Shown one piece after another: positions 1 to 64,000 of a DNA stretch of 64,000 bases; position 1 is the first letter of the stretch, and every line of letters starts with the position of its first letter. A program made the translations under genes and the position numbers. This DNA is from Clostridia bacterium. Lineage in GTDB: Bacteria > Bacillota > Clostridia > Oscillospirales > Acutalibacteraceae. The notes beneath the pieces were generated by a model. That model saw nothing but the letters and a program-made list of their open reading frames with translations. It searched no databases and had not been told where the DNA came from. The stretch is taken from positions 59,204-123,203 of the forward strand of contig JAFVVQ010000059.1 in NCBI GenBank assembly GCA_017502085.1, given 5' to 3'.

Positions 1-658
1 CATCGGATTCGACAACGCCCTTCTTGATGGTGATAACTCGCTTGTTGAAGCACTTGACGAGACTCTGCTCATGAGTAACCATGATAACCGTTGTACCCGC
101 CTCATTAAGACGCATAAGCATATCAACGATTTCGTAGCTCATCTGAGGGTCAACGTTACCCGTAGGTTCGTCCGCGATAATAATTTCGGCATTGTTGACG
201 AGAGCTCTTGCAAGAGCAACTCTCTGCTGTTCGCCGCCCGAAAGCTCTGCGGGATAATTTTTTCCCTTATCGCTCAGACCCATAAGGCTGAGCACGTAGG
301 GCACTCTGCGACGGATTTTCTTTTCCGCAGTGCCGATAACACGCATGGCAAACGCAACGTTGTCATAGACGGTCATATTTGGAATAAGTCGGAAATCCTG
401 GAAAACGATTCCGAGTGAACGTCGGAATTCGGGAATATCCCTGTTTTTTATGGTGTTCAGATTAACACCGTTGATGACGATACTGCCCGACGATGCAACT
501 TCTTCACGCATCATCAGTTTAAGAAACGTACTTTTACCCGCACCCGATGCACCGACAACAAAAACGAATTCACCTTTATTGATGGTTATGTTGACATCTT
601 TGAGTGCATATGTACTCGCACCGTCATATTTTTTACTGACATTGTTAAACTCTATCAC
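1..658 (-). CDS. ftsE: Cell-division ABC transporter ATPase FtsE (3' end cut by window)
   Basis: The minus strand encodes an ABC ATPase of the FtsE type, which with FtsX links the divisome to peptidoglycan hydrolases at the membrane. Reading from the start I see IEFNNVSKKYDG, Walker A GASGAGKST about residue 37, the Q-loop VFQDFRL, signature LSGGEQQR and Walker B IIIADEPTGNVD, followed by the switch histidine in VTHE. The GTG start at 658 follows AAGGATGA by a normal distance; the nearby ATG is out of frame and meets a stop at once. The C-terminus runs off position 1, where ftsX would be expected next. The compact single-domain layout and the wording of the motifs fit FtsE better than a LolD-type ATPase, but the two families are close. 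Confidence 0.88.
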   Translation of the reverse strand, partial: MIEFNNVSKKYDGASTYALKDVNITINKGEFVFVVGASGAGKSTFLKLMMREEVASSGSIVINGVNLNTIKNRDIPEFRRSLGIVFQDFRLIPNMTVYDNVAFAMRVIGTAEKKIRRRVPYVLSLMGLSDKGKNYPAELSGGEQQRVALARALVNNAEIIIADEPTGNVDPQMSYEIVDMLMRLNEAGTTVIMVTHEQSLVKCFNKRVITIKKGVVESD

Positions 659-742
659 ATTATCATCCTTAATGTAAGTATGGGTGGGCAAGGAAAACTT
701 GCCCCTTCGCCTGCCGCAAAAAGGCTGAACTGATTTTTTCTT

Positions 743-1825
743 TTAATATTTAACCGGCTTTGCGTCAAGATACTTCTTGACCATAAGAGCTACTTTGAAC
801 ACGATAGCATCGTCAAACTCACGCAGATCAAGACCCGTGAGTTTCTTGATCTTCTCAAGTCTGTAAACAAGAGTGTTTCTGTGAACAAACAGCTTTCTGG
901 AAGTTTCCGAAACATTGAGATTGTTCTCGAAGAACTTCTGGATTGTAAACAGAGTTTCGTGGTCAAGACTCTCAATCGAACCTCTCTTGAATACTTCTCT
1001 GAGGAACATATCACAAAGAGTTGTGGGAAGCTGATAGATGAGTCTTGCGATGCCGAGATTCTCGTAGCTGACGATTGTCTTTTCAGTATCGAACACTTTG
1101 CCGACCTCAAGAGCAATCTGTGCTTCTTTAAAGGAACGTGCAAGATCCTTGATACCTTCGATGGTTGTGCCGATACCGACAAGAACGTGGGTATAAAGCT
1201 CGGTGCTCAGTGAATCTGAAATTGAGCGTGCAAGCTTTTCGAGATCCTTTGTTTCAATATTGCTTCTGACTTCCTTGACGATAGCAATATCTCTTTCATT
1301 AATATTGATGACAAAATCCTTGTTCTTGTCGGGGAAGAGATTCTGAACAGCATCAAAAACAGCCGCATCGTTATGATCGGTGATTCTGATGAGCAGAACA
1401 ACTCTCGTTGCATCCGCATTGAAGCGGAGTTCCCTTGACTTAAGATAGATGTCACCGGGCAGAATATTATCAAGAATTACGTTCTTGATAAAGTTGCCTC
1501 TGTCAAACTTCTCCTCATAATACTGCTTGAGATTTTCGAGCGATACACAGCAGATAGCCGCAAACTTGCCTGCAAGCTCGTCGATACCCTCAACAAAAAC
1601 CGCATATTCAGTCTGAATCTGCGTTCCGAAATTGCAGAATGTGCAGTTATTGATATAATGCAGTTCGCCGTCTGCGAAAACCTCGGAGGCATTGGAAATG
1701 ACCTCACCGATTTTGCTCAGCTCACTGCAGGCGATAACCGTACCTGTTTCGTCAATTACACCCAGAGTTCTGCCGACTGCATCTTTCATCTGGTGAACAA
1801 GACCCTGGAAAATTCTGTTTGACAT
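743..1825 (-). CDS. PucR/CdaR-type transcriptional regulator
   Basis: A 360-residue protein whose last ~60 residues form a PucR-type helix-turn-helix (NLNVSETSRKLFVHRNTLVY, then RLEKIKKLTGLDL). The middle (~120-280) resembles the GGDEF-like linker of CdaR-family regulators. The N-terminal ~110 residues are a probable ligand-sensing domain with a CTFCNF cysteine pair near residue 62, which might bind metal or sense redox. It lies 84 bp upstream of ftsE on the same strand, so co-transcription is possible. The effector is unknown; classical members sense sugar diacids or purines, but this placement next to ftsE suggests a different role. Family assignment is firm, function is not. Confidence 0.8.
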   Translation of the reverse strand: MSNRIFQGLVHQMKDAVGRTLGVIDETGTVIACSELSKIGEVISNASEVFADGELHYINNCTFCNFGTQIQTEYAVFVEGIDELAGKFAAICCVSLENLKQYYEEKFDRGNFIKNVILDNILPGDIYLKSRELRFNADATRVVLLIRITDHNDAAVFDAVQNLFPDKNKDFVININERDIAIVKEVRSNIETKDLEKLARSISDSLSTELYTHVLVGIGTTIEGIKDLARSFKEAQIALEVGKVFDTEKTIVSYENLGIARLIYQLPTTLCDMFLREVFKRGSIESLDHETLFTIQKFFENNLNVSETSRKLFVHRNTLVYRLEKIKKLTGLDLREFDDAIVFKVALMVKKYLDAKPVKY

Positions 1826-2353
1826 AATAATTACCCCTCATCTGATTTGTTTTTTGACTTTCCGTTATTTTAGACAAAATGACCATCGGGACATATACAT
1901 TTTACACAACAACCCGCCTTATTGCAAGAGAAATCCGCAGATTTTTTAAAAAAATTTTTAAATTTATTGTGAATTCGACTCGCAAACAACAAATAATTTA
2001 TTAATTTTTAACAAATTTTTACTTTTTTGTCTGTGTCAAAAAAATCTTTGTTGCACAGCGGCAAAAACCCGAAAAGCCGTAAATATCAACAAATTTCGGC
2101 TCTTCAATTTGTAGATTATGCCCTCTGCACGTCAGATTTTTCCCGATGATGCATTTTTCTTTCGTCAAAATGATAATTGCGGATTTTACATCCTTTTTCG
2201 CCGCATTTTTGATCCTTCAATGTATGTTTTCTCTGTTTTAGCAACTGATTTTTATGGCATACTAATTCCGTAATTCAAAATAACGTATGGATTCACTTTC
2301 GTTCAAGCCGTCAGACTTCTTCAAAAAATATTAAAATTTTATTGATTTGGGTC
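1826..2353. other. AT-rich intergenic stretch without a recognised gene
   Basis: About 530 bp between the PucR-type gene (leftward) and the murA promoter (rightward). It is AT-rich with many A and T runs. The only structure I noted is an imperfect hairpin near 2072-2106 (GAAAAGCCG against CGGCTCTTC). No ORF with a ribosome binding site is visible. It presumably holds the leftward promoter and possibly a small RNA, which I cannot show. Confidence 0.4.
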
Positions 2354-2382
2354 TTTTCAAATACAATTTTTAGTGATATAAT
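2354..2382 (+). promoter_or_regulatory. Promoter of murA
   Basis: TTTTCA (2354-2359), 17-bp spacer, TATAAT (2377-2382) preceded by TGA, giving an extended -10. The predicted start of transcription is near 2389, leaving a leader of about 85 nt before the murA start. Confidence 0.65.
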
Positions 2383-2475
2383 GATTCAGTATTTAAAATC
2401 GATAATTATGCGATACTCACGATATTTGAATTTTACTTATGTTTTTGATATAAAAAAGTGAAAAGAGGGAGAGCT

Positions 2476-3768
2476 TTGGAAAAGATAATTATCAACGGTG
2501 GCACACCGCTCCGAGGCGAAGTTGAAATCAGCGGCGCCAAAAACGCTGCACTTGCAATCATTCCCGCAGCAATCCTTTCGCAGGATGTCTGCGTTATCGA
2601 GAATCTTCCGTTATCCATCAGTGACGTCTGCATAATGATGAAGATCCTCAACCAGCTCGGTGCGAGGGTCAAAATCATCAATAAGCACACTATCGAAATT
2701 GACGCGAGATCCGTAAATTCATACGTCATTTCAAACGATATGACGAAACATCTCCGTGCATCGTACTATTTCATCGGTGCTCTTCTCGGCAGATACGGCC
2801 GAGCAAAGGTTGCTCTGCCCGGCGGCTGTTACCTCGGTCCCAGACCCATAGACCAGCACATAAAGGGCTTCGAGGCTCTCGGCGCAACCGTCACAATCGA
2901 AGAAAATGCAATCGTCAACGCAAAAGCCGAAAACCTGACCGGTTCACCCGTCTATCTTGATATGGTTTCGGTCGGCGCAACCGTCAACGTGCTTCTCGCC
3001 GCCGTCAAGGCTACGGGATTGACCGTTATTGAAAACGCCGCAAAAGAGCCCCATATCGTTGATCTTGCAAACTTTCTCAATTCCATGGGTGCCGACGTCA
3101 GAGGCGCAGGTACCGATGTTATCAAGGTCCGCGGCGTCGAAAATCTCCACGGATGCACTTATTCCATCATCCCCGATCAGATCGAGGCGGGTACGTTTAT
3201 GGTCGCCGCTGCCGCAACAAAGGGCAACGTGCTCATAAAAAACGTTATCCCCAAGCATCTTGAATCCATTTCCACAAAGCTTGTCGAATGCGGAGCAGAG
3301 GTTGAAGAATTCGACGATGCTGTCAGAGTATCTCTCGGCGAACGCGCAGGCAAATGCAATATCAAGACAATGCCCCATCCCGGTTTTCCCACCGATATGC
3401 AGCCCCAGATGGCGGTACTTCTTGCACTTGCAGACGGTACAAGCATTATCTCCGAAAGCATCTGGTCAAATCGTTTCCGCTACGTTGAACAGCTCAACAG
3501 AATGGGTGCTTCCATTAAAGTTGACGGTCAGCTTGCAGTTGTTCAGGGTGTTGAACAGCTTATGGGTGCACCGGTCAAGGCGGATGACCTTCGTGCAGGT
3601 GCAGCTATGATTATCGCAGGTCTTGCGGCTTCAGGCACAACCGAAATCGAGGATATCCACCATATCGACAGAGGCTACGAAGACGTTGTTGCCAAATTCA
3701 GTTCACTCGGTGCAACCATTAAACGTGAGTTGCGTCCCGATCCCAACGAACTTAACGGAGCAAGCTGA
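2476..3768 (+). CDS. murA: UDP-N-acetylglucosamine 1-carboxyvinyltransferase MurA
   Basis: Catalyses the first committed step of peptidoglycan synthesis, transfer of enolpyruvate from PEP to UDP-GlcNAc in the cytoplasm. The 430-residue product has the N-terminal SGAKNAAL motif with its substrate-binding lysine, and the flexible loop LPGGCYLGPRPID with the catalytic Cys at residue 118, the target of fosfomycin. I place the start at TTG 2476 (protein begins MEKIIINGG) because GAGGGAG lies just upstream and family members begin this way. A GTG at 2458 would add six residues but has no ribosome binding site. Followed by a hairpin terminator and then walJ. Confidence 0.95.
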   Translation: MEKIIINGGTPLRGEVEISGAKNAALAIIPAAILSQDVCVIENLPLSISDVCIMMKILNQLGARVKIINKHTIEIDARSVNSYVISNDMTKHLRASYYFIGALLGRYGRAKVALPGGCYLGPRPIDQHIKGFEALGATVTIEENAIVNAKAENLTGSPVYLDMVSVGATVNVLLAAVKATGLTVIENAAKEPHIVDLANFLNSMGADVRGAGTDVIKVRGVENLHGCTYSIIPDQIEAGTFMVAAAATKGNVLIKNVIPKHLESISTKLVECGAEVEEFDDAVRVSLGERAGKCNIKTMPHPGFPTDMQPQMAVLLALADGTSIISESIWSNRFRYVEQLNRMGASIKVDGQLAVVQGVEQLMGAPVKADDLRAGAAMIIAGLAASGTTEIEDIHHIDRGYEDVVAKFSSLGATIKRELRPDPNELNGAS

Positions 3769-3805
3769 TCGCAATAATTTCTATGGTTTTATATAATTAA
3801 AGATC

Positions 3806-3840
3806 AACGGGTTGTTTCGGAGTGAAACAGCCCGTTTTCA
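3806..3840 (+). terminator. Hairpin terminator after murA
   Basis: A 13-bp stem (AACGGGTTGTTTC 3806-3818 with GAAACAGCCCGTT 3824-3836, one G-T pair) and a 5-nt loop, followed by a short TTTT. It sits only 11 bp before the next start codon, so it may act as a partial terminator or attenuator. Confidence 0.65.
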
Positions 3841-3851
3841 CAAGGTGAATT

Positions 3852-4637
3852 ATGGCTAAATTCTGTTCTCTCTATTCCTCGAGCAGCGGTAACTGCACAT
3901 ATATCGGCACATCAAAAGGCGGTGTTCTCATCGATATCGGCGTCAGCACAAAGCGTACCTGCGAAGCGCTCAACAATATCGGTGTTGATCCCTCGTCGAT
4001 ATCCGCAATTTTTATTACCCACGAGCACACTGACCATATCAGCGGTGTGAAAGTTTTTGCAAAAAAATACGGTACAATGGTCTATGCGACAGAAGGCACT
4101 CTCCTCGGAATGGAAGAAAAAGATGTCCTCGATCCTGTTATTCGGACAGAAGTTATTCCGTTCACGGGAATCGAAGCGGGCGGCATCTGGGTGCGACCTT
4201 TCTCTACTCCGCACGACAGCCGTGAAAGCTGCGGATACTCTGTGGTAACACCCGACGGAAGACGCATATCAGTTGCGACGGATATCGGAAGAATGACCGA
4301 CACGGTTATGAACGCAATACTCGGCAGTGAGCTTGTTCTGCTTGAATCCAACCATGACGTCGGAATGCTTCAGAACGGTCCGTATAATTTTCAGCTCAAG
4401 CAGAGAATTCTCTCGCCCATCGGTCACCTTTCCAACGAAAGCTGTGCAAAGGCTGCCGTGAAACTCGTTGAATCGGGCACAACAAGGCTCGTTCTCGGGC
4501 ATCTGAGCAAAGAGAACAACATTCCTTCACTCGCATATGAAACAACCCGTTCCGCAATGACCCTTGCGGGCGCAACCGAGGGTCGTGATTATCTGCTGAC
4601 CGTTGCGGGAGACCTGAATCCCGTTATCGCATTCTGA
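3852..4637 (+). CDS. walJ: WalJ/YycJ-type metallo-beta-lactamase-fold hydrolase
   Basis: A 261-residue MBL-fold protein with the metal motif THEHTDH at residues 56-62 and a further metal aspartate in ATDIGRM. The opening CSLYSSSSGNCTYI is typical of the YycJ/WalJ group, which in Bacillota is linked to the WalRK cell-wall system and to coordination of division with DNA replication; the natural substrate is not settled. AAGGTGA precedes the ATG. The stop is 11 bp from rlmH, matching the conserved walJ-rlmH order of Bacillota. No WalRK genes are in this window. Confidence 0.85.
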   Translation: MAKFCSLYSSSSGNCTYIGTSKGGVLIDIGVSTKRTCEALNNIGVDPSSISAIFITHEHTDHISGVKVFAKKYGTMVYATEGTLLGMEEKDVLDPVIRTEVIPFTGIEAGGIWVRPFSTPHDSRESCGYSVVTPDGRRISVATDIGRMTDTVMNAILGSELVLLESNHDVGMLQNGPYNFQLKQRILSPIGHLSNESCAKAAVKLVESGTTRLVLGHLSKENNIPSLAYETTRSAMTLAGATEGRDYLLTVAGDLNPVIAF

Positions 4638-4648
4638 GGTGAATACAT

Positions 4649-5131
4649 ATGATAAATGTTAATATAATCTGTGTCGGCAAACTTAAAGAAGACTATCTGC
4701 GTGCCGCTTGCGCGGAATATCAGAAACGCCTCGGTGCGTTCTGCCGGTTGAATATTTTTGAACTTACTCCCGCACGTCTGCCCGAAAACCCCAACGAATC
4801 ACAGATTGCCTCTGCGTTATCGGATGAAGCAGACAGAATTCTGGCAAAGATTTCAAATTCCGATGCGGTCTTTGCGATGTGCATTGAAGGTAAGATGCTG
4901 TCCTCCGAAGCGCTTTCCGCTGAAATCGACAAACTCGGCGTTTCCGGTTTCGGAACGGTATCATTTATTATCGGAGGTTCTCACGGCCTCGATCAGAAAG
5001 TCAAAAGCAGGGCAAAATACCGTCTCTCAATGAGTCCGATGACCTTTCCGCATCAGCTTGCGAGGGTTATGTTGCTCGAACAGATTTACCGTTCATTTAT
5101 GATTTCAAGCGGCGGCAAATATCACAAATGA
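4649..5131 (+). CDS. rlmH: 23S rRNA pseudouridine-1915 N3-methyltransferase RlmH
   Basis: A 160-residue SPOUT-class methyltransferase that methylates pseudouridine 1915 in helix 69 of 23S rRNA, acting on assembled 70S ribosomes. Visible marks are the start INVNIICVGKLKEDYL, the SAM-binding knot loop IIGGSHGLD (107-115), MTFPHQLARVMLLEQIYRSF-type C-terminal helix and the terminal GGKYHK, whose YHK end is diagnostic. Full length for the family. Probably translated from the walJ transcript. Confidence 0.93.
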   Translation: MINVNIICVGKLKEDYLRAACAEYQKRLGAFCRLNIFELTPARLPENPNESQIASALSDEADRILAKISNSDAVFAMCIEGKMLSSEALSAEIDKLGVSGFGTVSFIIGGSHGLDQKVKSRAKYRLSMSPMTFPHQLARVMLLEQIYRSFMISSGGKYHK

Positions 5132-5255
5132 TATGACCCTATTTATTTTTGATATGGTAAAGGCCGAAATATTCGGCAGAATTGCACCCTTTTTAACGGG
5201 TTTGCGATAAAATTTGTTCAGATTACCAAATATTGATAATAAATCAAAAAAACAG

Positions 5256-5284
5256 TTGCATATTTGTGAAAAACTGTTTAAAAT
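5256..5284 (+). promoter_or_regulatory. Promoter of gap
   Basis: TTGCAT (5256-5261), 17-bp spacer, TAAAAT (5279-5284), about 47 bp before the ATG of the GAPDH gene, whose Shine-Dalgarno GGAGG is near-perfect. Confidence 0.65.
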
Positions 5285-5330
5285 AAGTATTGGCAAAAAT
5301 TAAAAAACTATTTTTTTGGAGGTAATTCCC

Positions 5331-6368
5331 ATGGCAGTTAAAGTTGCAATTAACGGTTTCGGCCGCATCGGCCGTCTCGCATTCCGTCAGATGTTCGGCG
5401 CAGAAGGCTACGAAGTAGTTGCTATCAACGACCTTACAAAGCCCTCAATGCTCGCTACTCTTCTCAAGTATGACACCGCTCAGGGCGGTTACTGCGGCTA
5501 CATCGGTCAGAACGCTCATACCGTTTCCGCTGATGACGAAGCAGGCACACTTACAGTTGACGGCAAGACTCTCAAAATCTATGCAATGGCTAACGCTGCA
5601 GAGCTCCCCTGGAGCGAAATCGGTGTTGACGTTGTTCTTGAATGCACAGGTTTCTACTGCTCAAAGGCAAAGAGCCAGGCTCACATCGATGCAGGTGCAA
5701 AGAAGGTTGTTATTTCCGCTCCCGCAGGCAACGACCTTCCCACAATCGTTTACAGCGTAAACGAAAATACTCTTACAGCTGAAGATACAATCATCTCTGC
5801 TGCTTCCTGCACAACAAACTGCCTTGCTCCCATGGCTAAGGCTCTCAACGAATATGCTCCCATCCAGAGCGGTATCATGACAACTGTTCATGCTTACACA
5901 GGCGACCAGATGATCCTTGACGGTCCTCACAGAAAGGGCGACCTTCGCCGTGCACGTGCAGGCGCTGCTAACATCGTTCCCAACTCAACAGGCGCTGCAA
6001 AGGCTATCGGTCTTGTTATCCCCGAACTCAACGGCAAGCTCATCGGCTCCGCACAGAGAGTTCCCACACCCACAGGCTCAACAACTATCCTTGTTGCTGT
6101 TGTTAAGGGTCAGGATATCACAGTTGACGGCATTAACGCTGCTATGAAGGCTGCTGCTAACGATTCCTTCGGCTACAACGAAGAGCAGATCGTTTCATCT
6201 GACGTTATCGGTATGCGTTACGGCTCACTCTTCGATGCAACTCAGACAATGGTTGCTAAGATTGATGACGACACATATCAGGTACAGGTTGTTTCATGGT
6301 ATGACAACGAAAACAGCTACACAAGCCAGATGGTTCGTACAATCAAGTACTTCGCAGAGCTTGCATAA
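5331..6368 (+). CDS. gap: Glyceraldehyde-3-phosphate dehydrogenase, type I
   Basis: A 345-residue glycolytic enzyme that oxidises glyceraldehyde-3-phosphate to 1,3-bisphosphoglycerate with NAD. The N-terminus carries the NAD-binding INGFGRIGR (residues 7-15). The catalytic cysteine is residue 160 in [12 protein letters not shown], and the family HAYTGDQ and SWYDNENSY motifs are intact. ATG 5331 with GGAGG eight bases upstream is the clear start; an in-frame TTG at 5316 lies inside the ribosome binding site region. The gene stands alone, with its own promoter and terminator. Its codons favour a narrow set ending in C and T, as expected for a highly expressed gene. Confidence 0.96.
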
Positions 6369-6388
6369 TTTAAGCTGAATTAAACTCC

Positions 6389-6425
6389 AAGGGTCGGCGT
6401 CAAAACCGACCCTTTTGTTCTTTTT
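6389..6425 (+). terminator. Terminator of gap
   Basis: Perfect 9-bp stem AAGGGTCGG (6389-6397) with CCGACCCTT (6406-6414), 8-nt loop, then a T-rich run. Confidence 0.85.
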
Positions 6426-6449
6426 GTTTTTCTCTCTTCACTTATAATC

Positions 6450-6700
6450 AGGTGCGGACTCAGTCCGCCCTCAACTATTCACTTTTCACTCAAGTTACTC
6501 TTCACTCAAAACGGGTGTGGGCGCAGCCCACCCTTAACTCTTCACTATTCACTTAAGTTACTCTTCACTCAAATCGGGTGTGGGCAACGCCCACCCTCAA
6601 CTATTCACTTTTCACTCAAGTTACTTTTCACTCAAAACGGGTGTGGGCAACGCCCGCCCTTAACTCTTCACTATTCACTTAAGTTACTTTTCACTTTAAA
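6450..6700 (+). repeat. Four tandem copies of a 63-bp hairpin-bearing repeat
   Basis: Copies begin at 6450, 6513, 6576 and 6639. Each opens with a GC-rich palindrome (for example GGGTGTGGGC with GCCCACCC) and continues with an AT-rich tail made of ACTCTTCACT or ACTATTCACT words ending near TTCACTCAAA. Copies 1 and 3 share one tail variant (TCAACTATTCACTTTTCACT) and copies 2 and 4 the other (TTAACTCTTCACTATTCACT). The array therefore looks like a 126-bp dimer that was duplicated. The last copy runs into the ribosome binding site of the next gene. No coding potential. Confidence 0.9.
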
Positions 6701-6709
6701 GGGGTCATT

Positions 6710-7432
6710 ATGGGACTTAAACGCCTTGACAAACTGATAGCTCTCAACTGCAACGTTTCCCGAAAGGATGCGCGTAAACTGATAAAAGATTCCGCCGTTA
6801 CCGTTAACGGACGGATTTGTCTGCGTGCGGAAGAACTGATTGATATTGATGCGGATGACGTTTCTGTAAAGGGATACAGCTTTACAATCAAAGAGCATAT
6901 CTACATTATGCTCAACAAACCGAAGGGTGTTGTCAGCGCAACAAGAGACCCCGCCAAGAAAACGGTTATCGACATAATACCCGATAGCCTGAAAAGAAAA
7001 TCGCTTTTCCCTTGCGGCAGACTCGACAGAGACACAACAGGTCTGCTGATTATAACCGACGACGGTGCTTATGCCCACAGAATTATGAGTCCTTCTCACC
7101 ACGTTTATAAAACCTACGAAGCAATTTTATCCTTCCCTCTTTATGATGAAGACATTGTCAGACTTGAATCGGGAATCACGCTCGATGACGGCACCGAATG
7201 TCTCCCTGCAAAAGTAGAACCTTTTACAGATAACGGTCTGCCTGCCGCACGCATCTGCATCCGAGAGGGCAATTACCATCAGGTGAAGAGAATGTTTGCC
7301 GCTGTCGGGAATCACGTTGAACAGCTTCGCAGAATTCAGATCGGGTCTCTGCGCCTCGACCCTAAACTTCCCGAAGGCGAAAGCAGAGAGATGACGGAAG
7401 AAGAAATGCAGCTCGTCTTTATAGATCAATAA
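6710..7432 (+). CDS. Ribosomal small-subunit pseudouridine synthase, RsuA family
   Basis: A 240-residue RsuA/RluB/E/F-family pseudouridine synthase. It has an N-terminal S4-like RNA-binding domain (residues ~1-58) followed by the catalytic domain. The motif GRLDRDTTGLL begins at residue 103 and carries the catalytic Asp106. EGNYHQVKRMFAAVGNHV near the C-terminus is the usual second signature. By size and motif wording RsuA (16S U516) is the most likely specificity, though RluB/E/F relatives cannot be excluded. AAGGGG precedes the ATG, directly after the 63-bp repeat array. Confidence 0.85.
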   Translation: MGLKRLDKLIALNCNVSRKDARKLIKDSAVTVNGRICLRAEELIDIDADDVSVKGYSFTIKEHIYIMLNKPKGVVSATRDPAKKTVIDIIPDSLKRKSLFPCGRLDRDTTGLLIITDDGAYAHRIMSPSHHVYKTYEAILSFPLYDEDIVRLESGITLDDGTECLPAKVEPFTDNGLPAARICIREGNYHQVKRMFAAVGNHVEQLRRIQIGSLRLDPKLPEGESREMTEEEMQLVFIDQ

Positions 7433-7516
7433 AAATAAATATGAAATAATACACATTACCGACATCCTTTCCGCATAGAATTCTATTATTCTGTCCGAAT
7501 GAAAGGATGCGGTAGT

Positions 7517-8350
7517 GTGTTTGTTGTTTTATGCCCCGTTGCTCCCGAAACGGGTTACCTTAAACGAAAGAAGCAGTTGAAAGCTCTTGCCCGTGCACCC
7601 GCGGTTATGCACAGAAATTTTTCTGTTTTTCCATTCTGCACGGTTGATTTCAGCGAGGGGAAAAACGGGATAAACTGGGATGAAATTGAAGAAAAATGCG
7701 GCAGATATTCCTCAAGAATCGTTGCTCCGAAAAGCGTTTACCTGCCCGACAACAAAGGATTGAAACGGTATGTTCCTGCCGCATTTCTGCCTCATCTTAT
7801 TTTCAATACAGCAAAAAGAATCATCTCGGATGCGACTGCACCGGTTGACGCCTTCTGTATTACCGTCACCGACAGAAACGGTATCTGCACTTCAAAAATC
7901 CACTCGCTTTTACCGCTTTGCTCTGTGGTGAGAGTCATCACCTCGAAGCCCGAAAAATATGCCGATGCCTGTGAAAAGGCCCTTGATTTATACGGTGCAA
8001 CACTGATAATCCGACCCGATTACGAGCCGACACACAAACCCGATATCGTCATCTGTTGTGACGGTGCGGCAAATGCCTCAATGAGCAATGCAGCGGTCTT
8101 CACAAACAGAAAGCGTACGTGCGGCAAAATCAGATTCTGCGGGAACGGCATAACCCTGACCGAAAAGCACCGCAACTTTCTTCCCGAAAGCATTGATCCG
8201 CTTGACTTCGCAGGTGCTTTGACGGAGTTTTGCGGTTGCAGGGATTACGCCGATTCAGGCTTCTCGGATATCGATATCAGTTGCGGAAAATGTGTTTCTC
8301 CGTCCCCCGAAAGATGCCTGCTGTGTCACATCGCAGATGCTCACAGCTAA
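7517..8350 (+). CDS. Unrecognised protein with Rossmann-like middle and Cys-rich C-terminus
   Basis: I do not recognise this 277-residue protein. It opens FVVLCPVAPETGYLKRKKQL. A beta-alpha-beta-like middle (VVRVITSKPEKYADACEKAL, then LDLYGATLIIRP and DIVICCDGAA) resembles a nucleotide-binding or glycosyltransferase-like fold. The C-terminus holds CGCRDY, ISCGKC and CLLCH, six cysteines in about 45 residues, possibly a metal site. I prefer GTG 7517, which has AAAGGA about nine bases upstream, over ATG 7499, which has no ribosome binding site. It lies between the rsuA-type gene and greA, but with its own spacing, so no functional link is clear. Confidence 0.6.
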   Translation: MFVVLCPVAPETGYLKRKKQLKALARAPAVMHRNFSVFPFCTVDFSEGKNGINWDEIEEKCGRYSSRIVAPKSVYLPDNKGLKRYVPAAFLPHLIFNTAKRIISDATAPVDAFCITVTDRNGICTSKIHSLLPLCSVVRVITSKPEKYADACEKALDLYGATLIIRPDYEPTHKPDIVICCDGAANASMSNAAVFTNRKRTCGKIRFCGNGITLTEKHRNFLPESIDPLDFAGALTEFCGCRDYADSGFSDIDISCGKCVSPSPERCLLCHIADAHS

Positions 8351-8357
8351 TAAACAC

Positions 8358-8386
8358 TTGACAATATTATTAATATTATATATAAT
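8358..8386 (+). promoter_or_regulatory. Consensus promoter of greA
   Basis: TTGACA (8358-8363), 17-bp spacer, TATAAT (8381-8386): both hexamers match consensus. The leader to the greA ATG is about 42 nt and carries AAAGGAGAT. Confidence 0.85.
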
Positions 8387-8434
8387 AAATCAGCTAATAT
8401 TATTTTATAATTAATATAAAGGAGATATATCGAA

Positions 8435-8905
8435 ATGGAAAAACAAACCGTCTATACCCGTGAGGACTATAACAAATTAAGTGCTGAACTTAACAGACTC
8501 AAGACCGAAGGCAGAGACGAAATCGCTGAAAAGATCAAAGAAGCACGTTCACACGGTGACCTTTCCGAAAACGCCGAATACGATGAGGCTATGAACGAAC
8601 AGGCCAAGATGGAGGCTGAAATAGCCAAACTCGAAGCTGAACTCCGCAGTGCAAAAATCCTTGACGAAGAAGGTCTTTCAACAGACGTTGTTCTCATTGG
8701 TTCAAAGGTCAGACTCCTCGATATGGAATACAACGAAGAGGCTGAATACAAAATTCTCGGTAAAAGTGACATCGAACACGGTGTTATCTCCGACCTTTCA
8801 CCCGTCGGCTCCGCTATTATGAACAAGAAAGTCGGCGATATCGCAGACGTTCATACTCCCTCAGGCAAAGTCATCAAAATGAAGATTCTTGAAATCTCCA
8901 AATAA
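8435..8905 (+). CDS. greA: Transcription elongation factor GreA
   Basis: A 156-residue factor that enters the RNA polymerase secondary channel and stimulates cleavage of backtracked RNA. The N-terminal ~75 residues are a long charged coiled coil with the family motif HGDLSENAEYDEA, holding the acidic tip residues. The C-terminal half is the FKBP-like domain (VGSAIMNKKVGD and the terminal KMKILEISK). Length is standard. It is driven by a consensus promoter; lysS follows 98 bp later after a weak hairpin, so the two may be partly co-transcribed. Confidence 0.96.
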   Translation: MEKQTVYTREDYNKLSAELNRLKTEGRDEIAEKIKEARSHGDLSENAEYDEAMNEQAKMEAEIAKLEAELRSAKILDEEGLSTDVVLIGSKVRLLDMEYNEEAEYKILGKSDIEHGVISDLSPVGSAIMNKKVGDIADVHTPSGKVIKMKILEISK

Positions 8906-9003
8906 TCAAATAATCTGAAAAGCTACAGCGATGGGATATAGCCGCAGCAATGCGCTGCCTGTCGCTTTTGCATTATCAGCAAAAAAGAAAGGATTGATAA
9001 ACA

Positions 9004-10515
9004 ATGGCAGAAGAAAAGATTGTCAACACCGCCCCCGAAACCGAGGAGCAGGTACAGGATATAAACGAGCTCAAGCAGATCAGAATCGATAAGCTCGAGG
9101 CTCTTCAGGCCGCAGGCAAGGACCCCTTCGAAATCACTCTCGCAGAGCAAAGCATCCACAATGCAGAAATCGTTGAGAGATTCGAAGAACTCGAAAATCA
9201 GAACGTTTCAATCTGCGGCAGAATGATGAGCCGCCGCGATATGGGTAAGGCTAACTTCATCGACGTCAGAGACCTCACCGGCAGAATGCAGGTATACGTC
9301 AAGATTGATGAAATCGGTGAAGACGTTTTCGCAGAATTCAAGAAGTGGGATATCGGCGATATCGTTGAAGTCAAGGGCTTTGTCTTCAGAACAAGAAGAG
9401 GTGAAATCTCCGTTCACGCAAAGGGAATCCGCCTCCTCTCAAAGTCACTCCTTCCCCTCCCCGAAAAATTCCACGGTCTGACCAACACAGACACACGTTA
9501 CCGCAGACGTTACCTCGATCTCATTATGAATCCCGAAGTCAAGGATACCTTTGTCAAGCGTTCACTCATCCTCAGAGAAATCAGAAACTATCTTGATTCT
9601 CAGGGCTTCCTTGAGGTTGAAACTCCCATGCTCGTTGCAAACGCGGGCGGTGCAGCCGCAAGACCCTTCCTCACTCACCACAACGCTCTCAATGAAGATT
9701 TCAAGCTCCGTATTTCACTTGAGCTTTATCTCAAGAGACTCATTGTCGGCGGCATGGAAAAGGTTTATGAAATCGGCAGAGTTTTCAGAAACGAAGGCTG
9801 CGACACCCGTCACAACCCCGAATTCACACTTATGGAACTTTATCAGGCATATACCGACTACAACGGCATGATGGAGATCACCGAAAATCTTTACAGACAC
9901 GTTGCTCATGCTGTTCTCGGCACAACCGTCATCAGCTACAACGGTGTTGAAATGGATCTCGGCAAGCCTTTTGAAAAAATCACAATGATTGATGCCGTCA
10001 AGAAGTATGCAGGCGTTGACTGGAACGAGGTTGCAACTCTCGAGGATGCAAGAGCACTCGCTGACAAGCATCACATCGAATACGAGAAGAGACACGGCAA
10101 GGGCGATATTCTTGCTCTGTTCATTGAAGAATTTGCAGAGGAACATCTCATCCAGCCCACTTTCGTTATCGATCATCCCATCGAGATTTCTCCTCTTACA
10201 AAGAAAAAGCCCGGCAACCCCGATTACGTTGAACGCTTCGAGTTCTTTATGAACGGTTGGGAAATGGCAAACGCATACTCCGAGCTTAACGACCCCATCG
10301 ACCAGAAGGAACGCTTCAAGGCTCAGGAAGCCCTTCTTGCTCAGGGCGACGAAGAAGCAAACACCACTGACGACGATTTCCTTATGGCCCTCGAATACGG
10401 TATGCCCCCCACAGGCGGTATCGGATTCGGTATCGACAGAATGTGCATGCTTCTCACCGACTCCTCCGCAATCAGAGACGTTCTTCTCTTCCCCACAATG
10501 AAGAGCCTCGACTGA
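9004..10515 (+). CDS. lysS: Lysyl-tRNA synthetase, class II
   Basis: A 503-residue class II synthetase that charges tRNA-Lys. Residues ~68-160 form the OB-fold anticodon-binding domain (ISICGRMMSRR, FIDVRDLTGRMQVYV). The catalytic domain contains motif 2 (FRNEGCDTRHNPEFT, about residue 261) and motif 3 (GIGFGIDRMCMLL, near the C-terminus). No T-box leader is seen in the 98-bp gap upstream. The following glycosyltransferase begins one base after the stop, so lysS and the wall-polymer genes probably share a transcript. Confidence 0.96.
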   Translation: MAEEKIVNTAPETEEQVQDINELKQIRIDKLEALQAAGKDPFEITLAEQSIHNAEIVERFEELENQNVSICGRMMSRRDMGKANFIDVRDLTGRMQVYVKIDEIGEDVFAEFKKWDIGDIVEVKGFVFRTRRGEISVHAKGIRLLSKSLLPLPEKFHGLTNTDTRYRRRYLDLIMNPEVKDTFVKRSLILREIRNYLDSQGFLEVETPMLVANAGGAAARPFLTHHNALNEDFKLRISLELYLKRLIVGGMEKVYEIGRVFRNEGCDTRHNPEFTLMELYQAYTDYNGMMEITENLYRHVAHAVLGTTVISYNGVEMDLGKPFEKITMIDAVKKYAGVDWNEVATLEDARALADKHHIEYEKRHGKGDILALFIEEFAEEHLIQPTFVIDHPIEISPLTKKKPGNPDYVERFEFFMNGWEMANAYSELNDPIDQKERFKAQEALLAQGDEEANTTDDDFLMALEYGMPPTGGIGFGIDRMCMLLTDSSAIRDVLLFPTMKSLD

Positions 10516-10516
10516 T

Positions 10517-11212
10517 ATGAAAATATCCGTTGCGTTAGCCGCCTATAAAGGCGAACTTTATATCGCTCAGCAGATGGAATCCATCCTCCGTCAGCTCGGC
10601 GAAACGGATGAACTGATTGTATCCGACGATTTCCCCGAGGGCAAAACCCGGGGAATCGTTGAAAGCATCGCATCAAAAGACCGCAGAGTAAAATACCTTG
10701 AGGGTCAGGGCAAGGGAGTTATAAAGAACTTTGAAAATGCTCTTTCTGTCTGCAACGGAGATATTATTTTTCTCTGCGATCAGGATGACGTATGGATGCC
10801 CGACAAGGTTGAAACGGTAATGAAGGAGTTTGAAAACGGAGCTCAGCTTGTGCTTCACGATGCATCGGTGACCGACGCTCATCTCAATGTCACAAATCCG
10901 TCTTGTTTCAGCATTCACGGTACAAATCTTTCGTTCGGAAAAAATCTTCTCAGAAACACCTTCGTCGGCTGCTGTATGGCATTCACGAAGGAACTTCTCG
11001 CAGAAACAATGCCATTCCCCGACGGCATTGCAATGCACGATTGGTGGATTGCCCTTGTCGCTCTGAAAAACAAGCGCAAAACCGTTCTCATCAAGAAACC
11101 TCTGATTATGTGGAGGCGACACGGCGAAAACGTTACGGGAGGCAGCACCACCGCAATTCAAAAAATATGCTGGAGACTGAATATGATTTCTGCTCTTGCA
11201 AAGCATAAATAA
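10517..11212 (+). CDS. GT2 family glycosyltransferase
   Basis: A 231-residue GT-A-fold glycosyltransferase with SVALAAYKGELYI at the N-terminus and CDQDDVW (87-93), whose acidic residues bind the metal-nucleotide. The wording resembles rhamnosyltransferase-type GT2 enzymes, but the donor is not determinable from sequence. It is shorter than many relatives (~300) yet keeps the C-terminal HDWWIALVA and WRRHGENVTG blocks. ATG starts one base after the lysS stop, implying translational coupling. Confidence 0.85.
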   Translation: MKISVALAAYKGELYIAQQMESILRQLGETDELIVSDDFPEGKTRGIVESIASKDRRVKYLEGQGKGVIKNFENALSVCNGDIIFLCDQDDVWMPDKVETVMKEFENGAQLVLHDASVTDAHLNVTNPSCFSIHGTNLSFGKNLLRNTFVGCCMAFTKELLAETMPFPDGIAMHDWWIALVALKNKRKTVLIKKPLIMWRRHGENVTGGSTTAIQKICWRLNMISALAKHK

Positions 11213-11248
11213 TTTTTTCCAATATGTGCCTTTGGAAAGGATAATAAT

Positions 11249-12013
11249 ATGAACAGAAAAATCAGCGGCTGCATTGTGACTTACAACAACATTGCCACCA
11301 TCGATAAGGCTGTAAGTTCGCTTCTGGAATGCACCGATGCGGATTTCCGTCTGTATATAGTCGACAACGGTTCGACCGACGGAACTCCCGAACATATAGA
11401 AAAGAATTATCCCGAGGTCACCGTTATCAGAAGCGGCGGCAATATCGGTTTCGGCGCAGGTCATAACCTGATTCTGGACAAGCTCGATTCCGATTACCAC
11501 GCGATAATCAACCCCGATATTTCCATCCGTGACGACGTTATTTCAAAACTTGCCGCCTTCCTCGACGAAAATCCTGATGCAGGTCTTGTTTCTCCCGAGG
11601 TGAGATTCCCCGACGGCAGACCGCAGATACTCGGCAAACGCACACCCAACCTCCGTTATCTTTTCGCGAGTCATTTCAGAGGCAAGGGTGAAGCCGAAAA
11701 GGTTCTCAGGGAATATGCAATGCTCGATGAGGATTACTCGAAGCCTTTCCCGATTGAAAATGCAACAGGCTGCTTCATCTTTATCAGAACAGAGCTTTTC
11801 AGAAAACTTGACGGCTTCGACAAGCGCTATTTTATGTATTTTGAGGATTGCGATCTTTCAAGAGAGGTCTGCAGAATCAGCAAGGTAATCTATAATCCGC
11901 TCGTAACGGTCTATCACGAATGGCACCGCGAATCCAAAAGAAATATGAAGCTGAAGCTTATCCACATCAAATCCATGCTGCTTTATTTTGCAAAATGGAC
12001 TTTCAGAAAATAA
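11249..12013 (+). CDS. GT2 family glycosyltransferase, WbbL/rhamnosyltransferase-like
   Basis: A 254-residue GT2 enzyme. Visible blocks are GCIVTYNN at the start, VDNGSTDGT (39-47), NIGFGAGHN and the metal-binding NPD (88-90). A later ENATGCFIFIRTELF and FDKRYFMYFEDCDLS give the general-base region. The pattern is that of WbbL/RfbF-like rhamnosyltransferases, so a rhamnose or related sugar in the exported polymer is plausible. AAAGGATAATAAT precedes the ATG. Next gene is the ABC permease, 24 bp on. Confidence 0.85.
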   Translation: MNRKISGCIVTYNNIATIDKAVSSLLECTDADFRLYIVDNGSTDGTPEHIEKNYPEVTVIRSGGNIGFGAGHNLILDKLDSDYHAIINPDISIRDDVISKLAAFLDENPDAGLVSPEVRFPDGRPQILGKRTPNLRYLFASHFRGKGEAEKVLREYAMLDEDYSKPFPIENATGCFIFIRTELFRKLDGFDKRYFMYFEDCDLSREVCRISKVIYNPLVTVYHEWHRESKRNMKLKLIHIKSMLLYFAKWTFRK

Positions 12014-12037
12014 GCTGAAGCGGAAACGGAAAATATT

Positions 12038-12844
12038 ATGAAATATCTGAAGAATTTTCATAAATACAGATATCTGCTCTACGAAATCGTGCGCAAGAAC
12101 ATCAAGCTGCAGTACCGCAACTCCGTTCTCGGCGTATTCTGGACCTTTCTCCAGCCTCTGATGACCACCATTGTGCTCGTTGTTGTTTTCGGCGGTATTT
12201 TCGGAGCAGACAGAAACTACACAACCTGCTATCCTATCTATCTTCTCAGCGGCAGACTTGTTTATGAGTTTTTCACGCAGTCTACAAAAAGAGCTATGCG
12301 TTCAATCGGTCTGAGCGCTTCGGTAATCAAGAAGGTTTACGTACCCAAATACATTTACCCTCTTTCGAATATCATTGCGAATTTCATAACCTTTGTAATT
12401 TCTCTGCTCGTGCTTGTGTTCTTCATCATCTATTTCTATTTCTTCACAAACACTCAGCCTGTTATCTCAGGTTATGCATTTCTCACTCCCATTCCGATTC
12501 TCATTCTTCTGCTGCTTTCAATCGGCGTAGGCATGATTCTTTCCACTCTCGCCGTCTTCTTCAAGGATATCGAATATCTCTATGAGGTTTTCAGTATGCT
12601 GCTCTTCTATGCAACTCCGATTTTCTATCACGTTGACCAGCTTAAGCTGCCTGCGGCAGTTTCATTCTGCCTGAAGCTGAATCCTCTTTATTCGATTACC
12701 GAAATGTTCCGCTGCTCCGTGCTTTACGGCAGAATGTTCAGCATCAATCATCTGCTCTATTCGCTCGGATTCAGCCTCGTAACCCTTCTTATCGGTTTCT
12801 TTGTTTTCTACAAGAAGCAGGATAAATTCATTCTTCACATTTAA
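12038..12844 (+). CDS. ABC-2 polysaccharide exporter permease (TagG/Wzm-like)
   Basis: A 268-residue integral membrane protein with about six hydrophobic segments and the N-terminal amphipathic block RKNIKLQYRNSVLGVFWTFL, characteristic of ABC-2 permeases that export teichoic acids, O-antigens or other undecaprenyl-linked glycans. Its stop lies 10 bp before the ATPase start, so the two subunits form the exporter. In this TarIJ-containing locus a TagG-like role, moving a polyol-phosphate polymer across the cytoplasmic membrane, is the simplest reading. Confidence 0.88.
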   Translation: MKYLKNFHKYRYLLYEIVRKNIKLQYRNSVLGVFWTFLQPLMTTIVLVVVFGGIFGADRNYTTCYPIYLLSGRLVYEFFTQSTKRAMRSIGLSASVIKKVYVPKYIYPLSNIIANFITFVISLLVLVFFIIYFYFFTNTQPVISGYAFLTPIPILILLLLSIGVGMILSTLAVFFKDIEYLYEVFSMLLFYATPIFYHVDQLKLPAAVSFCLKLNPLYSITEMFRCSVLYGRMFSINHLLYSLGFSLVTLLIGFFVFYKKQDKFILHI

Positions 12845-12854
12845 GGTGATTATT

Positions 12855-13601
12855 ATGGGTAAACCCGCAATTATCGTTGATAACGTCAGCATCCTTTTCA
12901 ATATGAACAAGGAAAAGGTTGACAATCTCAAGGAATATTTCATCAAGCTCGTCACACGCAAGCTCCATTATAATGAATTCTGGGCACTCAAGGACGTTTC
13001 CTTCACCGTCGAAAAAGGTGAAAGAGTCGGTGTGCTCGGCTTCAACGGAGCAGGTAAATCCACTCTTCTCAAGACCATCGCAGGCGTACTCAAACCCACG
13101 AAAGGCAGTGTCACGTCTTACGGTGTTATTGCTCCGATGCTTGAACTCGGAGCAGGCTTCGATATGAACTATTCGGGCAGAGAAAACATCTTTCTCTACG
13201 GTGCAACGATGGGCTATTCGAGAAAATTCATTCAGTCCAAATATGACGAAATCGTTGAATTTGCCGAGCTCGGTGAGTTTATAGATTCTCCCGTCAAGAA
13301 TTATTCTTCGGGTATGCGTGCCCGTCTCGGCTTCGCAATCGCAACTGCAGTTGAACCCGAGATTCTGATTCTCGACGAAGTGCTTTCCGTAGGCGACGCC
13401 AAATTCAGAATGAAGAGTGAAGCGAAAATCCGATCGATGTTTGACAAGGGCATAACTGTGCTCTTCGTTTCGCATAATACCAATCAGGTGCTCAACATCT
13501 GCAACAAAGCAATTATCCTTGATCGCGGCAGAATCATTGCTCAGGGCGATGCCGCCGAGGTCTGTAAAAAATATAACGAAATGATTAACTCGAAAAAATA
13601 A
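12855..13601 (+). CDS. ABC polysaccharide exporter ATPase (TagH/Wzt-like)
   Basis: A 248-residue ATPase with Walker A GFNGAGKST (62-70), signature YSSGMRARLGFA and Walker B EILILDEVLSVGD. The early segment KVDNLKEYFIKLV and the RENIFLYG block are typical of Wzt/TagH-type polysaccharide exporters. It ends soon after the ATPase core, so it lacks the C-terminal carbohydrate-recognition domain of Wzt proteins and the extracellular extension of B. subtilis TagH. ATG 12855 is chosen because AAGGTGA sits directly upstream. Confidence 0.88.
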   Translation: MGKPAIIVDNVSILFNMNKEKVDNLKEYFIKLVTRKLHYNEFWALKDVSFTVEKGERVGVLGFNGAGKSTLLKTIAGVLKPTKGSVTSYGVIAPMLELGAGFDMNYSGRENIFLYGATMGYSRKFIQSKYDEIVEFAELGEFIDSPVKNYSSGMRARLGFAIATAVEPEILILDEVLSVGDAKFRMKSEAKIRSMFDKGITVLFVSHNTNQVLNICNKAIILDRGRIIAQGDAAEVCKKYNEMINSKK

Positions 13602-13620
13602 ACCGAAAGGATGATTTTTT

Positions 13621-14337
13621 ATGGTTTTTGCAGCAGTATTTGCAGGCGGAATCGGCAGCCGTATGGGTAACTCCGATACCCCGAAACAGTATCTCGAGCT
13701 TGGCACCAAGCCCGTAATTATCCACACGGTTGAAAAGTTTTTTATCAATGACCGAATCGATGAGATTCTTGTCCTCTGCCCCAAGGCATGGGTTGCTCAT
13801 ACAAAAGACCTTGTCGAGAAGCACCTCCCTTCAGGCAAAAAGGTAACCGTTATTGCAGGCGGTGCAACAAGAAACGGTACTCTCGAAGCGGCTATCGACT
13901 ACATCGAAAAGAATTATGAAACCGATGAGCAGACAGTAATTGTCACTCACGATGCCGTCAGACCATTCCTCACCCACAGAATTATCTGCGAAAACGTTGA
14001 CGCAGCTATCGAATACGGCGCTTGTGACACCGTTATCCCCGCTACTGACACCATCGTTGAAAGTGCCGACGGCAAAATGATAAGCTCAATCCCGGAGAGA
14101 AGCAAGATGTTCCAGGGTCAGACTCCTCAGTCTTTCCGCCTCAAAGAGCTTGAAAGAGTTCTTGCCTCCCTCACGGATGATGAAAAGGCAATTCTTACCG
14201 ATGCCTGCAAAATTTTCTCAATCAAGAACAAGCCCGTCTATATGGTTTCGGGCGAAGTATATAACATCAAGATTACCTACCCCTATGATTTAAAGGTTGC
14301 CAAAACCCTTCTGAAAGGTAAGGATTCGGATGATTAA
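13621..14337 (+). CDS. tarI: Ribitol-5-phosphate cytidylyltransferase, TarI-like (IspD family)
   Basis: A 238-residue IspD-family cytidylyltransferase with the nucleotide-binding AAVFAGGIGSRMG at the N-terminus, then KQYLELGTKPVI, HDAVRPFL and TPQSFRL. IspD (MEP pathway) and TarI (CDP-ribitol) share these motifs. The overlap by 8 bp with a TarJ-like reductase and the exporter context argue for TarI, which makes CDP-ribitol from ribitol-5-phosphate. Typical TarI length. If the genome has no other ispD, a role in isoprenoid synthesis should be reconsidered. Confidence 0.82.
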   Translation: MVFAAVFAGGIGSRMGNSDTPKQYLELGTKPVIIHTVEKFFINDRIDEILVLCPKAWVAHTKDLVEKHLPSGKKVTVIAGGATRNGTLEAAIDYIEKNYETDEQTVIVTHDAVRPFLTHRIICENVDAAIEYGACDTVIPATDTIVESADGKMISSIPERSKMFQGQTPQSFRLKELERVLASLTDDEKAILTDACKIFSIKNKPVYMVSGEVYNIKITYPYDLKVAKTLLKGKDSDD

Positions 14338-15352
14338 TTCAGTTTACAGGCTTGTTGCCCCCGGTCTCATTGACATCGCTTGCACCGAGCCGGATTTAAA
14401 AAACAGTGTAATAATGCGACCCGTCTATCTCTCGGTCTGTAAGGCTGACCAGCGATATTATCTCGGCAAGAGAAGCCGTGAAGCACTCAAGGCGAAACTT
14501 CCGATGGCTCTTATCCACGAGTGCGTTGCGAAAGTTGTTTTTGACCCGACGGGCAATTTCAAGGCAGGCGAATACGTTGTTCCCGTGCCAAATATGCCCA
14601 CGGAGGACGACGACGTTATTGCCGAAAATTACCGCCTGAGCAGCCATTTCTGCTCAAGCGGATATGACGGATTCCTTCGCGACTATATCGATATGCCGCC
14701 TGACAGACTTGTCAGGGTGCCTGAAGGCATTGACCTCAAGGTTGCATCCTTCAGTGAACTTATCAGCGTTGCGGTGCACGCAGTCAGCAGATTCGAAAAA
14801 TTCGCTCACTCAAGAAGAGATTCCATCGGCGTATGGGGTGACGGCAACGTCGGTTACATCACCGCCCTCATCATTAAGGCACTCTATCCCGATGCAAAAC
14901 TTTACGTTTTCGGCACCGTGTGGGAAAAGCTCAATTATTTTGCTTTTGCCGACGGAGTCTATCACGTTGACCACGTACCTGCAGACCTGCGTATCGACCA
15001 CGCATTCGAATGCGTCGGCGGTGAAGCATCACGCTATGCCGTTGCGCAGATTATCGATATGATAAACCCAGAAGGTTGTGTCGGTCTTATGGGTGTCAGC
15101 GAAAGTCCCGTAGGCATCAACACAAGAATGGTGCTCGAGAGAGGTCTCAACCTCTTCGGCTCAAGCAGAAGCGGTGTTGAGGATTTTCAGCGCACAATGG
15201 ACCTGCTTGAGGAAAACCCGAGAATTGCACAGTATCTTGAGAATCTCATCGCAGGTGTTGTTGAAATCAGAACAATTCCCGACATTCATTCTGCATTTCA
15301 GCAGGATATCAGCCGTAATTTCGGCAAAACCGTTCTGAAATGGGATAAATAA
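14330..15352 (+). CDS. tarJ: Ribulose-5-phosphate reductase, TarJ-like
   Basis: A 340-residue zinc-type medium-chain dehydrogenase relative with an NAD(P)-binding GVWGDGNVGYITALI segment near residue 165 and an N-terminal GroES-like half containing SVCKADQRYY and HECVAKVV. TarJ reduces ribulose-5-phosphate to ribitol-5-phosphate, feeding TarI. The start overlaps the end of tarI (ATG inside the last codons), the usual fused-operon arrangement. Length and the wording SVCKADQRYYLGKR match TarJ rather than sugar-alcohol dehydrogenases of catabolism. Confidence 0.85.
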   Translation: MINSVYRLVAPGLIDIACTEPDLKNSVIMRPVYLSVCKADQRYYLGKRSREALKAKLPMALIHECVAKVVFDPTGNFKAGEYVVPVPNMPTEDDDVIAENYRLSSHFCSSGYDGFLRDYIDMPPDRLVRVPEGIDLKVASFSELISVAVHAVSRFEKFAHSRRDSIGVWGDGNVGYITALIIKALYPDAKLYVFGTVWEKLNYFAFADGVYHVDHVPADLRIDHAFECVGGEASRYAVAQIIDMINPEGCVGLMGVSESPVGINTRMVLERGLNLFGSSRSGVEDFQRTMDLLEENPRIAQYLENLIAGVVEIRTIPDIHSAFQQDISRNFGKTVLKWDK

Positions 15353-15353
15353 T

Positions 15354-16649
15354 ATGGACTATAAGATTTCTGTAATCATACCCGCATATAACGGTGAAAA
15401 GTTCCTTGCCGAGACTCTCGACTGCGTTCTGAATCAGACTCTCAGAAGTGTTCAGATTGTTATTGTCGATGACGGCTCAACAGATTCAACTCCCGATATT
15501 ATTGCGGATTATGCAAAAAAACACAGCAATATTCTGGCCATCCGCCAACCGAATTCGGGCGTATCCGCCGCAAGGAACAACGGCATACGCAATGCATCGG
15601 GCGAATATCTGCTCTTTCTCGATACGGATGACGTTTTCACTCCCGATTCGTTTGAGCTTATGTGCGATAAGCTTGACAAAACGGGCGCCGATATCGCAAT
15701 CTGCCGCGTTCAGCGATTTGGCTACGGCGGTGAGGAATTCAATCCGATTGTCGACGAATTCACAAAGGAGGATTCAATCGGATGCTACGACAAGCGTCTG
15801 CTCTGGAATTTCCTCGTGAGTAACAAGTGCTACCGCACGAAGTGGCTCATGGAAACGGGTGTTGAATTCCCTGCTCTGCGTTACAGTGAAGACGGTGCGT
15901 TCTTTATGCAGGCAGTCTATCACTTCCCGAAGATTACGGGTGTTTACGGTGCGGTTTTCAGATACCGCCGCCATACGCCCGAAGAGGGAAGCTCCGTCAC
16001 GCAAAGAATCAGCAGTCAGCTTGTCGGTGATTTCTGCAAATCGCTCGACATCGTTTACGAAGCCGCAAAGCTGTCTTTTGAAAAAGACGGTTGCACCTGC
16101 ACCGACAAAGACGGCTATCTTCAGGAAATTCTCGCAAAGGCTTATACCGCACTTATCAACGAGTTTTACCGTCTGATATGGGCAGCGGATGACGAAACCT
16201 GTGCACTGATGAAGGCAAGATATGAATATCTGACTTCCCTGATGACTGCCGAAACTCTCCGCAAATGCTCTCTCAATCACAAGGATATCAAAGCCCTTGT
16301 TTTTGACAAAAAAGAAATCAACGAAAAACCGCAGATAACGGTTGTTGCAAAGCACCCGACCAAGGATTTTCTGCAGTCGCTCTATGCACAGTCAATGCCT
16401 GTTTTTCAGTTTCTGACCTGTGCGGGTGTTGTCAGAGAAAATCTGACAATTATCTCGGCAAGTAACTTTGAAAATCAGGTAAAAGCAGCAACAAAGGGGC
16501 AGACAGTCATCTCCCTTTCGGGCAAAAAACCGATTGACCCCCGTCTGCTTAAGGTTGTTTCGCTCCTCAAAGCGTCTCCGAAATTCGGCATTTTCCCCGA
16601 TTCGGTCATCGTCTTCGGAGCAAAACTTTTCCTGAAATTATTCCGATAA
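15354..16649 (+). CDS. GT2 glycosyltransferase with C-terminal extension
   Basis: A 431-residue protein. Residues 1-~220 are a GT2 domain (ISVIIPAYNGEKFLAETLDC, VDDGSTDST, LDTDDVF). The remaining ~200 residues hold RYSEDGAFFMQ and then a segment I do not recognise, rich in charged residues and without membrane spans. Related two-part proteins occur in teichoic-acid loci, where the C-terminal half can aid polymer handling. ATG begins one base after the tarJ stop. Donor and acceptor are unknown. Confidence 0.8.
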   Translation: MDYKISVIIPAYNGEKFLAETLDCVLNQTLRSVQIVIVDDGSTDSTPDIIADYAKKHSNILAIRQPNSGVSAARNNGIRNASGEYLLFLDTDDVFTPDSFELMCDKLDKTGADIAICRVQRFGYGGEEFNPIVDEFTKEDSIGCYDKRLLWNFLVSNKCYRTKWLMETGVEFPALRYSEDGAFFMQAVYHFPKITGVYGAVFRYRRHTPEEGSSVTQRISSQLVGDFCKSLDIVYEAAKLSFEKDGCTCTDKDGYLQEILAKAYTALINEFYRLIWAADDETCALMKARYEYLTSLMTAETLRKCSLNHKDIKALVFDKKEINEKPQITVVAKHPTKDFLQSLYAQSMPVFQFLTCAGVVRENLTIISASNFENQVKAATKGQTVISLSGKKPIDPRLLKVVSLLKASPKFGIFPDSVIVFGAKLFLKLFR

Positions 16650-16676
16650 AACATAAAACGAAAATGAGGAATCGAT

Positions 16677-17810
16677 TTGAAAAAGCTTTTTTATTCGCTC
16701 TATGCCTTGTTTTTTAATATCAGCCGCATTTTTCCTTTGAGAAAAAACAGAGTGGCTTTCGTTGCGCCGCATAACGGCGGTGATAACGATTCGCTGTCCG
16801 TAATGCGACGATATTTTGAAGATAAGGGCGGATATGACGTTGTGAGCATATCCACGCAGGATCTGAAGCTTGATTTCTCATCAATCGGCTCAATCATAAA
16901 ATCCTGCCTCAAAGCGGCAGGATTTTTTACTTTCAGAGCATATCTTCTTGCGACCTCGAAATACGTTTTTCTCAACGATAATTTTATGCCGATGTCATTG
17001 CTGAAATTCAGCAATGACGCAGTTATAACACAGTTATGGCACGCCGAGGGGGCATTCAAGAAATTCGGTCTTTCAGCGCCCGTAACGGATGACGTGAGAG
17101 AAAGAGAAAAGAAATGCTCCGCAAAGCTGACTTACGTTATATGCTCATCAGAATCCGTTGTTCTGTTTTATGCAGAAGCTTTCGGCGTTGAAACCGACAA
17201 AATTCTTCCCTTGGGAAGTGCAAGAATCGATTCGCTTCTTGCTCCGACGGATACGGATTCAATCCGACGCAGTTTCGATGAATCCCACCCCGAATGCAAG
17301 GGTAAGGAGCTTGTGCTCTACGCACCCACCTTCCGTGACAGTGCGGAAAAGGATGCCGCCCTCGTTGAAAAAATCAATATTGATGCATTCAACCGTGAAT
17401 TCCCCGATAAACGTCTGCTTGTCAAACTCCATCCGCAGATTCATTCCGCAACGGTGCCCGACGGTGCAACAAACGTCACCGATTGCGATATCGGTATGCT
17501 CACGCTCATCTGCAATTGCGTCATAACTGATTATTCCTCGGTCTGTATGGATTTTGCTCTGCTCTCAAAGCCCTGCATATTCTTTGCATTTGACCTCGAT
17601 GAATATGAGCACGAGCGTTCATTCTATTTCGACTATGAAAGCGGCGTACCGGGACCCGTCGTCAGAGATTCCGTGGCTCTGCTCGAGGCAATAAAAAATC
17701 CCCGAAAAAACGAAGAAAAACTCCGTCAGTTCAGGGAATTTCATTTTGATTTTATCGACTGCAATAATGCAGAAAGAATTTATAACTCAGTTACTTCAGC
17801 CAACTCATAA
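16677..17810 (+). CDS. CDP-polyol phosphotransferase, TagF/TarL-like
   Basis: A 377-residue member of the CDP-glycerol glycerophosphotransferase family, which adds glycerol- or ribitol-phosphate units to a lipid-linked acceptor on the inner membrane face. Visible motifs: LWHAEGAFKKFGL, LVLYAPTFRD, LVKLHPQ and CVITDYSSVCMDFALL. Given TarI and TarJ next door, CDP-ribitol is the likely donor. Start is TTG 16677, with GAGGA seven bases upstream and no better ATG. The C-terminal end overlaps the convergent minus-strand paralogue by 20 bp, so no intergenic terminator can exist between them. Confidence 0.85.
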   Translation: MKKLFYSLYALFFNISRIFPLRKNRVAFVAPHNGGDNDSLSVMRRYFEDKGGYDVVSISTQDLKLDFSSIGSIIKSCLKAAGFFTFRAYLLATSKYVFLNDNFMPMSLLKFSNDAVITQLWHAEGAFKKFGLSAPVTDDVREREKKCSAKLTYVICSSESVVLFYAEAFGVETDKILPLGSARIDSLLAPTDTDSIRRSFDESHPECKGKELVLYAPTFRDSAEKDAALVEKINIDAFNREFPDKRLLVKLHPQIHSATVPDGATNVTDCDIGMLTLICNCVITDYSSVCMDFALLSKPCIFFAFDLDEYEHERSFYFDYESGVPGPVVRDSVALLEAIKNPRKNEEKLRQFREFHFDFIDCNNAERIYNSVTSANS

Positions 17811-18918
17811 TAAGAGCCGCAGCTCTCTCGGCTGAATGACCGTCACAAGCACTCATCTGCCCGTTTCTGAATTTTTCAATTCGGTCTGCGGGCGGATTTT
17901 CTTTTGCCTTGCGGATTGCAGAAAGCAGATATTCAGCATCCGTCACCATTTCACCGGGCAGGTCATCGGGAAATTTCAGATAGAATCCTCTGTCATATTC
18001 CTTATAGTCAGGGCAATAGAATACCGTCGGTACGTCAAGCAGACACGCATCGTAGATGACCGAAGAATAGTCGGTAATCAGCACGTCGCTCACGGCAGTC
18101 AGCGCAAGTGTCGAGTCATCCGACAAATCTTTTATATTATTATATTCCTTATTAATAAGGGGATAATTCATAACGGGATGTCGGCGTATGATAAAAATTT
18201 CATCATCCGAAAGTTCTCTGCTGAACTCATCCCAGTCAACCTGCGGATCGTAATTTATGCGTTCTCTGTCCTTTTCTCGGAAGGTCGGTGCATAGAGATA
18301 AATCTTTTTGCCGATGAATTCGGGGTATTTTTCATAAACCGATGCTTTAAGCTCATCCGCCTTTGTGAAAAGCATATCCGTTCTCGGCAGACCTATCGGC
18401 AGACACACGTCCTCACTGATTCCGAAAGCCTGAGCGTAGGCTTTTTTGCAGCTTTCACTTGTTACGGCAACAGCGGAATACTGCGAGTGCGATGCCCTTT
18501 CTTCCTTTTCGGTGAGAACGGTTTTCGCATCAAGACCGAATTTTTTAAACGCACCGCAAGCGTGCCATATCTGGAAAAGCTTCTGCTCCTTGCGGAGCTT
18601 TGTGAAACGTACGTACCTGACGTAATCATCCGTCACGATAACCCTGCTTGTGAGCAGGTAATAATAGATTTTCGGTTTGATTTTTATTGAGTGCGGGAGC
18701 ATTTTTGCAAAGATTACCTTCTTGCAACCGAGCGCATCGTAAACCGCCTGAGCATTGTCGAGTAATTTACCGTCTGTTCTGACGGTGAAGAAAAGAACTC
18801 TGTTCTGCAAGGGCATCAGTCTGCAGATTGCACACCAGAAATGATTTGAGAAATCCATTATTTTCCGTCGGAGTTTTGGCGGAAACAGTTTTTTGAGCAG
18901 CGTTTGCACATTACTCAC
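17791..18918 (-). CDS. Second CDP-polyol phosphotransferase, TagF/TarL-like
   Basis: A 375-residue paralogue of the preceding plus-strand gene, encoded convergently. Motifs: IWHACGAFKKFGLDAKT, KKIYLYAPTFREKD, FIIRRHPVMNYP and VLITDYSSVIYDACLL. A basic N-terminus (KKLFPPKLRRKIMDF) suggests peripheral membrane attachment. It has its own promoter (TTGACA, 17 bp, TAAAAT) and GAGGTGA ribosome binding site, so it can be expressed independently of the main operon. One of the two enzymes may prime and the other extend the chain, or they may use different polyols; sequence does not decide this. Confidence 0.85.
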   Translation of the reverse strand: MSNVQTLLKKLFPPKLRRKIMDFSNHFWCAICRLMPLQNRVLFFTVRTDGKLLDNAQAVYDALGCKKVIFAKMLPHSIKIKPKIYYYLLTSRVIVTDDYVRYVRFTKLRKEQKLFQIWHACGAFKKFGLDAKTVLTEKEERASHSQYSAVAVTSESCKKAYAQAFGISEDVCLPIGLPRTDMLFTKADELKASVYEKYPEFIGKKIYLYAPTFREKDRERINYDPQVDWDEFSRELSDDEIFIIRRHPVMNYPLINKEYNNIKDLSDDSTLALTAVSDVLITDYSSVIYDACLLDVPTVFYCPDYKEYDRGFYLKFPDDLPGEMVTDAEYLLSAIRKAKENPPADRIEKFRNGQMSACDGHSAERAAALIMSWLK

Positions 18919-18927
18919 CTCGCAATA

Positions 18928-18956
18928 ATTTTACTATCATCACTGCACGTTGTCAA
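18928..18956 (-). promoter_or_regulatory. Promoter of the minus-strand TagF-like gene
   Basis: On the minus strand TTGACA (18956-18951), 17-bp spacer, TAAAAT (18933-18928), placing transcription start about 5-10 bp before the Shine-Dalgarno GAGGTGA. Confidence 0.75.
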
Positions 18957-19055
18957 ATGGTTTTTCATTTAAACCAATTTACAACCCTAAGAATTACGTT
19001 GAAAATATTCCGATTATCTGCCGCTAAAAAATTTCAAAAAATTTTTAAAAAAGTG

Positions 19056-19083
19056 TTGACTTTTCCGCAAAAGCGTGTATAAT
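19056..19083 (+). promoter_or_regulatory. Promoter of tRNA-Gln
   Basis: TTGACT (19056-19061), 16-bp spacer, TATAAT (19078-19083), 30 bp upstream of the mature tRNA 5' end. Confidence 0.8.
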
Positions 19084-19113
19084 AATAACCCGTAGCCCAC
19101 TTGCGAGTTACAT

Positions 19114-19187
19114 TGGGGAATAGTGTAACGGTAGCACGACAGACTCTGACTCTGTTTGTTGGGGTTCGAATCCCTATTCCCCAGCCA
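19114..19187 (+). tRNA. tRNA-Gln (anticodon CUG), CCA encoded
   Basis: Full cloverleaf: acceptor TGGGGAA with TTCCCCA, anticodon stem ACAGA/TCTGT around loop CTCTGAC (anticodon CTG, reads CAG), T-arm GGGGTTCGAATCCC, discriminator G and encoded CCA. The U1-A72 first pair is typical of tRNA-Gln. It has its own promoter and terminator. CUG is the less common Gln anticodon, so a UUG isoacceptor is expected elsewhere in the genome. Confidence 0.93.
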
Positions 19188-19190
19188 AAG

Positions 19191-19225
19191 AGACATCGGC
19201 AATAGTCGGTGTCTTTTATTTTTTT
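19191..19225 (+). terminator. Terminator of tRNA-Gln
   Basis: 8-bp stem AGACATCG with CGGTGTCT (one G-T pair), 8-nt loop, then TTT and a run of seven Ts. Confidence 0.85.
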
Positions 19226-19246
19226 GCTGACTTGTTATTTTTTTTA

Positions 19247-19337
19247 GGATTCGAATGACGAGCGGCACAGAGCAACAGTCCGGTGGACTGTTGTGACCGC
19301 GAGCGACCAAGCGCCCGCAGGCGCGCGAGTCGAATCC
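19247..19337 (+). repeat. 91-bp palindrome-rich element with T-arm-like ends
   Basis: The element is bounded by 8-bp inverted repeats GGATTCGA (19247-19254) and TCGAATCC (19330-19337), the same words as a tRNA T-arm. Inside are a perfect 9-bp hairpin (CAACAGTCC, loop GGT, GGACTGTTG; 19273-19293) and a 5-bp hairpin (GCGCC, loop CGCA, GGCGC; 19311-19324). It is far more GC-rich than its surroundings. No ORF. It looks like a small non-coding element inserted into, or recombined with, a copy of the tRNA 3' end. Confidence 0.7.
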
Positions 19338-19388
19338 CTGTTCCCCAGCCAAAAAGACATCGGCAATAGTCGGTGTCTTTTATTTTTT
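19330..19388 (+). repeat. Duplicated tRNA-Gln 3' end plus terminator
   Basis: A 59-nt direct repeat of 19166-19224 with two mismatches, offset by 164 bp. It comprises the T-arm 3' side, acceptor 3' strand, CCA and the whole tRNA terminator (hairpin 19355-19378 and T-run). No 5' half of a tRNA precedes it; the palindromic element lies there instead. This is a tRNA remnant, not a functional gene. Confidence 0.85.
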
Positions 19389-19414
19389 ATCTTTTATCTG
19401 TAAATTTTCACACC

Positions 19415-19439
19415 GACCCCGTATACGGGGTCTTTTTTT
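19415..19439 (+). terminator. Perfect palindromic terminator
   Basis: GACCCCGTATACGGGGTC (19415-19432) is a perfect palindrome followed by seven Ts. It provides a backup stop for transcription from the tRNA region before the next gene. Confidence 0.8.
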
Positions 19440-19561
19440 ATACAATTTTGATGTTTTGTATATATTTTCAAACGGGGATCGGCAAGGCGGTATTGCTTTT
19501 TTGTTAAAATTATGTTAAAATTTACTGAATATTGCTTATTAATGTTAAAAGGAGTGAGACT

Positions 19562-20056
19562 ATGAACCGCTCATCCGAAAGCAAATCGGCAGATTCCAAA
19601 AACACAGCAATACAGTTTGCCAAAAATTTCTTTATGGGTCTTGTTGTGACGGTGCTTGAAAGCCTTTCACTCAATCCGCTCATAAAAGTTTTCGACGTTA
19701 CCCCTCTGCCCAATAAATACGTTCTCCTCGTCGCAAACGCCGCAACCGTTATCATCTATTTCTTTGTGCGTTTCTTCGTCAACTATTTCTGGGTTTTCCA
19801 CAGCAAACGCAGTATCATCCGCATCCTTCCGCTTTTTGCCGTGTTGATTGTTATTTTCACATTCACAACGACAAAGATGATTGAAGGTATGGAATTTCTG
19901 TTCAATCTCTCCGCCACGGTTTCAGAAGCCCTCGGCGAAGATAACATAATCACAATTTCAAAACTCACCGCCACCTTTATTATGGGTCTTGTCAATTTTG
20001 CAATCTGCAAAAGATTCATTTTCAAGGATGAAGCGGCTGATACTCAAAATCAGTAA
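19562..20056 (+). CDS. GtrA-like four-helix membrane protein
   Basis: A 164-residue protein with about four membrane spans and the FFVNYFWVFHSKR and NFAICKRFIFKDE motifs of the GtrA/DPMS family. Members are proposed to flip or assist lipid-linked sugars (for example bactoprenol-linked glucose) for decoration of wall polymers. ATG 19562 follows AAGGAGTGA; an earlier in-frame start has no ribosome binding site. It lies just after the wall-polymer genes but is separated by the tRNA locus and stands 33 bp before the GH3 gene, so its functional partners are uncertain. Confidence 0.75.
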   Translation: MNRSSESKSADSKNTAIQFAKNFFMGLVVTVLESLSLNPLIKVFDVTPLPNKYVLLVANAATVIIYFFVRFFVNYFWVFHSKRSIIRILPLFAVLIVIFTFTTTKMIEGMEFLFNLSATVSEALGEDNIITISKLTATFIMGLVNFAICKRFIFKDEAADTQNQ

Positions 20057-20089
20057 TAACCGAATCGTATAAAACGGAGGTAATTATTT

Positions 20090-21799
20090 ATGAACAATCT
20101 TACAGGTCGTATGGCAGTTGAATTCAGTGTTATGCTCGGCAGAGCTGAACACGCAAAACTTGGTTTCTATGCATCAAGAGCTGTCAAGCAGCAGGAGAGA
20201 AATCTCAGAAAGCTGATGAAGAGAAACAAGAATACCGAATACGGCAAGAAATGCAATTTCAAGGATGTAACGTCTGTCAAAAGCTACCAGGATACCGTTC
20301 CCTACTCGTGGTATCCCGATTACGCCGACTATATCGACAGAATTGCTTACAAGGGTGAGAAAAATGTTCTCACCAAGAATTTCCCCCTTAACTTTGCCGA
20401 ATCATCGGGTTCAACAGGCAAATCAAAGCTTGTTCCGATGAGTGCCTGGGCTACGTGGGTTGCCCAGTGCTTCGGATTCAGTGCAACAGTCGGCTGTGCT
20501 TACAAATATTTCAAAAGCAAGGGTATGAGAGTTCCTCCACAGAGAGGTCTTCTCACGGTCGAAGTTCTTTATCACAAGCTTCCCTGCAACAGAGGTGCGG
20601 CAGGTCTTGCTTCAATTCCCATGAACTACCTCAAACCTCTCACTCCCCTCTTCGTTACTTCGCCCAAAGAAGTTATGTATCCCGAATCACTCAAACCGAT
20701 GGATATGCACTATATGAAACTCCGTTTCGCACTCCCCAGAACAGACGTGAGCTATATCGGTACTGTTTTCATCACAATGGCAGAATCGATGTTCAAATAT
20801 CTTGAGGATAACTGGGAAATGCTCTGCGACGATATCGAAAAGGGCACAATCAACGAAAATATCACCTGCGACCCCGAAATCAGAGCAAAGCTTCTCAAGA
20901 AATGCAAACCCGATCCCAAGAGAGCCGAGGAACTCAGAGCAGAATTCCGCAAAGGCTTTGACGAGGAAGCAATTGTTCCCAGAATCTGGCCCAAGGTCGG
21001 CTGGATGTATGGTATGGGTACGGGTGCACTTGCCTTCTATCAGAAAAAACTCCGCCGTTACATCGGTGAAGAAATCCCCATCCACTACGTAGGCTATGCC
21101 GCATCAGAAGGTATGCTCGGTGTTCCGATTGAAGTCAACAGCCCCGACTTCGTTCTGCTTCCCCAGAACGGTTTCTATGAATTCCTTCCCGTTGATGCTC
21201 CCGAGGACTCAAGACCTCTCACCATCAGCGAGGTTGAGGTAGGCAAGGAATACGAGCTTATTCTCACCAATATGAGTGGCTTCTACCGTTACCGAATCGA
21301 AGACGTTGTCAAGGTTACGGGTTTCTATAAACAGTCACCCGTGGTACAGTTTATGTACAGAAGAAACCAGATTGCCAACATCAGCGGCGAAAAAATCAAT
21401 CAGAGAGCATTTGACCTTCTCATCAATGACCTCTCAAAGGAAGTCGGTGAAGATTTTGCAGGATACTGCATCTATCCCGACCGTTCAACCTCACCGGGCC
21501 ATTATATCGTTCTCATCGAGCCCAACAACGAAATTCCTGACAGCGAATGCGCCAGATATGCTGAAATCTTTGAAAAGAATCTCTGCGCAACCAACGTTCT
21601 CGTTCCTCCGCTTATCAGAAACGGTGCACTCGGTCACTGTGAGGTGAAGTTCCTGCGTAGAGGCACTTACGAGGATTACCGTGAAAAGGTACTCAGAAAG
21701 CAGGGCGCAAACCTCAATCAGGTCAAGCCTGTCAAGGTTATCGACAACGAAGAACGCAAGGAGTATTTCTTCTCCAACGTGCGTGATTCTCTTAAATAA
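20090..21799 (+). CDS. GH3-family acyl-acid amido synthetase
   Basis: A 569-residue member of the GH3 branch of the ANL adenylating superfamily. Plant members join jasmonate or auxin to amino acids through an acyl-adenylate; bacterial members are mostly uncharacterised. Visible: the P-loop-like ESSGSTGKSKLVPMS starting at residue 104, YVGYAASEGMLGVP about 334 and YRYRIEDVVKVTGFY about 399, the three ATP-binding motifs of the family, all intact. Lys-rich C-terminal domain present, so it is full length. GGAGGTAATTATTT precedes the ATG. It is followed within 15 bp by a membrane protein and then a PLP lyase-like enzyme, suggesting one pathway. Confidence 0.85.
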   Translation: MNNLTGRMAVEFSVMLGRAEHAKLGFYASRAVKQQERNLRKLMKRNKNTEYGKKCNFKDVTSVKSYQDTVPYSWYPDYADYIDRIAYKGEKNVLTKNFPLNFAESSGSTGKSKLVPMSAWATWVAQCFGFSATVGCAYKYFKSKGMRVPPQRGLLTVEVLYHKLPCNRGAAGLASIPMNYLKPLTPLFVTSPKEVMYPESLKPMDMHYMKLRFALPRTDVSYIGTVFITMAESMFKYLEDNWEMLCDDIEKGTINENITCDPEIRAKLLKKCKPDPKRAEELRAEFRKGFDEEAIVPRIWPKVGWMYGMGTGALAFYQKKLRRYIGEEIPIHYVGYAASEGMLGVPIEVNSPDFVLLPQNGFYEFLPVDAPEDSRPLTISEVEVGKEYELILTNMSGFYRYRIEDVVKVTGFYKQSPVVQFMYRRNQIANISGEKINQRAFDLLINDLSKEVGEDFAGYCIYPDRSTSPGHYIVLIEPNNEIPDSECARYAEIFEKNLCATNVLVPPLIRNGALGHCEVKFLRRGTYEDYREKVLRKQGANLNQVKPVKVIDNEERKEYFFSNVRDSLK

Positions 21800-21814
21800 T
21801 CGGGGTATAAAAAG

Positions 21815-22966
21815 ATGGTAAATGTTATAATTGCAGTTTTATTCTGCATTCTTCCCGCGCCGATAATCTTTCTCAACAACCGCATCAAGATTGTTGAAAA
21901 AATCGGTATTGTTCTGATTTGTTACCTGTTAGGTATATTGATAGGCAACATCGGAATCCTGCCCGAAAGCTTCTCGGGTATTCAGTCAACCATTCAGGAT
22001 GTCAGCGTCTGCCTTGCACTTCCGCTGATACTGTTTTCGCTCGATATCAAAAAAAGCTTCAGAACAACGAAAACAGGTCTCAAGTGTATGGGTCTTGCGA
22101 TTTTTTCAATTGCTACGGTCGCATTCATTCTTCAGCTTATTTTCCGTGACAATCCCCTTGCACCCCAGCTTGCAGGTCTTGCAATGGGTGTTTATACGGG
22201 CGGCACGCCAAACCTCACTTCAATCAAAACAGCCATAGGCGTTGCTGATGAAACCTACCTGATTTTCAACACCTATGATATGGTTATTTCGATTGTCTAT
22301 ATGCTTATCATCCTTTCATCGGGCAAATACGTAATCAAAAAAATATTCCGTCTGAAAGACTTCGAAGGTGACAAAAACATTACCGTTGACGGCGAAGAAT
22401 GTAAGGAAACCACGTCATACAAGGGTATGTTTGAGCCCAAAACATTCGGCAAACTGATGCTCGCACTCCTTCTTTCGGCGGCAATCGTCGGTGTTTCGTA
22501 CGTTGCGGGTACATTCGTGAAGGGCTACGAAACTGCGGTCACGATTCTGCTGATTACAACTCTTTCAATTATCTGCTCTCTGTTCAGACCTATCAGAAGC
22601 ATAAAGATGACAACCAATCTCGGAATGTATATCATCTATATCTTCTGCTTCACTGTTGCTACGATGGCAGATGTCAAAAAGCTTATCCACATAGACACAA
22701 CAATTATTATTTACGTTGCCGTTGCGATTTACGGCAGTATGATTCTCCATGCACTTCTCAGCAAACTCTTCAGAATCGACTTTGATACAATGATTATCAC
22801 TTCGGTTTCAGCAATATGTTCGCCACCGTTTGTACCTGCAGTTGCAAACTCTCTCAAGAACAATGCAGCCCTCATTTCAGGTCTCACAACGGGTGTTGTC
22901 GGTTATGCCATCGGTAACTACCTTGGTGTCGCCGTACACTGGCTTTTCAGCCGCTTACCATTCTGA
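21815..22966 (+). CDS. DUF819-like polytopic membrane protein
   Basis: A 383-residue protein with about ten membrane segments. LGILIGNIGILPESFSGIQ near the N-terminus, then AMGVYTGGTPNLTSIKTAIG and the late AICSPPFVPAVANSLKN, match the DUF819 (YjcL-like) family of putative transporters. Function of the family is unknown. A cytosolic loop (~residues 180-215) holds an acidic stretch. Its position between a GH3 synthetase and a PLP enzyme suggests it carries a substrate or product of that pathway. The ribosome binding site is weak, so translation may depend on coupling with the GH3 gene. Confidence 0.78.
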   Translation: MVNVIIAVLFCILPAPIIFLNNRIKIVEKIGIVLICYLLGILIGNIGILPESFSGIQSTIQDVSVCLALPLILFSLDIKKSFRTTKTGLKCMGLAIFSIATVAFILQLIFRDNPLAPQLAGLAMGVYTGGTPNLTSIKTAIGVADETYLIFNTYDMVISIVYMLIILSSGKYVIKKIFRLKDFEGDKNITVDGEECKETTSYKGMFEPKTFGKLMLALLLSAAIVGVSYVAGTFVKGYETAVTILLITTLSIICSLFRPIRSIKMTTNLGMYIIYIFCFTVATMADVKKLIHIDTTIIIYVAVAIYGSMILHALLSKLFRIDFDTMIITSVSAICSPPFVPAVANSLKNNAALISGLTTGVVGYAIGNYLGVAVHWLFSRLPF

Positions 22967-22985
22967 TATTCAAGGAGGCTTGATT

Positions 22986-24443
22986 ATGAGCAAATATGCA
23001 CCCGAAACAGGCAGACCTTTTGAGGAAATTCTCAAAGAACTTGACTCTTTCGGAAAAGACGACCCCAATTACAAAGAGGCAAAAACGTGGAGTCTCGTAT
23101 ACTATCTGAACGAAGAATACACTCAGTTTCTTGAAAAAGCATATGCCAGATATTTCTCCGCAAACGGTCTGAATCCCACCGCTTTCAAGAGCCTCAAAAG
23201 GCTTGAAAAAGAGGTGCTCCGATTCACGGCAGAGCTTTTCCACGTTGACGAAGAAGCCTGCGGCGTTATGACCTCCTGCGGTACGGAAAGCTGTATGCTT
23301 GCGGTCAAGACGTACCGTGATCTCGGGCGTTCAAAAGGCATAAAGAAACCTGAAATGATCATTCCCGAAACCGCTCACGTTGCCTGGGATAAGGGCTCGG
23401 AATATTTCGGAGTCAAAATCCGCAGGGCACCGCTTGCAGATGATTTCGGTGTTGACGTTGCGGCGGTTGAGAAAATGATAAACAAGAATACCGTTATGAT
23501 TCTCGGCTCTGCGCCCGAATATCCTCACGGTATCATCGACCCCATAGAGAAACTCGGTGCACTCGCAAAGAAACATAACATCCCTCTGCACGTTGACTCA
23601 TGCGTAGGCGGATATATTCTTCCGTTCATCGAAAAAGCAGGTTATGACGTGCCTCTCTGGGATTTCAGAGTTGAGGGTGTCACCTCAATTTCCGCAGACA
23701 TTCATAAATACGGTTTTGCGGCAAAGGGCGCAAGCTGTATCCTTTACAGAAACGTTGATTATTTCAAGCATCAGGTCTTTGTGCACGAAAGCTGGCCGGG
23801 AGGACTTTTCGCCTCTCCCGCATTTCTCGGCACACGTCCCGGCGGCGCATATGCGGCAGCGTGGGCAGCAATTCAGGCAAACGGTATTGAGGGTTACGTT
23901 TCTCTCGCAAAGAAAACCGTTGAAGTTTCCGAACGTCTGAAAAAAGGAATCGAAGATATCGGATGCTTCAAGATTATCGGCAACCCCATTGCCAGTCTTT
24001 TTGCATACAAATCAACCGATCCCGCAGTCAATGCATTTGCAATCGGTGACGTTATGGAGGAAAAGGGCTGGCATATCGACAGACTTCAGTTTCCCGATGC
24101 ACTCCACGCAATGGTCACCGCACCGCACGAAAAGGTCGTTGATCAATATCTTGCCGACCTTCGTGAAGCGGTTGAAACCGTCAAGGCTCATCCCGAACTT
24201 GCGGATAAGGGTCAGGCAGCAACCTACGGTCTTGTCGCCCATCTCCCCCTGAGAGGAATGGTACGTAAGCAAGTGCTTGACATTTTTGCAAATTCCTATA
24301 AGCTCAACGCACAGGAAATCGACCTTTCCGACAGCGACGCAGTAGCTCCGGGCGGCGGCGAAAACGGAACTGAAGAAAAAAAGAGTATCGTTGATAAAAT
24401 TATCAGTTGGTACGTGAAAAAACAATCAGCAAAAACAAAATAA
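22986..24443 (+). CDS. PLP-dependent enzyme, sphingosine-1-phosphate lyase-like
   Basis: A 485-residue fold-type I PLP enzyme of the group II decarboxylase/S1P-lyase branch. The PLP lysine is Lys241 in SISADIHKYGFAAKG, the cofactor aspartate is Asp204 in LHVDSCVGGY, and SCGTESCMLAVKTYRD (97-112) parallels the GGTES block of S1P lyases. No membrane anchor is present. The C-terminus adds a GGGENGTEEKK linker and a short amphipathic basic tail (~465-485) that may touch membrane or protein. ATG 22986 with AAGGAGG is clear. It may cleave a phosphorylated amino alcohol or decarboxylate an amino acid; the sequence cannot choose. Confidence 0.82.
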   Translation: MSKYAPETGRPFEEILKELDSFGKDDPNYKEAKTWSLVYYLNEEYTQFLEKAYARYFSANGLNPTAFKSLKRLEKEVLRFTAELFHVDEEACGVMTSCGTESCMLAVKTYRDLGRSKGIKKPEMIIPETAHVAWDKGSEYFGVKIRRAPLADDFGVDVAAVEKMINKNTVMILGSAPEYPHGIIDPIEKLGALAKKHNIPLHVDSCVGGYILPFIEKAGYDVPLWDFRVEGVTSISADIHKYGFAAKGASCILYRNVDYFKHQVFVHESWPGGLFASPAFLGTRPGGAYAAAWAAIQANGIEGYVSLAKKTVEVSERLKKGIEDIGCFKIIGNPIASLFAYKSTDPAVNAFAIGDVMEEKGWHIDRLQFPDALHAMVTAPHEKVVDQYLADLREAVETVKAHPELADKGQAATYGLVAHLPLRGMVRKQVLDIFANSYKLNAQEIDLSDSDAVAPGGGENGTEEKKSIVDKIISWYVKKQSAKTK

Positions 24444-24447
24444 CCCG

Positions 24448-24486
24448 AAAGACAGCAAAGTGAACTTTCACTGAGCTGTCTTTTTT
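24448..24486 (+). terminator. Terminator of the GH3-PLP operon
   Basis: 9-bp stem AAAGACAGC (24448-24456) with GCTGTCTTT (24475-24483), with a second small hairpin (AGTGAA/TTCACT) in the loop, then a T-run. Confidence 0.85.
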
Positions 24487-24506
24487 GCGATAAACCAAAC
24501 TTTTAT

Positions 24507-24534
24507 TTGACATACAAAATCAAAGTGATATAAT
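24507..24534 (+). promoter_or_regulatory. Consensus promoter of the MATE gene
   Basis: TTGACA (24507-24512), 16-bp spacer, TATAAT (24529-24534) with TGA before the -10. Leader of about 40 nt with GAAGGTGA. Confidence 0.85.
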
Positions 24535-24579
24535 CAAAACGTATATACAGGAAAGATAAAAACGAAGGTGAAAACAACT

Positions 24580-25941
24580 ATGGAAAAGCGTTATTCGCTT
24601 GATATGACAAGCGCACCTTTCCTCAAAAAAATATTCATATTTGCAATCCCGCTGATCCTGACAGGTCTGCTTCAGCTTGCCTATAACACCGCCGACGTTG
24701 TGGTTGTCGGCAGATTTGCCGGCAGTGAAGCCCTCGCCGCCGTCGGCTCAACGGGATCTCTGATAAACCTTTTGCTTAACGTTTTCATCGGCCTTTCTAT
24801 GGGCTCGGGCGTTATGGTTGCCCGTCATATCGGCGCGAAAGATGAAATGCGAATCCGCAACTGTACTCACACAGCCATGCTTATGAGTATCATCTGCGGC
24901 ATTTTTATCGGCTTGTTCGGTTTCTTTATGTCAGGAAAAATACTCGTGCTGATGGGTTCCCCAAAAGACGTGCTCCCCCTGGCAACTCTGTATCTCAAGA
25001 TCTATTTTATGGGTTGCCCCGGCTCTATGGTCTATAATTTCGGCTCGGCAATCGTCAGGGCGACGGGCGACACAAAGAAGCCTCTCTTTGTCCTTGCATC
25101 AACCGGTCTTGTCAACGTTGCACTCAATCTGATTCTTGTTATCGTTTTTCATATGGGTGTCAGTGGCGTTGCCATTGCAACGATAACGTCGCAGTATCTT
25201 TCTGCCGTTATGATTGTAATCCACCTTACAAAGCTTGACAATGCTTGCAGACTTTCGTTCAGAAAACTGCGCATTCACAAAACAGAGCTGCTGAAAATAC
25301 TTCGGATAGGTCTGCCTGCAGGCATTCAAAATTCACTTTTCTCGGTATCCAACGTCATCATCCAATCAACCGTCAATTCTTTCGGTTCGGTAGCAATGGC
25401 AGGCATTGCGGCAGGCTCGAATTTCGATTCATATATATACACCGCAACCAATGCCATCGCCCAGACAACAATGACTTTCTCATCACAGAATATGGGCGCA
25501 GAGAAATATGATAATATGAGCAAAATCTTCCGTTACTGTCTCACGATTGCAACTGCTATCGGTGTTGTAATGGGTTTGGTCGGTACGGTTTTCAGTGAAC
25601 CGATTGTCAGCTTTTTCTCAACCGACAAAAACGTTATCGCAATCGGAGCACAAAGACTTGCAATGGTAATGCCGTTCTATGTTTTCTGTTCGCTGATGGA
25701 CGTTGTGGCAGGTCAGTTGAGAGGAATGGGTGAGTCTTTACGCCCGATGATAGTCTCTCTGCTCGGAGCCTGCGGAGTGCGCCTTTTCTGGATATATGCA
25801 ATTCTGCCACTGAATAAAACGCTGATGTTTCTTTATTGGGCATACCCGATTTCGTGGTTTGTGACGTTTGTCATTCAGTCAACGCTCTATTTATTCGTCA
25901 AGAAAAAGATACTTAAACAAAACCAAAAGGCAGGAGTCTGA
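24580..25941 (+). CDS. MATE-family multidrug efflux transporter
   Basis: A 453-residue MATE transporter with about twelve membrane spans in two repeated halves. Diagnostic blocks are PLILTGLLQLAYNTADVVVV at the first helix, RFAGSEALAAVGSTGSL, and FIGLSMGSGVMVARHIGAKD. Such proteins expel cationic compounds with Na+ or H+. The ATG at 24580 sits eight bases after GAAGGTGA; the in-frame GTG 24568 overlaps that ribosome binding site. It is a single-gene unit between two terminators. The substrate cannot be inferred. Confidence 0.9.
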   Translation: MEKRYSLDMTSAPFLKKIFIFAIPLILTGLLQLAYNTADVVVVGRFAGSEALAAVGSTGSLINLLLNVFIGLSMGSGVMVARHIGAKDEMRIRNCTHTAMLMSIICGIFIGLFGFFMSGKILVLMGSPKDVLPLATLYLKIYFMGCPGSMVYNFGSAIVRATGDTKKPLFVLASTGLVNVALNLILVIVFHMGVSGVAIATITSQYLSAVMIVIHLTKLDNACRLSFRKLRIHKTELLKILRIGLPAGIQNSLFSVSNVIIQSTVNSFGSVAMAGIAAGSNFDSYIYTATNAIAQTTMTFSSQNMGAEKYDNMSKIFRYCLTIATAIGVVMGLVGTVFSEPIVSFFSTDKNVIAIGAQRLAMVMPFYVFCSLMDVVAGQLRGMGESLRPMIVSLLGACGVRLFWIYAILPLNKTLMFLYWAYPISWFVTFVIQSTLYLFVKKKILKQNQKAGV

Positions 25942-25952
25942 CTCCTGCCTTT
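25926..25952 (+). terminator. Terminator overlapping the MATE stop codon
   Basis: 12-bp perfect stem AAAGGCAGGAGT (25926-25937) with ACTCCTGCCTTT (25941-25952), loop CTG. The hairpin includes the stop codon of the gene. The T-run after it is short. Confidence 0.7.
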
Positions 25953-25987
25953 GCTGTTTATTCACTTAACAAATATCCCATAACGCA

Positions 25988-26019
25988 AGAAAAAGATGCT
26001 TGCGGCAGCATCTTTTTCT
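25988..26019. terminator. Bidirectional terminator-like hairpin
   Basis: 13-bp perfect stem AGAAAAAGATGCT with AGCATCTTTTTCT around loop TGCGGC. The A-rich and T-rich stem arms let it act for either strand: backup for the MATE gene and possibly for the PI-PLC-like gene arriving from the right. Confidence 0.65.
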
Positions 26020-26182
26020 GCATGGGGTTGAATTGAGGAGGGGTATTGCTATACGTACTCCGAGGGTTGCGGCGCCCATCGGGTACAATCAGATAATACC
26101 TCGTAAATATTAATTCATTATGAATCCACTTTTAACATATATAAGATATTTTATTAAGATTTGAAAGTCCGAATAATCCGTG

Positions 26183-27079
26183 TTATCTGCCGATTGCCAT
26201 TGCGTATTCTTCTCTGAGTTCATCTTTGACAATTCCCTTAAGAAGATTGAGGGAGAGGATTTCGTTGGACTTCATATAATCCTGTGCCATAAAGTCGCCG
26301 ACTATGATATTGGCCCTGTCAAGCTTCAAGGGGTCGGATGCAATGTCCGAAATTATCTGCGAAAAATACGGTCTTATCATTTTATCGAGGTCATCGGGCC
26401 ATTTCAGCCAACCGTTTTCTGTGCCCGGGTTTGGAGTAAGCTGCGTCTGGAATCCAAAGAAACTGTCGTCTCTGACCTCATCGAAATATTTGAAAATAAC
26501 CTTCGAGAACTTCTCGGGACTTAAACCGTAAACATCCGCTGCCCAGGGGTAATCGAAAGGACAGTTCACGCTGAAATCGTATTCCGATTTTCCGTTGATA
26601 AGTACGTACTTTTTACCTGCTTTTCTTAAGTCTCCTATGGTGAGATTCGCAATATCCGACACGTCGGTAAGAGCGTATTTTTCGGGGTTAAGATACTTTC
26701 TGATAAGACGGTTTGCCTCTGCTGTGTTACTGTTATAGCTGAGTCTGATCGGGCCTATCGCCTGATTCATATAGGTCTGGAGACTGATGATAAAAAACTC
26801 ATTGCTCTCGTCAAGAATTCTTTTGAGGTCACGGAACATTTCTTCCGCAGGGATGCCCTTCACGAGACCGTGCGCAACGAAAAGTCTGCCCTTTTTATCG
26901 GCCTTAATTCTCAGGTCAAACATTCTCAGACCATGCTCATACTGCTCATAAAGTGAGTCCTTCTGACAGCACGCAAATTTGTTCATACGGATTGTCGAAG
27001 AATTGTGGGAGCCGGGAGTTGCAATCCTTGTTATCTTTGTATCGTCCTTGATATATGACATCCAGTTCTTATAGAACAT
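26183..27079 (-). CDS. PI-PLC X-domain-like phosphodiesterase without signal peptide
   Basis: A 298-residue protein resembling bacterial phosphatidylinositol-specific phospholipase C. His25 in ATPGSHNSST and His70 in FVAHGLVKG align with the two catalytic histidines, and MFDLRIKADKKGRLF lies between them as expected. Late blocks GFQTQLTPNPGTENGW and NIIVGDFMAQDY follow the family layout. Unlike secreted PI-PLCs there is no signal peptide, so it should be cytosolic or use another export route. It ends the unit after the RlmI-like gene, only 3 bp away, and is likely co-transcribed with it. Confidence 0.75.
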   Translation of the reverse strand: MFYKNWMSYIKDDTKITRIATPGSHNSSTIRMNKFACCQKDSLYEQYEHGLRMFDLRIKADKKGRLFVAHGLVKGIPAEEMFRDLKRILDESNEFFIISLQTYMNQAIGPIRLSYNSNTAEANRLIRKYLNPEKYALTDVSDIANLTIGDLRKAGKKYVLINGKSEYDFSVNCPFDYPWAADVYGLSPEKFSKVIFKYFDEVRDDSFFGFQTQLTPNPGTENGWLKWPDDLDKMIRPYFSQIISDIASDPLKLDRANIIVGDFMAQDYMKSNEILSLNLLKGIVKDELREEYAMAIGR

Positions 27080-27082
27080 ATT

Positions 27083-28306
27083 TTACACCACCTGAAAAAT
27101 ATAGAATTTGAGATAATCCGTTTCAGGAACATTCCATAAAACGGGATGGTCACAGCATTGCTGACGAGCCTCAATCTGCTTGAGCTGAACACCCGCATCG
27201 GCAGCGGCATCGTGAAGCATTTTCACAAACAGATCGTTCCTCATAAAGTGGGAGCAGGAGCAGGTTGCGAGGTAGCCGCCTCTGGGCAAGAGCTTCATTG
27301 CTCTGTAATTTATTTCCTTGTATCCTCTTTCCGCATTTTTGACGGTTTTACGGCTTTTGGTGAATGCGGGAGGATCAAGAATGATGAAATCATAGGGTTT
27401 ACCGCCCTGTTTTTCAAGCTCGGGAAGCAAATCAAAAACGTCCGCCGCAAGAAATTCCATTCTGCCGTCAAGGTTGTTGCGGATTGCGTTTTGTCTTGCC
27501 ATATCTACTGCAGACTCCGAAATATCAACCGCAGTTACTTTTTCCGCACCGCCCATAGCGGCATTGAGAGCAAACGAACCCGTATGCGTGAAGCAGTCAA
27601 GCACCTTTTTGCCTTTCGCAATCTTCGAAACGGCAAGTCTGTTATATTTTTGGTCAAGGAAGAAGCCTGTTTTCTGTCCGTTTTCGAAATCGACACCGTA
27701 GATAATTCCGTTTTCACAGATTTCGGTGACTGTTGAATCGATATGAGGAATTCCCTCATACCAGCCTTTGTATTCTTCAAGACCTTCAAGCGCTCTTATC
27801 GCAACGTCATTTCTCTCATAGACACCGCGGACGTTTTCACCCATATCGGTGAGTGTTTTCACAACGGCTTTGTAGATGATATCCTTTATCTTATCCATAC
27901 CGTAAGAAAGGACCTGGGTAACGATAATATCGGAAAATCTGTCGACAGTCAGTCCGGGCAGACCGTCTGCTTCACCGAAAACAAGACGGCAACTAGCGAA
28001 ATCATCGCCCATAACGGTTTTGCGGTATTCGATTGCATACCTGATTCTTCTCTCCCAGAATGCGGATGAGAATTTTTCGTTTGCGTTTGACGAGATAACT
28101 CTGACTCTGATTTTACTGTTGAGGCTGAGAAATCCGGTGCCAAGATACGAACCCTTCTGCGAAACAACGTCGACAAGGCAGCCATTTTCAGGCGCACCGA
28201 AACTCTCGGTTATTTCAGCATCATATACCCAGGGATGACCTTTTTTGAGCGACGCCTCCGCCTTTTTTGTGACGGTAACTATCGGAAAATTACGTTTGGA
28301 TTTCAT
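27083..28306 (-). CDS. Class I SAM-dependent rRNA methyltransferase, RlmI-like
   Basis: A PUA-domain plus Rossmann methyltransferase of the RlmI/YwbD group, which makes 5-methylcytosine in 23S rRNA. The N-terminus has KKGHPWVYDAEI (PUA domain), then GLTVDRFSD, the SAM motif VLDCFTHTGSFALNAA, and the catalytic LDPPAFTKS with TCSCSHFM. I choose ATG 28306 (MKSKRNFPIV, 407 residues) because relatives begin this way. A GTG at 28348 would add 14 unusual residues, and neither start has a strong ribosome binding site. Its exact rRNA position is inferred from the family only. Confidence 0.85.
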   Translation of the reverse strand: MKSKRNFPIVTVTKKAEASLKKGHPWVYDAEITESFGAPENGCLVDVVSQKGSYLGTGFLSLNSKIRVRVISSNANEKFSSAFWERRIRYAIEYRKTVMGDDFASCRLVFGEADGLPGLTVDRFSDIIVTQVLSYGMDKIKDIIYKAVVKTLTDMGENVRGVYERNDVAIRALEGLEEYKGWYEGIPHIDSTVTEICENGIIYGVDFENGQKTGFFLDQKYNRLAVSKIAKGKKVLDCFTHTGSFALNAAMGGAEKVTAVDISESAVDMARQNAIRNNLDGRMEFLAADVFDLLPELEKQGGKPYDFIILDPPAFTKSRKTVKNAERGYKEINYRAMKLLPRGGYLATCSCSHFMRNDLFVKMLHDAAADAGVQLKQIEARQQCCDHPVLWNVPETDYLKFYIFQVV

Positions 28307-28530
28307 AAAAATAAAAATTCGCCCGGTTTGAAATCGGACACCTTTCACTGCATTATTATTTAAATAATATCACACTGCAAATGCCATTGTCAACCGAAGA
28401 CGGATGCAAGATTTATTCCGTCAAAACAACAAAATTCACAGCTATCCTCAAATCAGTAAAATTCAGGATGGTAAAATGAAAAAATATACAAAATTATTTC
28501 GAATTGACTTAAAAATTTGTAAAATTACCG

Positions 28531-28559
28531 TAGCATTTTTTTATATTATATGATATAAT
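28531..28559 (+). promoter_or_regulatory. Promoter of the hydrogenase operon
   Basis: Extended -10 TGATATAAT (28551-28559). The -35 at 17 bp (TAGCAT) is poor, so the extended -10 or an activator must carry recognition. The leader to the first ATG is about 85 nt. The rest of the gap 28307-28530 is AT-rich with no gene seen. Confidence 0.6.
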
Positions 28560-28650
28560 CTTATAGAATGCATAAATGTGTATTGTTTATGCATTTCTTA
28601 TCCTAGTTTTTAAAGCAGCTATTAAAATACTACTCAGGAGGAATGGCGAA

Positions 28651-29145
28651 ATGCTTAAGAAAATCAGTAACATCCCCTTCGCCGGCACAGCCGAGCAGGA
28701 AGCTCAGCTCAAGGCTCTTATGGCAGGCTGCAAGGGCGACAGAAGCATGCTTATGCATGTTATGCAGGAGGCACAGAACATCTACGGTTATCTGCCCATC
28801 GAAGTTCAGAAGATGATTGCAGAGGGTATGGATGTTCCGCTCGAAAAGGTTTACGGCGTTGCAACTTTCTATGCGCTGTTTTCACTTTCCCCCAAGGGCA
28901 AATACAACGTTTCGGTTTGCCTCGGTACTGCTTGCTACGTTAAGGGCTCGCAGGAAATCCTCGACAAAATTTGTGAGGTTCTCGGCATTGCTCCCGGCGA
29001 ATGCACATCCGACCTCAAGTTTTCTGTTGAAGCTTGCCGTTGCATCGGTGCTTGCGGTCTTGCTCCCGTATTCACAATCAACGATGATGTTTACGGCAGA
29101 GTTACTCCCGACGAAATTCCTGAAATTCTCGCAAAATATCAGTAA
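28651..29145 (+). CDS. hydC: NAD-linked [FeFe] hydrogenase subunit, NuoE/HydC-like
   Basis: A 164-residue thioredoxin-fold [2Fe-2S] protein homologous to NuoE and to the gamma subunit of trimeric hydrogenases. Cluster cysteines are Cys90 and Cys95 (CLGTAC) and Cys131 and Cys135 (CIGAC). It passes electrons between the FMN subunit and the hydrogenase. ATG 28651 is ten bases after AGGAGG. It is first in a ten-gene run that ends with hydA; the three core hydrogenase genes are separated by the signalling genes described below. Confidence 0.9.
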   Translation: MLKKISNIPFAGTAEQEAQLKALMAGCKGDRSMLMHVMQEAQNIYGYLPIEVQKMIAEGMDVPLEKVYGVATFYALFSLSPKGKYNVSVCLGTACYVKGSQEILDKICEVLGIAPGECTSDLKFSVEACRCIGACGLAPVFTINDDVYGRVTPDEIPEILAKYQ

Positions 29146-29188
29146 TCCCCGATAACGGTCAATAATCTGAAAAACCGAGGGATGTCAA

Positions 29189-29545
29189 ATGACAATTAAC
29201 AACATCAAAGAATTGCTCGGCGCCCAGGTGCTTTGCGGTAACGAAAACCTGAGCAAAGACGTTCATTCAGCCTGTGGCAGCGATATGATGAGCGACGTTC
29301 TGGCTTACGTCAAAGACCAGGCGGTGCTTCTCACGGGGCTTGTCAATGCACAGGTTATCAGAACCGCAGAAATGATGGATATGCTCTGCGTGGTTTTCGT
29401 AAGATCAAAGCAGCCTTCAAAGGAAATGCTTGACCTCGCAGAAGAATGCGGCATCGCTGTTATGACTACGCCATTGCGTATGTACGATGCCTGCGGCCTC
29501 CTCTACTCCAACGGTCTTACGGGAAACGGTATCCCGAATGTCTGA
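29189..29545 (+). CDS. DRTGG-domain-like small protein
   Basis: A 118-residue protein (INNIKELLGAQVLCGNENLS..., then AVLLTGLVNAQVIRTAEMMD and CGIAVMTTPLRMYDACG). The pattern fits the DRTGG domain found in several [FeFe]-hydrogenase and CBS-domain proteins; its ligand is not established. A second, related protein is encoded at 31273-31599. Its end overlaps the next ORF by 8 bp, so the two are translationally coupled. Probably part of a sensing module for the hydrogenase. Annotation rests on pattern memory, not on a search. Confidence 0.7.
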   Translation: MTINNIKELLGAQVLCGNENLSKDVHSACGSDMMSDVLAYVKDQAVLLTGLVNAQVIRTAEMMDMLCVVFVRSKQPSKEMLDLAEECGIAVMTTPLRMYDACGLLYSNGLTGNGIPNV

Positions 29546-29960
29546 TACATTAACTTTCCATTTCGACGTTGACGGCGAAAACTTTACTTCGGCAGGTCAG
29601 GCTTCCGTGCAGGTCAAAAAGAATCTGCGTCAGTTAGGCTTCGACCCCGAAACCATCCGCAGGGTTTCAATCGCCATGTACGAAGGCGAGATAAATATGG
29701 TTATCCATGCGGGCGGCGGTACCGCCGATGTTACGGTTGACGACGGCTGCATCGAAATCGTTCTCTCCGATACCGGCCCCGGTATCGCAAACATTGAGCA
29801 GGCTATGCAGGAGGGCTTCTCCACCGCACCCGATAATATCCGCACTCTCGGATTCGGTGCCGGTATGGGTCTGCCGAATATGAAAAGATACACCGACTAT
29901 ATGCATATTGATTCGGTTGTCGGCGAGGGCACAACAATAACGATGAAAGTCAATTATTGA
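29538..29960 (+). CDS. Anti-sigma-factor-type HATPase (RsbW-like)
   Basis: A 140-residue GHKL ATPase with the N-box-like YEGEINMVIHA (~52-62), G1 DTGPGIAN and G2 GAGMGLPNMKRY. There is no phosphoacceptor histidine domain or sensor, as in SpoIIAB/RsbW serine kinases. ATG 29538 lies within the end of the DRTGG gene. In hydrogenase loci of Clostridia such small ATPases accompany HydS-like proteins and are thought to relay a redox signal, perhaps by phosphorylating a partner. The partner is not apparent here. Confidence 0.82.
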   Translation: MSDTLTFHFDVDGENFTSAGQASVQVKKNLRQLGFDPETIRRVSIAMYEGEINMVIHAGGGTADVTVDDGCIEIVLSDTGPGIANIEQAMQEGFSTAPDNIRTLGFGAGMGLPNMKRYTDYMHIDSVVGEGTTITMKVNY

Positions 29961-29987
29961 CCCCGCCGCTGAAAGGATAGTATTTAG

Positions 29988-31286
29988 ATGAATACCTATA
30001 TCCATTCCGTATCGCTCGATCCGAGTAAATGCACGGGTTGCACAACCTGTATGAAGCATTGCCCCACCGAGGCAATCCGCGTACGCAACGGCTGTGCAGA
30101 AATCGATCCCGAGCGATGCATCGATTGCGGTGAATGCATCCGCAATTGTGATAACAGCGCAAAGAAAAGCGTTTGCAACACCTTTGACGAAATCAAGAAG
30201 TTCAAGTATAAAATCGCACTCCCCGCCCCCGCACTCTTCGCGCAGTTCGATAACCTTGATAATATCGACTACGTGCTCCAGGGTCTGCTTGATATCGGCT
30301 TTGATGATGTTTTCGAGGTATCCAAGGCGGCTGAAATAGTTTCGGCTTACACCAGAATCTATCTTCAGACGGAGGGTATCAAAAAACCCGTTATCAGTAC
30401 GGCGTGTCCCGTAATAACAAGACTCATCGGTCTGCGATTCCCCTTCCTGAAAGACAACCTTATGCCTCTGCTTCCTCCAATGGAGGTTGCCGCTTCAATG
30501 GCAAGAGAGATGACCCTCAGAGCCCATCCCGAGCTTAAAAGCGAGGATATCGGAATCTGCTTCATTTCACCCTGCCCCGCAAAAGCCAGTTATGCAAAAA
30601 ACGGTTTCGGAAGTTATAAGAGTGAGGTTGATCTTGTCGTTTCAATGAGTGAGGTTTATTTCCTTCTGATCAATGTTATGAACAGAGACAAACCTATCAC
30701 GCTCAACACTCAGGCAGGCAGAATCGGTCTGAGTTGGGCAATCTGCGGCGGCGAAGGCTCCGCGTTGCTGAATGATAAAATCCTGGCGGCTGACGGCATC
30801 AACAACGTCATCTCCGTTCTCGACCAGATCGAAGACGGTAACATCCCGCCCATTGATTTCGTTGAACTCAACGCCTGTCCCGGCGGCTGTGTGGGAGGTG
30901 TTCTCACCATCGAAAATCCCTACATAGCAAAAAACAGACTTCACACTTTAAGGCGCTATATGCCGATTTCACTCAATTCCATGCCCGAGAATGAACACTT
31001 CATTCCTGAAAAACGCTTCTTCACCGATTATCCCAAGTATCAGCCTCTCAACAGGCTGAGCGATAATATCGGTGAATCGATGAGGCTGATGGCACAGATT
31101 CAGCAGGTACGCAAGTCCCTGCCCGGAATTGACTGCGGCTCCTGCGGTGCTCCCACCTGCAGAGCCTTTGCCGAGGATATTGTTCTCGGTCATGCAGACA
31201 GAAACGACTGCATCATCGCCTATAAAGACCTCTTCAAAAAGTATCTCGAAAACCGCAGCGGAGGTGATGACAGTGAAGGTCAGTGA
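29988..31286 (+). CDS. Sensory-type [FeFe] hydrogenase homologue (HydS-like)
   Basis: A 432-residue iron-sulfur protein. Two [4Fe-4S] ferredoxin motifs come first (Cys15-18-21-25 and Cys44-47-50-54). They are followed by a hydrogenase-like core and a C-terminal four-Cys cluster domain (Cys383, 386, 391, 408; CGSCGAPTC). The H-cluster motifs are degenerate yet keep their cysteines: TACPVI (Cys140), SPCPAK (Cys196) and NACPGGC (Cys297, 301). The catalytic hydrogenase in this operon has TSCSPGW, MPCTAKKFE and MACPGGCVNGG. There is no PAS domain. Together with the neighbouring ATPases this fits an H2 or redox sensor rather than a turnover enzyme. That role is inference. Confidence 0.82.
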   Translation: MNTYIHSVSLDPSKCTGCTTCMKHCPTEAIRVRNGCAEIDPERCIDCGECIRNCDNSAKKSVCNTFDEIKKFKYKIALPAPALFAQFDNLDNIDYVLQGLLDIGFDDVFEVSKAAEIVSAYTRIYLQTEGIKKPVISTACPVITRLIGLRFPFLKDNLMPLLPPMEVAASMAREMTLRAHPELKSEDIGICFISPCPAKASYAKNGFGSYKSEVDLVVSMSEVYFLLINVMNRDKPITLNTQAGRIGLSWAICGGEGSALLNDKILAADGINNVISVLDQIEDGNIPPIDFVELNACPGGCVGGVLTIENPYIAKNRLHTLRRYMPISLNSMPENEHFIPEKRFFTDYPKYQPLNRLSDNIGESMRLMAQIQQVRKSLPGIDCGSCGAPTCRAFAEDIVLGHADRNDCIIAYKDLFKKYLENRSGGDDSEGQ

Positions 31287-31599
31287 AATTGCTTCAACTG
31301 AAGGCTTTGGCATTGTTTCTCTCCCTGACGGGGAAAGAGAAATCTGCGGTGTTTATATCGGCGATCTGCTCAGCTGGGTTATGGGCAGAGCAAAAGCTGA
31401 CGATGCATGGATAACGATAATGTCCAATATCAACATTGTTGCCGTTGCGTCACTTGCCGACGTTGCCTGCATCATTCTCGCCGAAGGTGTTCAGATTGAT
31501 AAGACAATCACCGAAACCGCACAGGCAAAGGGAATCAATATTCTCACCTGTACGATGCCCGCTTACGAGGCGGCAAAAACATTTTTCGGGAAACTTTGA
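31273..31599 (+). CDS. Second DRTGG-like small protein
   Basis: A 108-residue protein (KVSEIASTEGFGIVSLP, NINIVAVASLADVACIILAEG, GINILTCTMPAYEAAKTFFG) that resembles the DRTGG-like protein at 29189-29545 in its last two thirds. I choose GTG 31273, which has GGAGG eight bases upstream; ATG 31267 is too close to that site. The start lies inside the end of the HydS-like gene, so translation is coupled. A companion ligand-binding subunit for the sensor is a reasonable guess. Confidence 0.65.
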   Translation: MKVSEIASTEGFGIVSLPDGEREICGVYIGDLLSWVMGRAKADDAWITIMSNINIVAVASLADVACIILAEGVQIDKTITETAQAKGINILTCTMPAYEAAKTFFGKL

Positions 31600-31600
31600 T

Positions 31601-32332
31601 ATGAGAGATTATTATTATGACCTTCATATTCATTCGTGCTTATCCCCTTGCGGCGATGACGATATGACTCCCAACAACATCGCAGGTATGGGAGTCGTTG
31701 CAAAGCTCGACATTATGGCTCTCACAGACCATAACACTTGCCGCAACTGTCCCGCATTCTTCAAAGCAGCCAAAGCAAACGGTATTATTCCCGTTGCAGG
31801 TATGGAACTGACAACAGCGGAGGATATCCACCTCGTATGCCTCTTTGAAAGGCTGGAGGATGCGCTGAATTTTGATGCTGCCGTAAACGAAAAACGCATA
31901 CCGTTCAGAAACCGTGTAGATATCTTCGGCGAACAGATAATAATGAACGAAAATGACGAGGTTATCGGAATTGAAGAAAACCTTCTCTCCAACGCAACGC
32001 TGATTACCGTTGACGAAGCACCCGCACTTGTCGAAAGCTTCGGAGGAATCTGCTACCCTGCCCACATCGACAGAGAAGCAAACGGAATCGTTGCAACGCT
32101 CGGTATCTTCCCCGAATTTCCGTTTTTCTCCTGCGCCGAATACCACGACGGAGATAAGCGGCACGAATATGAAGAAAGATTTGAACTGCTTAAGGCAAAG
32201 CCTCACGTTGTTTCATCCGACGCCCACTATCTGTGGGATATCAGCGGCAGACTCAACTGCTTCGCTCTTGAATGCAGTGAAAATCCCGACGATATACGCA
32301 AAGCACTTTTTGAAAGGCTGAAAGGCTTATGA
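31601..32332 (+). CDS. PHP-domain metal-dependent phosphoesterase
   Basis: A 243-residue PHP-domain protein with the metal motif DLHIHSCLSPCGD near the start, ALTDHNTC, and the later CYPAHIDRE and VVSSDAHYLWDI. These histidines and aspartates form the usual trinuclear site of PHP phosphoesterases. Starts one base after the preceding stop and overlaps the next gene by 4 bp. Relatives in hydrogenase operons are common in Clostridia. Whether it hydrolyses a nucleotide, a phosphoprotein or a small metabolite is unknown; dephosphorylating the target of the nearby ATPases is one possibility. Confidence 0.82.
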   Translation: MRDYYYDLHIHSCLSPCGDDDMTPNNIAGMGVVAKLDIMALTDHNTCRNCPAFFKAAKANGIIPVAGMELTTAEDIHLVCLFERLEDALNFDAAVNEKRIPFRNRVDIFGEQIIMNENDEVIGIEENLLSNATLITVDEAPALVESFGGICYPAHIDREANGIVATLGIFPEFPFFSCAEYHDGDKRHEYEERFELLKAKPHVVSSDAHYLWDISGRLNCFALECSENPDDIRKALFERLKGL

Positions 32333-32877
32333 AAGAGTTATCGCTGAACGTTCTCGATATCGCTCAGAATTCCGTCAAGGCAAGGGCGAAAAACGTTCTC
32401 ATAAAGCTTACCGAAACCGACACCCTGCTCACGCTTGAAATCAGGGATGACGGCTGCGGAATGAGTGAGGAAATGGTTGAAAACGTAATCAACCCGTTCT
32501 GCACCACCCGAACTACCCGGAAAGTCGGTCTCGGAATACCGCTCCTCAAACTTGCCGCAGAACAGACCGGAGGCTCGGTAAAAATCGAATCCGTCAGTGA
32601 ACAGGTTGACCCTGCAAACTGCGGAACAACAGTCACGGCGGTATTTCACAAGAATCACCTCGATTTCACTCCGCTTGGTGATATCGTTTCAACCGTTACG
32701 GCTCTGATTCAGGGCTCACCCGATATCGAATGGCGGTTTGAACATCACCTTGAAAACGGAAAGGTTGAACTTGACACCAAAGAACTTCGGGAAATTCTCG
32801 GAGACGTTCCGCTTGACACTTATGAAGTTATCAAATGGATTGAAGCCTATCTGAACGAAGGCTATGATTCAATATAA
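32329..32877 (+). CDS. GHKL ATPase, histidine-kinase-like
   Basis: A 182-residue protein with the N-box LNVLDIAQNSVKARAK, G1 RDDGCGMS, a short F-box-like NPFCTTR and G2 VGLGIPLLKLAA. These are the ATP-binding parts of a sensor kinase without a dimerisation or sensing domain. The C-terminal ~60 residues are a distinct alpha-rich segment. Overlaps the PHP gene start-stop by 4 bp. It is the second standalone ATPase of the operon and differs in class from the RsbW-like one, so the locus may hold a two-step phosphorelay. Confidence 0.8.
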   Translation: MKELSLNVLDIAQNSVKARAKNVLIKLTETDTLLTLEIRDDGCGMSEEMVENVINPFCTTRTTRKVGLGIPLLKLAAEQTGGSVKIESVSEQVDPANCGTTVTAVFHKNHLDFTPLGDIVSTVTALIQGSPDIEWRFEHHLENGKVELDTKELREILGDVPLDTYEVIKWIEAYLNEGYDSI

Positions 32878-32910
32878 ACCCGTTTAATATTTAAAGAGAG
32901 GATAGATATT

Positions 32911-33282
32911 ATGAAATCATTGGCTGAACTTGCTGCCATCAGAGAAAAAATGAAGGACAAGGTTGTCCTCCGCGAAGGCAGCGGCGACATCAGAGTTGTT
33001 GTAGGTATGGCTACCTGCGGCATCGCAGCAGGCGCAAGACCCGTTCTCAACGCTTTCGTTGAAGGCGTAAGCAACGCAGGTCTCGCAGACAAGGTTATGG
33101 TTTCGCAGACAGGCTGCATCGGCGTTTGCCAGTTTGAGCCCGTTGTTGAAATCTTTGAAGCAGGCAAAGAAAAGGTTACTTACATCAAGATGACCCCCGA
33201 AAAGGCTGCAGAAGTTATTGAGAAGCATCTCAAGGGCGGCGCTCCCGTTTCGGAATACACAATCACCAACGCTATCTCATAA
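32911..33282 (+). CDS. [2Fe-2S] thioredoxin-like ferredoxin
   Basis: A 123-residue [2Fe-2S] protein of the thioredoxin-like ferredoxin type. Cluster cysteines are seen in VGMATCGIAAGA and QTGCIGVCQFEP. The N-terminal helix SLAELAAIREKMKDK is typical of small proteins encoded between NuoE- and NuoF-like hydrogenase subunits. It resembles the N-terminal domain of the next protein (QTGCFGLC) and may hand electrons to it. GAGAGGATAG precedes the ATG; the next gene follows after 16 bp. Confidence 0.85.
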   Translation: MKSLAELAAIREKMKDKVVLREGSGDIRVVVGMATCGIAAGARPVLNAFVEGVSNAGLADKVMVSQTGCIGVCQFEPVVEIFEAGKEKVTYIKMTPEKAAEVIEKHLKGGAPVSEYTITNAIS

Positions 33283-33298
33283 TGGAGGTTAAAGTAAT

Positions 33299-35101
33299 AT
33301 GATTCGTTCTCATGTTTTGATTTGCGGCGGTACCGGCTGTACTTCTTCAGGCAGCAAGGTACTTATGACCACTTTCGAGAAAGAGCTTGAGAAGAACGGT
33401 CTTCAGGACGAAGTCAAAATCGTTCAGACAGGTTGCTTCGGTCTCTGCGCTCTCGGTCCCGTTGTTATCATCTACCCCGAAGGCACTTTCTACAGCAGAG
33501 TTGAAGAGAAGGACGTTGCTGAAATCGTTTCAGAGCATCTTCTTAAGGGCCGTCTCGTTGACAGACTCGTTTACAAAGATGTTGACGAAGCTATCGTTGA
33601 AGAAGCAGGCAAAACCGTTTCTCTTAACGACACCAACTTCTATAAGACTCAGAAGAGAGTTGCTCTGCGTAACTGCGGTCTCATCGACCCCGAAAACATT
33701 GACGAATACATCGCAATGGACGGTTATGCAGCACTCGGTAAGGTTCTCACAGAGATGACTCCTCAGCAGGTTATCCAGGAAGTTATTGATTCTGGTCTTC
33801 GCGGCAGAGGCGGCGGCGGCTTCCCCACCGGCAGAAAGTGGAGCTTCACTGCAGCTAACTCAGCTGATCAGAAATACGTTGTTTGTAATGCTGACGAAGG
33901 TGACCCCGGCGCATTCATGGACCGTTCAGTTCTTGAAGGCGATCCCCATTGCCTTATCGAAGCTATGACAATCTGCGGTTACGCAACAGGCGCAACCGAA
34001 GGTTACGTATACGTTCGTGCGGAATACCCCATCGCTGTCAAGCGTCTTCAGATTGCTATCGAACAGGCTAAGGAATACGGTCTTCTCGGCAAAAACATCT
34101 TTGATTCAGGTTTTGACTTTGATCTTCATATCCGTCTCGGTGCAGGCGCATTCGTTTGCGGCGAAGAAACTGCTCTTATGACCTCAATCGAAGGTAACAG
34201 AGGTGAACCCAGACCCAGACCTCCCTACCCCGCAGTCAAGGGTCTCTTTGGCAAACCCACAACCGAAAACAACGTTGAAACATTTGCAAACATCCCCCAG
34301 ATCATCCTCAAGGGTGCAAGCTGGTTCGCATCAATGGGTACCGAGAGATCAAAGGGTACAAAGGTATTTGCTCTCGGCGGTAAGATCGAAAACACAGGTC
34401 TTGTTGAAATCCCTATGGGTACCACTCTCCGCGAAATCATCTACGATATCGGCGGCGGTATCCCCAACGGCAAGAAGTTCAAGGCTGCTCAGACAGGTGG
34501 TCCCTCCGGCGGATGTATCCCTGCAAGCCTTATCGATACAGAGATTGACTACGATAACCTCACAGCTATCGGCTGTATGATGGGTTCAGGCGGTCTCATC
34601 GTTATGGACGAAGACAACTGTATGGTTGACATCGCAAAGTTCTTCCTCGATTTCACAATCGACGAATCCTGCGGTAAGTGCTCACCCTGCCGTATCGGTA
34701 CAAAGCGTATGATGGAAATCCTTGAGAAAATCACCGACGGTAACGGTACTCTCGAAGACCTCGACAAGCTTGAAGAACTTGCATATTACATCAAAGAAAA
34801 CTCACTCTGCGGTCTCGGTCAGACTGCTCCCAACCCCGTTCTTGCAACTCTCAAGTTCTTCCGCGAAGAATACGTTGCACACGTTGTTGACAAGAAGTGC
34901 CCCGCAGGTGTCTGCAAGAGCCTTCTTAACTACGTCATCGATGCCGATAAGTGTAAGGGTTGTACCCTCTGCGCAAGAAAGTGCCCTGCAGGCGCAATCA
35001 CCGGCTCAGTCAAGAACCCCCACGTTATCGATACAACAAAGTGCATTAAGTGCGGTGCTTGCATTGATTCCTGTAAGTTCGGCGCAATCAGCAAAGCATA
35101 A
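33299..35101 (+). CDS. hydB: NADH-binding FMN subunit of [FeFe] hydrogenase, NuoF/HydB-like
   Basis: A 600-residue flavoprotein. In order: an N-terminal [2Fe-2S] domain (CGGTGCTSSGS, QTGCFGLC); the NuoF core with GLRGRGGGGFPTGRKW and VVCNADEGDPGAFMDR for FMN/NADH; a [4Fe-4S] site ESCGKCSPCRIGTKRM; and a C-terminal pair of [4Fe-4S] motifs (CKGCTLCARKCPAGAI, CIKCGACIDSCKFGAI). It oxidises or reduces NAD(H) and, in bifurcating enzymes, splits electrons with ferredoxin. The presence of HydA and HydC homologues in the same operon supports a trimeric HydABC-type complex in the cytoplasm. Confidence 0.93.
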   Translation: MIRSHVLICGGTGCTSSGSKVLMTTFEKELEKNGLQDEVKIVQTGCFGLCALGPVVIIYPEGTFYSRVEEKDVAEIVSEHLLKGRLVDRLVYKDVDEAIVEEAGKTVSLNDTNFYKTQKRVALRNCGLIDPENIDEYIAMDGYAALGKVLTEMTPQQVIQEVIDSGLRGRGGGGFPTGRKWSFTAANSADQKYVVCNADEGDPGAFMDRSVLEGDPHCLIEAMTICGYATGATEGYVYVRAEYPIAVKRLQIAIEQAKEYGLLGKNIFDSGFDFDLHIRLGAGAFVCGEETALMTSIEGNRGEPRPRPPYPAVKGLFGKPTTENNVETFANIPQIILKGASWFASMGTERSKGTKVFALGGKIENTGLVEIPMGTTLREIIYDIGGGIPNGKKFKAAQTGGPSGGCIPASLIDTEIDYDNLTAIGCMMGSGGLIVMDEDNCMVDIAKFFLDFTIDESCGKCSPCRIGTKRMMEILEKITDGNGTLEDLDKLEELAYYIKENSLCGLGQTAPNPVLATLKFFREEYVAHVVDKKCPAGVCKSLLNYVIDADKCKGCTLCARKCPAGAITGSVKNPHVIDTTKCIKCGACIDSCKFGAISKA

Positions 35102-35119
35102 TTGAGGAGGCATAATATA

Positions 35120-36871
35120 ATGGAAATGGTAAACATTAAAATAAACAATATGCCCCTGAGCGTTCCCGGTGGCATTTCAATCCTTGAAGCAGCAAGATAT
35201 GCGGGCATCGAAATCCCCACTCTTTGCTACCTCAAGGAACTCAACGAAATCGGCGCTTGCCGTATCTGCATGGTTGAGGTTAAGGGCGCACGTTCACTTG
35301 TTTCCGCCTGCGTATTCCCCGTAAACGAAGGTATGGAAATTTTCACAAACACAGAAAAGGTCAGAAAGAGCCGCAAGACTACTCTTGAACTCATCCTCTC
35401 AACTCACAGAAGAGAGTGCCTTTCCTGCGTAAGAAGCGGTAACTGCGAGCTTCAGAAGCTCTGCAAGGATTACGGCGTTGAAGACGAAAAGAAATACGAG
35501 GGTGCATATCCCGAATTCCAGTTCGACGCATCTGCTCCCCATATGATCAGAGACAACAGCAAGTGCGTTCTTTGCCGCCGCTGCGTAGCCGCTTGTGACA
35601 ATCAGGCAATCAGCGTTATCGGTGCAAACGCAAGAGGTTTCGATACTCATATCGGTTCTCCCTTTGAACTTCCCCTCTATGATTACAGCTGCGTATCCTG
35701 CGGTCAGTGTATCGTTCACTGCCCCGTTGGTGCTCTCTATGAGAAGGACGACACCGCAAAGGTATTCGATGCTATCAACGATCCCGATAAGTTTGTTGTT
35801 GTTAACACAGCACCCTCAATCAGAGTTACTCTCGGTGAAGCTTTCGGCAACGAAATCGGCACAAACGTAACAGGTAAGATGGTTGCTGCTCTCCGCCGTC
35901 TCGGTTTCAGCAAGGTATTTGATACCGATTTCTCCGCTGACCTTACAATTCTTGAAGAAGCAAACGAGCTTCTTGACAGAATCAACAACGGCGGTACTCT
36001 TCCCCTCATCACATCCTGCTCACCCGGCTGGGTTAAATACTGTGAGCATTATTATCCCGAACAGCTTGCTCACCTTTCAAGCTGCAAGTCACCTCAGCAG
36101 ATGTTCGGTGCAGTTATCAAGACCTGGTACGCAAAGAAGATGAACCTTGATCCCAAGGATATCGTTGTTGTATCAATTATGCCTTGCACAGCCAAGAAGT
36201 TTGAAGCAGGCAGAACAGATCAGTCTGCAAGCGGCTATGCCGACGTTGACTTTGCACTCACAACACGTGAACTCGCAAGAATGATTGAGACTGCAGGTAT
36301 CTCCTTCAACGCTCTTCCCGACGAAGAATTTGACAATCCCCTCGGTGAAGGCACAGGCGCCGGTGTTATCTTCGGCGCAACAGGCGGTGTTATGGAAGCT
36401 GCTCTCAGAACAGCAGTTGAAACCCTCACAGGCGAAGAACTCAAGAATCTTGAATTCACAGAGGTCAGAGGCACTCAGGGTCTCAAGGAAGCAACCTACA
36501 CAGTTGCCGGTATGGAAGTCAAGGTTTGCGCAGCAAGCGGTCTTGCAAACGCAAAGAAAGTTATGGACGAAATCAAGGCAGGCAAGTCAGAGTATCACTT
36601 TGTTGAAATTATGGCATGTCCCGGCGGTTGCGTAAACGGCGGCGGTCAGCCCACTCAGCCCGCATCAGTCCACAACTTTGTTGACCTCAAGGCTATCAGA
36701 GGACAGGCTCTCTACGAGGCAGATAAAAATCTTCCCGTCAGAAAGTCACACGAAAGCGAAGCAGTCAAGACTGTCTATGCTGAATACTTTGAGAAGCCCG
36801 GCAGCCACATTGCACACGAGGTACTTCATACTCACTACGTTGCAAGAGGTCTCTACGACGATAAGAAATAA
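35120..36871 (+). CDS. hydA: [FeFe] hydrogenase catalytic subunit HydA
   Basis: A 583-residue catalytic hydrogenase. N-terminal plant-type [2Fe-2S] domain (CYLKELNEIGACRICMVEV), a His-Cys3 [4Fe-4S] motif (HRRECLSCVRSGNCELQ), two ferredoxin clusters (CVLCRRCVAAC, CVSCGQCIVHC), then the H-cluster domain with TSCSPGW, MPCTAKKFEAGR and EIMACPGGCVNGGGQ. The first motif is Cys-Ser where many monomeric clostridial enzymes have Cys-Cys. Start at ATG 35120 follows GAGGAGG. The C-terminus ends shortly after the small-subunit-like segment, so there is no added C-terminal cluster. HydEFG maturases are not in this window. Confidence 0.95.
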   Translation: MEMVNIKINNMPLSVPGGISILEAARYAGIEIPTLCYLKELNEIGACRICMVEVKGARSLVSACVFPVNEGMEIFTNTEKVRKSRKTTLELILSTHRRECLSCVRSGNCELQKLCKDYGVEDEKKYEGAYPEFQFDASAPHMIRDNSKCVLCRRCVAACDNQAISVIGANARGFDTHIGSPFELPLYDYSCVSCGQCIVHCPVGALYEKDDTAKVFDAINDPDKFVVVNTAPSIRVTLGEAFGNEIGTNVTGKMVAALRRLGFSKVFDTDFSADLTILEEANELLDRINNGGTLPLITSCSPGWVKYCEHYYPEQLAHLSSCKSPQQMFGAVIKTWYAKKMNLDPKDIVVVSIMPCTAKKFEAGRTDQSASGYADVDFALTTRELARMIETAGISFNALPDEEFDNPLGEGTGAGVIFGATGGVMEAALRTAVETLTGEELKNLEFTEVRGTQGLKEATYTVAGMEVKVCAASGLANAKKVMDEIKAGKSEYHFVEIMACPGGCVNGGGQPTQPASVHNFVDLKAIRGQALYEADKNLPVRKSHESEAVKTVYAEYFEKPGSHIAHEVLHTHYVARGLYDDKK

Positions 36872-36892
36872 TCGTCTCATATAAAAAACATT

Positions 36893-36926
36893 ATCCCCGA
36901 AGCACCTCGGTGCCTCGGGGATTTTT
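36893..36926 (+). terminator. Terminator of the hydrogenase operon
   Basis: 14-bp stem with one mismatch (ATCCCCGAAGCACC, loop TC, GGTGCCTCGGGGAT) ending at 36922, followed by a T-run. Confidence 0.9.
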
Positions 36927-36931
36927 CTGCA

Positions 36932-36962
36932 TAAAAAAGCGGACTGCCGAAGCAATCCGCTT
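36932..36962 (-). terminator. Terminator of the iron alcohol dehydrogenase gene
   Basis: On the minus strand AAGCGGATTGC, loop TTCG, GCAGTCCGCTT (one mismatch) followed by a T-run. Nearly the same stem recurs after the ROK kinase gene at 58191-58229. Confidence 0.8.
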
Positions 36963-36980
36963 GAATTTATAAAATATTGA

Positions 36981-38198
36981 TCAGAAATCAACTCTGAGGT
37001 CGTAGTAGCAGCACTTGAAGAGCTTTTCCATTTCCTCAACGGAGGGCTGACGGGGATTGGAGCCTGTGCAAGCATCACCGACTGCATTCTTTGCAATTTC
37101 GGGAAGTCTCTCAAGGAATACTTCCTCGGGAACAAAGCCCTGCTCTGCAAAATAGCTGTCTGCGCCGTAGTTCTTGATGCACTGAGGAATGTTGAGCTTA
37201 TCGTTCATAGCTCTGAGATACTGAATGAGGTTTTCAACCTTGTCAGCAACTGTTTCGCCGCCGAGACCGATGAAATCAGCAATCTTTGCATATCTCTTTG
37301 CAGCGGATTCAACCTTTGCGTTGAACTCGATAACCTTGGGAAGATACATTGCGTTAGCAGCGCCGTGGATGATGTGAGCACCGAAATCGTCAAATGCAGC
37401 ACCGGTCTTGTGAGCCATTGAGTGAACGATGCCGAGAAGTGCGTTTGAGAAAGCCATACCTGCGAGGCACTGTGCGTTGTGCATCTTTTCTCTTGCATCG
37501 TTGTCGCCGTTGTATGAATCAACGAGATTTTCGTCGATCATTGAAATTGCATGAAGAGCAAGGGGATCTGTGTAATCGCAGTTGCAGGTTGAAACGTAAG
37601 CTTCAACAGCGTGAGTCATAGCGTCCATACCTGTGTGAGCAACAAGCTTCTTGGGCATGGTTTCAGCAAGCTCAGAGTCAACGATAGCGATATCGGGAGT
37701 GATTTCAAAGTCAGCAAGAGGATACTTGATGCCCTTTTCGTAGTCTGTGATAACCGAGAAAGCTGTAACTTCTGTTGCAGTACCTGATGTTGAGGGAATA
37801 GCAACGAAACGAGCCTTCTGGCGAAGTTCGGGGATACCGAAAACTACACACATTTCTTCAAATGTGATTTCGGGATACTCATACTTTATCCACATAGCCT
37901 TTGCAGCGTCGATGGGTGAACCGCCGCCCATTGCAACGATCCAGTCGGGCTGAAATTCCTGCATAACAGCAGCGCCCTTCATAACAGTATCAACTGAGGG
38001 ATCGGGTTCGATGCCTTCAAAAAGCTTAACTTCCATACCTGCTTCTTCAAGATAAGCAACAACCTTATCAAGGAAACCGAATTTCTTCATTGAACCGCCG
38101 CCAACGCAAACGATTGCCTTCTTGCCTTTGAGAGTTTTAAGAACCTCAAGCGAACCTTTGCCGTGGTAGAGATCTCTGGGTAATGTGAATCTTGCCAT
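36981..38198 (-). CDS. Iron-containing alcohol dehydrogenase
   Basis: A 405-residue group III (iron-type) alcohol dehydrogenase. NAD-binding GGGSPIDAAKA near residue 91, SGTATEVTAF, and metal ligands in HTGMDAMTHAVEAYVS and GIVHSMAHKTGAAFDDFGAH. The C-terminal GDACTGSNPRQPSVEEMEKLF is like the Adh half of AdhE, so ethanol or butanol formation from an aldehyde is likely. Strong AGGAGG ribosome binding site. Placed after the hydrogenase operon but on the opposite strand with its own promoter; both could serve disposal of reducing power during fermentation. Confidence 0.92.
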   Translation of the reverse strand: MARFTLPRDLYHGKGSLEVLKTLKGKKAIVCVGGGSMKKFGFLDKVVAYLEEAGMEVKLFEGIEPDPSVDTVMKGAAVMQEFQPDWIVAMGGGSPIDAAKAMWIKYEYPEITFEEMCVVFGIPELRQKARFVAIPSTSGTATEVTAFSVITDYEKGIKYPLADFEITPDIAIVDSELAETMPKKLVAHTGMDAMTHAVEAYVSTCNCDYTDPLALHAISMIDENLVDSYNGDNDAREKMHNAQCLAGMAFSNALLGIVHSMAHKTGAAFDDFGAHIIHGAANAMYLPKVIEFNAKVESAAKRYAKIADFIGLGGETVADKVENLIQYLRAMNDKLNIPQCIKNYGADSYFAEQGFVPEEVFLERLPEIAKNAVGDACTGSNPRQPSVEEMEKLFKCCYYDLRVDF

Positions 38199-38250
38199 TT
38201 CTTATTAACCTCCTGTTGTTCCCTTTTGGGAAACTCATTTTAGCATTATA

Positions 38251-38279
38251 ATTATATCAAAAAAAGTTCATTTGATAAA
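38251..38279 (-). promoter_or_regulatory. Promoter of the alcohol dehydrogenase gene
   Basis: Minus-strand extended -10 TGATATAAT (38259-38251) with a weak -35 TTTATC 17 bp upstream. A small hairpin (GTTCCC/GGGAAAC, 38218-38234) lies in the leader. Confidence 0.55.
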
Positions 38280-38283
38280 ATAT

Positions 38284-38326
38284 AAAAAAAGTATGGTGCT
38301 ATAACTCTGATGATATAGCACCATAC
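38284..38326 (-). terminator. Terminator of the LysR-family gene
   Basis: Perfect 13-bp stem GTATGGTGCTATA with TATAGCACCATAC, 10-nt loop, then seven Ts on the minus strand. Confidence 0.9.
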
Positions 38327-38331
38327 CCGAT

Positions 38332-39261
38332 TTAAATATCTGAAAGATTTTTTCTTGCTTTGACAACCTCGTCAACAAACATTTTATCCAGATCGGTCAA
38401 CTTATAACCGTTTCTGTAAACGAGAATATCCTTATAAATTTTGCCGTTGCCCTCACAGTTGAGCTGAACAAGATTGTACTTTTCAAGCAACTCCTTCGGG
38501 ATAGGCGAAACCCACATAAACGTTGTCGGAACTTTTTCAAGAAGATCAAACTGGCTTCCCCTCTCGAAAACAAAAATATGCTTATCGACCGATTCCGAAA
38601 GTTCCGCTCTCTTGACGTCAATCATCGGCAGCGAAGGCACGTACGGATCAGCGTGTGAAATTTCAATGAAATCCGATAAATCCGAGGGTTCAATTTTTTC
38701 GCAAAGCGCAAGCGGAGAGTCCTTGGAAACAATCAGTACATACGAAAACTCCGTAATAACTTCGTGAGTCAGCTTTTTCTCCTTGAACATCGAAACGAAA
38801 TACTTTTCGAACGCTGCCTGATAACGGATAATTCCGAGATTATAATCCTCTTTGATGATGTTGTTTATTGTGCGCATCGAGTTCGTTTCTTTGTAAAAAA
38901 TATCCGCAGGCTGTTCCGTGCTGATATTTTTCGAAAACTCCGTGAATGCCTGAGCAATATAACTGGCTCTGGGTACGCTGACAGAAAACCTCTGCTTGGG
39001 CTTTTTACCGTTCTGATAAATCGCCTCAACCTCTTCGACCTGAGAAATGATTCTCTTTGCGTATCGCAGGAATTCCTCTCCCTCAGGTGTGACGGTGATA
39101 CCCTTACTTGTGCGCTTGAATATGGTTATGCCGAGAATCTCCTCAAGTTCCTTGACAGCTCTGCTCAGGTTGGGCTGAGCCATATACAGATTTTCCGCAG
39201 CCTTGCTGATTGATTTTGTTCTTGCAATCTCAACTGCATATTTCAGGTGAACAATATTCAT
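38332..39261 (-). CDS. LysR-family transcriptional regulator
   Basis: A 309-residue LysR regulator. The winged helix-turn-helix is at residues ~1-60 (KSISKAAENLYMAQPNLSRA, then VKELEEILGITIFKRTSKGI); the rest is the periplasmic-binding-like effector domain. It is only 15 bp downstream of the sugar epimerase gene on the same strand, with AAGGTGGGG before the ATG, so the two are probably co-transcribed. Its target could be the epimerase and radical SAM locus, the alcohol dehydrogenase gene downstream, or something distant. LysR proteins usually regulate a neighbouring gene, but no operator is identifiable. Confidence 0.9.
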   Translation of the reverse strand: MNIVHLKYAVEIARTKSISKAAENLYMAQPNLSRAVKELEEILGITIFKRTSKGITVTPEGEEFLRYAKRIISQVEEVEAIYQNGKKPKQRFSVSVPRASYIAQAFTEFSKNISTEQPADIFYKETNSMRTINNIIKEDYNLGIIRYQAAFEKYFVSMFKEKKLTHEVITEFSYVLIVSKDSPLALCEKIEPSDLSDFIEISHADPYVPSLPMIDVKRAELSESVDKHIFVFERGSQFDLLEKVPTTFMWVSPIPKELLEKYNLVQLNCEGNGKIYKDILVYRNGYKLTDLDKMFVDEVVKARKNLSDI

Positions 39262-39276
39262 ACTACCCCACCTTAA

Positions 39277-40212
39277 TTATATGTTGGAATACTGATTATT
39301 CTTGATGATTCTGTATGCCTTTATCAGTTCTTCAATGCCATCATCAAGAGAATACCGGGGTCTCCAACCAAGAGCTTCAAGCTTTTCGTTGGAAACGATA
39401 TAATTGCGCTTATCGGGATCTTCGCCGACGGGAGCCTCGATATAGACAAACTTCGGCAGGTGGATTTTGATTTTTTCGCAAAGCTCGATTTTTGAGAGAT
39501 TCGAATCCGAAAGACCGCAGTTATGAGTGCCACCCTCCATTTTTTCGAAATTCTCAATTGCAAACCAGAATGCATTTGCAGCATCCCTGACGTGCAGATA
39601 GTTTCTCTTGAAGCTGCCCTCAAAGATAACAATTGTTCTGTCAAAAACCGCTCTGTAAACGAAATCGTTGACAAGCAAATCCGTTCTCATTCTCGGGGAA
39701 GCACCGAAAAGGGTCGCAAATCTGAATGCAGTTGTACCGCTTTCACTGAGCACTGCCGCTTCAGCCTCAACCTTGCTTTTGCCGTAAATTGAAATCGGCT
39801 TTATAGGGGAATTTTCGGTGCAGAAATTTTCGCCCTCGCCGAGACCGTATCCGCTGTTTGTGCAGGGAAAAATAATTCTCTGCCCCTTCTCTCTCAGACG
39901 AAGAATCATTTTGATTGCGTCGAGATTGATTGAGTATGCCGAACAGGATTCTTTATCGCAGATAGGGAATCCCGCCAAAGCGGCAAGAGGAATGATATAG
40001 TCCTTGCCTTTCATCGCCTCCCTGACCGCATTTTCGTTGCGGGAATCAGCGTTTAAGATATCAAAATTCGGGTTTGAACAACATTCGAGCAAGGAGCTCT
40101 GGTTAAACATAAAGTTATCGAGCACGGTAACCTTGCATCCCTTTGAAAGAAGAAGAGGCACAAGAACAGAACCGATGTAGCCTGCACCGCCCGTAACAAG
40201 AATATTAAGCAT
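39277..40212 (-). CDS. NAD-dependent sugar epimerase/dehydratase (extended SDR)
   Basis: A 311-residue extended short-chain dehydrogenase. NAD motif VTGGAGYIGS (residues 6-15), the SDR-type active site YGKSK near residue 143, FRFATLFGASPRMR and KRNYLHVRDAANAF. It acts on a nucleotide-activated sugar, as epimerase, dehydratase or reductase. It is divergent from radical SAM gene 1 with back-to-back promoters 25 bp apart, suggesting joint control. The sugar is unknown; GDP-heptose made by the enzymes encoded at 50.9-53.5 kb is a candidate. Confidence 0.85.
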   Translation of the reverse strand: MLNILVTGGAGYIGSVLVPLLLSKGCKVTVLDNFMFNQSSLLECCSNPNFDILNADSRNENAVREAMKGKDYIIPLAALAGFPICDKESCSAYSINLDAIKMILRLREKGQRIIFPCTNSGYGLGEGENFCTENSPIKPISIYGKSKVEAEAAVLSESGTTAFRFATLFGASPRMRTDLLVNDFVYRAVFDRTIVIFEGSFKRNYLHVRDAANAFWFAIENFEKMEGGTHNCGLSDSNLSKIELCEKIKIHLPKFVYIEAPVGEDPDKRNYIVSNEKLEALGWRPRYSLDDGIEELIKAYRIIKNNQYSNI

Positions 40213-40243
40213 TTCGTCACTTCCATATAATTAATTACATTAT

Positions 40244-40272
40244 ATTTTATCACTTTGTTCAGCTTTAGTCAA
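40244..40272 (-). promoter_or_regulatory. Promoter of the epimerase-lysR unit
   Basis: Minus strand TTGACT (40272-40267), 17-bp spacer, TAAAAT (40249-40244). Its -35 lies 25 bp from the -35 of the divergent radical SAM promoter. Confidence 0.65.
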
Positions 40273-40297
40273 TGACAGGCAGAATTTTTTGCCGTGT

Positions 40298-40326
40298 TTG
40301 ACTTTGCACAGCTCAGGTGTTATAAT
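40298..40326 (+). promoter_or_regulatory. Promoter of radical SAM gene 1
   Basis: TTGACT (40298-40303), 17-bp spacer, TATAAT (40321-40326). The transcript leader of about 32 nt holds GGAAGGAG. Confidence 0.8.
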
Positions 40327-40364
40327 TAATAAGTTGATTAATTGATACGGGAAGGAGTATTGCG

Positions 40365-42290
40365 GTGAAAAACATTTATTTTGTTCAGGCGAACAACGTT
40401 TACGGCAACGAGCGTCGATCTGTATATATCCCCTACGCTTCGGGATGCATCGCCGCCTATGCCTTCGATGATAAAAAAATCAGTGAAGTCTGCAAACTCG
40501 CGGGCTTCGTCTATACACATATGCCGATTGCAGATGCAGTTGAATTTTTGCATGACCCGTTTGTCGTTGCTTTTTCTTGTTCCGTCTGGAATTACGAGTA
40601 CAACAAGTCACTCGCAAAGGCAATCAAAAGAAAGCACCCTGACTGCAAAATAATCTTTGGCGGCCACAACGTACTGCGTGATTTCGGCACTTTTGAGGAA
40701 TGTCCCGAGGTCGATTATCTGATCTACCGTGAGGGCGAAGAGGCATTCAAAGCGTTGCTTCTCTGCCTTATTGAAAAAACCTCCCCCGAAAACGTTGAAA
40801 ATATTGCATATAAAAAAGATGGCAAATATATCAAAACCGCTGAAAAGGATTTCTGCCTGAGCGAATATCCTTCGCCCTATCTGACGGGAATTTTTGATTC
40901 CATTACCGACGGCAAAACAAATTTCTCCGCCATACTCGAAACAAACAGAGGGTGTCCCTTCAAATGCGCATTCTGTGACTGGGGTACGCTCGGGAGCAGA
41001 ATCCGTCCTTTCCCGATGGAAAGAATCAGGGCTGAAATCGACTGGATTGCTTCGCACGGCATAGAATACGTTTACTGTGCCGACGGCAACTTCGGTATTC
41101 TTGACCGTGATGAAGAAATTGCGGAATATATTATTTCTTCCAAGAAAAAAACAGGCTTTCCGAAGAATTTCCGTGTCTGCTTCACAAAAAACAGAACGGA
41201 TTTCGTCAAGAAGATATGCACACGGTTCAACGAATACGGTCTCGACAAGGCACAGACGCTCTCCTTCCAGAGCCTTGATCCGACGGTGCTTGAAAATATC
41301 GGCAGAAAGAATATCTCCCTCGACCATTTCAGGGAACTGATGAATGAATACAGCCGTTGCGGCATCTCAACCTCCTCCGAGCTTATTCTCGGTCTTGCGG
41401 GTGAAACGAAAGAAAGCTTCTCAAAGGGCATCTGTAATCTGCTCGAATACGGTCAGCACAAAGCAATTCAGGTATACACCTGTGATTTGCTGCCGAATTC
41501 AGAGATGGGGGCACCCGAATATGTTAAAAAATTCGGCATTGAAACCGTCAGGGCACCGTTCATGCAGGCGCATTGCAGTGCCCTAGAAAAGCACGAAGTT
41601 CAGGAATACAATACCGCTGTCATAAAAACCGATACTCTTCCGACGGAAGCCTGGATTGAATGCGTTGCCTTTGCCTGTCTGATTCAGGCATTCCATAACA
41701 TCGGCTTCTTCAGAACGGTTGCTCTGTGGCTGAGAAACGAGTGCGGCAAAAGTTATTTTGATATTTATTCTGCAACTGAGCATTTTTCAAAACAGAATCC
41801 GAACTCGGCAAACGGCAGTGTCTACCGACTGATCACCGACTTTGCAACGGGTATGTCTCAGGGCAGAAACGGCTGGGCTGTCCCTTGCGAAGGTCTCGGT
41901 GATATATGCTGGCAGTTTGACGAAATATATTTTATGAAGGCTCTTGAAAACGCAGACAGCATTTTTGATGAGCTTGAAGTAATTTTTTCATCCGAATCGG
42001 AAAAAGCCGATGAAATTCACGCGGTTTTTGATTATCAGCGACGCATTCTAAAACGCACTGCTCAGAGCGGAATCAGAATCGAATCGGATTATGATTTCTA
42101 TAACTACTGCAAACGCATCTACGAGGGCAGATACGCTCCCCTTGAAAAGAAAAAAACAATCCTGACCGTCAGCGGCACCGTCCCTTGCGACACACTCCTT
42201 GACTATGCCTGCTCCGTCGTATGGTATGGCAGAAATCAGGCGGCGGCGCTCTGGGCCTCGGATTGTTATTCACCTGAAATCCTTTCATAA
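40365..42290 (+). CDS. Radical SAM protein 1 with B12-binding-like N-domain
   Basis: A 641-residue protein, one of five paralogues here. Residues ~1-140 form a Rossmann-like domain similar to cobalamin-binding domains (VVAFSCSVWNYEYN, IIFGGHNV), but the DxHxxG motif of base-off B12 binding is not seen. The radical SAM core starts at Cys197-Cys201-Cys204 (NRGCPFKCAFCDW), followed by CADGNFG, LSFQSLDPTVLENIGRKN and LILGLAGETKESF. The C-terminal ~250 residues are unassigned, resembling DUF4080, and end VVWYGRNQAA. GTG start with AAGGAGT. This is the only copy on the plus strand, and it has its own promoter and terminator. No reaction can be assigned; methyl transfer, epimerisation or dehydrogenation of a sugar are all possible. 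Confidence 0.88.
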   Translation: MKNIYFVQANNVYGNERRSVYIPYASGCIAAYAFDDKKISEVCKLAGFVYTHMPIADAVEFLHDPFVVAFSCSVWNYEYNKSLAKAIKRKHPDCKIIFGGHNVLRDFGTFEECPEVDYLIYREGEEAFKALLLCLIEKTSPENVENIAYKKDGKYIKTAEKDFCLSEYPSPYLTGIFDSITDGKTNFSAILETNRGCPFKCAFCDWGTLGSRIRPFPMERIRAEIDWIASHGIEYVYCADGNFGILDRDEEIAEYIISSKKKTGFPKNFRVCFTKNRTDFVKKICTRFNEYGLDKAQTLSFQSLDPTVLENIGRKNISLDHFRELMNEYSRCGISTSSELILGLAGETKESFSKGICNLLEYGQHKAIQVYTCDLLPNSEMGAPEYVKKFGIETVRAPFMQAHCSALEKHEVQEYNTAVIKTDTLPTEAWIECVAFACLIQAFHNIGFFRTVALWLRNECGKSYFDIYSATEHFSKQNPNSANGSVYRLITDFATGMSQGRNGWAVPCEGLGDICWQFDEIYFMKALENADSIFDELEVIFSSESEKADEIHAVFDYQRRILKRTAQSGIRIESDYDFYNYCKRIYEGRYAPLEKKKTILTVSGTVPCDTLLDYACSVVWYGRNQAAALWASDCYSPEILS

Positions 42291-42296
42291 AAAGCG

Positions 42297-42329
42297 ACAG
42301 ACCTGCAAGGATAACCCCTGCAGGTCTGT
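42297..42329. terminator. Bidirectional terminator between convergent units
   Basis: Perfect 11-bp stem ACAGACCTGCA with TGCAGGTCTGT, 11-nt loop. TTTTATTTTTT follows on the plus strand. It terminates radical SAM gene 1; the long minus-strand operon ends immediately to the right. Confidence 0.85.
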
Positions 42330-42330
42330 T

Positions 42331-43062
42331 TTATTTTTTCAATATATCCTCTTTCGACATAAATCTGACGTGCAACGCAGTGCGGAGATATTGCGGAATC
42401 TGTGCAAAGGAATTGCTCGATTTACCCTCCTTACGGGAATAGCAATCCGTGGGCAGCTCTTTAAATTTATAACCGAGTCGCAACGGTTTGAGCACCATTT
42501 CAAGAAAAATCGGGAAGTTTGTTTCCTCAAATTCGATTGACTGCAGAATATGTGTCGGAATTATCTGATACGGAATCGTAAAATCCGTCAGGTCGCTCGC
42601 ATAAAGCACTGAAAGAAACTTCTGTGCACAGCTGTTAAGCAACTTTCTGAACTTATTATAACCGTAGAATTTGTTTCCGCCAAGCCATCTTGACGCCGAA
42701 AATATCGTTTCAGGCTCTTTCTTTGCGTTCTCAATCATAACGGGAATCAGACTCAGATCAAGTGCCATATCGGAATCGACAGTTATTACGTGCGAACCGT
42801 TTGCCTTATCGAAAGCCTCGGTAAGGAAACCGAGTTTCTCCCGCTTCTGCAGAAACGTTATGACCTCAACTCCCTCTGTTTCGGCTTCAATTTGTTTTAT
42901 TGTTCCGAGACATTCAGGGGTTGCCCTGTCAGGATATCCGATGATAATCTGCGCTATATCCGACTTTTCACAGTTTGCAAGTATATAATCAATCGTGCCT
43001 TGCAAAGAGCTTGTTTCGGTTACGGCTCCCGTTACTATTGAAACTCCTTTAAATCCATTCAT
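42331..43062 (-). CDS. GT2 glycosyltransferase, dolichol-phosphate-mannose-synthase-like
   Basis: A 243-residue GT-A glycosyltransferase resembling polyprenyl-phosphate sugar transferases. It has SIVTGAVTETSSL, VITVDSDMALD with the metal-binding aspartates, and FTIPYQIIPTHIL. No C-terminal membrane spans, so it may work with separate membrane partners such as those encoded at 53.6-55.9 kb. I prefer ATG 43062, ten bases after AGGGA, over ATG 43071, which abuts that site. It is the last gene of the minus-strand run, after radical SAM gene 2. It may load an activated sugar onto undecaprenyl phosphate. Confidence 0.8.
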   Translation of the reverse strand: MNGFKGVSIVTGAVTETSSLQGTIDYILANCEKSDIAQIIIGYPDRATPECLGTIKQIEAETEGVEVITFLQKREKLGFLTEAFDKANGSHVITVDSDMALDLSLIPVMIENAKKEPETIFSASRWLGGNKFYGYNKFRKLLNSCAQKFLSVLYASDLTDFTIPYQIIPTHILQSIEFEETNFPIFLEMVLKPLRLGYKFKELPTDCYSRKEGKSSNSFAQIPQYLRTALHVRFMSKEDILKK

Positions 43063-43079
43063 ATCAATCATTTCCCTGA

Positions 43080-45005
43080 TCAGATATATTCGGTTTTTAT
43101 TCCGGGATTGATTGTTATTCCGTTCACGCCAAACCAGACCGCTTCAAGAGCATAATCCTTCCAGTTCGTTTGATGTTTCTCATTGTCGACCCTGATCCGG
43201 ATTTTTCTGTTTTCAAGGGGTTTATAAGTACCTGAAAGAATACTATTGAAATAACCGTCCCAATCATAATTGAACTCACTGGCAAAATGATTTTTGAAGG
43301 GAAGCTTGAGCATTGTTTTCTGGAATTTGATGAGTTCTTCAATCATATCATCTTCAACCCCGAGATATCTCATTGATTTTTTGATTTCCCAATAAAATTC
43401 ATCAAGACGGATAATTGTCATAAGATGAGCGACTTTTTTAGTCTGCCAGGTGACGTCACCGAAAACAGGGTGAGACCAGAGTTCAATCGGTTTCTCCTGA
43501 GAAATAGCTTTATAGTAGCTGTAAAGATAGTCATATGCCGGACGAAGAACAGAATCGGGGTTCTTCTTCGCATAACGGATAACCATATTATAGATATCTT
43601 CATACGAAAGTCCTTTTTCATAATGAAGATATATTGCGATATATTTCAGAATTCCGTGATGATGAAGCGATTCTTCCATACAGGTAAAAACATTGCAGGC
43701 AATCCAGTCTTCGGTGCTGAGCGAATTTGAGCCGATGACATAGATTGTTTTTTCCCTGACCTCCTCATCAACCGCACTGTGAGCAAGCAAAACATCAATC
43801 TCCGCCGTTCGGATCCCGTGTTTCTTCATATATTCAGGCTGAGCCATCGGTGAATTGGGCAGAAGTTCGCAGTTATAGACGGTAATCAGTCTGTGCTGAC
43901 CCGCCTCAAGAAGCTTGCCAATGCCTCTGCAGAAGCTTTCATAAGTTTCTCCGGGCAAACCTGCAATAATTTCAGAATAAGTTGTGATGCCCGCCTCGGT
44001 ATAAAGCTTGAGCAGTTCGCTGAATTTCTCCATGCTCATATTCTTTCTGCCGATGTTTTCAAGCACAGTCGGATCAAGACTCTGGAAAGAAAGGGTTGCT
44101 CCCTCTTTGCTCAGGCCGTATTTTTCAAGCTTCGTGCTGATTTCAAACACTCTCTGAGGGTTGTTCATTGCATAGTTTATGCGGAGTCTTTCGGGGTAAC
44201 CTGTTTTTTCTCTTTTCTCAATCAGATAATCAACGATTTCCAGGTCTCTTTCAGCGGCGCCGAAATTAGAATCCGCACCCCAGATGAATTTGACGCCGTG
44301 CTCACTCATCCAGTCGATTTCCGCAAGAACTCTTTCAGTCGGGAAGAATCTGATTTTCGAACTGTTGCAGCCCCAATCACAATATGCACATCTTCTCGGA
44401 CAGCCTCTTGAAGTTTCGATAATCGCATCAAGCTGCATATCGGGATTCTCTTCAAAAATACTGTCAAACCAACCGTTAAGATAAGGCGACGGGTAATCGA
44501 GTCGGCAAAGGATTTCTGTTTCGGTCTTTTTGTTTTCAGTCGCATTGACTCTGTATGAAATATTTGATATTGATGAAAAATCCTTTTCGTCCTTGCAGAA
44601 TTCAAGCAGAAGCGCCTTGAACGCCTCTTCACCCTCACCGTGAACCAGATAATCGATGAAAGGATATTTCTCAAGGAACGAATTATCGGGAGGTACGTTG
44701 TGACCGCCGAAAATGATTATGCAATCCGGATAAGCCTTCTTCACCTTTTCAGCAAGAACAAGGTTATACTGGGTATTCCAGATATAGTTTGAGAATCCGA
44801 TAACAGCGGGATTTTCAAGGCTCTGCACAGCCTCGTCGGTTATTTCTCTTGTGAAAATAAATCTTTTGAAACAATATTCATTTTTTATTTTTTCATCTTC
44901 AAAAGCACATGCGGCGAGAAGAGCGACCGCATACGGAAGATATGCAGCCTTGAAGCCTCTGCCCACATAGGTATTTGAAGCTTGTACAAGATACAAATTC
45001 CTCAT
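43080..45005 (-). CDS. Radical SAM protein 2 with B12-binding-like N-domain
   Basis: A 641-residue paralogue of radical SAM protein 1, which it most resembles: both carry SFQSLDPTVLENIGRKN. Cluster cysteines are Cys202, Cys206 and Cys209 (SRGCPRRCAYCDWG). The second domain marks are WGADSNFG, IIAGLPGETYESF and NCELLPNSPM. It ends AVWFGVNGITI, departing from the WFGRR form of others. ATG 45005 has AAGGAG eight bases upstream. A 136-bp gap upstream contains possible promoter elements (TTGATT then TTAATA on the minus strand), so this gene and the GT2 gene could form a partly separate unit. Confidence 0.88.
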   Translation of the reverse strand: MRNLYLVQASNTYVGRGFKAAYLPYAVALLAACAFEDEKIKNEYCFKRFIFTREITDEAVQSLENPAVIGFSNYIWNTQYNLVLAEKVKKAYPDCIIIFGGHNVPPDNSFLEKYPFIDYLVHGEGEEAFKALLLEFCKDEKDFSSISNISYRVNATENKKTETEILCRLDYPSPYLNGWFDSIFEENPDMQLDAIIETSRGCPRRCAYCDWGCNSSKIRFFPTERVLAEIDWMSEHGVKFIWGADSNFGAAERDLEIVDYLIEKREKTGYPERLRINYAMNNPQRVFEISTKLEKYGLSKEGATLSFQSLDPTVLENIGRKNMSMEKFSELLKLYTEAGITTYSEIIAGLPGETYESFCRGIGKLLEAGQHRLITVYNCELLPNSPMAQPEYMKKHGIRTAEIDVLLAHSAVDEEVREKTIYVIGSNSLSTEDWIACNVFTCMEESLHHHGILKYIAIYLHYEKGLSYEDIYNMVIRYAKKNPDSVLRPAYDYLYSYYKAISQEKPIELWSHPVFGDVTWQTKKVAHLMTIIRLDEFYWEIKKSMRYLGVEDDMIEELIKFQKTMLKLPFKNHFASEFNYDWDGYFNSILSGTYKPLENRKIRIRVDNEKHQTNWKDYALEAVWFGVNGITINPGIKTEYI

Positions 45006-45141
45006 TGTTTTCTCCTTTTTCCCCAACGCACATAATGCAGACATTTCGTGCGCTTTGTCTGTTTTATATTAAAACATTTTTCTCACAAAGAATCAATAGT
45101 CTTCACTGATTTTGCACATAAAGAATTATAATTGTTCAGTT

Positions 45142-47070
45142 TTATCTTTTGTGTTCAATGCAGATATGTTCTCTTGAATTCGTGCAGATTGTTGCACTTC
45201 TCCTTTTACCAAACCAGATGATTTCACGGGCATATTCCGCCCAATCGGAAATCTTCTTTTCAAGAGTTATTGTAAGATGAGTATTAACCTTTTTGAGCGG
45301 CTGATAGTTATCATCGTAAATATTCTGGAAATAAGTGTAAAAATCATAATCCGTTTCTATTTCAACAACCTCGGTACGAGGCAGACGAAGTACGGATTTC
45401 TGATATTTCAGCATTTCGTCAAAAACACATTTTTCAATGCCGAGATTTTCAACAAAACCTTTGATTTCCCTCCAGAAGACGTCTCTGTTATAAATCAGGT
45501 CAAGGAAAATACCCTCTTCAAAATACCATCCGACCTTGCTGAAGATATCCTTCTGATAGCACCAATCCGAAACCTCGGTGTTCTCGGTTTTCCAACGGAT
45601 TTCTTCAAAAAGTTTATAGATATATTTTGTTTCGTCGCTGAAAATATAATCGAGCAGACGGTTATAGAAATCATAATAACTGATGCCGAGTTCATATCTC
45701 GCATATATTGCAAAACAGCGGAGCAGACCGAGATGGTGGAAGCTTTGCAAACAAACCGAAAACATATTCGCCTTGACCCACATTTCCTTGGTCATATCCT
45801 TTGTTTCAACTACTACGTCATAGTATTCCTGCACTCCGTTAAAATCAGCGGGGTAGTGTATTCCGTGAAGCGGCTGACGTTCCCAACGGATTTTATATTT
45901 ATCAACCATTTCCCTACTTGCGATCGGTGCATTGCAATAGACCTGACAGGTATAAACCGTCATTGAGTTATGCTGACCGTTTTCAAGAAGACGGCAGAGA
46001 CCTTTGCAGAAACTGTCATATGATTCACCCGGCAAACCGAGAATAAGCTCCGTATAAGTCGGAATTTTTTCCTCCGCATATTTTGCGGTCAGACCCGAAT
46101 AATGTTCAAGAGTCAGATTCTTTCTGCCGATATTTTCAAGTGTCTGCTCATCAAGTGACTGATAAGCAAGGGTAACGCCTTTGTCGATACCGCTGTGGTT
46201 AAGTATTTTTCCGATTTCAAAAACAGTTTCGTCACTGTTTTTGGCATAGCAGGGCTTGAACACCTGAGGATATCCGTTTCTGCGATTGACCTCAAGAATA
46301 TATTCTGCGGTTTCGATATCTCTTTCTTCTATGCCGAAATTGGCATCGGCGCAATAGCAATAGGGAATTTTATGCTCCGATATCCAATCAATATCACGCT
46401 TTACTCTCTCCATAGGGAAGAGTCTGATTTTTTTGGTGAAACACCAATCACAGAATGCACATCCGTAAGGGCAGCCTCTGTTTGTTTCGAGCGTCGCATG
46501 GAAAGTTATATCGGGATATTTTTCAAGAATACCGTCAAATACTCCCGCCGAATAGGGCGAGGGATAATCGGATATATCGTAGATTTTCTTTTTCTCAGTG
46601 GTAACAATGCCATCGTTATTCCTGAAAGAAATATCGGGAATTGCCGATATTTCTCCGTCACCGTCAAGCGCCTTAAGGAGCATCGCAAACGGCTCTTCGC
46701 CCTCGGAGTGCATCAGCACGTCAATAAACGGATGCTTTTCAAGAAGCGAGGTATCATCGGGCACATTATGACCACCGAAAACAATAACGCATCCGGGATA
46801 TTTTTGCTTGACCATCTCTGCAAGTTTCAGGTTGTACTCCATATTCCAGACATAACAAGAGAAACCCACAACCGCAGGATCCTCAATCATTGCGAACGAT
46901 TCCTCAACCTTATGACGCACGCAGAGGATCTCTGCAAGGTCGTATCTGCTGCTGACTTTCTCATCGCTCCATGAATATGCAGCAAGGCAGCCGGCAGCAT
47001 AAGGCAGATATGCAATCGTTTTGCTGTAGGTTACGTTAACCTGAACGAGATATACCTTCTTATTGTCCAT
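45142..47070 (-). CDS. Radical SAM protein 3 with B12-binding-like N-domain
   Basis: A 642-residue paralogue with cluster cysteines 200, 204 and 207 (NRGCPYGCAFCDWC). The extra Cys210 right after the cluster motif is unique among the five. The following YCYCADANFGIEERD and KGVTLAYQSLDEQTLENIG are closest to radical SAM protein 5. Ends EIIWFGKRRSAT. Its ATG overlaps the end of gene 4 by 11 bp, with GGAGAAG upstream, so translation is coupled. The domain boundaries match its paralogues, so no truncation. Confidence 0.88.
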   Translation of the reverse strand: MDNKKVYLVQVNVTYSKTIAYLPYAAGCLAAYSWSDEKVSSRYDLAEILCVRHKVEESFAMIEDPAVVGFSCYVWNMEYNLKLAEMVKQKYPGCVIVFGGHNVPDDTSLLEKHPFIDVLMHSEGEEPFAMLLKALDGDGEISAIPDISFRNNDGIVTTEKKKIYDISDYPSPYSAGVFDGILEKYPDITFHATLETNRGCPYGCAFCDWCFTKKIRLFPMERVKRDIDWISEHKIPYCYCADANFGIEERDIETAEYILEVNRRNGYPQVFKPCYAKNSDETVFEIGKILNHSGIDKGVTLAYQSLDEQTLENIGRKNLTLEHYSGLTAKYAEEKIPTYTELILGLPGESYDSFCKGLCRLLENGQHNSMTVYTCQVYCNAPIASREMVDKYKIRWERQPLHGIHYPADFNGVQEYYDVVVETKDMTKEMWVKANMFSVCLQSFHHLGLLRCFAIYARYELGISYYDFYNRLLDYIFSDETKYIYKLFEEIRWKTENTEVSDWCYQKDIFSKVGWYFEEGIFLDLIYNRDVFWREIKGFVENLGIEKCVFDEMLKYQKSVLRLPRTEVVEIETDYDFYTYFQNIYDDNYQPLKKVNTHLTITLEKKISDWAEYAREIIWFGKRRSATICTNSREHICIEHKR

Positions 47071-48997
47071 TTTCTGAACTTCTCCGTTTCAAAATCGCTT
47101 GTTTAAAATGAGTAACGGTACCCTCTTTTCTGCTGAACCAGGCGGTGATTCTTGCGAATCTTTCCCAGGAATCATACCTCTGCGCATCAAGATAAACCGT
47201 ATTTTTTTCTTTTTTCAGCACTGCTTTGTCGCCGTCAATACACTTCTCAAAATATGAAATAAAATCATAATCGGAAACAAATAACGTTTCCTCCGAGAAA
47301 GGCTGTCTGATAATACTTTTCTGAAAATGCATCAACGCCTCAAAAATATCGGCATCTATACCGAAACCAAGCAGAAACTCACGCACTTCGGCATAAAAGA
47401 TTTCCGCATCATAGGTGAAGCTGAGGAAAATATATTCCTCAAGCAACCAGAGCACTTTGCCGAACCTGTCATCGCAGACCGTCGGAGTACCCGTTTCCGA
47501 AAGAACGGCATCAAGCTGTTTTTCGATAACTGCAATCGTTCTGCCCGCAACAGTTTCGGTTTTATTATAAAAATTATCTATGAACGAGCAATAGAAATTC
47601 TTGTATGTGCTGAGCCCTTCATTATAAAGATAAAGAGCAAAGAACTCAAGAATACCCATATGATGACAAGCCTGAACAACTGCAGAAAAGATATTCATCT
47701 TTTTCCAGTCATCGGTTGTCATTGAATAAGTAGACGTAACAATCGAGGATTCCTCAAGGATTTCCTCAACGTCGTCAGCCTCTCTGTGCGGCTGATTGAG
47801 AGGAATATGCGAAATACCGATTTTATATTTTTCAACGTAGTCTTTCTGACCCATAATTGCGCAGGGAAGCCACTCACAGTTGTGGATATAAATTGCATTA
47901 TGCTGACCGAGCTCAAGAAGCTTATCGACTGAATCAACAAGACTGTCCTTGGTTTCACCCGGCAGACCAAGGATAAGCTCAGTATAGGTCGCAACGCCCG
48001 CTTCATTATATAATCGCATCAGTTCCGAGAAAAATTCCGTGCTGATATTCTGTCTGCCGATATTTTTCAGCACCTCATCATTCATTGACTGAAACGAAAG
48101 CGTAATTCCCTTACTCAGACCGTTCTTTTCGAGCTTCATTCCGATATCGAACACGTTTTTGCTGCTGTTTTTTTCGTATGACGTCTGAAATTTGACGGGA
48201 TAGCCCGTTTTCTTTTTGGCTTCAACTATTTTATCGGTAATTTCCGAATCTCTGCTGAACATACCGAAATTTGAATCTCCGCCGCCGAGACCGTAAATCT
48301 TATGAGAGCTTATCCAATCAATATCGCCATAAACTCTTTCAAGCGGAAACTTGCGTATTTTTGATTTCATACTGCTCCAGTCACAGTACGCACAGGAATT
48401 CGGGCAGCCTCTTGACGTCTCGATAAGCGCCATAAACTCCTTATCGGGATTTTCGGCAAGAATCGTGTCAAAATATCCGCCCGTATAGGGTGACGGAAAA
48501 TCGCACTCGGTTGAAATCATCTCCGGGTTTGTGAGGATTCCGTCTTTCGTTCTCATTGAGATACCCGGAATTTCAGAGGCATCCTCAAGACCGATGAGCG
48601 CACGCAGAAGACTGCGGAATATCACTTCGCCTTCACCGTGAAGCAGATAATCGATATAGGGGCATTCCTCAAGCATACCGCCGCCGGGAGCTACGTGATG
48701 ACCGCCGAAAATAACGGTGCATTCCGGATACTTTTCTTTTATTCTTCTTGCAACTTCCTTGTTGAAATTGCAGTTCCATATATAAGTCGAAAACGCGACA
48801 ACACTCGGGTTATCGATTTTTTCAAGTATGCGGTCAACACTCTCACGAAGAAAGAAAATTCTTTCAAGGGAATAGTTTTCCGCAACGGCACTGTCTGCAA
48901 AAGCATAGGCTGAAATCTGTCCCGCCGTATAGGGGATATGCGCAGCTTTACCGTATGAATAATTTACCTGAAGAAAATAAATCTTCCGTTTCAACAA
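47060..48997 (-). CDS. Radical SAM protein 4 with B12-binding-like N-domain
   Basis: A 645-residue paralogue with cluster cysteines 198, 202 and 205 (SRGCPNSCAYCDWS). It differs most from the others: FGGHHVAPGGG replaces FGGHNVP, GLGGGDSNFG replaces the CADANFG type, and the tail reads TAWFSRKEGTV. Start is TTG 48997, with AAAGG upstream; a second TTG follows directly. A 37-bp gap separates it from gene 5. The divergence within a shared frame suggests a distinct substrate or position of attack. Confidence 0.86.
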   Translation of the reverse strand: MLKRKIYFLQVNYSYGKAAHIPYTAGQISAYAFADSAVAENYSLERIFFLRESVDRILEKIDNPSVVAFSTYIWNCNFNKEVARRIKEKYPECTVIFGGHHVAPGGGMLEECPYIDYLLHGEGEVIFRSLLRALIGLEDASEIPGISMRTKDGILTNPEMISTECDFPSPYTGGYFDTILAENPDKEFMALIETSRGCPNSCAYCDWSSMKSKIRKFPLERVYGDIDWISSHKIYGLGGGDSNFGMFSRDSEITDKIVEAKKKTGYPVKFQTSYEKNSSKNVFDIGMKLEKNGLSKGITLSFQSMNDEVLKNIGRQNISTEFFSELMRLYNEAGVATYTELILGLPGETKDSLVDSVDKLLELGQHNAIYIHNCEWLPCAIMGQKDYVEKYKIGISHIPLNQPHREADDVEEILEESSIVTSTYSMTTDDWKKMNIFSAVVQACHHMGILEFFALYLYNEGLSTYKNFYCSFIDNFYNKTETVAGRTIAVIEKQLDAVLSETGTPTVCDDRFGKVLWLLEEYIFLSFTYDAEIFYAEVREFLLGFGIDADIFEALMHFQKSIIRQPFSEETLFVSDYDFISYFEKCIDGDKAVLKKEKNTVYLDAQRYDSWERFARITAWFSRKEGTVTHFKQAILKRRSSENGQ

Positions 48998-49034
48998 AAT
49001 TCACTGACCTTTCGGGATTTGCTTTATCGGATTG

Positions 49035-50924
49035 TTATCCGATGTTGTAAAGGGTTGCACCTTTACGCCTGCCGTACCATACGGTTTCTTTGGCAAAGCT
49101 CGGCCAATCCTCATATTTTTTTGCCGCTCTGAAATCATATCTTGTCAGACTCTTTTCAGGCGGAGCAGCATTATCCTTGCCCGCATTTCTGAAATACGTC
49201 ACAAAGTCATAGCCGCATTCGAAATTCTTTCCTTCCTCAAACGGACGCTTGATTGCATTAAGCTGGAAGACAAGAAGCTCATCATAGAGAGAATCGCCCT
49301 TGAACATCGGCTTAACAAATCGGTCAATCAGTTTGCCGAATTCATCAAAATTATAGAGAAATTCAAGGTAGAGACCCTCCTCGAAAAACCACGTCACATT
49401 GCCGAAAACGGGGTTGGAATGATTCCATTCGCCCTCAAGGGAGCCATCAAGCTTTCTCTTGATTTCTCTGAATAGTTCACCCGTCATCCCCTCATCTGCA
49501 AGGCAGAACTCAAGGAGCGACGTATAGAAATCATAGTAATCGATACCGAGTTCATAATATGCATAGATTGCAAAATATCTCAGCAGACCAAGACTGTGGA
49601 AACACTGCAGACAAATCGAAAACAGGTTTGCATAAACCCAGCCCTCACGCGAAAGCGTACTCGTTGAGCGCACCAGATATGAATATTCGGGTATCATATC
49701 CTTCTTGCCGCTTGCGGAATGAATATGGTTGAATTTCACCTTCATCGGCTCAATTTCAAATTTTTTCATATAGTCAGGGTTACACATCGGAGCATTCGGC
49801 AGCAATTCACAATAATAAACGCTGATTGAATTGTGCTGACCCGCACGCAGAAGCTTACAAATGCCCTGACAAAAACTTTCCGCCGTTTCGCCCGGCAGGC
49901 CGAGAATCAGCTCGGAATACGTGGGGATATTCGCCTGAGTATAACTTGTCATCAGGTCGGAGAAATGCTCCATTGTGAGATTTTTACGGTTGATATTTTT
50001 CAATGCCTCATCGCAGAGGGTCTGATAAGCCATCGTTGCGCCCTTATCAATGCCTCTTGAGTTGAGAATTTTTGATATCTGAAAAACTCTTTCCGCACTG
50101 TTTTTTTCGTAGCAGGGACGGAACACCTTCGGAAATCCCGTTGCCTTGTTCAATTCAACAATATATTCGGCAATCTCGATATCACGGTCAAACATACCGA
50201 AATTTGCGTCCGCACAGAAACAATATTCAATCTGATGAGACGATAGCCATTCGAGTTCGCCCTTCACCTTCTCCATCGGGAAAAGCCTCAGCTTTTTGTG
50301 GTTACTCCAGTCACAGTATGAGCAGTTATAGGGGCAGCCTCGGTTGGTTTCGATGATAGTGTCAAACATAGTGTCGGGATTTTTTTCGATTATCGAATCG
50401 AAAACACCCGTCAGATACGGTGACGGATAATTTTCCACCGATTCGGGGCAGTGCGGAGCGGTCAGAATCTTGCTGCCGTCGGTATCACGGAATGCAATTC
50501 CGCAACAATCGCTGAGGTCTGTGCCGTCTTTAAGTGCTGTAAGCAGATTTGCCGTAACCTCCTCGCCTTCCCCAAGAGTGAGGATATCTATATATTCGTT
50601 TTCAAGGAACTCCATTCTGTCCGAAACACTGTGACCGCCGAAAACAATGATGCACTCAGGATATTTTGCCTTGACGGCTTTTGCGAGTGCCTTATTGAAT
50701 TCAACGTTCCAGACATAGGTTGAAAACGCAGCTAAACAAGGAGATTCCATACCGTCAACGATTTTATCAATATCATCACGACGGAAAATAATCTCCCTGA
50801 AATCATATTCTTCTGCAAGTTCAGGTCTGCTCTTGCAATATGCAACAATAGTACCCGTTGCATAGGGCAGATAAACGGATTTATCGAACGCAAACCCTAC
50901 CTGAATGAAATAAACGTTTTTCAA
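49035..50924 (-). CDS. Radical SAM protein 5 with B12-binding-like N-domain
   Basis: A 629-residue paralogue, the shortest, with cluster cysteines 197, 201 and 204 (NRGCPYNCSYCDWS). Strong likeness to protein 3 around FRPCYEKNSAERVF, ILNSRGIDKGATMAYQTL and LGLLRYFAIYAYYELGIDYY. Ends ETVWYGRRKGATL, the fullest form of the shared C-terminal signature. TTG start overlaps the stop of the HddC-GmhB fusion by 4 bp (TTGA), with AGGTG eight bases upstream. This tight coupling ties the radical SAM genes directly to heptose activation. Confidence 0.88.
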   Translation of the reverse strand: MKNVYFIQVGFAFDKSVYLPYATGTIVAYCKSRPELAEEYDFREIIFRRDDIDKIVDGMESPCLAAFSTYVWNVEFNKALAKAVKAKYPECIIVFGGHSVSDRMEFLENEYIDILTLGEGEEVTANLLTALKDGTDLSDCCGIAFRDTDGSKILTAPHCPESVENYPSPYLTGVFDSIIEKNPDTMFDTIIETNRGCPYNCSYCDWSNHKKLRLFPMEKVKGELEWLSSHQIEYCFCADANFGMFDRDIEIAEYIVELNKATGFPKVFRPCYEKNSAERVFQISKILNSRGIDKGATMAYQTLCDEALKNINRKNLTMEHFSDLMTSYTQANIPTYSELILGLPGETAESFCQGICKLLRAGQHNSISVYYCELLPNAPMCNPDYMKKFEIEPMKVKFNHIHSASGKKDMIPEYSYLVRSTSTLSREGWVYANLFSICLQCFHSLGLLRYFAIYAYYELGIDYYDFYTSLLEFCLADEGMTGELFREIKRKLDGSLEGEWNHSNPVFGNVTWFFEEGLYLEFLYNFDEFGKLIDRFVKPMFKGDSLYDELLVFQLNAIKRPFEEGKNFECGYDFVTYFRNAGKDNAAPPEKSLTRYDFRAAKKYEDWPSFAKETVWYGRRKGATLYNIG

Positions 50925-52177
50925 AGCTTTAACACCTGCTCCAAATCTGAAAAGTCCTTGAGACTTTTGTAATATGCCGATGCAATATCGGCAGCATCAG
51001 GCTCGTCCGAGCCGACGAGGATGTTATGTTTTATACCTGCGTTTATACCCGCAAGCAAATCACTGTGTCGGTTGCCGACAGTGAATGAATTTTCCGTATC
51101 AATTTCAATACCGATCTGTGAAAAATCGGCAATCGCTCCGAGAATCATCCCCGCTTCGGGTTTGCGGCACTGACAACTGCATCTGTATTCCTCAATAACC
51201 GCCTGAGGATGATGGGGGCAGTAATAATATCCGTCAAGAACAACGGAATGCTTTTCGCAAAGCAGAGAATCGATATGTCTGTGGAGAATATCGACGTCAA
51301 CAGGCTTATAAAGATTCTTCGCAATCCCCGCCTGATTAGTAATAACCGTTACAAGGTATCCGTTTTTCTTCAGATACGCAACAGCTTCATCCGCACCGTC
51401 AATAAAACGGAAATCACCGACACGGTAAAGGTGATGAGTATCCACGTTAAGTGTGCCGTCTCTGTCGAGAAAAACAGCACGTCTTTTTCTTTTTGATTTC
51501 AGCATCTCCGCCTCGGAATCGGCTCTTGCGAACTCTTCAGGGATACCGATATCAATAAAATATGCATCACTTTCAAACACCCTTACGGGCAGAATGAGAG
51601 TTTCAAGCACCTGCTTTTCAAATGAGAATTTTTCCGTATCAATAAAATCAAGTGCATTTTTATTTATAAAATAAATACCGCCGTTAATGAGCCCCGCACC
51701 CGACGCTCCTTTTTCACAGAAGCCCGTGAGCATACCGTTTTCAATCTGAAGAAAACCTGAACGCTCAACGTTATTTATCGTTTTTGCCGCCAGAGTAATC
51801 GGATAACCCGACTCTCTGTGGATTTTCTGCATTTCAAAAAGGTCAACGTCATAGAAGGTGTCGCCGTTGATAACAACCGCATACTCCTCTCTGCACATTC
51901 CGAGAGCCTTGCGGATTGCTCCGCCCGTACCGAGAGGCGTATCCTCCCTGCAGTAATCAACAACCATTCCTCTGTGCCTGTTGCCGATTGTATTCTCGAT
52001 TTTTTCAGCCATATAACCCGTTGAGATTACAGCTCTGTGAACACCGTTGACATAAAGATAATCGAGAATATAGTGCAGAAACGGTCTGCCTCCGACAGGT
52101 GCAAGCGGCTTTGGCAAATCACTCACACAACCGCTCAGCCTTGTACCGAATCCACCCGCAAGAATAATAGCTTCCAT
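50921..52177 (-). CDS. Fused heptose-1-phosphate guanylyltransferase (HddC) and heptose bisphosphatase (GmhB)
   Basis: A 418-residue two-domain enzyme. Residues 1-~230 are a sugar nucleotidyltransferase (AIILAGGFGTRLSG, LPKPLAPVGGRPFL, VINGDTFYDVD) like HddC. Residues ~235-415 are a HAD phosphatase like GmhB: AVFLDRDGTLNVD, VITNQAGIAK, and zinc ligands in CPHHP and CSCQCRKP. GmhB removes the 7-phosphate of heptose-1,7-bisphosphate and HddC then makes GDP-heptose, so the fusion joins consecutive steps. Starts in a TAATG overlap with the cupin gene. The nucleotide (GDP rather than ADP) is inferred from the HddA-type kinase nearby; a different hexose cannot be ruled out for the first domain. Confidence 0.85.
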   Translation of the reverse strand: MEAIILAGGFGTRLSGCVSDLPKPLAPVGGRPFLHYILDYLYVNGVHRAVISTGYMAEKIENTIGNRHRGMVVDYCREDTPLGTGGAIRKALGMCREEYAVVINGDTFYDVDLFEMQKIHRESGYPITLAAKTINNVERSGFLQIENGMLTGFCEKGASGAGLINGGIYFINKNALDFIDTEKFSFEKQVLETLILPVRVFESDAYFIDIGIPEEFARADSEAEMLKSKRKRRAVFLDRDGTLNVDTHHLYRVGDFRFIDGADEAVAYLKKNGYLVTVITNQAGIAKNLYKPVDVDILHRHIDSLLCEKHSVVLDGYYYCPHHPQAVIEEYRCSCQCRKPEAGMILGAIADFSQIGIEIDTENSFTVGNRHSDLLAGINAGIKHNILVGSDEPDAADIASAYYKSLKDFSDLEQVLKL

Positions 52178-52542
52178 TATCCGTTATCCTCCGCAATGAT
52201 GTCCTTCGTGCCGTCGGGAAGTTCCACTCCCCTGTCATAAAACGCAACGAGAACGGAATCCTCTTCGTAATCGAAGGTGTGAACAACCATCGGCTCTATG
52301 ATGAACATATCACCTTTGACAAAACGGAAAGTCTCTTTTCTGTCGCCGAGCTTTGCCTCAACCCTGAAAGCCCCTTCAACAACGTAGAAGCCCTCCCTGT
52401 TGAGAGCGTGATAATGTCTGCCCCGCTCGACTCCCGCCCTGGAGGTCACGACGTTAATCTGTCTGTATCCCTCCCTGACAAGCTGAACGAGACTGCCTCT
52501 TTCGTCTTCAAAAACAAAGTCGGGTCTGAGAATCTTAATCAT
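52177..52542 (-). CDS. Cupin protein, WxcM/FdtA-like sugar isomerase or epimerase
   Basis: A 121-residue single-domain cupin: FEDERGSLVQLVREGYRQIN, RGRHYHALNREGFYVVEGAF, GDMFIIEPMVVHTFDYEED. The histidines of RGRHYH and VVHTF sit on the expected strands. It resembles the sugar 3,4-ketoisomerase and WxcM-like C-terminal group that act on nucleotide-linked keto-sugars. Start MIKILRPDF at 52542 lies 10 bp after the kinase stop; the ribosome binding site is weak, so coupling is likely. It may alter GDP-heptose or a derivative. A regulatory cupin is the alternative. Confidence 0.75.
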   Translation of the reverse strand: MIKILRPDFVFEDERGSLVQLVREGYRQINVVTSRAGVERGRHYHALNREGFYVVEGAFRVEAKLGDRKETFRFVKGDMFIIEPMVVHTFDYEEDSVLVAFYDRGVELPDGTKDIIAEDNG

Positions 52543-52552
52543 ATACGCACCG

Positions 52553-53530
52553 TCAGTCTTTACAAATAATCTGTGTACCGTCGTTTTCAAATCGGAAACT
52601 TACTTCATACATATCCGAAAGTGCCGAGCGTACACTTGAATGATATTCCTCGGGTACATAGAACAGAAGACATCCGCCTCCGCCCGCTCCGAGAAGTTTG
52701 CCGCCCAAAGCACCTGCATCCACCGCCATCTTATAGCGGGAATCTATATAATCCGACGAAATTCTGCTGTTGATACTCCTCTTGAGAAGCCACGTTTCAT
52801 TGAGCAATCTTCCGAAACTGTCGAGCGAAGCGGAGGGATCAACAAGTATTTTCTCGGCAATTTCCACCATTTTGAGCATCTCGAGAAGCTCTGCGGTTTT
52901 TCCGTACATTGCCGCCTTTGTTGTTTTCTGAATTTCAAACGAAAATCTCGAAAGTCCCGTAAAAAACATCAGCAGATTATTATTGAGCTTCTGCTTTCTT
53001 TCTTCCGAGATATCAACGGGAGAAACGGTATACCCGTTTTCGCTGAAATCAATTCTGTTAAAGCCGCCGAAAGCCGCGGCAATCTGATCCTGAACACCGC
53101 CATCCTCCGCACAGAGAGTGCGTTCGAGATAAATAGCATCATCGGCAAGCTCTCTCTTTGTTTTGGTTATACCCTGCATTGTGTAAAGTGCATTAAGCAT
53201 ACCGACAGAAAAAGAACTGCTCGTACCGAGACCCGTTTTTGAGGGTAGGTCGGCATCGTAATTAAGTGCAATTCTTTCAAGTCCAAGCCACTTCATCGCG
53301 TTGCGGATTGCGGGATGCCTGATTTCATCGACCGAATTAACCTTTTCAATCTGTGCATAGGAAAGTACGGTTTTGAAATCAAAAACATCGGGAATCTCCC
53401 TGACGTTGACGTGGCAGTATTTATCAAAGGTTGTCGAAATAACCGCCCCGCCGTATTCGCGGTAAAACTCAGGGAAATCCGTACCGCCGCCGAAAAACGA
53501 CATTCTGACGGGAGTTTTGGAAATAATCAT
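52553..53530 (-). CDS. hddA: GHMP kinase, D-glycero-D-manno-heptose-7-phosphate 1-kinase-like
   Basis: A 325-residue GHMP kinase with PVRMSFFGGGTDFPEFY at the start, the ATP loop LPSKTGLGTSSSFSVGML (~95-112), QDQIAAAFGGFN and the C-terminal GGKLLGAGGGGCLLF. The FGGGTDFP opening is characteristic of the HddA and related fucokinase-like group; HddA phosphorylates heptose-7-phosphate at C1 in the GDP-heptose route. The neighbouring GmhB and HddC domains support this. The isomerase GmhA is not in the window and would have to come from elsewhere. Confidence 0.85.
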   Translation of the reverse strand: MIISKTPVRMSFFGGGTDFPEFYREYGGAVISTTFDKYCHVNVREIPDVFDFKTVLSYAQIEKVNSVDEIRHPAIRNAMKWLGLERIALNYDADLPSKTGLGTSSSFSVGMLNALYTMQGITKTKRELADDAIYLERTLCAEDGGVQDQIAAAFGGFNRIDFSENGYTVSPVDISEERKQKLNNNLLMFFTGLSRFSFEIQKTTKAAMYGKTAELLEMLKMVEIAEKILVDPSASLDSFGRLLNETWLLKRSINSRISSDYIDSRYKMAVDAGALGGKLLGAGGGGCLLFYVPEEYHSSVRSALSDMYEVSFRFENDGTQIICKD

Positions 53531-53566
53531 TCAACCACCTGAATTCTTCTGTACATCTTTTTCTTG

Positions 53567-54640
53567 TTACAGATTGAACTGAGTTGCGGAAGAGAAAATT
53601 TTGCTTACGGAAACAAATTCCATTGTAAACGAAACAAACCAGACAAGTGAAACAACAGCCACAGCGGGATATTTCTTCACGAATTCGCCAAGTGAATTAA
53701 TCGCGATAACAACACTCTTGTCACCCTTAACTTCAAGCGCAAGAAGAACCGCAAGAGGAATAAGATTGAAGCCTGCAATACCGCCCTTACCGACACACAT
53801 CGCCGATGCGAAAACGGATAACACATACGGAATTACAAGCAAAGCAATGATAGCTCCCTTTTCCTTGCCCGAGGTTTTCTTTTCGCTGTAATCGGATTTA
53901 TGCTTTATCACGCTGACGATAACAAAAATCACAATCGCAACAACGGGAAGCGATGCAACAACCGCTTCCGACAGTTTTGAAAACATTTTATATAAAACCA
54001 TACCGTCGGTCAATTTGGCAAAGCTGACAGTGTGACACTCATTGCCGCCGTAAACACTGAACATACCGGCAATTTTCATTGAAATTCTTGCATGATCATC
54101 AATCAGCGAAACAATCGCAACCGAAACCGCTGCCGAAGCTGCTGCACTGATAAACGCTGTAACTTTTTCATCCCAAAGCATAATGAGTGTAACGGCTATG
54201 CCAAGAAAAACATAGCTGAATATTGCACAGGGCATCAGAAACGAGACCAACGCCGCCGAAACAACCGACACCACCGCAATAACTGATTTTTTGCTGACCG
54301 AAAAACATACTGTCATCCACGCAACCGTAATAACAGAGGCAAGTACGTGGAATGCACTGCTGATTGTTGTAACAAAAAACGGATCGGCAACAAGCAGAAT
54401 CACAAGTATCTTTGAGCCGAGTTTTTCCGACGCCTTCGTAACCATCACAGAAAACAGCACTGAAAGTATAAGTGCACCGATTGCGCTCAACAATTCGCTC
54501 ACACCGAACGAAAATGCTGCATGTTCACCGACGCCGAAAAGTTTTTCATAAAACGGCAGTGTAAGTACCGTTTTCATAAACAGAAGTGCCGCAACGGCAA
54601 TTTGTTCAGCCCTTACCGGGCATTTTGAATTTATCTTCAT
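53567..54640 (-). CDS. Polytopic membrane protein of the glycan locus, function unknown
   Basis: A 357-residue protein with about nine to ten hydrophobic segments and short loops. I do not recognise it. There is one longer loop near residues 175-215 (IDDHARISMKIAGMFSVYGG then ECHTVSFAKLTDG) and a basic stretch KHKSDYSEKKTSGKEKG that should face the cytosol. Start ATG 54640 has GAGGGAT just upstream. It follows the other membrane protein of the run by 27 bp. A GT-C glycosyltransferase, polymerase or flippase-like role would fit the operon, but no motif proves it. Confidence 0.65.
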   Translation of the reverse strand: MKINSKCPVRAEQIAVAALLFMKTVLTLPFYEKLFGVGEHAAFSFGVSELLSAIGALILSVLFSVMVTKASEKLGSKILVILLVADPFFVTTISSAFHVLASVITVAWMTVCFSVSKKSVIAVVSVVSAALVSFLMPCAIFSYVFLGIAVTLIMLWDEKVTAFISAAASAAVSVAIVSLIDDHARISMKIAGMFSVYGGNECHTVSFAKLTDGMVLYKMFSKLSEAVVASLPVVAIVIFVIVSVIKHKSDYSEKKTSGKEKGAIIALLVIPYVLSVFASAMCVGKGGIAGFNLIPLAVLLALEVKGDKSVVIAINSLGEFVKKYPAVAVVSLVWFVSFTMEFVSVSKIFSSATQFNL

Positions 54641-54667
54641 GATATCCCTCATTTTTTGGGTATTTGA

Positions 54668-55891
54668 TTAAATGAACATTCCGTTCATAAAAATTGCAAA
54701 ATAGATTACGATACAAGCTGCCACAACAGTATGCGATTTGCAGTAATCTCTGACTCTGCCGATAACCGTCATAACAGATTCATTCTTGGTTGCAACAAAA
54801 TAGAGGATGAGACACGCCTGAACAACGTAGCTGTAGAAGAAAAATCTTGATCCCCATCCTAAAAATATCGGGCAAATTAACGTTACCATTGTTGCAGGGC
54901 AAAGGAAGAAAACAAATTTCTCGAACACATTGCTTTCAACCTTTATAACCTTCACCCAGAAAGCCGTCAGAAGAGCAAGCAATGGAACAGAAAAAGTAAT
55001 TCCGTTGCTCAGAAGTATCGCACCGTGGTTTCCATTAATCACCAAATCTTCAAACATGGCTTTTACCAGAGCAAAATCTTTCTTTTCAAAATATTCAACA
55101 AGCTGCACATTCACCAATGTTTCAATTTTTGAAGGCATCAGAGGCTCACTGTATCGTCTGAAATAAAAATCAAGCAATTCATATTCATCCGCGAATCCGA
55201 GTCTGGAACTTGAACTGACGGAATAAAGCCCAAGCGCAATCATACCGACATATGCAATTGCACATATGATAACGTTCTTTTTTGATGCTCCGCTTTCAAC
55301 ACATTTCTGAAGCAGGATTATCGAAATAAGAAACATCGCACCAAGAAGGAACACGGGATTTACAAGCGTTGCAATAAAGCAGAAAACGGGTGCAAGCCAG
55401 ATTCCGACTTTGAATTGCGAAAAATAGACTGCAAAAAGAGCGAACGCCCAAAAGAATTTATCAACTCTCATCTCTGTGAAAAAACTTCTGAAAGTAAACG
55501 GAGCTATACAGAGAATTGCAACAAAAATCGCCGCCAACTGAAAAGCATCGCGGTCATCTCTCGTTTTGTCGAGTGCACTGCCGAAACAAAGAGTCGCCGC
55601 AATGAGCAGAAGCACCGAACCGATATTAGTTACCAGCATAATGATATCCGGTGTCAGAGTCGGCACAAACCAACTGATAACCTCACCGATGAAGCCCTTC
55701 GAGTTAAAACCGTGGTCGTAAGTAAAAAGATATTGTAATTCATAATACCCTCTTGAAAGCTCGACCTTATCCGCAGCTATGATATAAATCAAATATGCTG
55801 CAAGCACCGTAAACGGTGCAAGATAGCAGAAAAGCTTCGAACGGAAAAAGCTTTCTTTATTCAGGGTTAAGTTGCTTTGATTGTTTTTCAA
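54668..55891 (-). CDS. Polytopic membrane protein, possible glycan polymerase or GT-C enzyme
   Basis: A 407-residue protein with about ten membrane spans. It is first in the ten-gene minus-strand run. A conserved-looking extracellular loop (YELQYLFTYDHGFNSKGFIG, residues ~52-71) carries Asp and His, and a second large loop lies around residues 220-290 (FYFRRYSEPLMPSKIETL). That plan is like Wzy/EpsG-type polymerases and GT-C enzymes, but I see no diagnostic motif. Start is TTG 55891, eight bases after GGAGGTG. It has its own promoter at 55963-55991. Confidence 0.65.
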   Translation of the reverse strand: MKNNQSNLTLNKESFFRSKLFCYLAPFTVLAAYLIYIIAADKVELSRGYYELQYLFTYDHGFNSKGFIGEVISWFVPTLTPDIIMLVTNIGSVLLLIAATLCFGSALDKTRDDRDAFQLAAIFVAILCIAPFTFRSFFTEMRVDKFFWAFALFAVYFSQFKVGIWLAPVFCFIATLVNPVFLLGAMFLISIILLQKCVESGASKKNVIICAIAYVGMIALGLYSVSSSSRLGFADEYELLDFYFRRYSEPLMPSKIETLVNVQLVEYFEKKDFALVKAMFEDLVINGNHGAILLSNGITFSVPLLALLTAFWVKVIKVESNVFEKFVFFLCPATMVTLICPIFLGWGSRFFFYSYVVQACLILYFVATKNESVMTVIGRVRDYCKSHTVVAACIVIYFAIFMNGMFI

Positions 55892-55962
55892 AAAACAAGC
55901 ACCTCCGAAATGTGTTATGACAAACTCAGAAAAGAGCCTTCTTCCACTTATATTATCGTTTT

Positions 55963-55991
55963 ATTATATCAAAAGTAATGCTAAAAGTCCA
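55963..55991 (-). promoter_or_regulatory. Promoter of the heptose-radical SAM operon
   Basis: Minus strand TGGACT (55991-55986), 17-bp spacer, TATAAT (55968-55963) in the extended form TGATATAAT. It is the only good promoter seen before the ten-gene run 55891 to 42331. Confidence 0.7.
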
Positions 55992-56022
55992 TAGCTTTTA
56001 TAAAATATATATATAATAAGTA

Positions 56023-56046
56023 ATGCCTCTCCCGAAGAAGAGGCAT
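56023..56046 (-). terminator. Hairpin after the small membrane protein gene
   Basis: 8-bp stem ATGCCTCT with AGAGGCAT, 8-nt loop. The following minus-strand sequence is TA-rich but has no clean T-run, so termination may be partial. Confidence 0.5.
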
Positions 56047-56073
56047 AATATTCGGACTTTGCCGCAAACTCAA

Positions 56074-56493
56074 TCAATACATCGTTTTTGAAAGCACAAA
56101 ACAAACCCACAGCGCAACAACAAAAAGAGCCTCTGCAGGAATTGCAAGTTTGGTATACGGGCATTTCCAGCCTTTGTCAACACAAAGAAAAATTGTTCTC
56201 GTGACAAATACGGTTGTTGAGAAAAACAGACCGCCGACAAGCGAATAGACCAGTGTGCCGAGTGCGATTGTGAGATAAAGAAGAAAAGCTCCGAGTGCAA
56301 ACGAAATGCCGCCGTAATAGACTCTGATTTCAGTTTTGCCCGCATTGTCAACCGGCTTGATTGAAAAGCTTTCGGCGTTTTTCAGAGGACTGGTCACAAA
56401 CACGATTGCCATACCGAAAAAGTAGAGAACCAGACCGATAACCGCAACGCTTGCAGGAATATTGACTGCGAAAATTTCTTTTAATGCTTCCAT
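56074..56493 (-). CDS. Small four-helix membrane protein, function unknown
   Basis: A 139-residue protein with four membrane spans (VAVIGLVLYFFGMAIVF, YYGGISFALGAFLLYLTIAL, YSLVGGLFFSTTVFVT, LFVVALWVCFV). The layout resembles DUF4345-like small membrane proteins. No catalytic motif is visible. It has a strong ribosome binding site (CGGAGGT) and its own promoter. The hairpin after it and the promoter at 55963 separate it from the glycan operon downstream, so a shared function is not implied. Confidence 0.7.
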   Translation of the reverse strand: MEALKEIFAVNIPASVAVIGLVLYFFGMAIVFVTSPLKNAESFSIKPVDNAGKTEIRVYYGGISFALGAFLLYLTIALGTLVYSLVGGLFFSTTVFVTRTIFLCVDKGWKCPYTKLAIPAEALFVVALWVCFVLSKTMY

Positions 56494-56523
56494 ATTTTAC
56501 CTCCGAAAGTTTTTGTCATAATA

Positions 56524-56552
56524 ATTATAGCATAAACTCTGTAAATAGTCCA
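56524..56552 (-). promoter_or_regulatory. Promoter of the small membrane protein gene
   Basis: Minus strand TGGACT (56552-56547), 17-bp spacer, TATAAT (56529-56524). It has the same -35 variant and spacing as the operon promoter at 55963-55991. Confidence 0.7.
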
Positions 56553-56573
56553 CAAAAAACGTAATATTAAATA

Positions 56574-56602
56574 TTGAAATCCGAAAACTGCTGTGATATA
56601 AT
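56574..56602 (+). promoter_or_regulatory. Promoter of nanE, predicted to give a leaderless mRNA
   Basis: TTGAAA (56574-56579), 17-bp spacer, TATAAT (56597-56602) in the extended form TGATATAAT. The nanE ATG begins only 7 bp after the -10, about where transcription should start. Confidence 0.75.
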
Positions 56603-56608
56603 CGTGTC

Positions 56609-57313
56609 ATGGAAAAATTAACTAACGCTCAGATTCTTGAACAAATCAAGGGCGGACTCATCGTTTCCTGTCAGGCATTATCAACAGAGCCATTATATGA
56701 CAGCTATATTATGAGCAAAATGGCTTATGCCGCATCCCTCGGCGGTGCCGTGGGCATCAGGGCAAATACCGTTGTTGATATTCTTGCCATCAGAGAAAGA
56801 GTCAGCCTGCCGATAATCGGCATCATCAAAGAAGAATACCCCGACAGCGATGTTTACATCACCCCCACAATGAAAGAGGTTGATGCACTCGTCGAAATCG
56901 GCTGCGAAATCATCGCAGTCGATGCCACAAACCGCACCCGTCCGGGCGGAATTTCATTTGAAGAATTCTTTAAGGAAGTACGTGCGAAATATCCTGACCA
57001 GCTCTTTATGGCAGACACAAGCTGCTTTGAAGAGGGAAAACTTGCGCTCGAGCTCGGTTTCGACCTTCTCGGCACAACGATGAGCGGCTATACGCCCTAT
57101 ACCAAAGGCACACCTCTGCCCGATTTCACTCTTATGAGAAGATATAAGGAAGAACTCGGTGCAACGGTAATTGCAGAAGGCGGTATCTGGGTGCCCGAGC
57201 AGCTCGTTGAATCCTTTGCAAACGGTGCTCACGCTGCAGTTGTCGGCACAGCCATCACAAGACCGATGGATATCACCAAGCGTTTCGTAAAAGCGCTGGA
57301 GGAAAGCAAATGA
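56609..57313 (+). CDS. nanE: N-acetylmannosamine-6-phosphate 2-epimerase NanE
   Basis: A 234-residue TIM-barrel enzyme converting ManNAc-6-phosphate to GlcNAc-6-phosphate in sialic acid and ManNAc use. Family marks are GGLIVSCQALSTEPLYD near the start, the KEEYPD block, IIAVDATNRTRPGG, the active-site lysine region GTTMSGYTPYTKG and VIAEGGIWVPEQ. The ATG has no Shine-Dalgarno; the promoter -10 is 6 bp upstream, so the mRNA is predicted to be leaderless. Overlaps the ROK kinase gene by 4 bp. No sialic acid lyase or transporter is in the window. Confidence 0.92.
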   Translation: MEKLTNAQILEQIKGGLIVSCQALSTEPLYDSYIMSKMAYAASLGGAVGIRANTVVDILAIRERVSLPIIGIIKEEYPDSDVYITPTMKEVDALVEIGCEIIAVDATNRTRPGGISFEEFFKEVRAKYPDQLFMADTSCFEEGKLALELGFDLLGTTMSGYTPYTKGTPLPDFTLMRRYKEELGATVIAEGGIWVPEQLVESFANGAHAAVVGTAITRPMDITKRFVKALEESK

Positions 57314-58185
57314 GAATCCTCGTTTTTGACATCGGCGGCACGGAGATAAAATATGCTCTGTGTGATGAAAATTTCACTCTGACCGATAAAAAATCCGTGC
57401 CCACCAACGCTCACGAAGGCGGCAAAAGGATCATTGAAAGAGTTGTCGAAATCGCAAAAACCTTTGACGGTTTTGACCGCATCGGCATTTCAACCGCGGG
57501 TCAGGTCGACAGTGAAAAGGGTATGATTGTCTATGCAACGGACAGCATCCCCGGCTATACGGGTACACAGATAAAACAGCTTGTCGAAAGCGAACTCGGC
57601 GTGCCCTGTGCAGTTGAAAACGACGTCAACTCCGCGGCGCTCGGCGAAGCTCATTTCGGAGCAGCAAAGGGTGAAAGCAATTTCATCTGTCTGACTTACG
57701 GTACGGGCATCGGCGGTGCAATTTTCATTGACGGCAAACTTTTCAAGGGATGCGGATACTCTGCAGGTGAATTCGGCCATTTCATTACTCACGCAAACGG
57801 CAAAAACTGTACTTGCGGCGGTAACGGTTGCTACGAAGCCTATGCATCGTCAGGTGCGCTTGTCAGAGCGGTTATCGAAAAAACAGGCAAAAACCTTAAC
57901 GGCAGAGAAATATTTGCTGAATTTGACAATCCGACAATCCGAGACATAATCGACGGATGGATTGACGAAATCGTCGTCGGTCTCAAAAGTCTCGTTTATA
58001 TCTTCAACCCCTCTCTGATAGTTGCGGGCGGCGGAATTATGAACGAACAGTATATCACCGATGAAATCAACAAGCGTCTTAAGACTCAGCTTATGCAGAG
58101 TTTCCGATGCATCGAGGTCAAAAAAGCAAAAATGGGCAACGATGCCAACCTTCTCGGTGCGGCATATGTTGCGACAAAAGAATAA
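57310..58185 (+). CDS. ROK-family sugar kinase, probable N-acetylmannosamine kinase
   Basis: A 291-residue ROK kinase: LVFDIGGTEIKYALCD (ATP phosphate loop), CAVENDVNSAALGEAHFGA with the catalytic aspartate, GTGIGGAIFIDG, and the zinc-binding CTCGGNGCYEAYAS. EFGHFITH supplies a further metal histidine. The ATGA overlap with nanE argues for ManNAc as substrate (NanK-type), giving the substrate of NanE; glucose or another hexose remains possible because ROK specificity is hard to read from sequence. Confidence 0.85.
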   Translation: MRILVFDIGGTEIKYALCDENFTLTDKKSVPTNAHEGGKRIIERVVEIAKTFDGFDRIGISTAGQVDSEKGMIVYATDSIPGYTGTQIKQLVESELGVPCAVENDVNSAALGEAHFGAAKGESNFICLTYGTGIGGAIFIDGKLFKGCGYSAGEFGHFITHANGKNCTCGGNGCYEAYASSGALVRAVIEKTGKNLNGREIFAEFDNPTIRDIIDGWIDEIVVGLKSLVYIFNPSLIVAGGGIMNEQYITDEINKRLKTQLMQSFRCIEVKKAKMGNDANLLGAAYVATKE

Positions 58186-58190
58186 AACCA

Positions 58191-58229
58191 AAGCGGACTG
58201 CTGTCACAACCCGTCAGCAATCCGCTTTT
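58191..58229 (+). terminator. Terminator of nanE-ROK kinase
   Basis: AAGCGGA (58191-58197) with TCCGCTT (58221-58227), extended inward by TGCTG/CAGCA, then TTC and a T-rich tail. The same stem recurs at 36938-36962. Confidence 0.85.
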
Positions 58230-58231
58230 CT

Positions 58232-58861
58232 TTATTTTATTCTGCCAACGATTCTTCCGTCTTCCGAAACCAACACCGCATAATCTCCGCTCTCGGTGAT
58301 AAACCATACTTTTTGCACCGTTCTTCCGTCAGTGAAATCCGACATTTCCTGTCTGAAATCAAGTATAATTTCATTCGCATAATGCTCGTCTCCGTGAAAA
58401 CTGTCAAAGGCAATCATCAGATTCTCGTCAGAGGCAACGGCTGCATCCCACGATTGAGGAAAATAATACTCTGCGGTCTTTTCCTCCCCCTCTTTCCAGA
58501 CAGAAAGAATTTCGCATTGGACTGTCACAACCGCAACAAAATCACCCTTATCCGTTTCAAAAAAATATCTTTTGCAGGACTTTCCGCCGATATCGCCAAG
58601 CTGAAGAACCTTGTGATTCTTGACAATTGCCCCCTCGAAGCTTTTGCTCATCTTCCTGTAAGCCGTTCGGAGCATAGCGCTTTCATTGTCCGTAGGCATA
58701 AGCGGCACAGAACAAAGTTCTGTCGCCGAATCACTTGCCGACGGTTTGGTTTGCGACGGTGACTCCGTTGAGGAGGGCGACTCCGTTATGTTCGCCTTTT
58801 CACACCCAAAAAGCAAAAGCGCCACAAAAATAACAATAATAATGCAGATGATTTTCTTCAT
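58232..58861 (-). CDS. Lipoprotein of unknown function
   Basis: A 209-residue predicted lipoprotein. A lysine-led hydrophobic signal (MKKIICIIIVIFVALLLFGC) ends in the lipobox LLFGC with the lipidated Cys20. A Ser/Thr/Pro-rich linker follows (~25-48), then a ~160-residue domain with no match I recognise. Start ATG 58861 is preceded by AAAGGGGCGG; an earlier ATG at 58882 would add seven residues. It ends convergently against the nan operon with only 2 bp between terminator and stop codon. Extracellular, membrane-anchored location is well supported; function is not. Confidence 0.75.
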   Translation of the reverse strand: MKKIICIIIVIFVALLLFGCEKANITESPSSTESPSQTKPSASDSATELCSVPLMPTDNESAMLRTAYRKMSKSFEGAIVKNHKVLQLGDIGGKSCKRYFFETDKGDFVAVVTVQCEILSVWKEGEEKTAEYYFPQSWDAAVASDENLMIAFDSFHGDEHYANEIILDFRQEMSDFTDGRTVQKVWFITESGDYAVLVSEDGRIVGRIK

Positions 58862-58900
58862 ATCAACCGCCCCTTTCATCATTTATTCGCTCCAAAAGAA

Positions 58901-58926
58901 AAAAGCACTCCCGCAGAAGTGCTTTT
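58901..58926 (-). terminator. Terminator after the metallophosphoesterase gene
   Basis: 9-bp stem AAAAGCACT with AGTGCTTTT, 8-nt loop. On the minus strand the T-rich stem arm is followed by TTCTTTT. Confidence 0.75.
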
Positions 58927-58931
58927 GAAAA

Positions 58932-59765
58932 TTATTTCGTTTTCAGTTCAACCAGAATAATCTCGGGACGGTTATTGAATCTGACGGGCATAATGCTGTT
59001 ACCGACACCTCTGCTGACAATCATTTCTGTTTCCTTGCAGTTATAAATCCCTGAATCATATTTCGGAAACAATCCCTGATTCGGCACGTAAAGTCCTCCG
59101 ACAAACGGCAGACGGAACTGTCCTCCGTGAGCGTGACCGCTGAGAACAAGAGCGATGTTATGATTTGCATAAACATCGATAAGCTCCGGTCGGTGAGCAA
59201 GAAGAATGCTGAAGCCGTCGAGACTCTCATCCAGTGCACAAAGCTCCGACTCGGCAATTTCAGCGTATTTGTCCGAAACCAAAACCGCTTTACCGCTCGG
59301 ATCATCAAAACCCGCAAGAATAATGGAATTCTCTCCCCTCTCAAGCCTTACACTTCTGCCGTCAAGCACAGTAACTCCCGCCGCTTCAAGACCTTTGCGA
59401 AGCTCGGGATATTCCGCAATTCTTGACTCGTGATTCCCCGTCACAAAGTAACAAGGAGCAATCTCCGCAAGACTTTCGGCAGTGCGCAACGCACTGTCGA
59501 TATCCGTTCTGCGTGAATCGATAATATCACCCGTTATTGCAATGATATCAGGTTTTGAGTCCCTTACTGTTGCAAGAAGATTGCAGTTATCCTTACCGAA
59601 TTCCGCATTGTGCAAATCGGAAATATGAGCTATTCTGAATCCGTCAAATAATGACGGAAGTCCGTCGCATTGTATCTTCATCTGCGTCAGACCAACGGTT
59701 TTGTTCGACCATACCATCCACGCTCCGAAGACTGCCACTGCGACTCCGATTATCCATTTTTTCAT
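58932..59765 (-). CDS. Membrane-anchored metallophosphoesterase (YkuE-like)
   Basis: A 277-residue calcineurin-type phosphoesterase. An uncleaved N-terminal anchor (KKWIIGVAVAVFGAWMVW) leads into the metal motifs IAHISDLHNAEFG, AITGDIIDSRRTD, FVTGNHESR, and SGHAHGGQFRLP. This arrangement matches the YkuE/YaeI group, some of which act on lipid-linked phosphates at the outer face of the membrane. It starts 13 bp after the rhamnosidase gene and is likely co-transcribed, though a functional link is not obvious. Confidence 0.85.
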   Translation of the reverse strand: MKKWIIGVAVAVFGAWMVWSNKTVGLTQMKIQCDGLPSLFDGFRIAHISDLHNAEFGKDNCNLLATVRDSKPDIIAITGDIIDSRRTDIDSALRTAESLAEIAPCYFVTGNHESRIAEYPELRKGLEAAGVTVLDGRSVRLERGENSIILAGFDDPSGKAVLVSDKYAEIAESELCALDESLDGFSILLAHRPELIDVYANHNIALVLSGHAHGGQFRLPFVGGLYVPNQGLFPKYDSGIYNCKETEMIVSRGVGNSIMPVRFNNRPEIILVELKTK

Positions 59766-59778
59766 AAATCAATCCCGC

Positions 59779-61980
59779 TTATCTCGTTATTTCGTTCAGA
59801 CCGGCCGAAAGCACGGTATCCTCCCCCGCAAAACGGAACGTGGCTTTAACGCCTTCGGGAACGCAAACCCTGAATTTCACCTTGTCTGAAACCTTTTCAT
59901 ATTTAACCGCAATATCTCCGGCGGCAACTCTGATACTGCCGTTCATCCAGCCGAAACGGTCAACCGCCTGAGGGGCAATCACAACAGAGGCATAACCGAC
60001 GGAATCCTCCGTTTGTCTGATACCAAGCAGATATTCAAAGATGTAGGCAACGGTTGAACCGAACATAGGATGGCTGTGCGAACGACTGCGGTTGCTGTCC
60101 CAGTATTCATGGAAGGTGGTTGCACCGTTTCTTCGCCAGTGCTCATAACCCTGATCGCCGTTATTGGTCATAAGTGCAACGGCAAGATCGCAGTCTCCCC
60201 TCTCAAAAAGCACTCTCGTGACGATATCGGTCGCAAAAATCCCCGTATCGTAGAATCCGAGCTTTTTATAATAATTGACCATATTGTTATAGGTCTCTTC
60301 ATTGCCGAGGCCGATATCAACCGCAAAGGAGTTTGCGCCCTGAACATTCATCACGAAATTATCGTCGAAGGTGTTGAAGTATGCGGCGGTAATAACACCC
60401 TTACGGTAGTTGATTTTCTCATCGTATTCGGCAATATCCTCATGACGTCCGATGATCTGAGCAATTCTGCGCATCGTAGCAAGAGACTTGACCATAAAAT
60501 AGGTGTTGACCATCGGTGCGGGAAGAAACACCTGCTGATTATGTGAGGTTATGTCTCTGTCGGGATAGAGTATATTGGGGCCGCACCAGTCACCCAGACA
60601 CCATTCACCCTTCTTGTCGCTTGTGACCAGACCGTAATCCGAATGTGCTTCGAGATAATCAATATAGCGGCGCATATTGGAATAATATTTTATAAGGATT
60701 TCCTTGTCGCCGTAATGCTTGTAGAGTTGATACGGCACTTCGACTACCGCACATCCCCATCCGCCCGGACCGCCGCCGCTTCTGATATAAGGTGCGGTAT
60801 ACTGAATATGACCGCTGAGCACATCCTGCGAATCAGCGATATCCTGCATCCATTTTTCATAAAAATTCCGTGCATCGAAGGCGGTCAGCACAGCATTGCA
60901 GGTCACCTGACCGTCTCCCGTATAGCCTCTCCTTTCAAGATGCGGACAGTCTGACGGATGACCCGTATGCATATTGCACAGCATCGTATGAAGGAAGGTT
61001 TTATATGTCCAGTTGAGTGTTTCGTTATCACATTCAAATGTAGAGGTTACGGGCACATCGGCATGAATAACTTTGACATATTCGGGCACTGCATTACCGA
61101 TAACTTCAAAATACCTGAAGCCAAACCACGTAAATTCAGGTTGGGCATAAGTTTCCTCGCCGTCGGAAATGAACGTGAATTGCTGACCGTGAGTGTGAGT
61201 CGGATCAAGACCTCCGTCGGAAGCAAGTTCTTCAGCAAGGTTAACGGTAATTCTTTCACCGTTTTCTGCAGTAACTTTAAGAAACGGATAACCGGTTGTA
61301 TTCTCTCCGCAATCATATATAACACCTGTCTGACTTGTGCCGACCCGTTCAACGGAAAGCTTCTTGATAAGTGCATCCTTCGGGCAATCCGTTGTGCAGT
61401 ATTCGGTATCGGGTCCCTCTGTTTCAACCGCATAATCCCACGAAGAATCATCAAAATCAAGTGCCAAAACGTTACCGTATCCACTGCAGTCCTGATGTTC
61501 AAACATCGTGAAATCGTAATCAACAACGTAACCGTCAGCGATGCGGCAAGTCTCGTCAGACACAAAATAATCAGCGTTATCGCCAGTCTTTGCATTGATG
61601 CAATAAATCGCCTTCGGCAAACCGAAAACCCTGTCACGGAAGGTATACCAACCGCCGCCGAAATGAATGGCGATACTGTTTTTGCCATTTCTGACAAACG
61701 GAGTAATATCGAACTGTGCAACGTAAATTCTGTGACCTGAAATCACTTCGTCAACAGGATCGCACGTACCCTCAAAATCGGATGAAAGGGGCAGAAAAGT
61801 ATCGGGATTGATGCATTCACCGTTGATATAGCATTTGAAAAATCCGAGACCGAGAATACTGACAGACACGTCCGTCGGATCGGCAAGGTCGAAATATCCT
61901 CTGAGAACGGAAAAAGATTTCTCGGTGCAACCTTCTGCACAGATCCATTTTGCATTGTGAAAAAAATGTTCTTTCTTCAT
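59779..61980 (-). CDS. Glycoside hydrolase family 78 (alpha-L-rhamnosidase-like)
   Basis: A 733-residue GH78-type enzyme, which removes terminal alpha-L-rhamnose. N-terminal beta-sandwich domains (LGLGFFKCYINGECIN, VIYDCGENTTGYPFL, ADVPVTSTFEC) are followed by the (alpha/alpha)6 barrel with SDCPHLERRGYTGDGQ, an acid region typical of the family, and EHWRRNGATTFHEYWDSN. The C-terminal beta domain is short, making the protein smaller than many relatives (~900). No signal peptide, so it should act on imported rhamnosides. GGGAGA ribosome binding site; promoter at 62022-62049. Confidence 0.88.
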   Translation of the reverse strand: MKKEHFFHNAKWICAEGCTEKSFSVLRGYFDLADPTDVSVSILGLGFFKCYINGECINPDTFLPLSSDFEGTCDPVDEVISGHRIYVAQFDITPFVRNGKNSIAIHFGGGWYTFRDRVFGLPKAIYCINAKTGDNADYFVSDETCRIADGYVVDYDFTMFEHQDCSGYGNVLALDFDDSSWDYAVETEGPDTEYCTTDCPKDALIKKLSVERVGTSQTGVIYDCGENTTGYPFLKVTAENGERITVNLAEELASDGGLDPTHTHGQQFTFISDGEETYAQPEFTWFGFRYFEVIGNAVPEYVKVIHADVPVTSTFECDNETLNWTYKTFLHTMLCNMHTGHPSDCPHLERRGYTGDGQVTCNAVLTAFDARNFYEKWMQDIADSQDVLSGHIQYTAPYIRSGGGPGGWGCAVVEVPYQLYKHYGDKEILIKYYSNMRRYIDYLEAHSDYGLVTSDKKGEWCLGDWCGPNILYPDRDITSHNQQVFLPAPMVNTYFMVKSLATMRRIAQIIGRHEDIAEYDEKINYRKGVITAAYFNTFDDNFVMNVQGANSFAVDIGLGNEETYNNMVNYYKKLGFYDTGIFATDIVTRVLFERGDCDLAVALMTNNGDQGYEHWRRNGATTFHEYWDSNRSRSHSHPMFGSTVAYIFEYLLGIRQTEDSVGYASVVIAPQAVDRFGWMNGSIRVAAGDIAVKYEKVSDKVKFRVCVPEGVKATFRFAGEDTVLSAGLNEITR

Positions 61981-62021
61981 TTTTCAATCTCCCTTCAAAC
62001 CGTGTTATTGCCTATAGATGA

Positions 62022-62049
62022 ATTATACCATATCTTCAGGATTTATCAA
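62022..62049 (-). promoter_or_regulatory. Promoter of the GH78 gene
   Basis: Minus strand TTGATA (62049-62044), 16-bp spacer, TATAAT (62027-62022). Confidence 0.65.
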
Positions 62050-62216
62050 TCGGTATCTGAAGAAAAGCAAAAAATCCGCCCCCTTGCCGATTGGAATTAA
62101 GTTCGGATTTCTCCGATGCGGTATGATTGACAATAACGGATTTGCTGAAACACTTTGCTTAAATATTTCAGATTATACAGTCAATACGTTTTTGCGTTGA
62201 AATTCACAACAACTCG

Positions 62217-62245
62217 TTGACATTGCAAAAGGAAGAATGTATTAT
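62217..62245 (+). promoter_or_regulatory. Strong promoter in front of a gene remnant
   Basis: TTGACA (62217-62222), 17-bp spacer, TATTAT (62240-62245). The rest of the gap 61981-62216 shows no gene. Confidence 0.65.
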
Positions 62246-62274
62246 AGATATATAAAAATACAGAAGATGATTTT

Positions 62275-62553
62275 ATGTGGACAACATTTATGGCATATAT
62301 TGCAGCGATAACCGTTTTCTTTTCATCGCTTTTTGCGTTTCTCTCGAGGATGGCAGTGTGGAGAATAACGGTTACACCTATAAAAATTTACAATACGGTC
62401 ATCACGAAAGGCAGGTGGACAAGATGACAATGATGAGAACAACAACTCGGAGAGCCGTTTTGTCCGTTTGCGATTGATGTAAAATATCTTTCTGAACTTA
62501 CGGGCATCTCCGTGTTTCTCGGAGGTGTTTTTAATTTTAACGAGGATTCATTT
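62275..62553 (+). pseudogene. Decayed gene remnant with N-terminal membrane anchor
   Basis: From ATG 62275 a frame encodes WTTFMAYIAAITVFFSSLFA, a membrane anchor, then runs to a stop at 62427 (50 codons). A second frame overlapping it carries NNGYTYKNLQYGHHERQV, which reads like the start of an alpha/beta-hydrolase domain. A third stretch just before 62554 reads VKYLSELTGISVFLGGVFN with no start of its own. The likely history is an exported or anchored hydrolase gene broken by frameshifts and an internal deletion. A functional 50-residue membrane peptide from 62275-62427 is the alternative. Confidence 0.45.
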
Positions 62554-63036
62554 ATGAAAATTGCAGTTTTGGGATATGCAGGCAGCGGTAAAACATATCT
62601 GTCCGATTATATATCCAAAAAGAAAAATATTCCTGTTCTTCATCTTGATGAGATTAAGTGGGACAAGGAATGGAAACCGATTGACAATTCACTTGTATTA
62701 CCGCAGGTTTCGGAGTTTATGAAGAATGATGAATGGATAATCGACGGCTACTACGATTATCTGTTTTATAACGAGCGACTTGAAGATGCAGATTTGATAG
62801 TTTTACTTCTTCTGCCTCGTCTGACCTGCTTTTACCGTGCTGTCAAGAGAACAAAATCACGCAAGGAAGACGGCTACAAAAATGATTTGAATCGGTGGTT
62901 TATAAAGTTTACGTTATTCGGATGCAGAAACAAAGAAAGAAGACAGACCTATGCCGGTATCGCAAAGAAATATAATGATAAAACCGTTGTGCTTAAATCA
63001 CAACGGCAGGTTGATAAATTCTTGAAAAGCATTTAA
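62554..63036 (+). CDS. P-loop kinase, FlaR/adenylate-kinase-like topology-modulation family
   Basis: A 160-residue P-loop protein: MKIAVLGYAGSGKTYLS with Walker A GYAGSGKT (7-14), LHLDEIKWDKEWKP, WIIDGYYDYL and an arginine-containing lid near RRQTYAGIAKKY. These match the small NTPases often annotated DNA topology modulation protein FlaR, whose true reaction is unclear; small-molecule kinase activity is more plausible. Start ATG 62554 lacks a strong ribosome binding site (AACGAGGATTC upstream is acceptable). Tandem with a GNAT gene 10 bp downstream. Confidence 0.75.
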   Translation: MKIAVLGYAGSGKTYLSDYISKKKNIPVLHLDEIKWDKEWKPIDNSLVLPQVSEFMKNDEWIIDGYYDYLFYNERLEDADLIVLLLLPRLTCFYRAVKRTKSRKEDGYKNDLNRWFIKFTLFGCRNKERRQTYAGIAKKYNDKTVVLKSQRQVDKFLKSI

Positions 63037-63046
63037 GGTGAGAGTT

Positions 63047-63556
63047 ATGAAGAACGGGTTAAAACAAATCAGCTTCAAAAAAATGAACAACGAGGAATTC
63101 AAAGTATATTCAAAATGGTCAGCAAAAGCTTATGCCGACCACCTGATAAAATCGGGCGATGAAAAATTCAGATTCAAAGCATTGAGAGCAGCGAAAAGCG
63201 AGTTTCGTGACGTATTCCCCGACGGTGCAGATTCTGCCGATAACTATCTTTACATCGTTATGAATGAAAAAAACGAGAAAATCGGTGTTATCGGTTATCA
63301 GAAAAGTCCGTTTGAAGAAAATGCCGCATTTGTAACAGAGAACGTTATCAAAGAGGAATACAGGGGCAAAGGTTACGGAAAAAGTGCGTTTATAATGATT
63401 CAGGAAGATGCCCGTAAAAAAGGTTTTTCAAAAATGGTTCTTAACGTTTTCAAGCATACTCCCGTTTCATACGCGATGTATGATAAAAACGGATTTAAAG
63501 TAATTGAAGACCACGGCGGAAGTGCGATAATGGAGAAAAACTTTGTTGAGGAATAA
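63047..63556 (+). CDS. GNAT-family N-acetyltransferase
   Basis: A 169-residue GNAT acetyltransferase. The acetyl-CoA binding loop is EEYRGKGYGKSAFIMIQEDA about residues 103-122, followed by MVLNVFKHTPVSYAMYDKNG and the terminal strand. The N-terminal FKVYSKWSAKAYADHLIKSG is like the GNAT group that acetylates small molecules or peptides. ATG 63047 is spaced five bases from AAGGTGA; GTG 63038 would overlap that site. Substrate unknown. Belongs to a short run of accessory genes with compact spacing. Confidence 0.82.
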   Translation: MKNGLKQISFKKMNNEEFKVYSKWSAKAYADHLIKSGDEKFRFKALRAAKSEFRDVFPDGADSADNYLYIVMNEKNEKIGVIGYQKSPFEENAAFVTENVIKEEYRGKGYGKSAFIMIQEDARKKGFSKMVLNVFKHTPVSYAMYDKNGFKVIEDHGGSAIMEKNFVEE

Positions 63557-63558
63557 CA

Positions 63559-63615
63559 ATGAAAAAAGTTCCAGTAACAGGTTGCCCCGGCATCGGCAAA
63601 ACAACCTTTGCGTAA
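63559..63615 (+). pseudogene. 18-codon stub of a P-loop kinase gene
   Basis: ATG 63559, 2 bp after the GNAT stop, encodes KKVPVTGCPGIGKTTFA and then TAA. The P-loop GCPGIGKT shows it was the start of a nucleotide kinase or ATPase. Everything after the P-loop is missing; 22 bp later the ribosome binding site of the methyltransferase gene begins. This looks like an internal deletion that fused the stub to the next gene's leader. Confidence 0.65.
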
Positions 63616-63637
63616 AAGCTTAACAAGGAGAAAAACG

Positions 63638-64000
63638 ATGAACTTGCAAAACATATTTGACAACGAAACATTTTTCAGTGGCTACAAAGCTCTGCGTGAC
63701 AGCGATTGCAACGCCAACGATCTGATTGAGCAACCTGCAATGCGTAAACTCCTGCCCGATCTGAACGGCAAATCCGTTCTTGATCTGGGTTGCGGTTACG
63801 GTCACAACTGCATTGATTTTGTGGGCAGAGGTGCGGCAAGGGTTGTCGGCATTGATATATCCGAAAAGATGCTTGCCGTTGCCAAAGAAGAATCCGCACA
63901 CAGCAAAATTGAATACCATAATATGAGTATGACGGACATTTCAAAGCTTGACGAAAAGTTCGATTTCATTTACAGCTCACTTGCTTTTCATTATGTTAAA
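63638..64000 (+). CDS. Class I SAM-dependent methyltransferase (3' end cut by window)
   Basis: The first 121 codons of a methyltransferase. The SAM-binding motif I is SVLDLGCGYGHNCIDF (~49-64), motif II VVGIDISEKMLAVAKEE, and the later FDFIYSSLAFHYV. This pattern is that of ubiquinone/biotin-type small-molecule methyltransferases. AAGGAG precedes the ATG. The remainder lies beyond position 64000. Substrate cannot be inferred. Confidence 0.85.
   Translation, partial: MNLQNIFDNETFFSGYKALRDSDCNANDLIEQPAMRKLLPDLNGKSVLDLGCGYGHNCIDFVGRGAARVVGIDISEKMLAVAKEESAHSKIEYHNMSMTDISKLDEKFDFIYSSLAFHYVK

Follow-up and report, generated by a model that had tools for sequence, protein, structure and literature searches.

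To our knowledge, the characterised B12-dependent radical SAM methyltransferases mostly contribute isolated tailoring steps to the synthesis of scarce natural products. MoeK5, GenK and GenD1 act on sugar carbons, and we know of no multi-paralog set and no heptose in these cases. Their cobalamin radical SAM methylations belong to the moenomycin and gentamicin pathways, as described in the accessible parts of PMC8992657. The genes studied here encode proteins that resemble TokK, CysS and KedN5: they share the three-domain fold (modelled for R5), the CX3CX2C motif, a tryptophan below the cobalt and a tryptophan two residues past the last cysteine. TokK and CysS are iterative and use pantetheine-linked substrates, not nucleotide sugars, whereas here five or six different paralogs lie in a GDP-heptose locus with no carrier protein nearby.

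The sugar genes can be compared with the capsular heptose pathway of Campylobacter jejuni, where the main text does not use the term 'C-methyl' and the parts available to us describe no radical SAM step (PMC10680097). The C3/C5-epimerase and C4-reductase of that pathway were not identified in the window, i.e., the whole stretch of 64,000 nucleotides from a gut Clostridia bacterium that was analysed, which has a cupin; an RmlD-like SDR is present in the related loci L047 and L042. With the GT-C enzymes that use a lipid-phosphate sugar donor (ALG, PMT, PimE, ArnT) the locus has in common a GT2 partner and, going by prediction, it may share the membrane fold, although its GT-C-like candidate, unlike these, belongs to no Pfam family.

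The five-gene array and its surroundings

The five-gene array is real and no chance feature. All five frames are open, and the arrangement described in the earlier note, four genes in tandem and one facing them, agrees with the coordinates (Table 1). For R2 the listed open reading frame gives 654 aa, and a likely start at 45005 behind AAGGAG gives 641 aa.

Table 1. Features of the array and its surroundings, by position in the window
Feature	Position	Strand	Assignment and evidence
Cj1427-like dehydrogenase (SDR)	39277-40212	-	PDB 6vo6 (presumably Cj1427), E 2.3e-107, residues 3-310
R1	40365-42290	+	B12-binding radical SAM enzyme, TokK/CysS-like; Pfam PF02310, PF04055; own clade
Terminator-like 15-pair stem	42297-42329	-	Between R1 and the minus-strand run; longest stem listed
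GT2 glycosyltransferase	42331-43071	-	Dolichyl/polyprenyl-phosphate sugar synthase type; PF00535; DPM synthase 5mlz E 1.1e-5
R2	43080-45005	-	B12-binding radical SAM enzyme; listed ORF extends to 45044
R3	45142-47070	-	B12-binding radical SAM enzyme
R4	47060-48997	-	B12-binding radical SAM enzyme
R5	49035-50924	-	B12-binding radical SAM enzyme; structure modelled
HddC-GmhB fusion	50921-52177	-	Putative heptose-1-P guanylyltransferase + heptose bisphosphate 7-phosphatase; NF049965, TIGR00213
Cupin	52177-52590	-	Possibly sugar epimerase or isomerase; PF14667, PF07883; Cap5F cupin part E 2.1e-4
HddA-like kinase	52553-53530	-	Putative D-glycero-D-manno-heptose-7-phosphate kinase; NF049969 131.8 bits (below cut-off 600); PDB 4n3o E 3.2e-34
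Multi-span membrane protein	53567-54652	-	About 10 predicted spans (hydropathy count); no Pfam match
GT-C-like membrane protein	54668-55891	-	Candidate glycosyltransferase; GT-C-like fold by prediction, no Pfam family
Promoter-like site	55963-55991	-	Upstream of the ten-gene minus-strand run; weak

Pfam B12-binding and Radical_SAM domains match all of R1-R5, with the Radical_SAM match of R3 (28.8 bits, curated cut-off 29.5) and the B12-binding match of R5 (30.1 bits, curated cut-off 32.1) lying just below threshold. The KedN5 model NF033712 scores 228-263 bits, 263 of them for R1, which is below its curated cut-off of 700, and none of the five is assigned to that family. Invariant across the set are the C-x3-C-x2-C motif, FGGH and two tryptophans, that of CDW and that of the C-terminal tail, and to this extent the shared motifs proposed earlier stand; the 'GRR' ending of the tail is variable, the residues behind the tryptophan being GRN, GVN, GKR, SRK and GRR.

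In the heptose genes, the HddC part of the fusion scores 189 bits against a cut-off of 300 (NF049965), while the GmhB part, at 156.9 bits against 149.6 (TIGR00213), lies above the level for a 7-phosphatase. HddA and HddC are the best NCBIfam models for the kinase and the guanylyltransferase, yet both scores stay far below threshold, which speaks against the heptose reading. The terminator scan gave 34 sites against 17.7 expected from shuffles; the promoter scan gave 37 against 33.9, so that any individual promoter site is weak. At the Rfam gathering threshold, no cobalamin riboswitch was found at the locus, and a tRNA was the only match in the window. One cobalamin riboswitch lies elsewhere in the genome, on contig C8.

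Peptides, too, are among the substrates that B12 radical SAM enzymes methylate, and RiPP models do match the array proteins weakly. A RiPP-type peptide modification is nevertheless extremely unlikely, given that the array is surrounded by glycan genes and that no gap within the minus-strand run exceeds 136 bases, the one exception being the 182 bases upstream of the first gene.

Fold, clades and specialisation

In a Foldseek structure search the predicted model of R5 aligns along the entire TokK and matches its three-domain fold. OxsB and AprD4 are also found among the high-ranked matches listed, where the absence of a fold carries no meaning. By analogy with these two enzymes the array could carry out mixed radical chemistry on heptose (methylation, ring contraction, epimerisation, dehydration) and so yield one heavily remodelled sugar, a reading in line with the CrtI-like flavoprotein in 4 of 51 tabulated loci, 3 of which also have an FdR-like reductase, and one that we regard as improbable.

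Both cofactor tryptophans of TokK and the CX3CX2C motif are found in each of R1-R5. Over the aligned rows, W72 (TokK W76) and the three cluster cysteines are present in 146 of 146, and W206 (TokK W215) in 145 of 146; the roles of these and the active-site residues are those given for TokK and CysS in the accessible portions of PMC9692996 and PMC12846815. Computation thus assigns the family, the predicted R5 fold and the putative cofactor residues to the TokK/CysS type, and the Pfam domains, the R5 fold and the cofactor residues in all five bear out the original description of B12-dependent radical SAM enzymes.

Of 211 proteins 560-730 aa long, the main tree retained 146, leaving out 39 rows (weak match to R1-R5 or below 590 aa) and 26 rows from seven loci (L040, L041, L052, L053, L065, L072, L075) that were regarded as copies of genus contigs; radical SAM proteins of a different class, which sat on a branch of length 10 in an earlier tree, were taken out. 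The list of relatives comprised the best 80 of 560 confirmed. In a survey that scored up to three candidates per genome, 2 of 391 genomes gave matches at E 1e-100, one of them the genome itself. In the trees R1-R5 fall into distinct ancient clades. Those of R3 and R5 are sisters with strong support, and the two proteins, which the earlier note had paired, also have the highest identity of the set; its second pairing, of R1 with R2, is poorly supported, and R4 does not stand out by its divergence, contrary to what had been suggested. Recent duplication with relaxed selection, which had been raised as a possibility for near-identical copies, is ruled out by pairwise identities of 34.5-46.6%, by a low dN/dS (about 0.06-0.11 in the measurable ortholog pairs, none of which involved R2 and all of which had a dS greater than 1) and by the age of the clades.

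We also counted how often two genes of one genome belong to the same clade. This was so for 2 of 154 pairs, against a mean of 26.0 and a minimum of 12 in shuffles, in a count made without 10 outgroup rows and without rows labelled 'other', and with every named contig counted as a separate genome. L045 and L062 come from a single assembly, L048 and L071 likewise, and the sets concerned (R1, R5 and F, R3, R4) are disjoint, so that merging adds no same-clade pair. With further loci of the genus added, and the newly fetched rows classed by best hit, the count is 8 of 242 (shuffles: mean 38.7, minimum 23), and five of these eight (G006, G014 and three in G032) include gene fragments from the ends of contigs. 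Six related genomes have one each of six clades; in three of these genomes the set is distributed over two or three places. The sixth member, clade F, is frequent in relatives and was not found in this genome, whose assembly is 84.5% complete; one relative has eleven radical SAM genes within a region of about 25 kb.

L047, a distant Clostridiales contig, has a run of five array copies. Of these, four group with R1, R3, R4 and R5, one with each, and the fifth lies in a group that holds R2 and clade F and is not split between them; it is unplaced in another tree, and was scored as R2 in the same-clade pair, residue-column and sugar-pathway counts. Because near one-of-each sets of ancient clades occur per genome, computation shows specialisation into ancient, mostly non-redundant clades, as the earlier note had argued. 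The clades are strictly separated by four alignment columns, two of which correspond to CysS F238 and S273, sited at the substrate in the available part of the CysS description; for this comparison, as for the pathway and 242-pair counts, four rows were reassigned to the R1 clade in keeping with the main tree.

Linkage to GDP-heptose and lipid-carrier genes

The array is present in 20 of 60 genomes, and the GT2 gene in exactly these 20; of 37 genomes of the same genus, 17 gave no match to it. HddA (15 of 60) and the Cj1427-like dehydrogenase (17 of 60) occur only among the array carriers, where genome and locus counts are not independent since related species share ancestry. The clade follows the sugar pathway, the figures being 43 of 43 rows for the 11 HddA loci and 1 of 19 for the 5 loci of fucokinase type. 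On the opposite side, among the 39 fetched stretches with at least two array genes, many of them partial, 23 lack both HddA and FKP and 15 lack GT2, at an identity limit of 22% for GT2 and GT-C and 30% for other genes. On an alphaproteobacterial contig, L077, a single relative lies beside HddA-, HddC-, GDP-mannose 4,6-dehydratase- and RfbH-like genes. Computation shows the array to be linked to GDP-heptose and lipid-carrier genes, and the glycan connection first proposed through hddA and hddC-gmhB holds.

The substrate could, by analogy, instead be an acyl or small-molecule unit, bound to a carrier or to CoA, with which the glycan is decorated; the pantetheine-linked substrates reported for both solved close relatives would suggest this. 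That clade follows sugar pathway argues against such a substrate, as do the genome's two PP-binding matches, which are on contig C22 and not on C62 (in the 84.5% complete assembly), and we find it very unlikely.

A methylated heptose as the proposed product

We consider it somewhat probable that the product of the locus is an exported glycan building block that contains heptose and has methyl groups at several unactivated carbons. The methyl transfer, the sugar substrate, the positions, their order and the final glycan are what we infer from the gene content. The Cj1427-like dehydrogenase would oxidise C4, and each of R1-R5 would methylate a separate carbon, either on the GDP-sugar or on the sugar in its polyprenyl-phosphate or oligosaccharide form, consuming SAM twice, for methylation of cob(I)alamin and for formation of the 5'-deoxyadenosyl radical. 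The GT2 enzyme would put the sugar on the lipid carrier and the GT-C-like protein would transfer it outside the cell, with methylation of the GDP- or lipid-linked heptose placed before export. We know of no precedent for five methylations on one heptose; some members may perform other radical chemistry, or have other residues of the oligosaccharide as targets.

Alternatively, the enzymes could be glycan C-methyltransferases whose targets are the different sugars of a repeat unit, one for each enzyme, or else a later lipid-linked oligosaccharide, with one methyl per sugar. The several multi-span membrane proteins that accompany the arrays are consistent with this, as is the scattering of the set across two or three sites in some genomes. 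It fits poorly with L047, where a single visible sugar-activation pathway and a single GT2 lie beside five copies (in a locus cut at both ends of the stretch), and on balance we think it rather unlikely. We tentatively suggest, with some doubt, that six (here five) different B12-radical methyltransferases work together as a conserved toolkit to build one multiply C-methylated heptose, and that parallel toolkits serve a second GDP-sugar. We found no description of such a surface sugar or locus in the titles and abstract openings searched, a coverage with few subscription journals.

If this is true, B12 radical SAM methyltransferases would be a route to bacterial surface sugars in gut Clostridia, and the arrays would offer ready sets of catalysts for C-H methylation whose specificity differs at a few mapped positions. 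It would also connect B12 with the gut bacterial surface in a way that can be tested.

Family placement and divergence of the array enzymes

The five B12-binding radical SAM ORFs described in the earlier note (R1 to R5, here called the array) were recovered in the ORF list where it had placed them, with B12-binding and radical SAM matches in all five (2 of the 10 slightly below the Pfam cut-off) and pairwise identities of 34.5–46.6%. The top NCBIfam model for each is KedN5, and because the scores are 228–263 bits against a cut-off of 700 the proteins are, judged by sequence, relatives of the KedN5 subfamily and not members of it. A sequence search matched R5 to the PDB entries of TokK (E = 3.1e-90) and CysS (E = 7.5e-53), and its predicted model shows a TokK/CysS-type fold. 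We regard the family, cofactor residues, specialisation and linkage of the array, and the fold of R5, as demonstrated.

In a tree of 146 rows R1 to R5 each fall into a clade of their own that also includes sequences from distant contigs, and a sixth clade, F, which has no member in the window, groups with R2. Four of the five array genes of L047, a Clostridiales metagenome contig, pair with R4, R5, R3 and R1, one each, and the fifth lies within the R2/F group, assigned to neither. The hypothesis that the window's five form one clade was rejected (p-AU = 2e-59), as it was for the five of L047 (p = 9.8e-6). Ortholog pairs of R1, R3, R4 and R5 each have dS >1, with YN00 estimates covering those of R3 and R5. 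Inside genomes 2/154 pairs belong to the same clade (5000 shuffles: mean 26.0, minimum 12), and 8/242 when the remaining genus loci are added (shuffles: mean 38.7, minimum 23); five of these eight include gene fragments located at the ends of contigs, and the remaining three are two F genes in G008 and two R1 plus two R4 genes in G011. The five enzymes are ancient and seldom redundant.

Exactly one gene of each of the six clades is present in G017, G020, G022, G023, G028 and G036, dispersed over two or three places in G020, G022 and G036. Persistence of the complete set despite this physical dispersal argues that the array members do separate, necessary jobs. Incomplete sets also exist: G007 has three clades only, and one or two are missing from G002, G004, G010, G014, G031 and the window's genome. 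These are for the most part incomplete assemblies, yet G007 is rated 100% and G031 97% complete. The assembly of the window's genome, in 66 contigs, is 84.5% complete, and a clade F gene could be absent from it. Two metagenome assemblies (L045 + L062, L048 + L071) hold complementary sets: in each, one contig carries R1 and R5 and a second carries F, R3 and R4.

Coordinates of the array, its neighbours and related features
Location	Coordinates	Feature
Window	29988-36871	Iron-sulfur protein run; by its sequences resembles an NADH-linked [FeFe]-hydrogenase operon
Window	39277..40212	SDR, Cj1427-like dehydrogenase gene
Window	40365..50924	R1 (+), R2 to R5 (-)
Window	42331..43071	GT2, polyprenyl-phosphate sugar synthase-type glycosyltransferase gene
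Window	54668..55891	GT-C, candidate membrane glycosyltransferase
Window	56609-58185	ROK kinase and ManNAc-6-phosphate epimerase-like genes, oriented divergently to the array run
Window's genome (G000), contig C35	22920-23846	Additional distant B12-radical SAM-like match, 105 bits to KedN5
G023, contig C6	L116 3259-19659 + L117 502-8686	Region of ~25 kb with eleven radical SAM genes: six of array type; three with B12 domains (490-506 aa); two of 611-612 aa (radical SAM domain ~338-496, large N-terminal part without Pfam family)
L118	16678-19277	CrtI-like flavoprotein in or next to radical SAM array
L127	5906-8478	As L118
L131	2359-5119	As L118
L070	8813-11391	As L118
L046	11948-16988	Tandem of four GT-C-like membrane proteins behind an array gene
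L077, alphaproteobacterial outgroup contig	4840-13690	Single relative beside HddA-, HddC-, GDP-mannose 4,6-dehydratase- and RfbH-like genes

A 2Fe-2S/FAD reductase-like protein accompanies the CrtI-like flavoprotein in 3/4 cases; the L070 neighbour matches at 25% identity only.

Distribution and sugar-pathway linkage

The array was found (E 1e-60) in 20 of 60 sampled genomes (the window's own, 36 others of the genus and 23 of other genera in the order), every one within the genus. GT2 occurs in the identical 20 (weakest E 2.6e-21, threshold 1e-20), the heptose kinase-like gene HddA in 15 and the SDR in 17, neither outside the array genomes, these counts covering species of common ancestry and not independent events. 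The 60-genome search did not find the SDR in three array genomes, G013, G030 and G033; the fetched array regions of G013 and G033 contain a fucokinase/GDP-fucose pyrophosphorylase-like gene (FKP). In a wider class sample 2/391 genomes match at E 1e-100, the window's own included, with at most three candidates scored per genome.

Among 39 stretches with at least two array genes, GT2 is visible in 24, HddA in 11 and FKP in 5. At loci with a visible activation pathway, 43/43 rows of 11 HddA loci belong to clades R1–R5 or F and 18/19 rows of 5 FKP loci to other clades, the rows being of common ancestry; clade follows sugar pathway. On L047 a single strand carries, in order, GT2, the five array genes, an RmlD-like SDR, a guanylyltransferase-phosphatase fusion (HddC-GmhB), HddA and a Cj1427-like SDR. 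Parallel arrays of other clades stand beside an FKP-like gene in L132, L133, L057, L064 and L091, as though another sugar were served by a radical toolkit of its own.

The sugar genes of L077 all score below NCBIfam cut-offs; as a set they resemble that of C. jejuni for GDP-3,6-dideoxy-heptoses, as described in PMC10680097, and the locus is possibly a dideoxy-heptose pathway. The array family is tied to GDP-sugars in two phyla, and mainly for this reason we infer that the enzymes act on the sugar or a lipid-linked form of it rather than on a pantetheine-bound unit. Both PP-binding matches in the window's genome lie on another contig than the array.

Clade-separating positions and proposed chemistry

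Four alignment columns (236, 271, 373 and 620) separate the clades, being at least 80% conserved within at least 5/6 clades with at least three residues between clades. Pairwise alignment places 236 opposite CysS F238 and 271 opposite S273, residues that adjoin or bond the substrate in CysS structures, according to PMC12846815. The gate position, CysS W271, is column 269 and usually R, K or Q; that of CysS W188 (column 188) varies too, in part inside clades. The cofactor positions are invariant.

The proposal builds on the two-SAM scheme reported for TokK and CysS: cob(I)alamin methylation, a 5'-deoxyadenosyl radical, hydrogen abstraction and methyl transfer. The reading that the array performs five methylations on one sugar is bold; methylations spread over an oligosaccharide, or mixed chemistry by the array enzymes, are both live rivals. 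No paper on such a locus was found in the literature searched, whose coverage was incomplete. In this proposal, one SAM would methylate cob(I)alamin on each enzyme and a second would yield the 5'-deoxyadenosyl radical, both as for TokK/CysS; the radical would take hydrogen from each enzyme's own carbon, to which methyl would then be transferred. The substrate may be GDP-heptose, its 4-keto form or a polyprenyl-phosphate form, and GT2 and GT-C would export the product.
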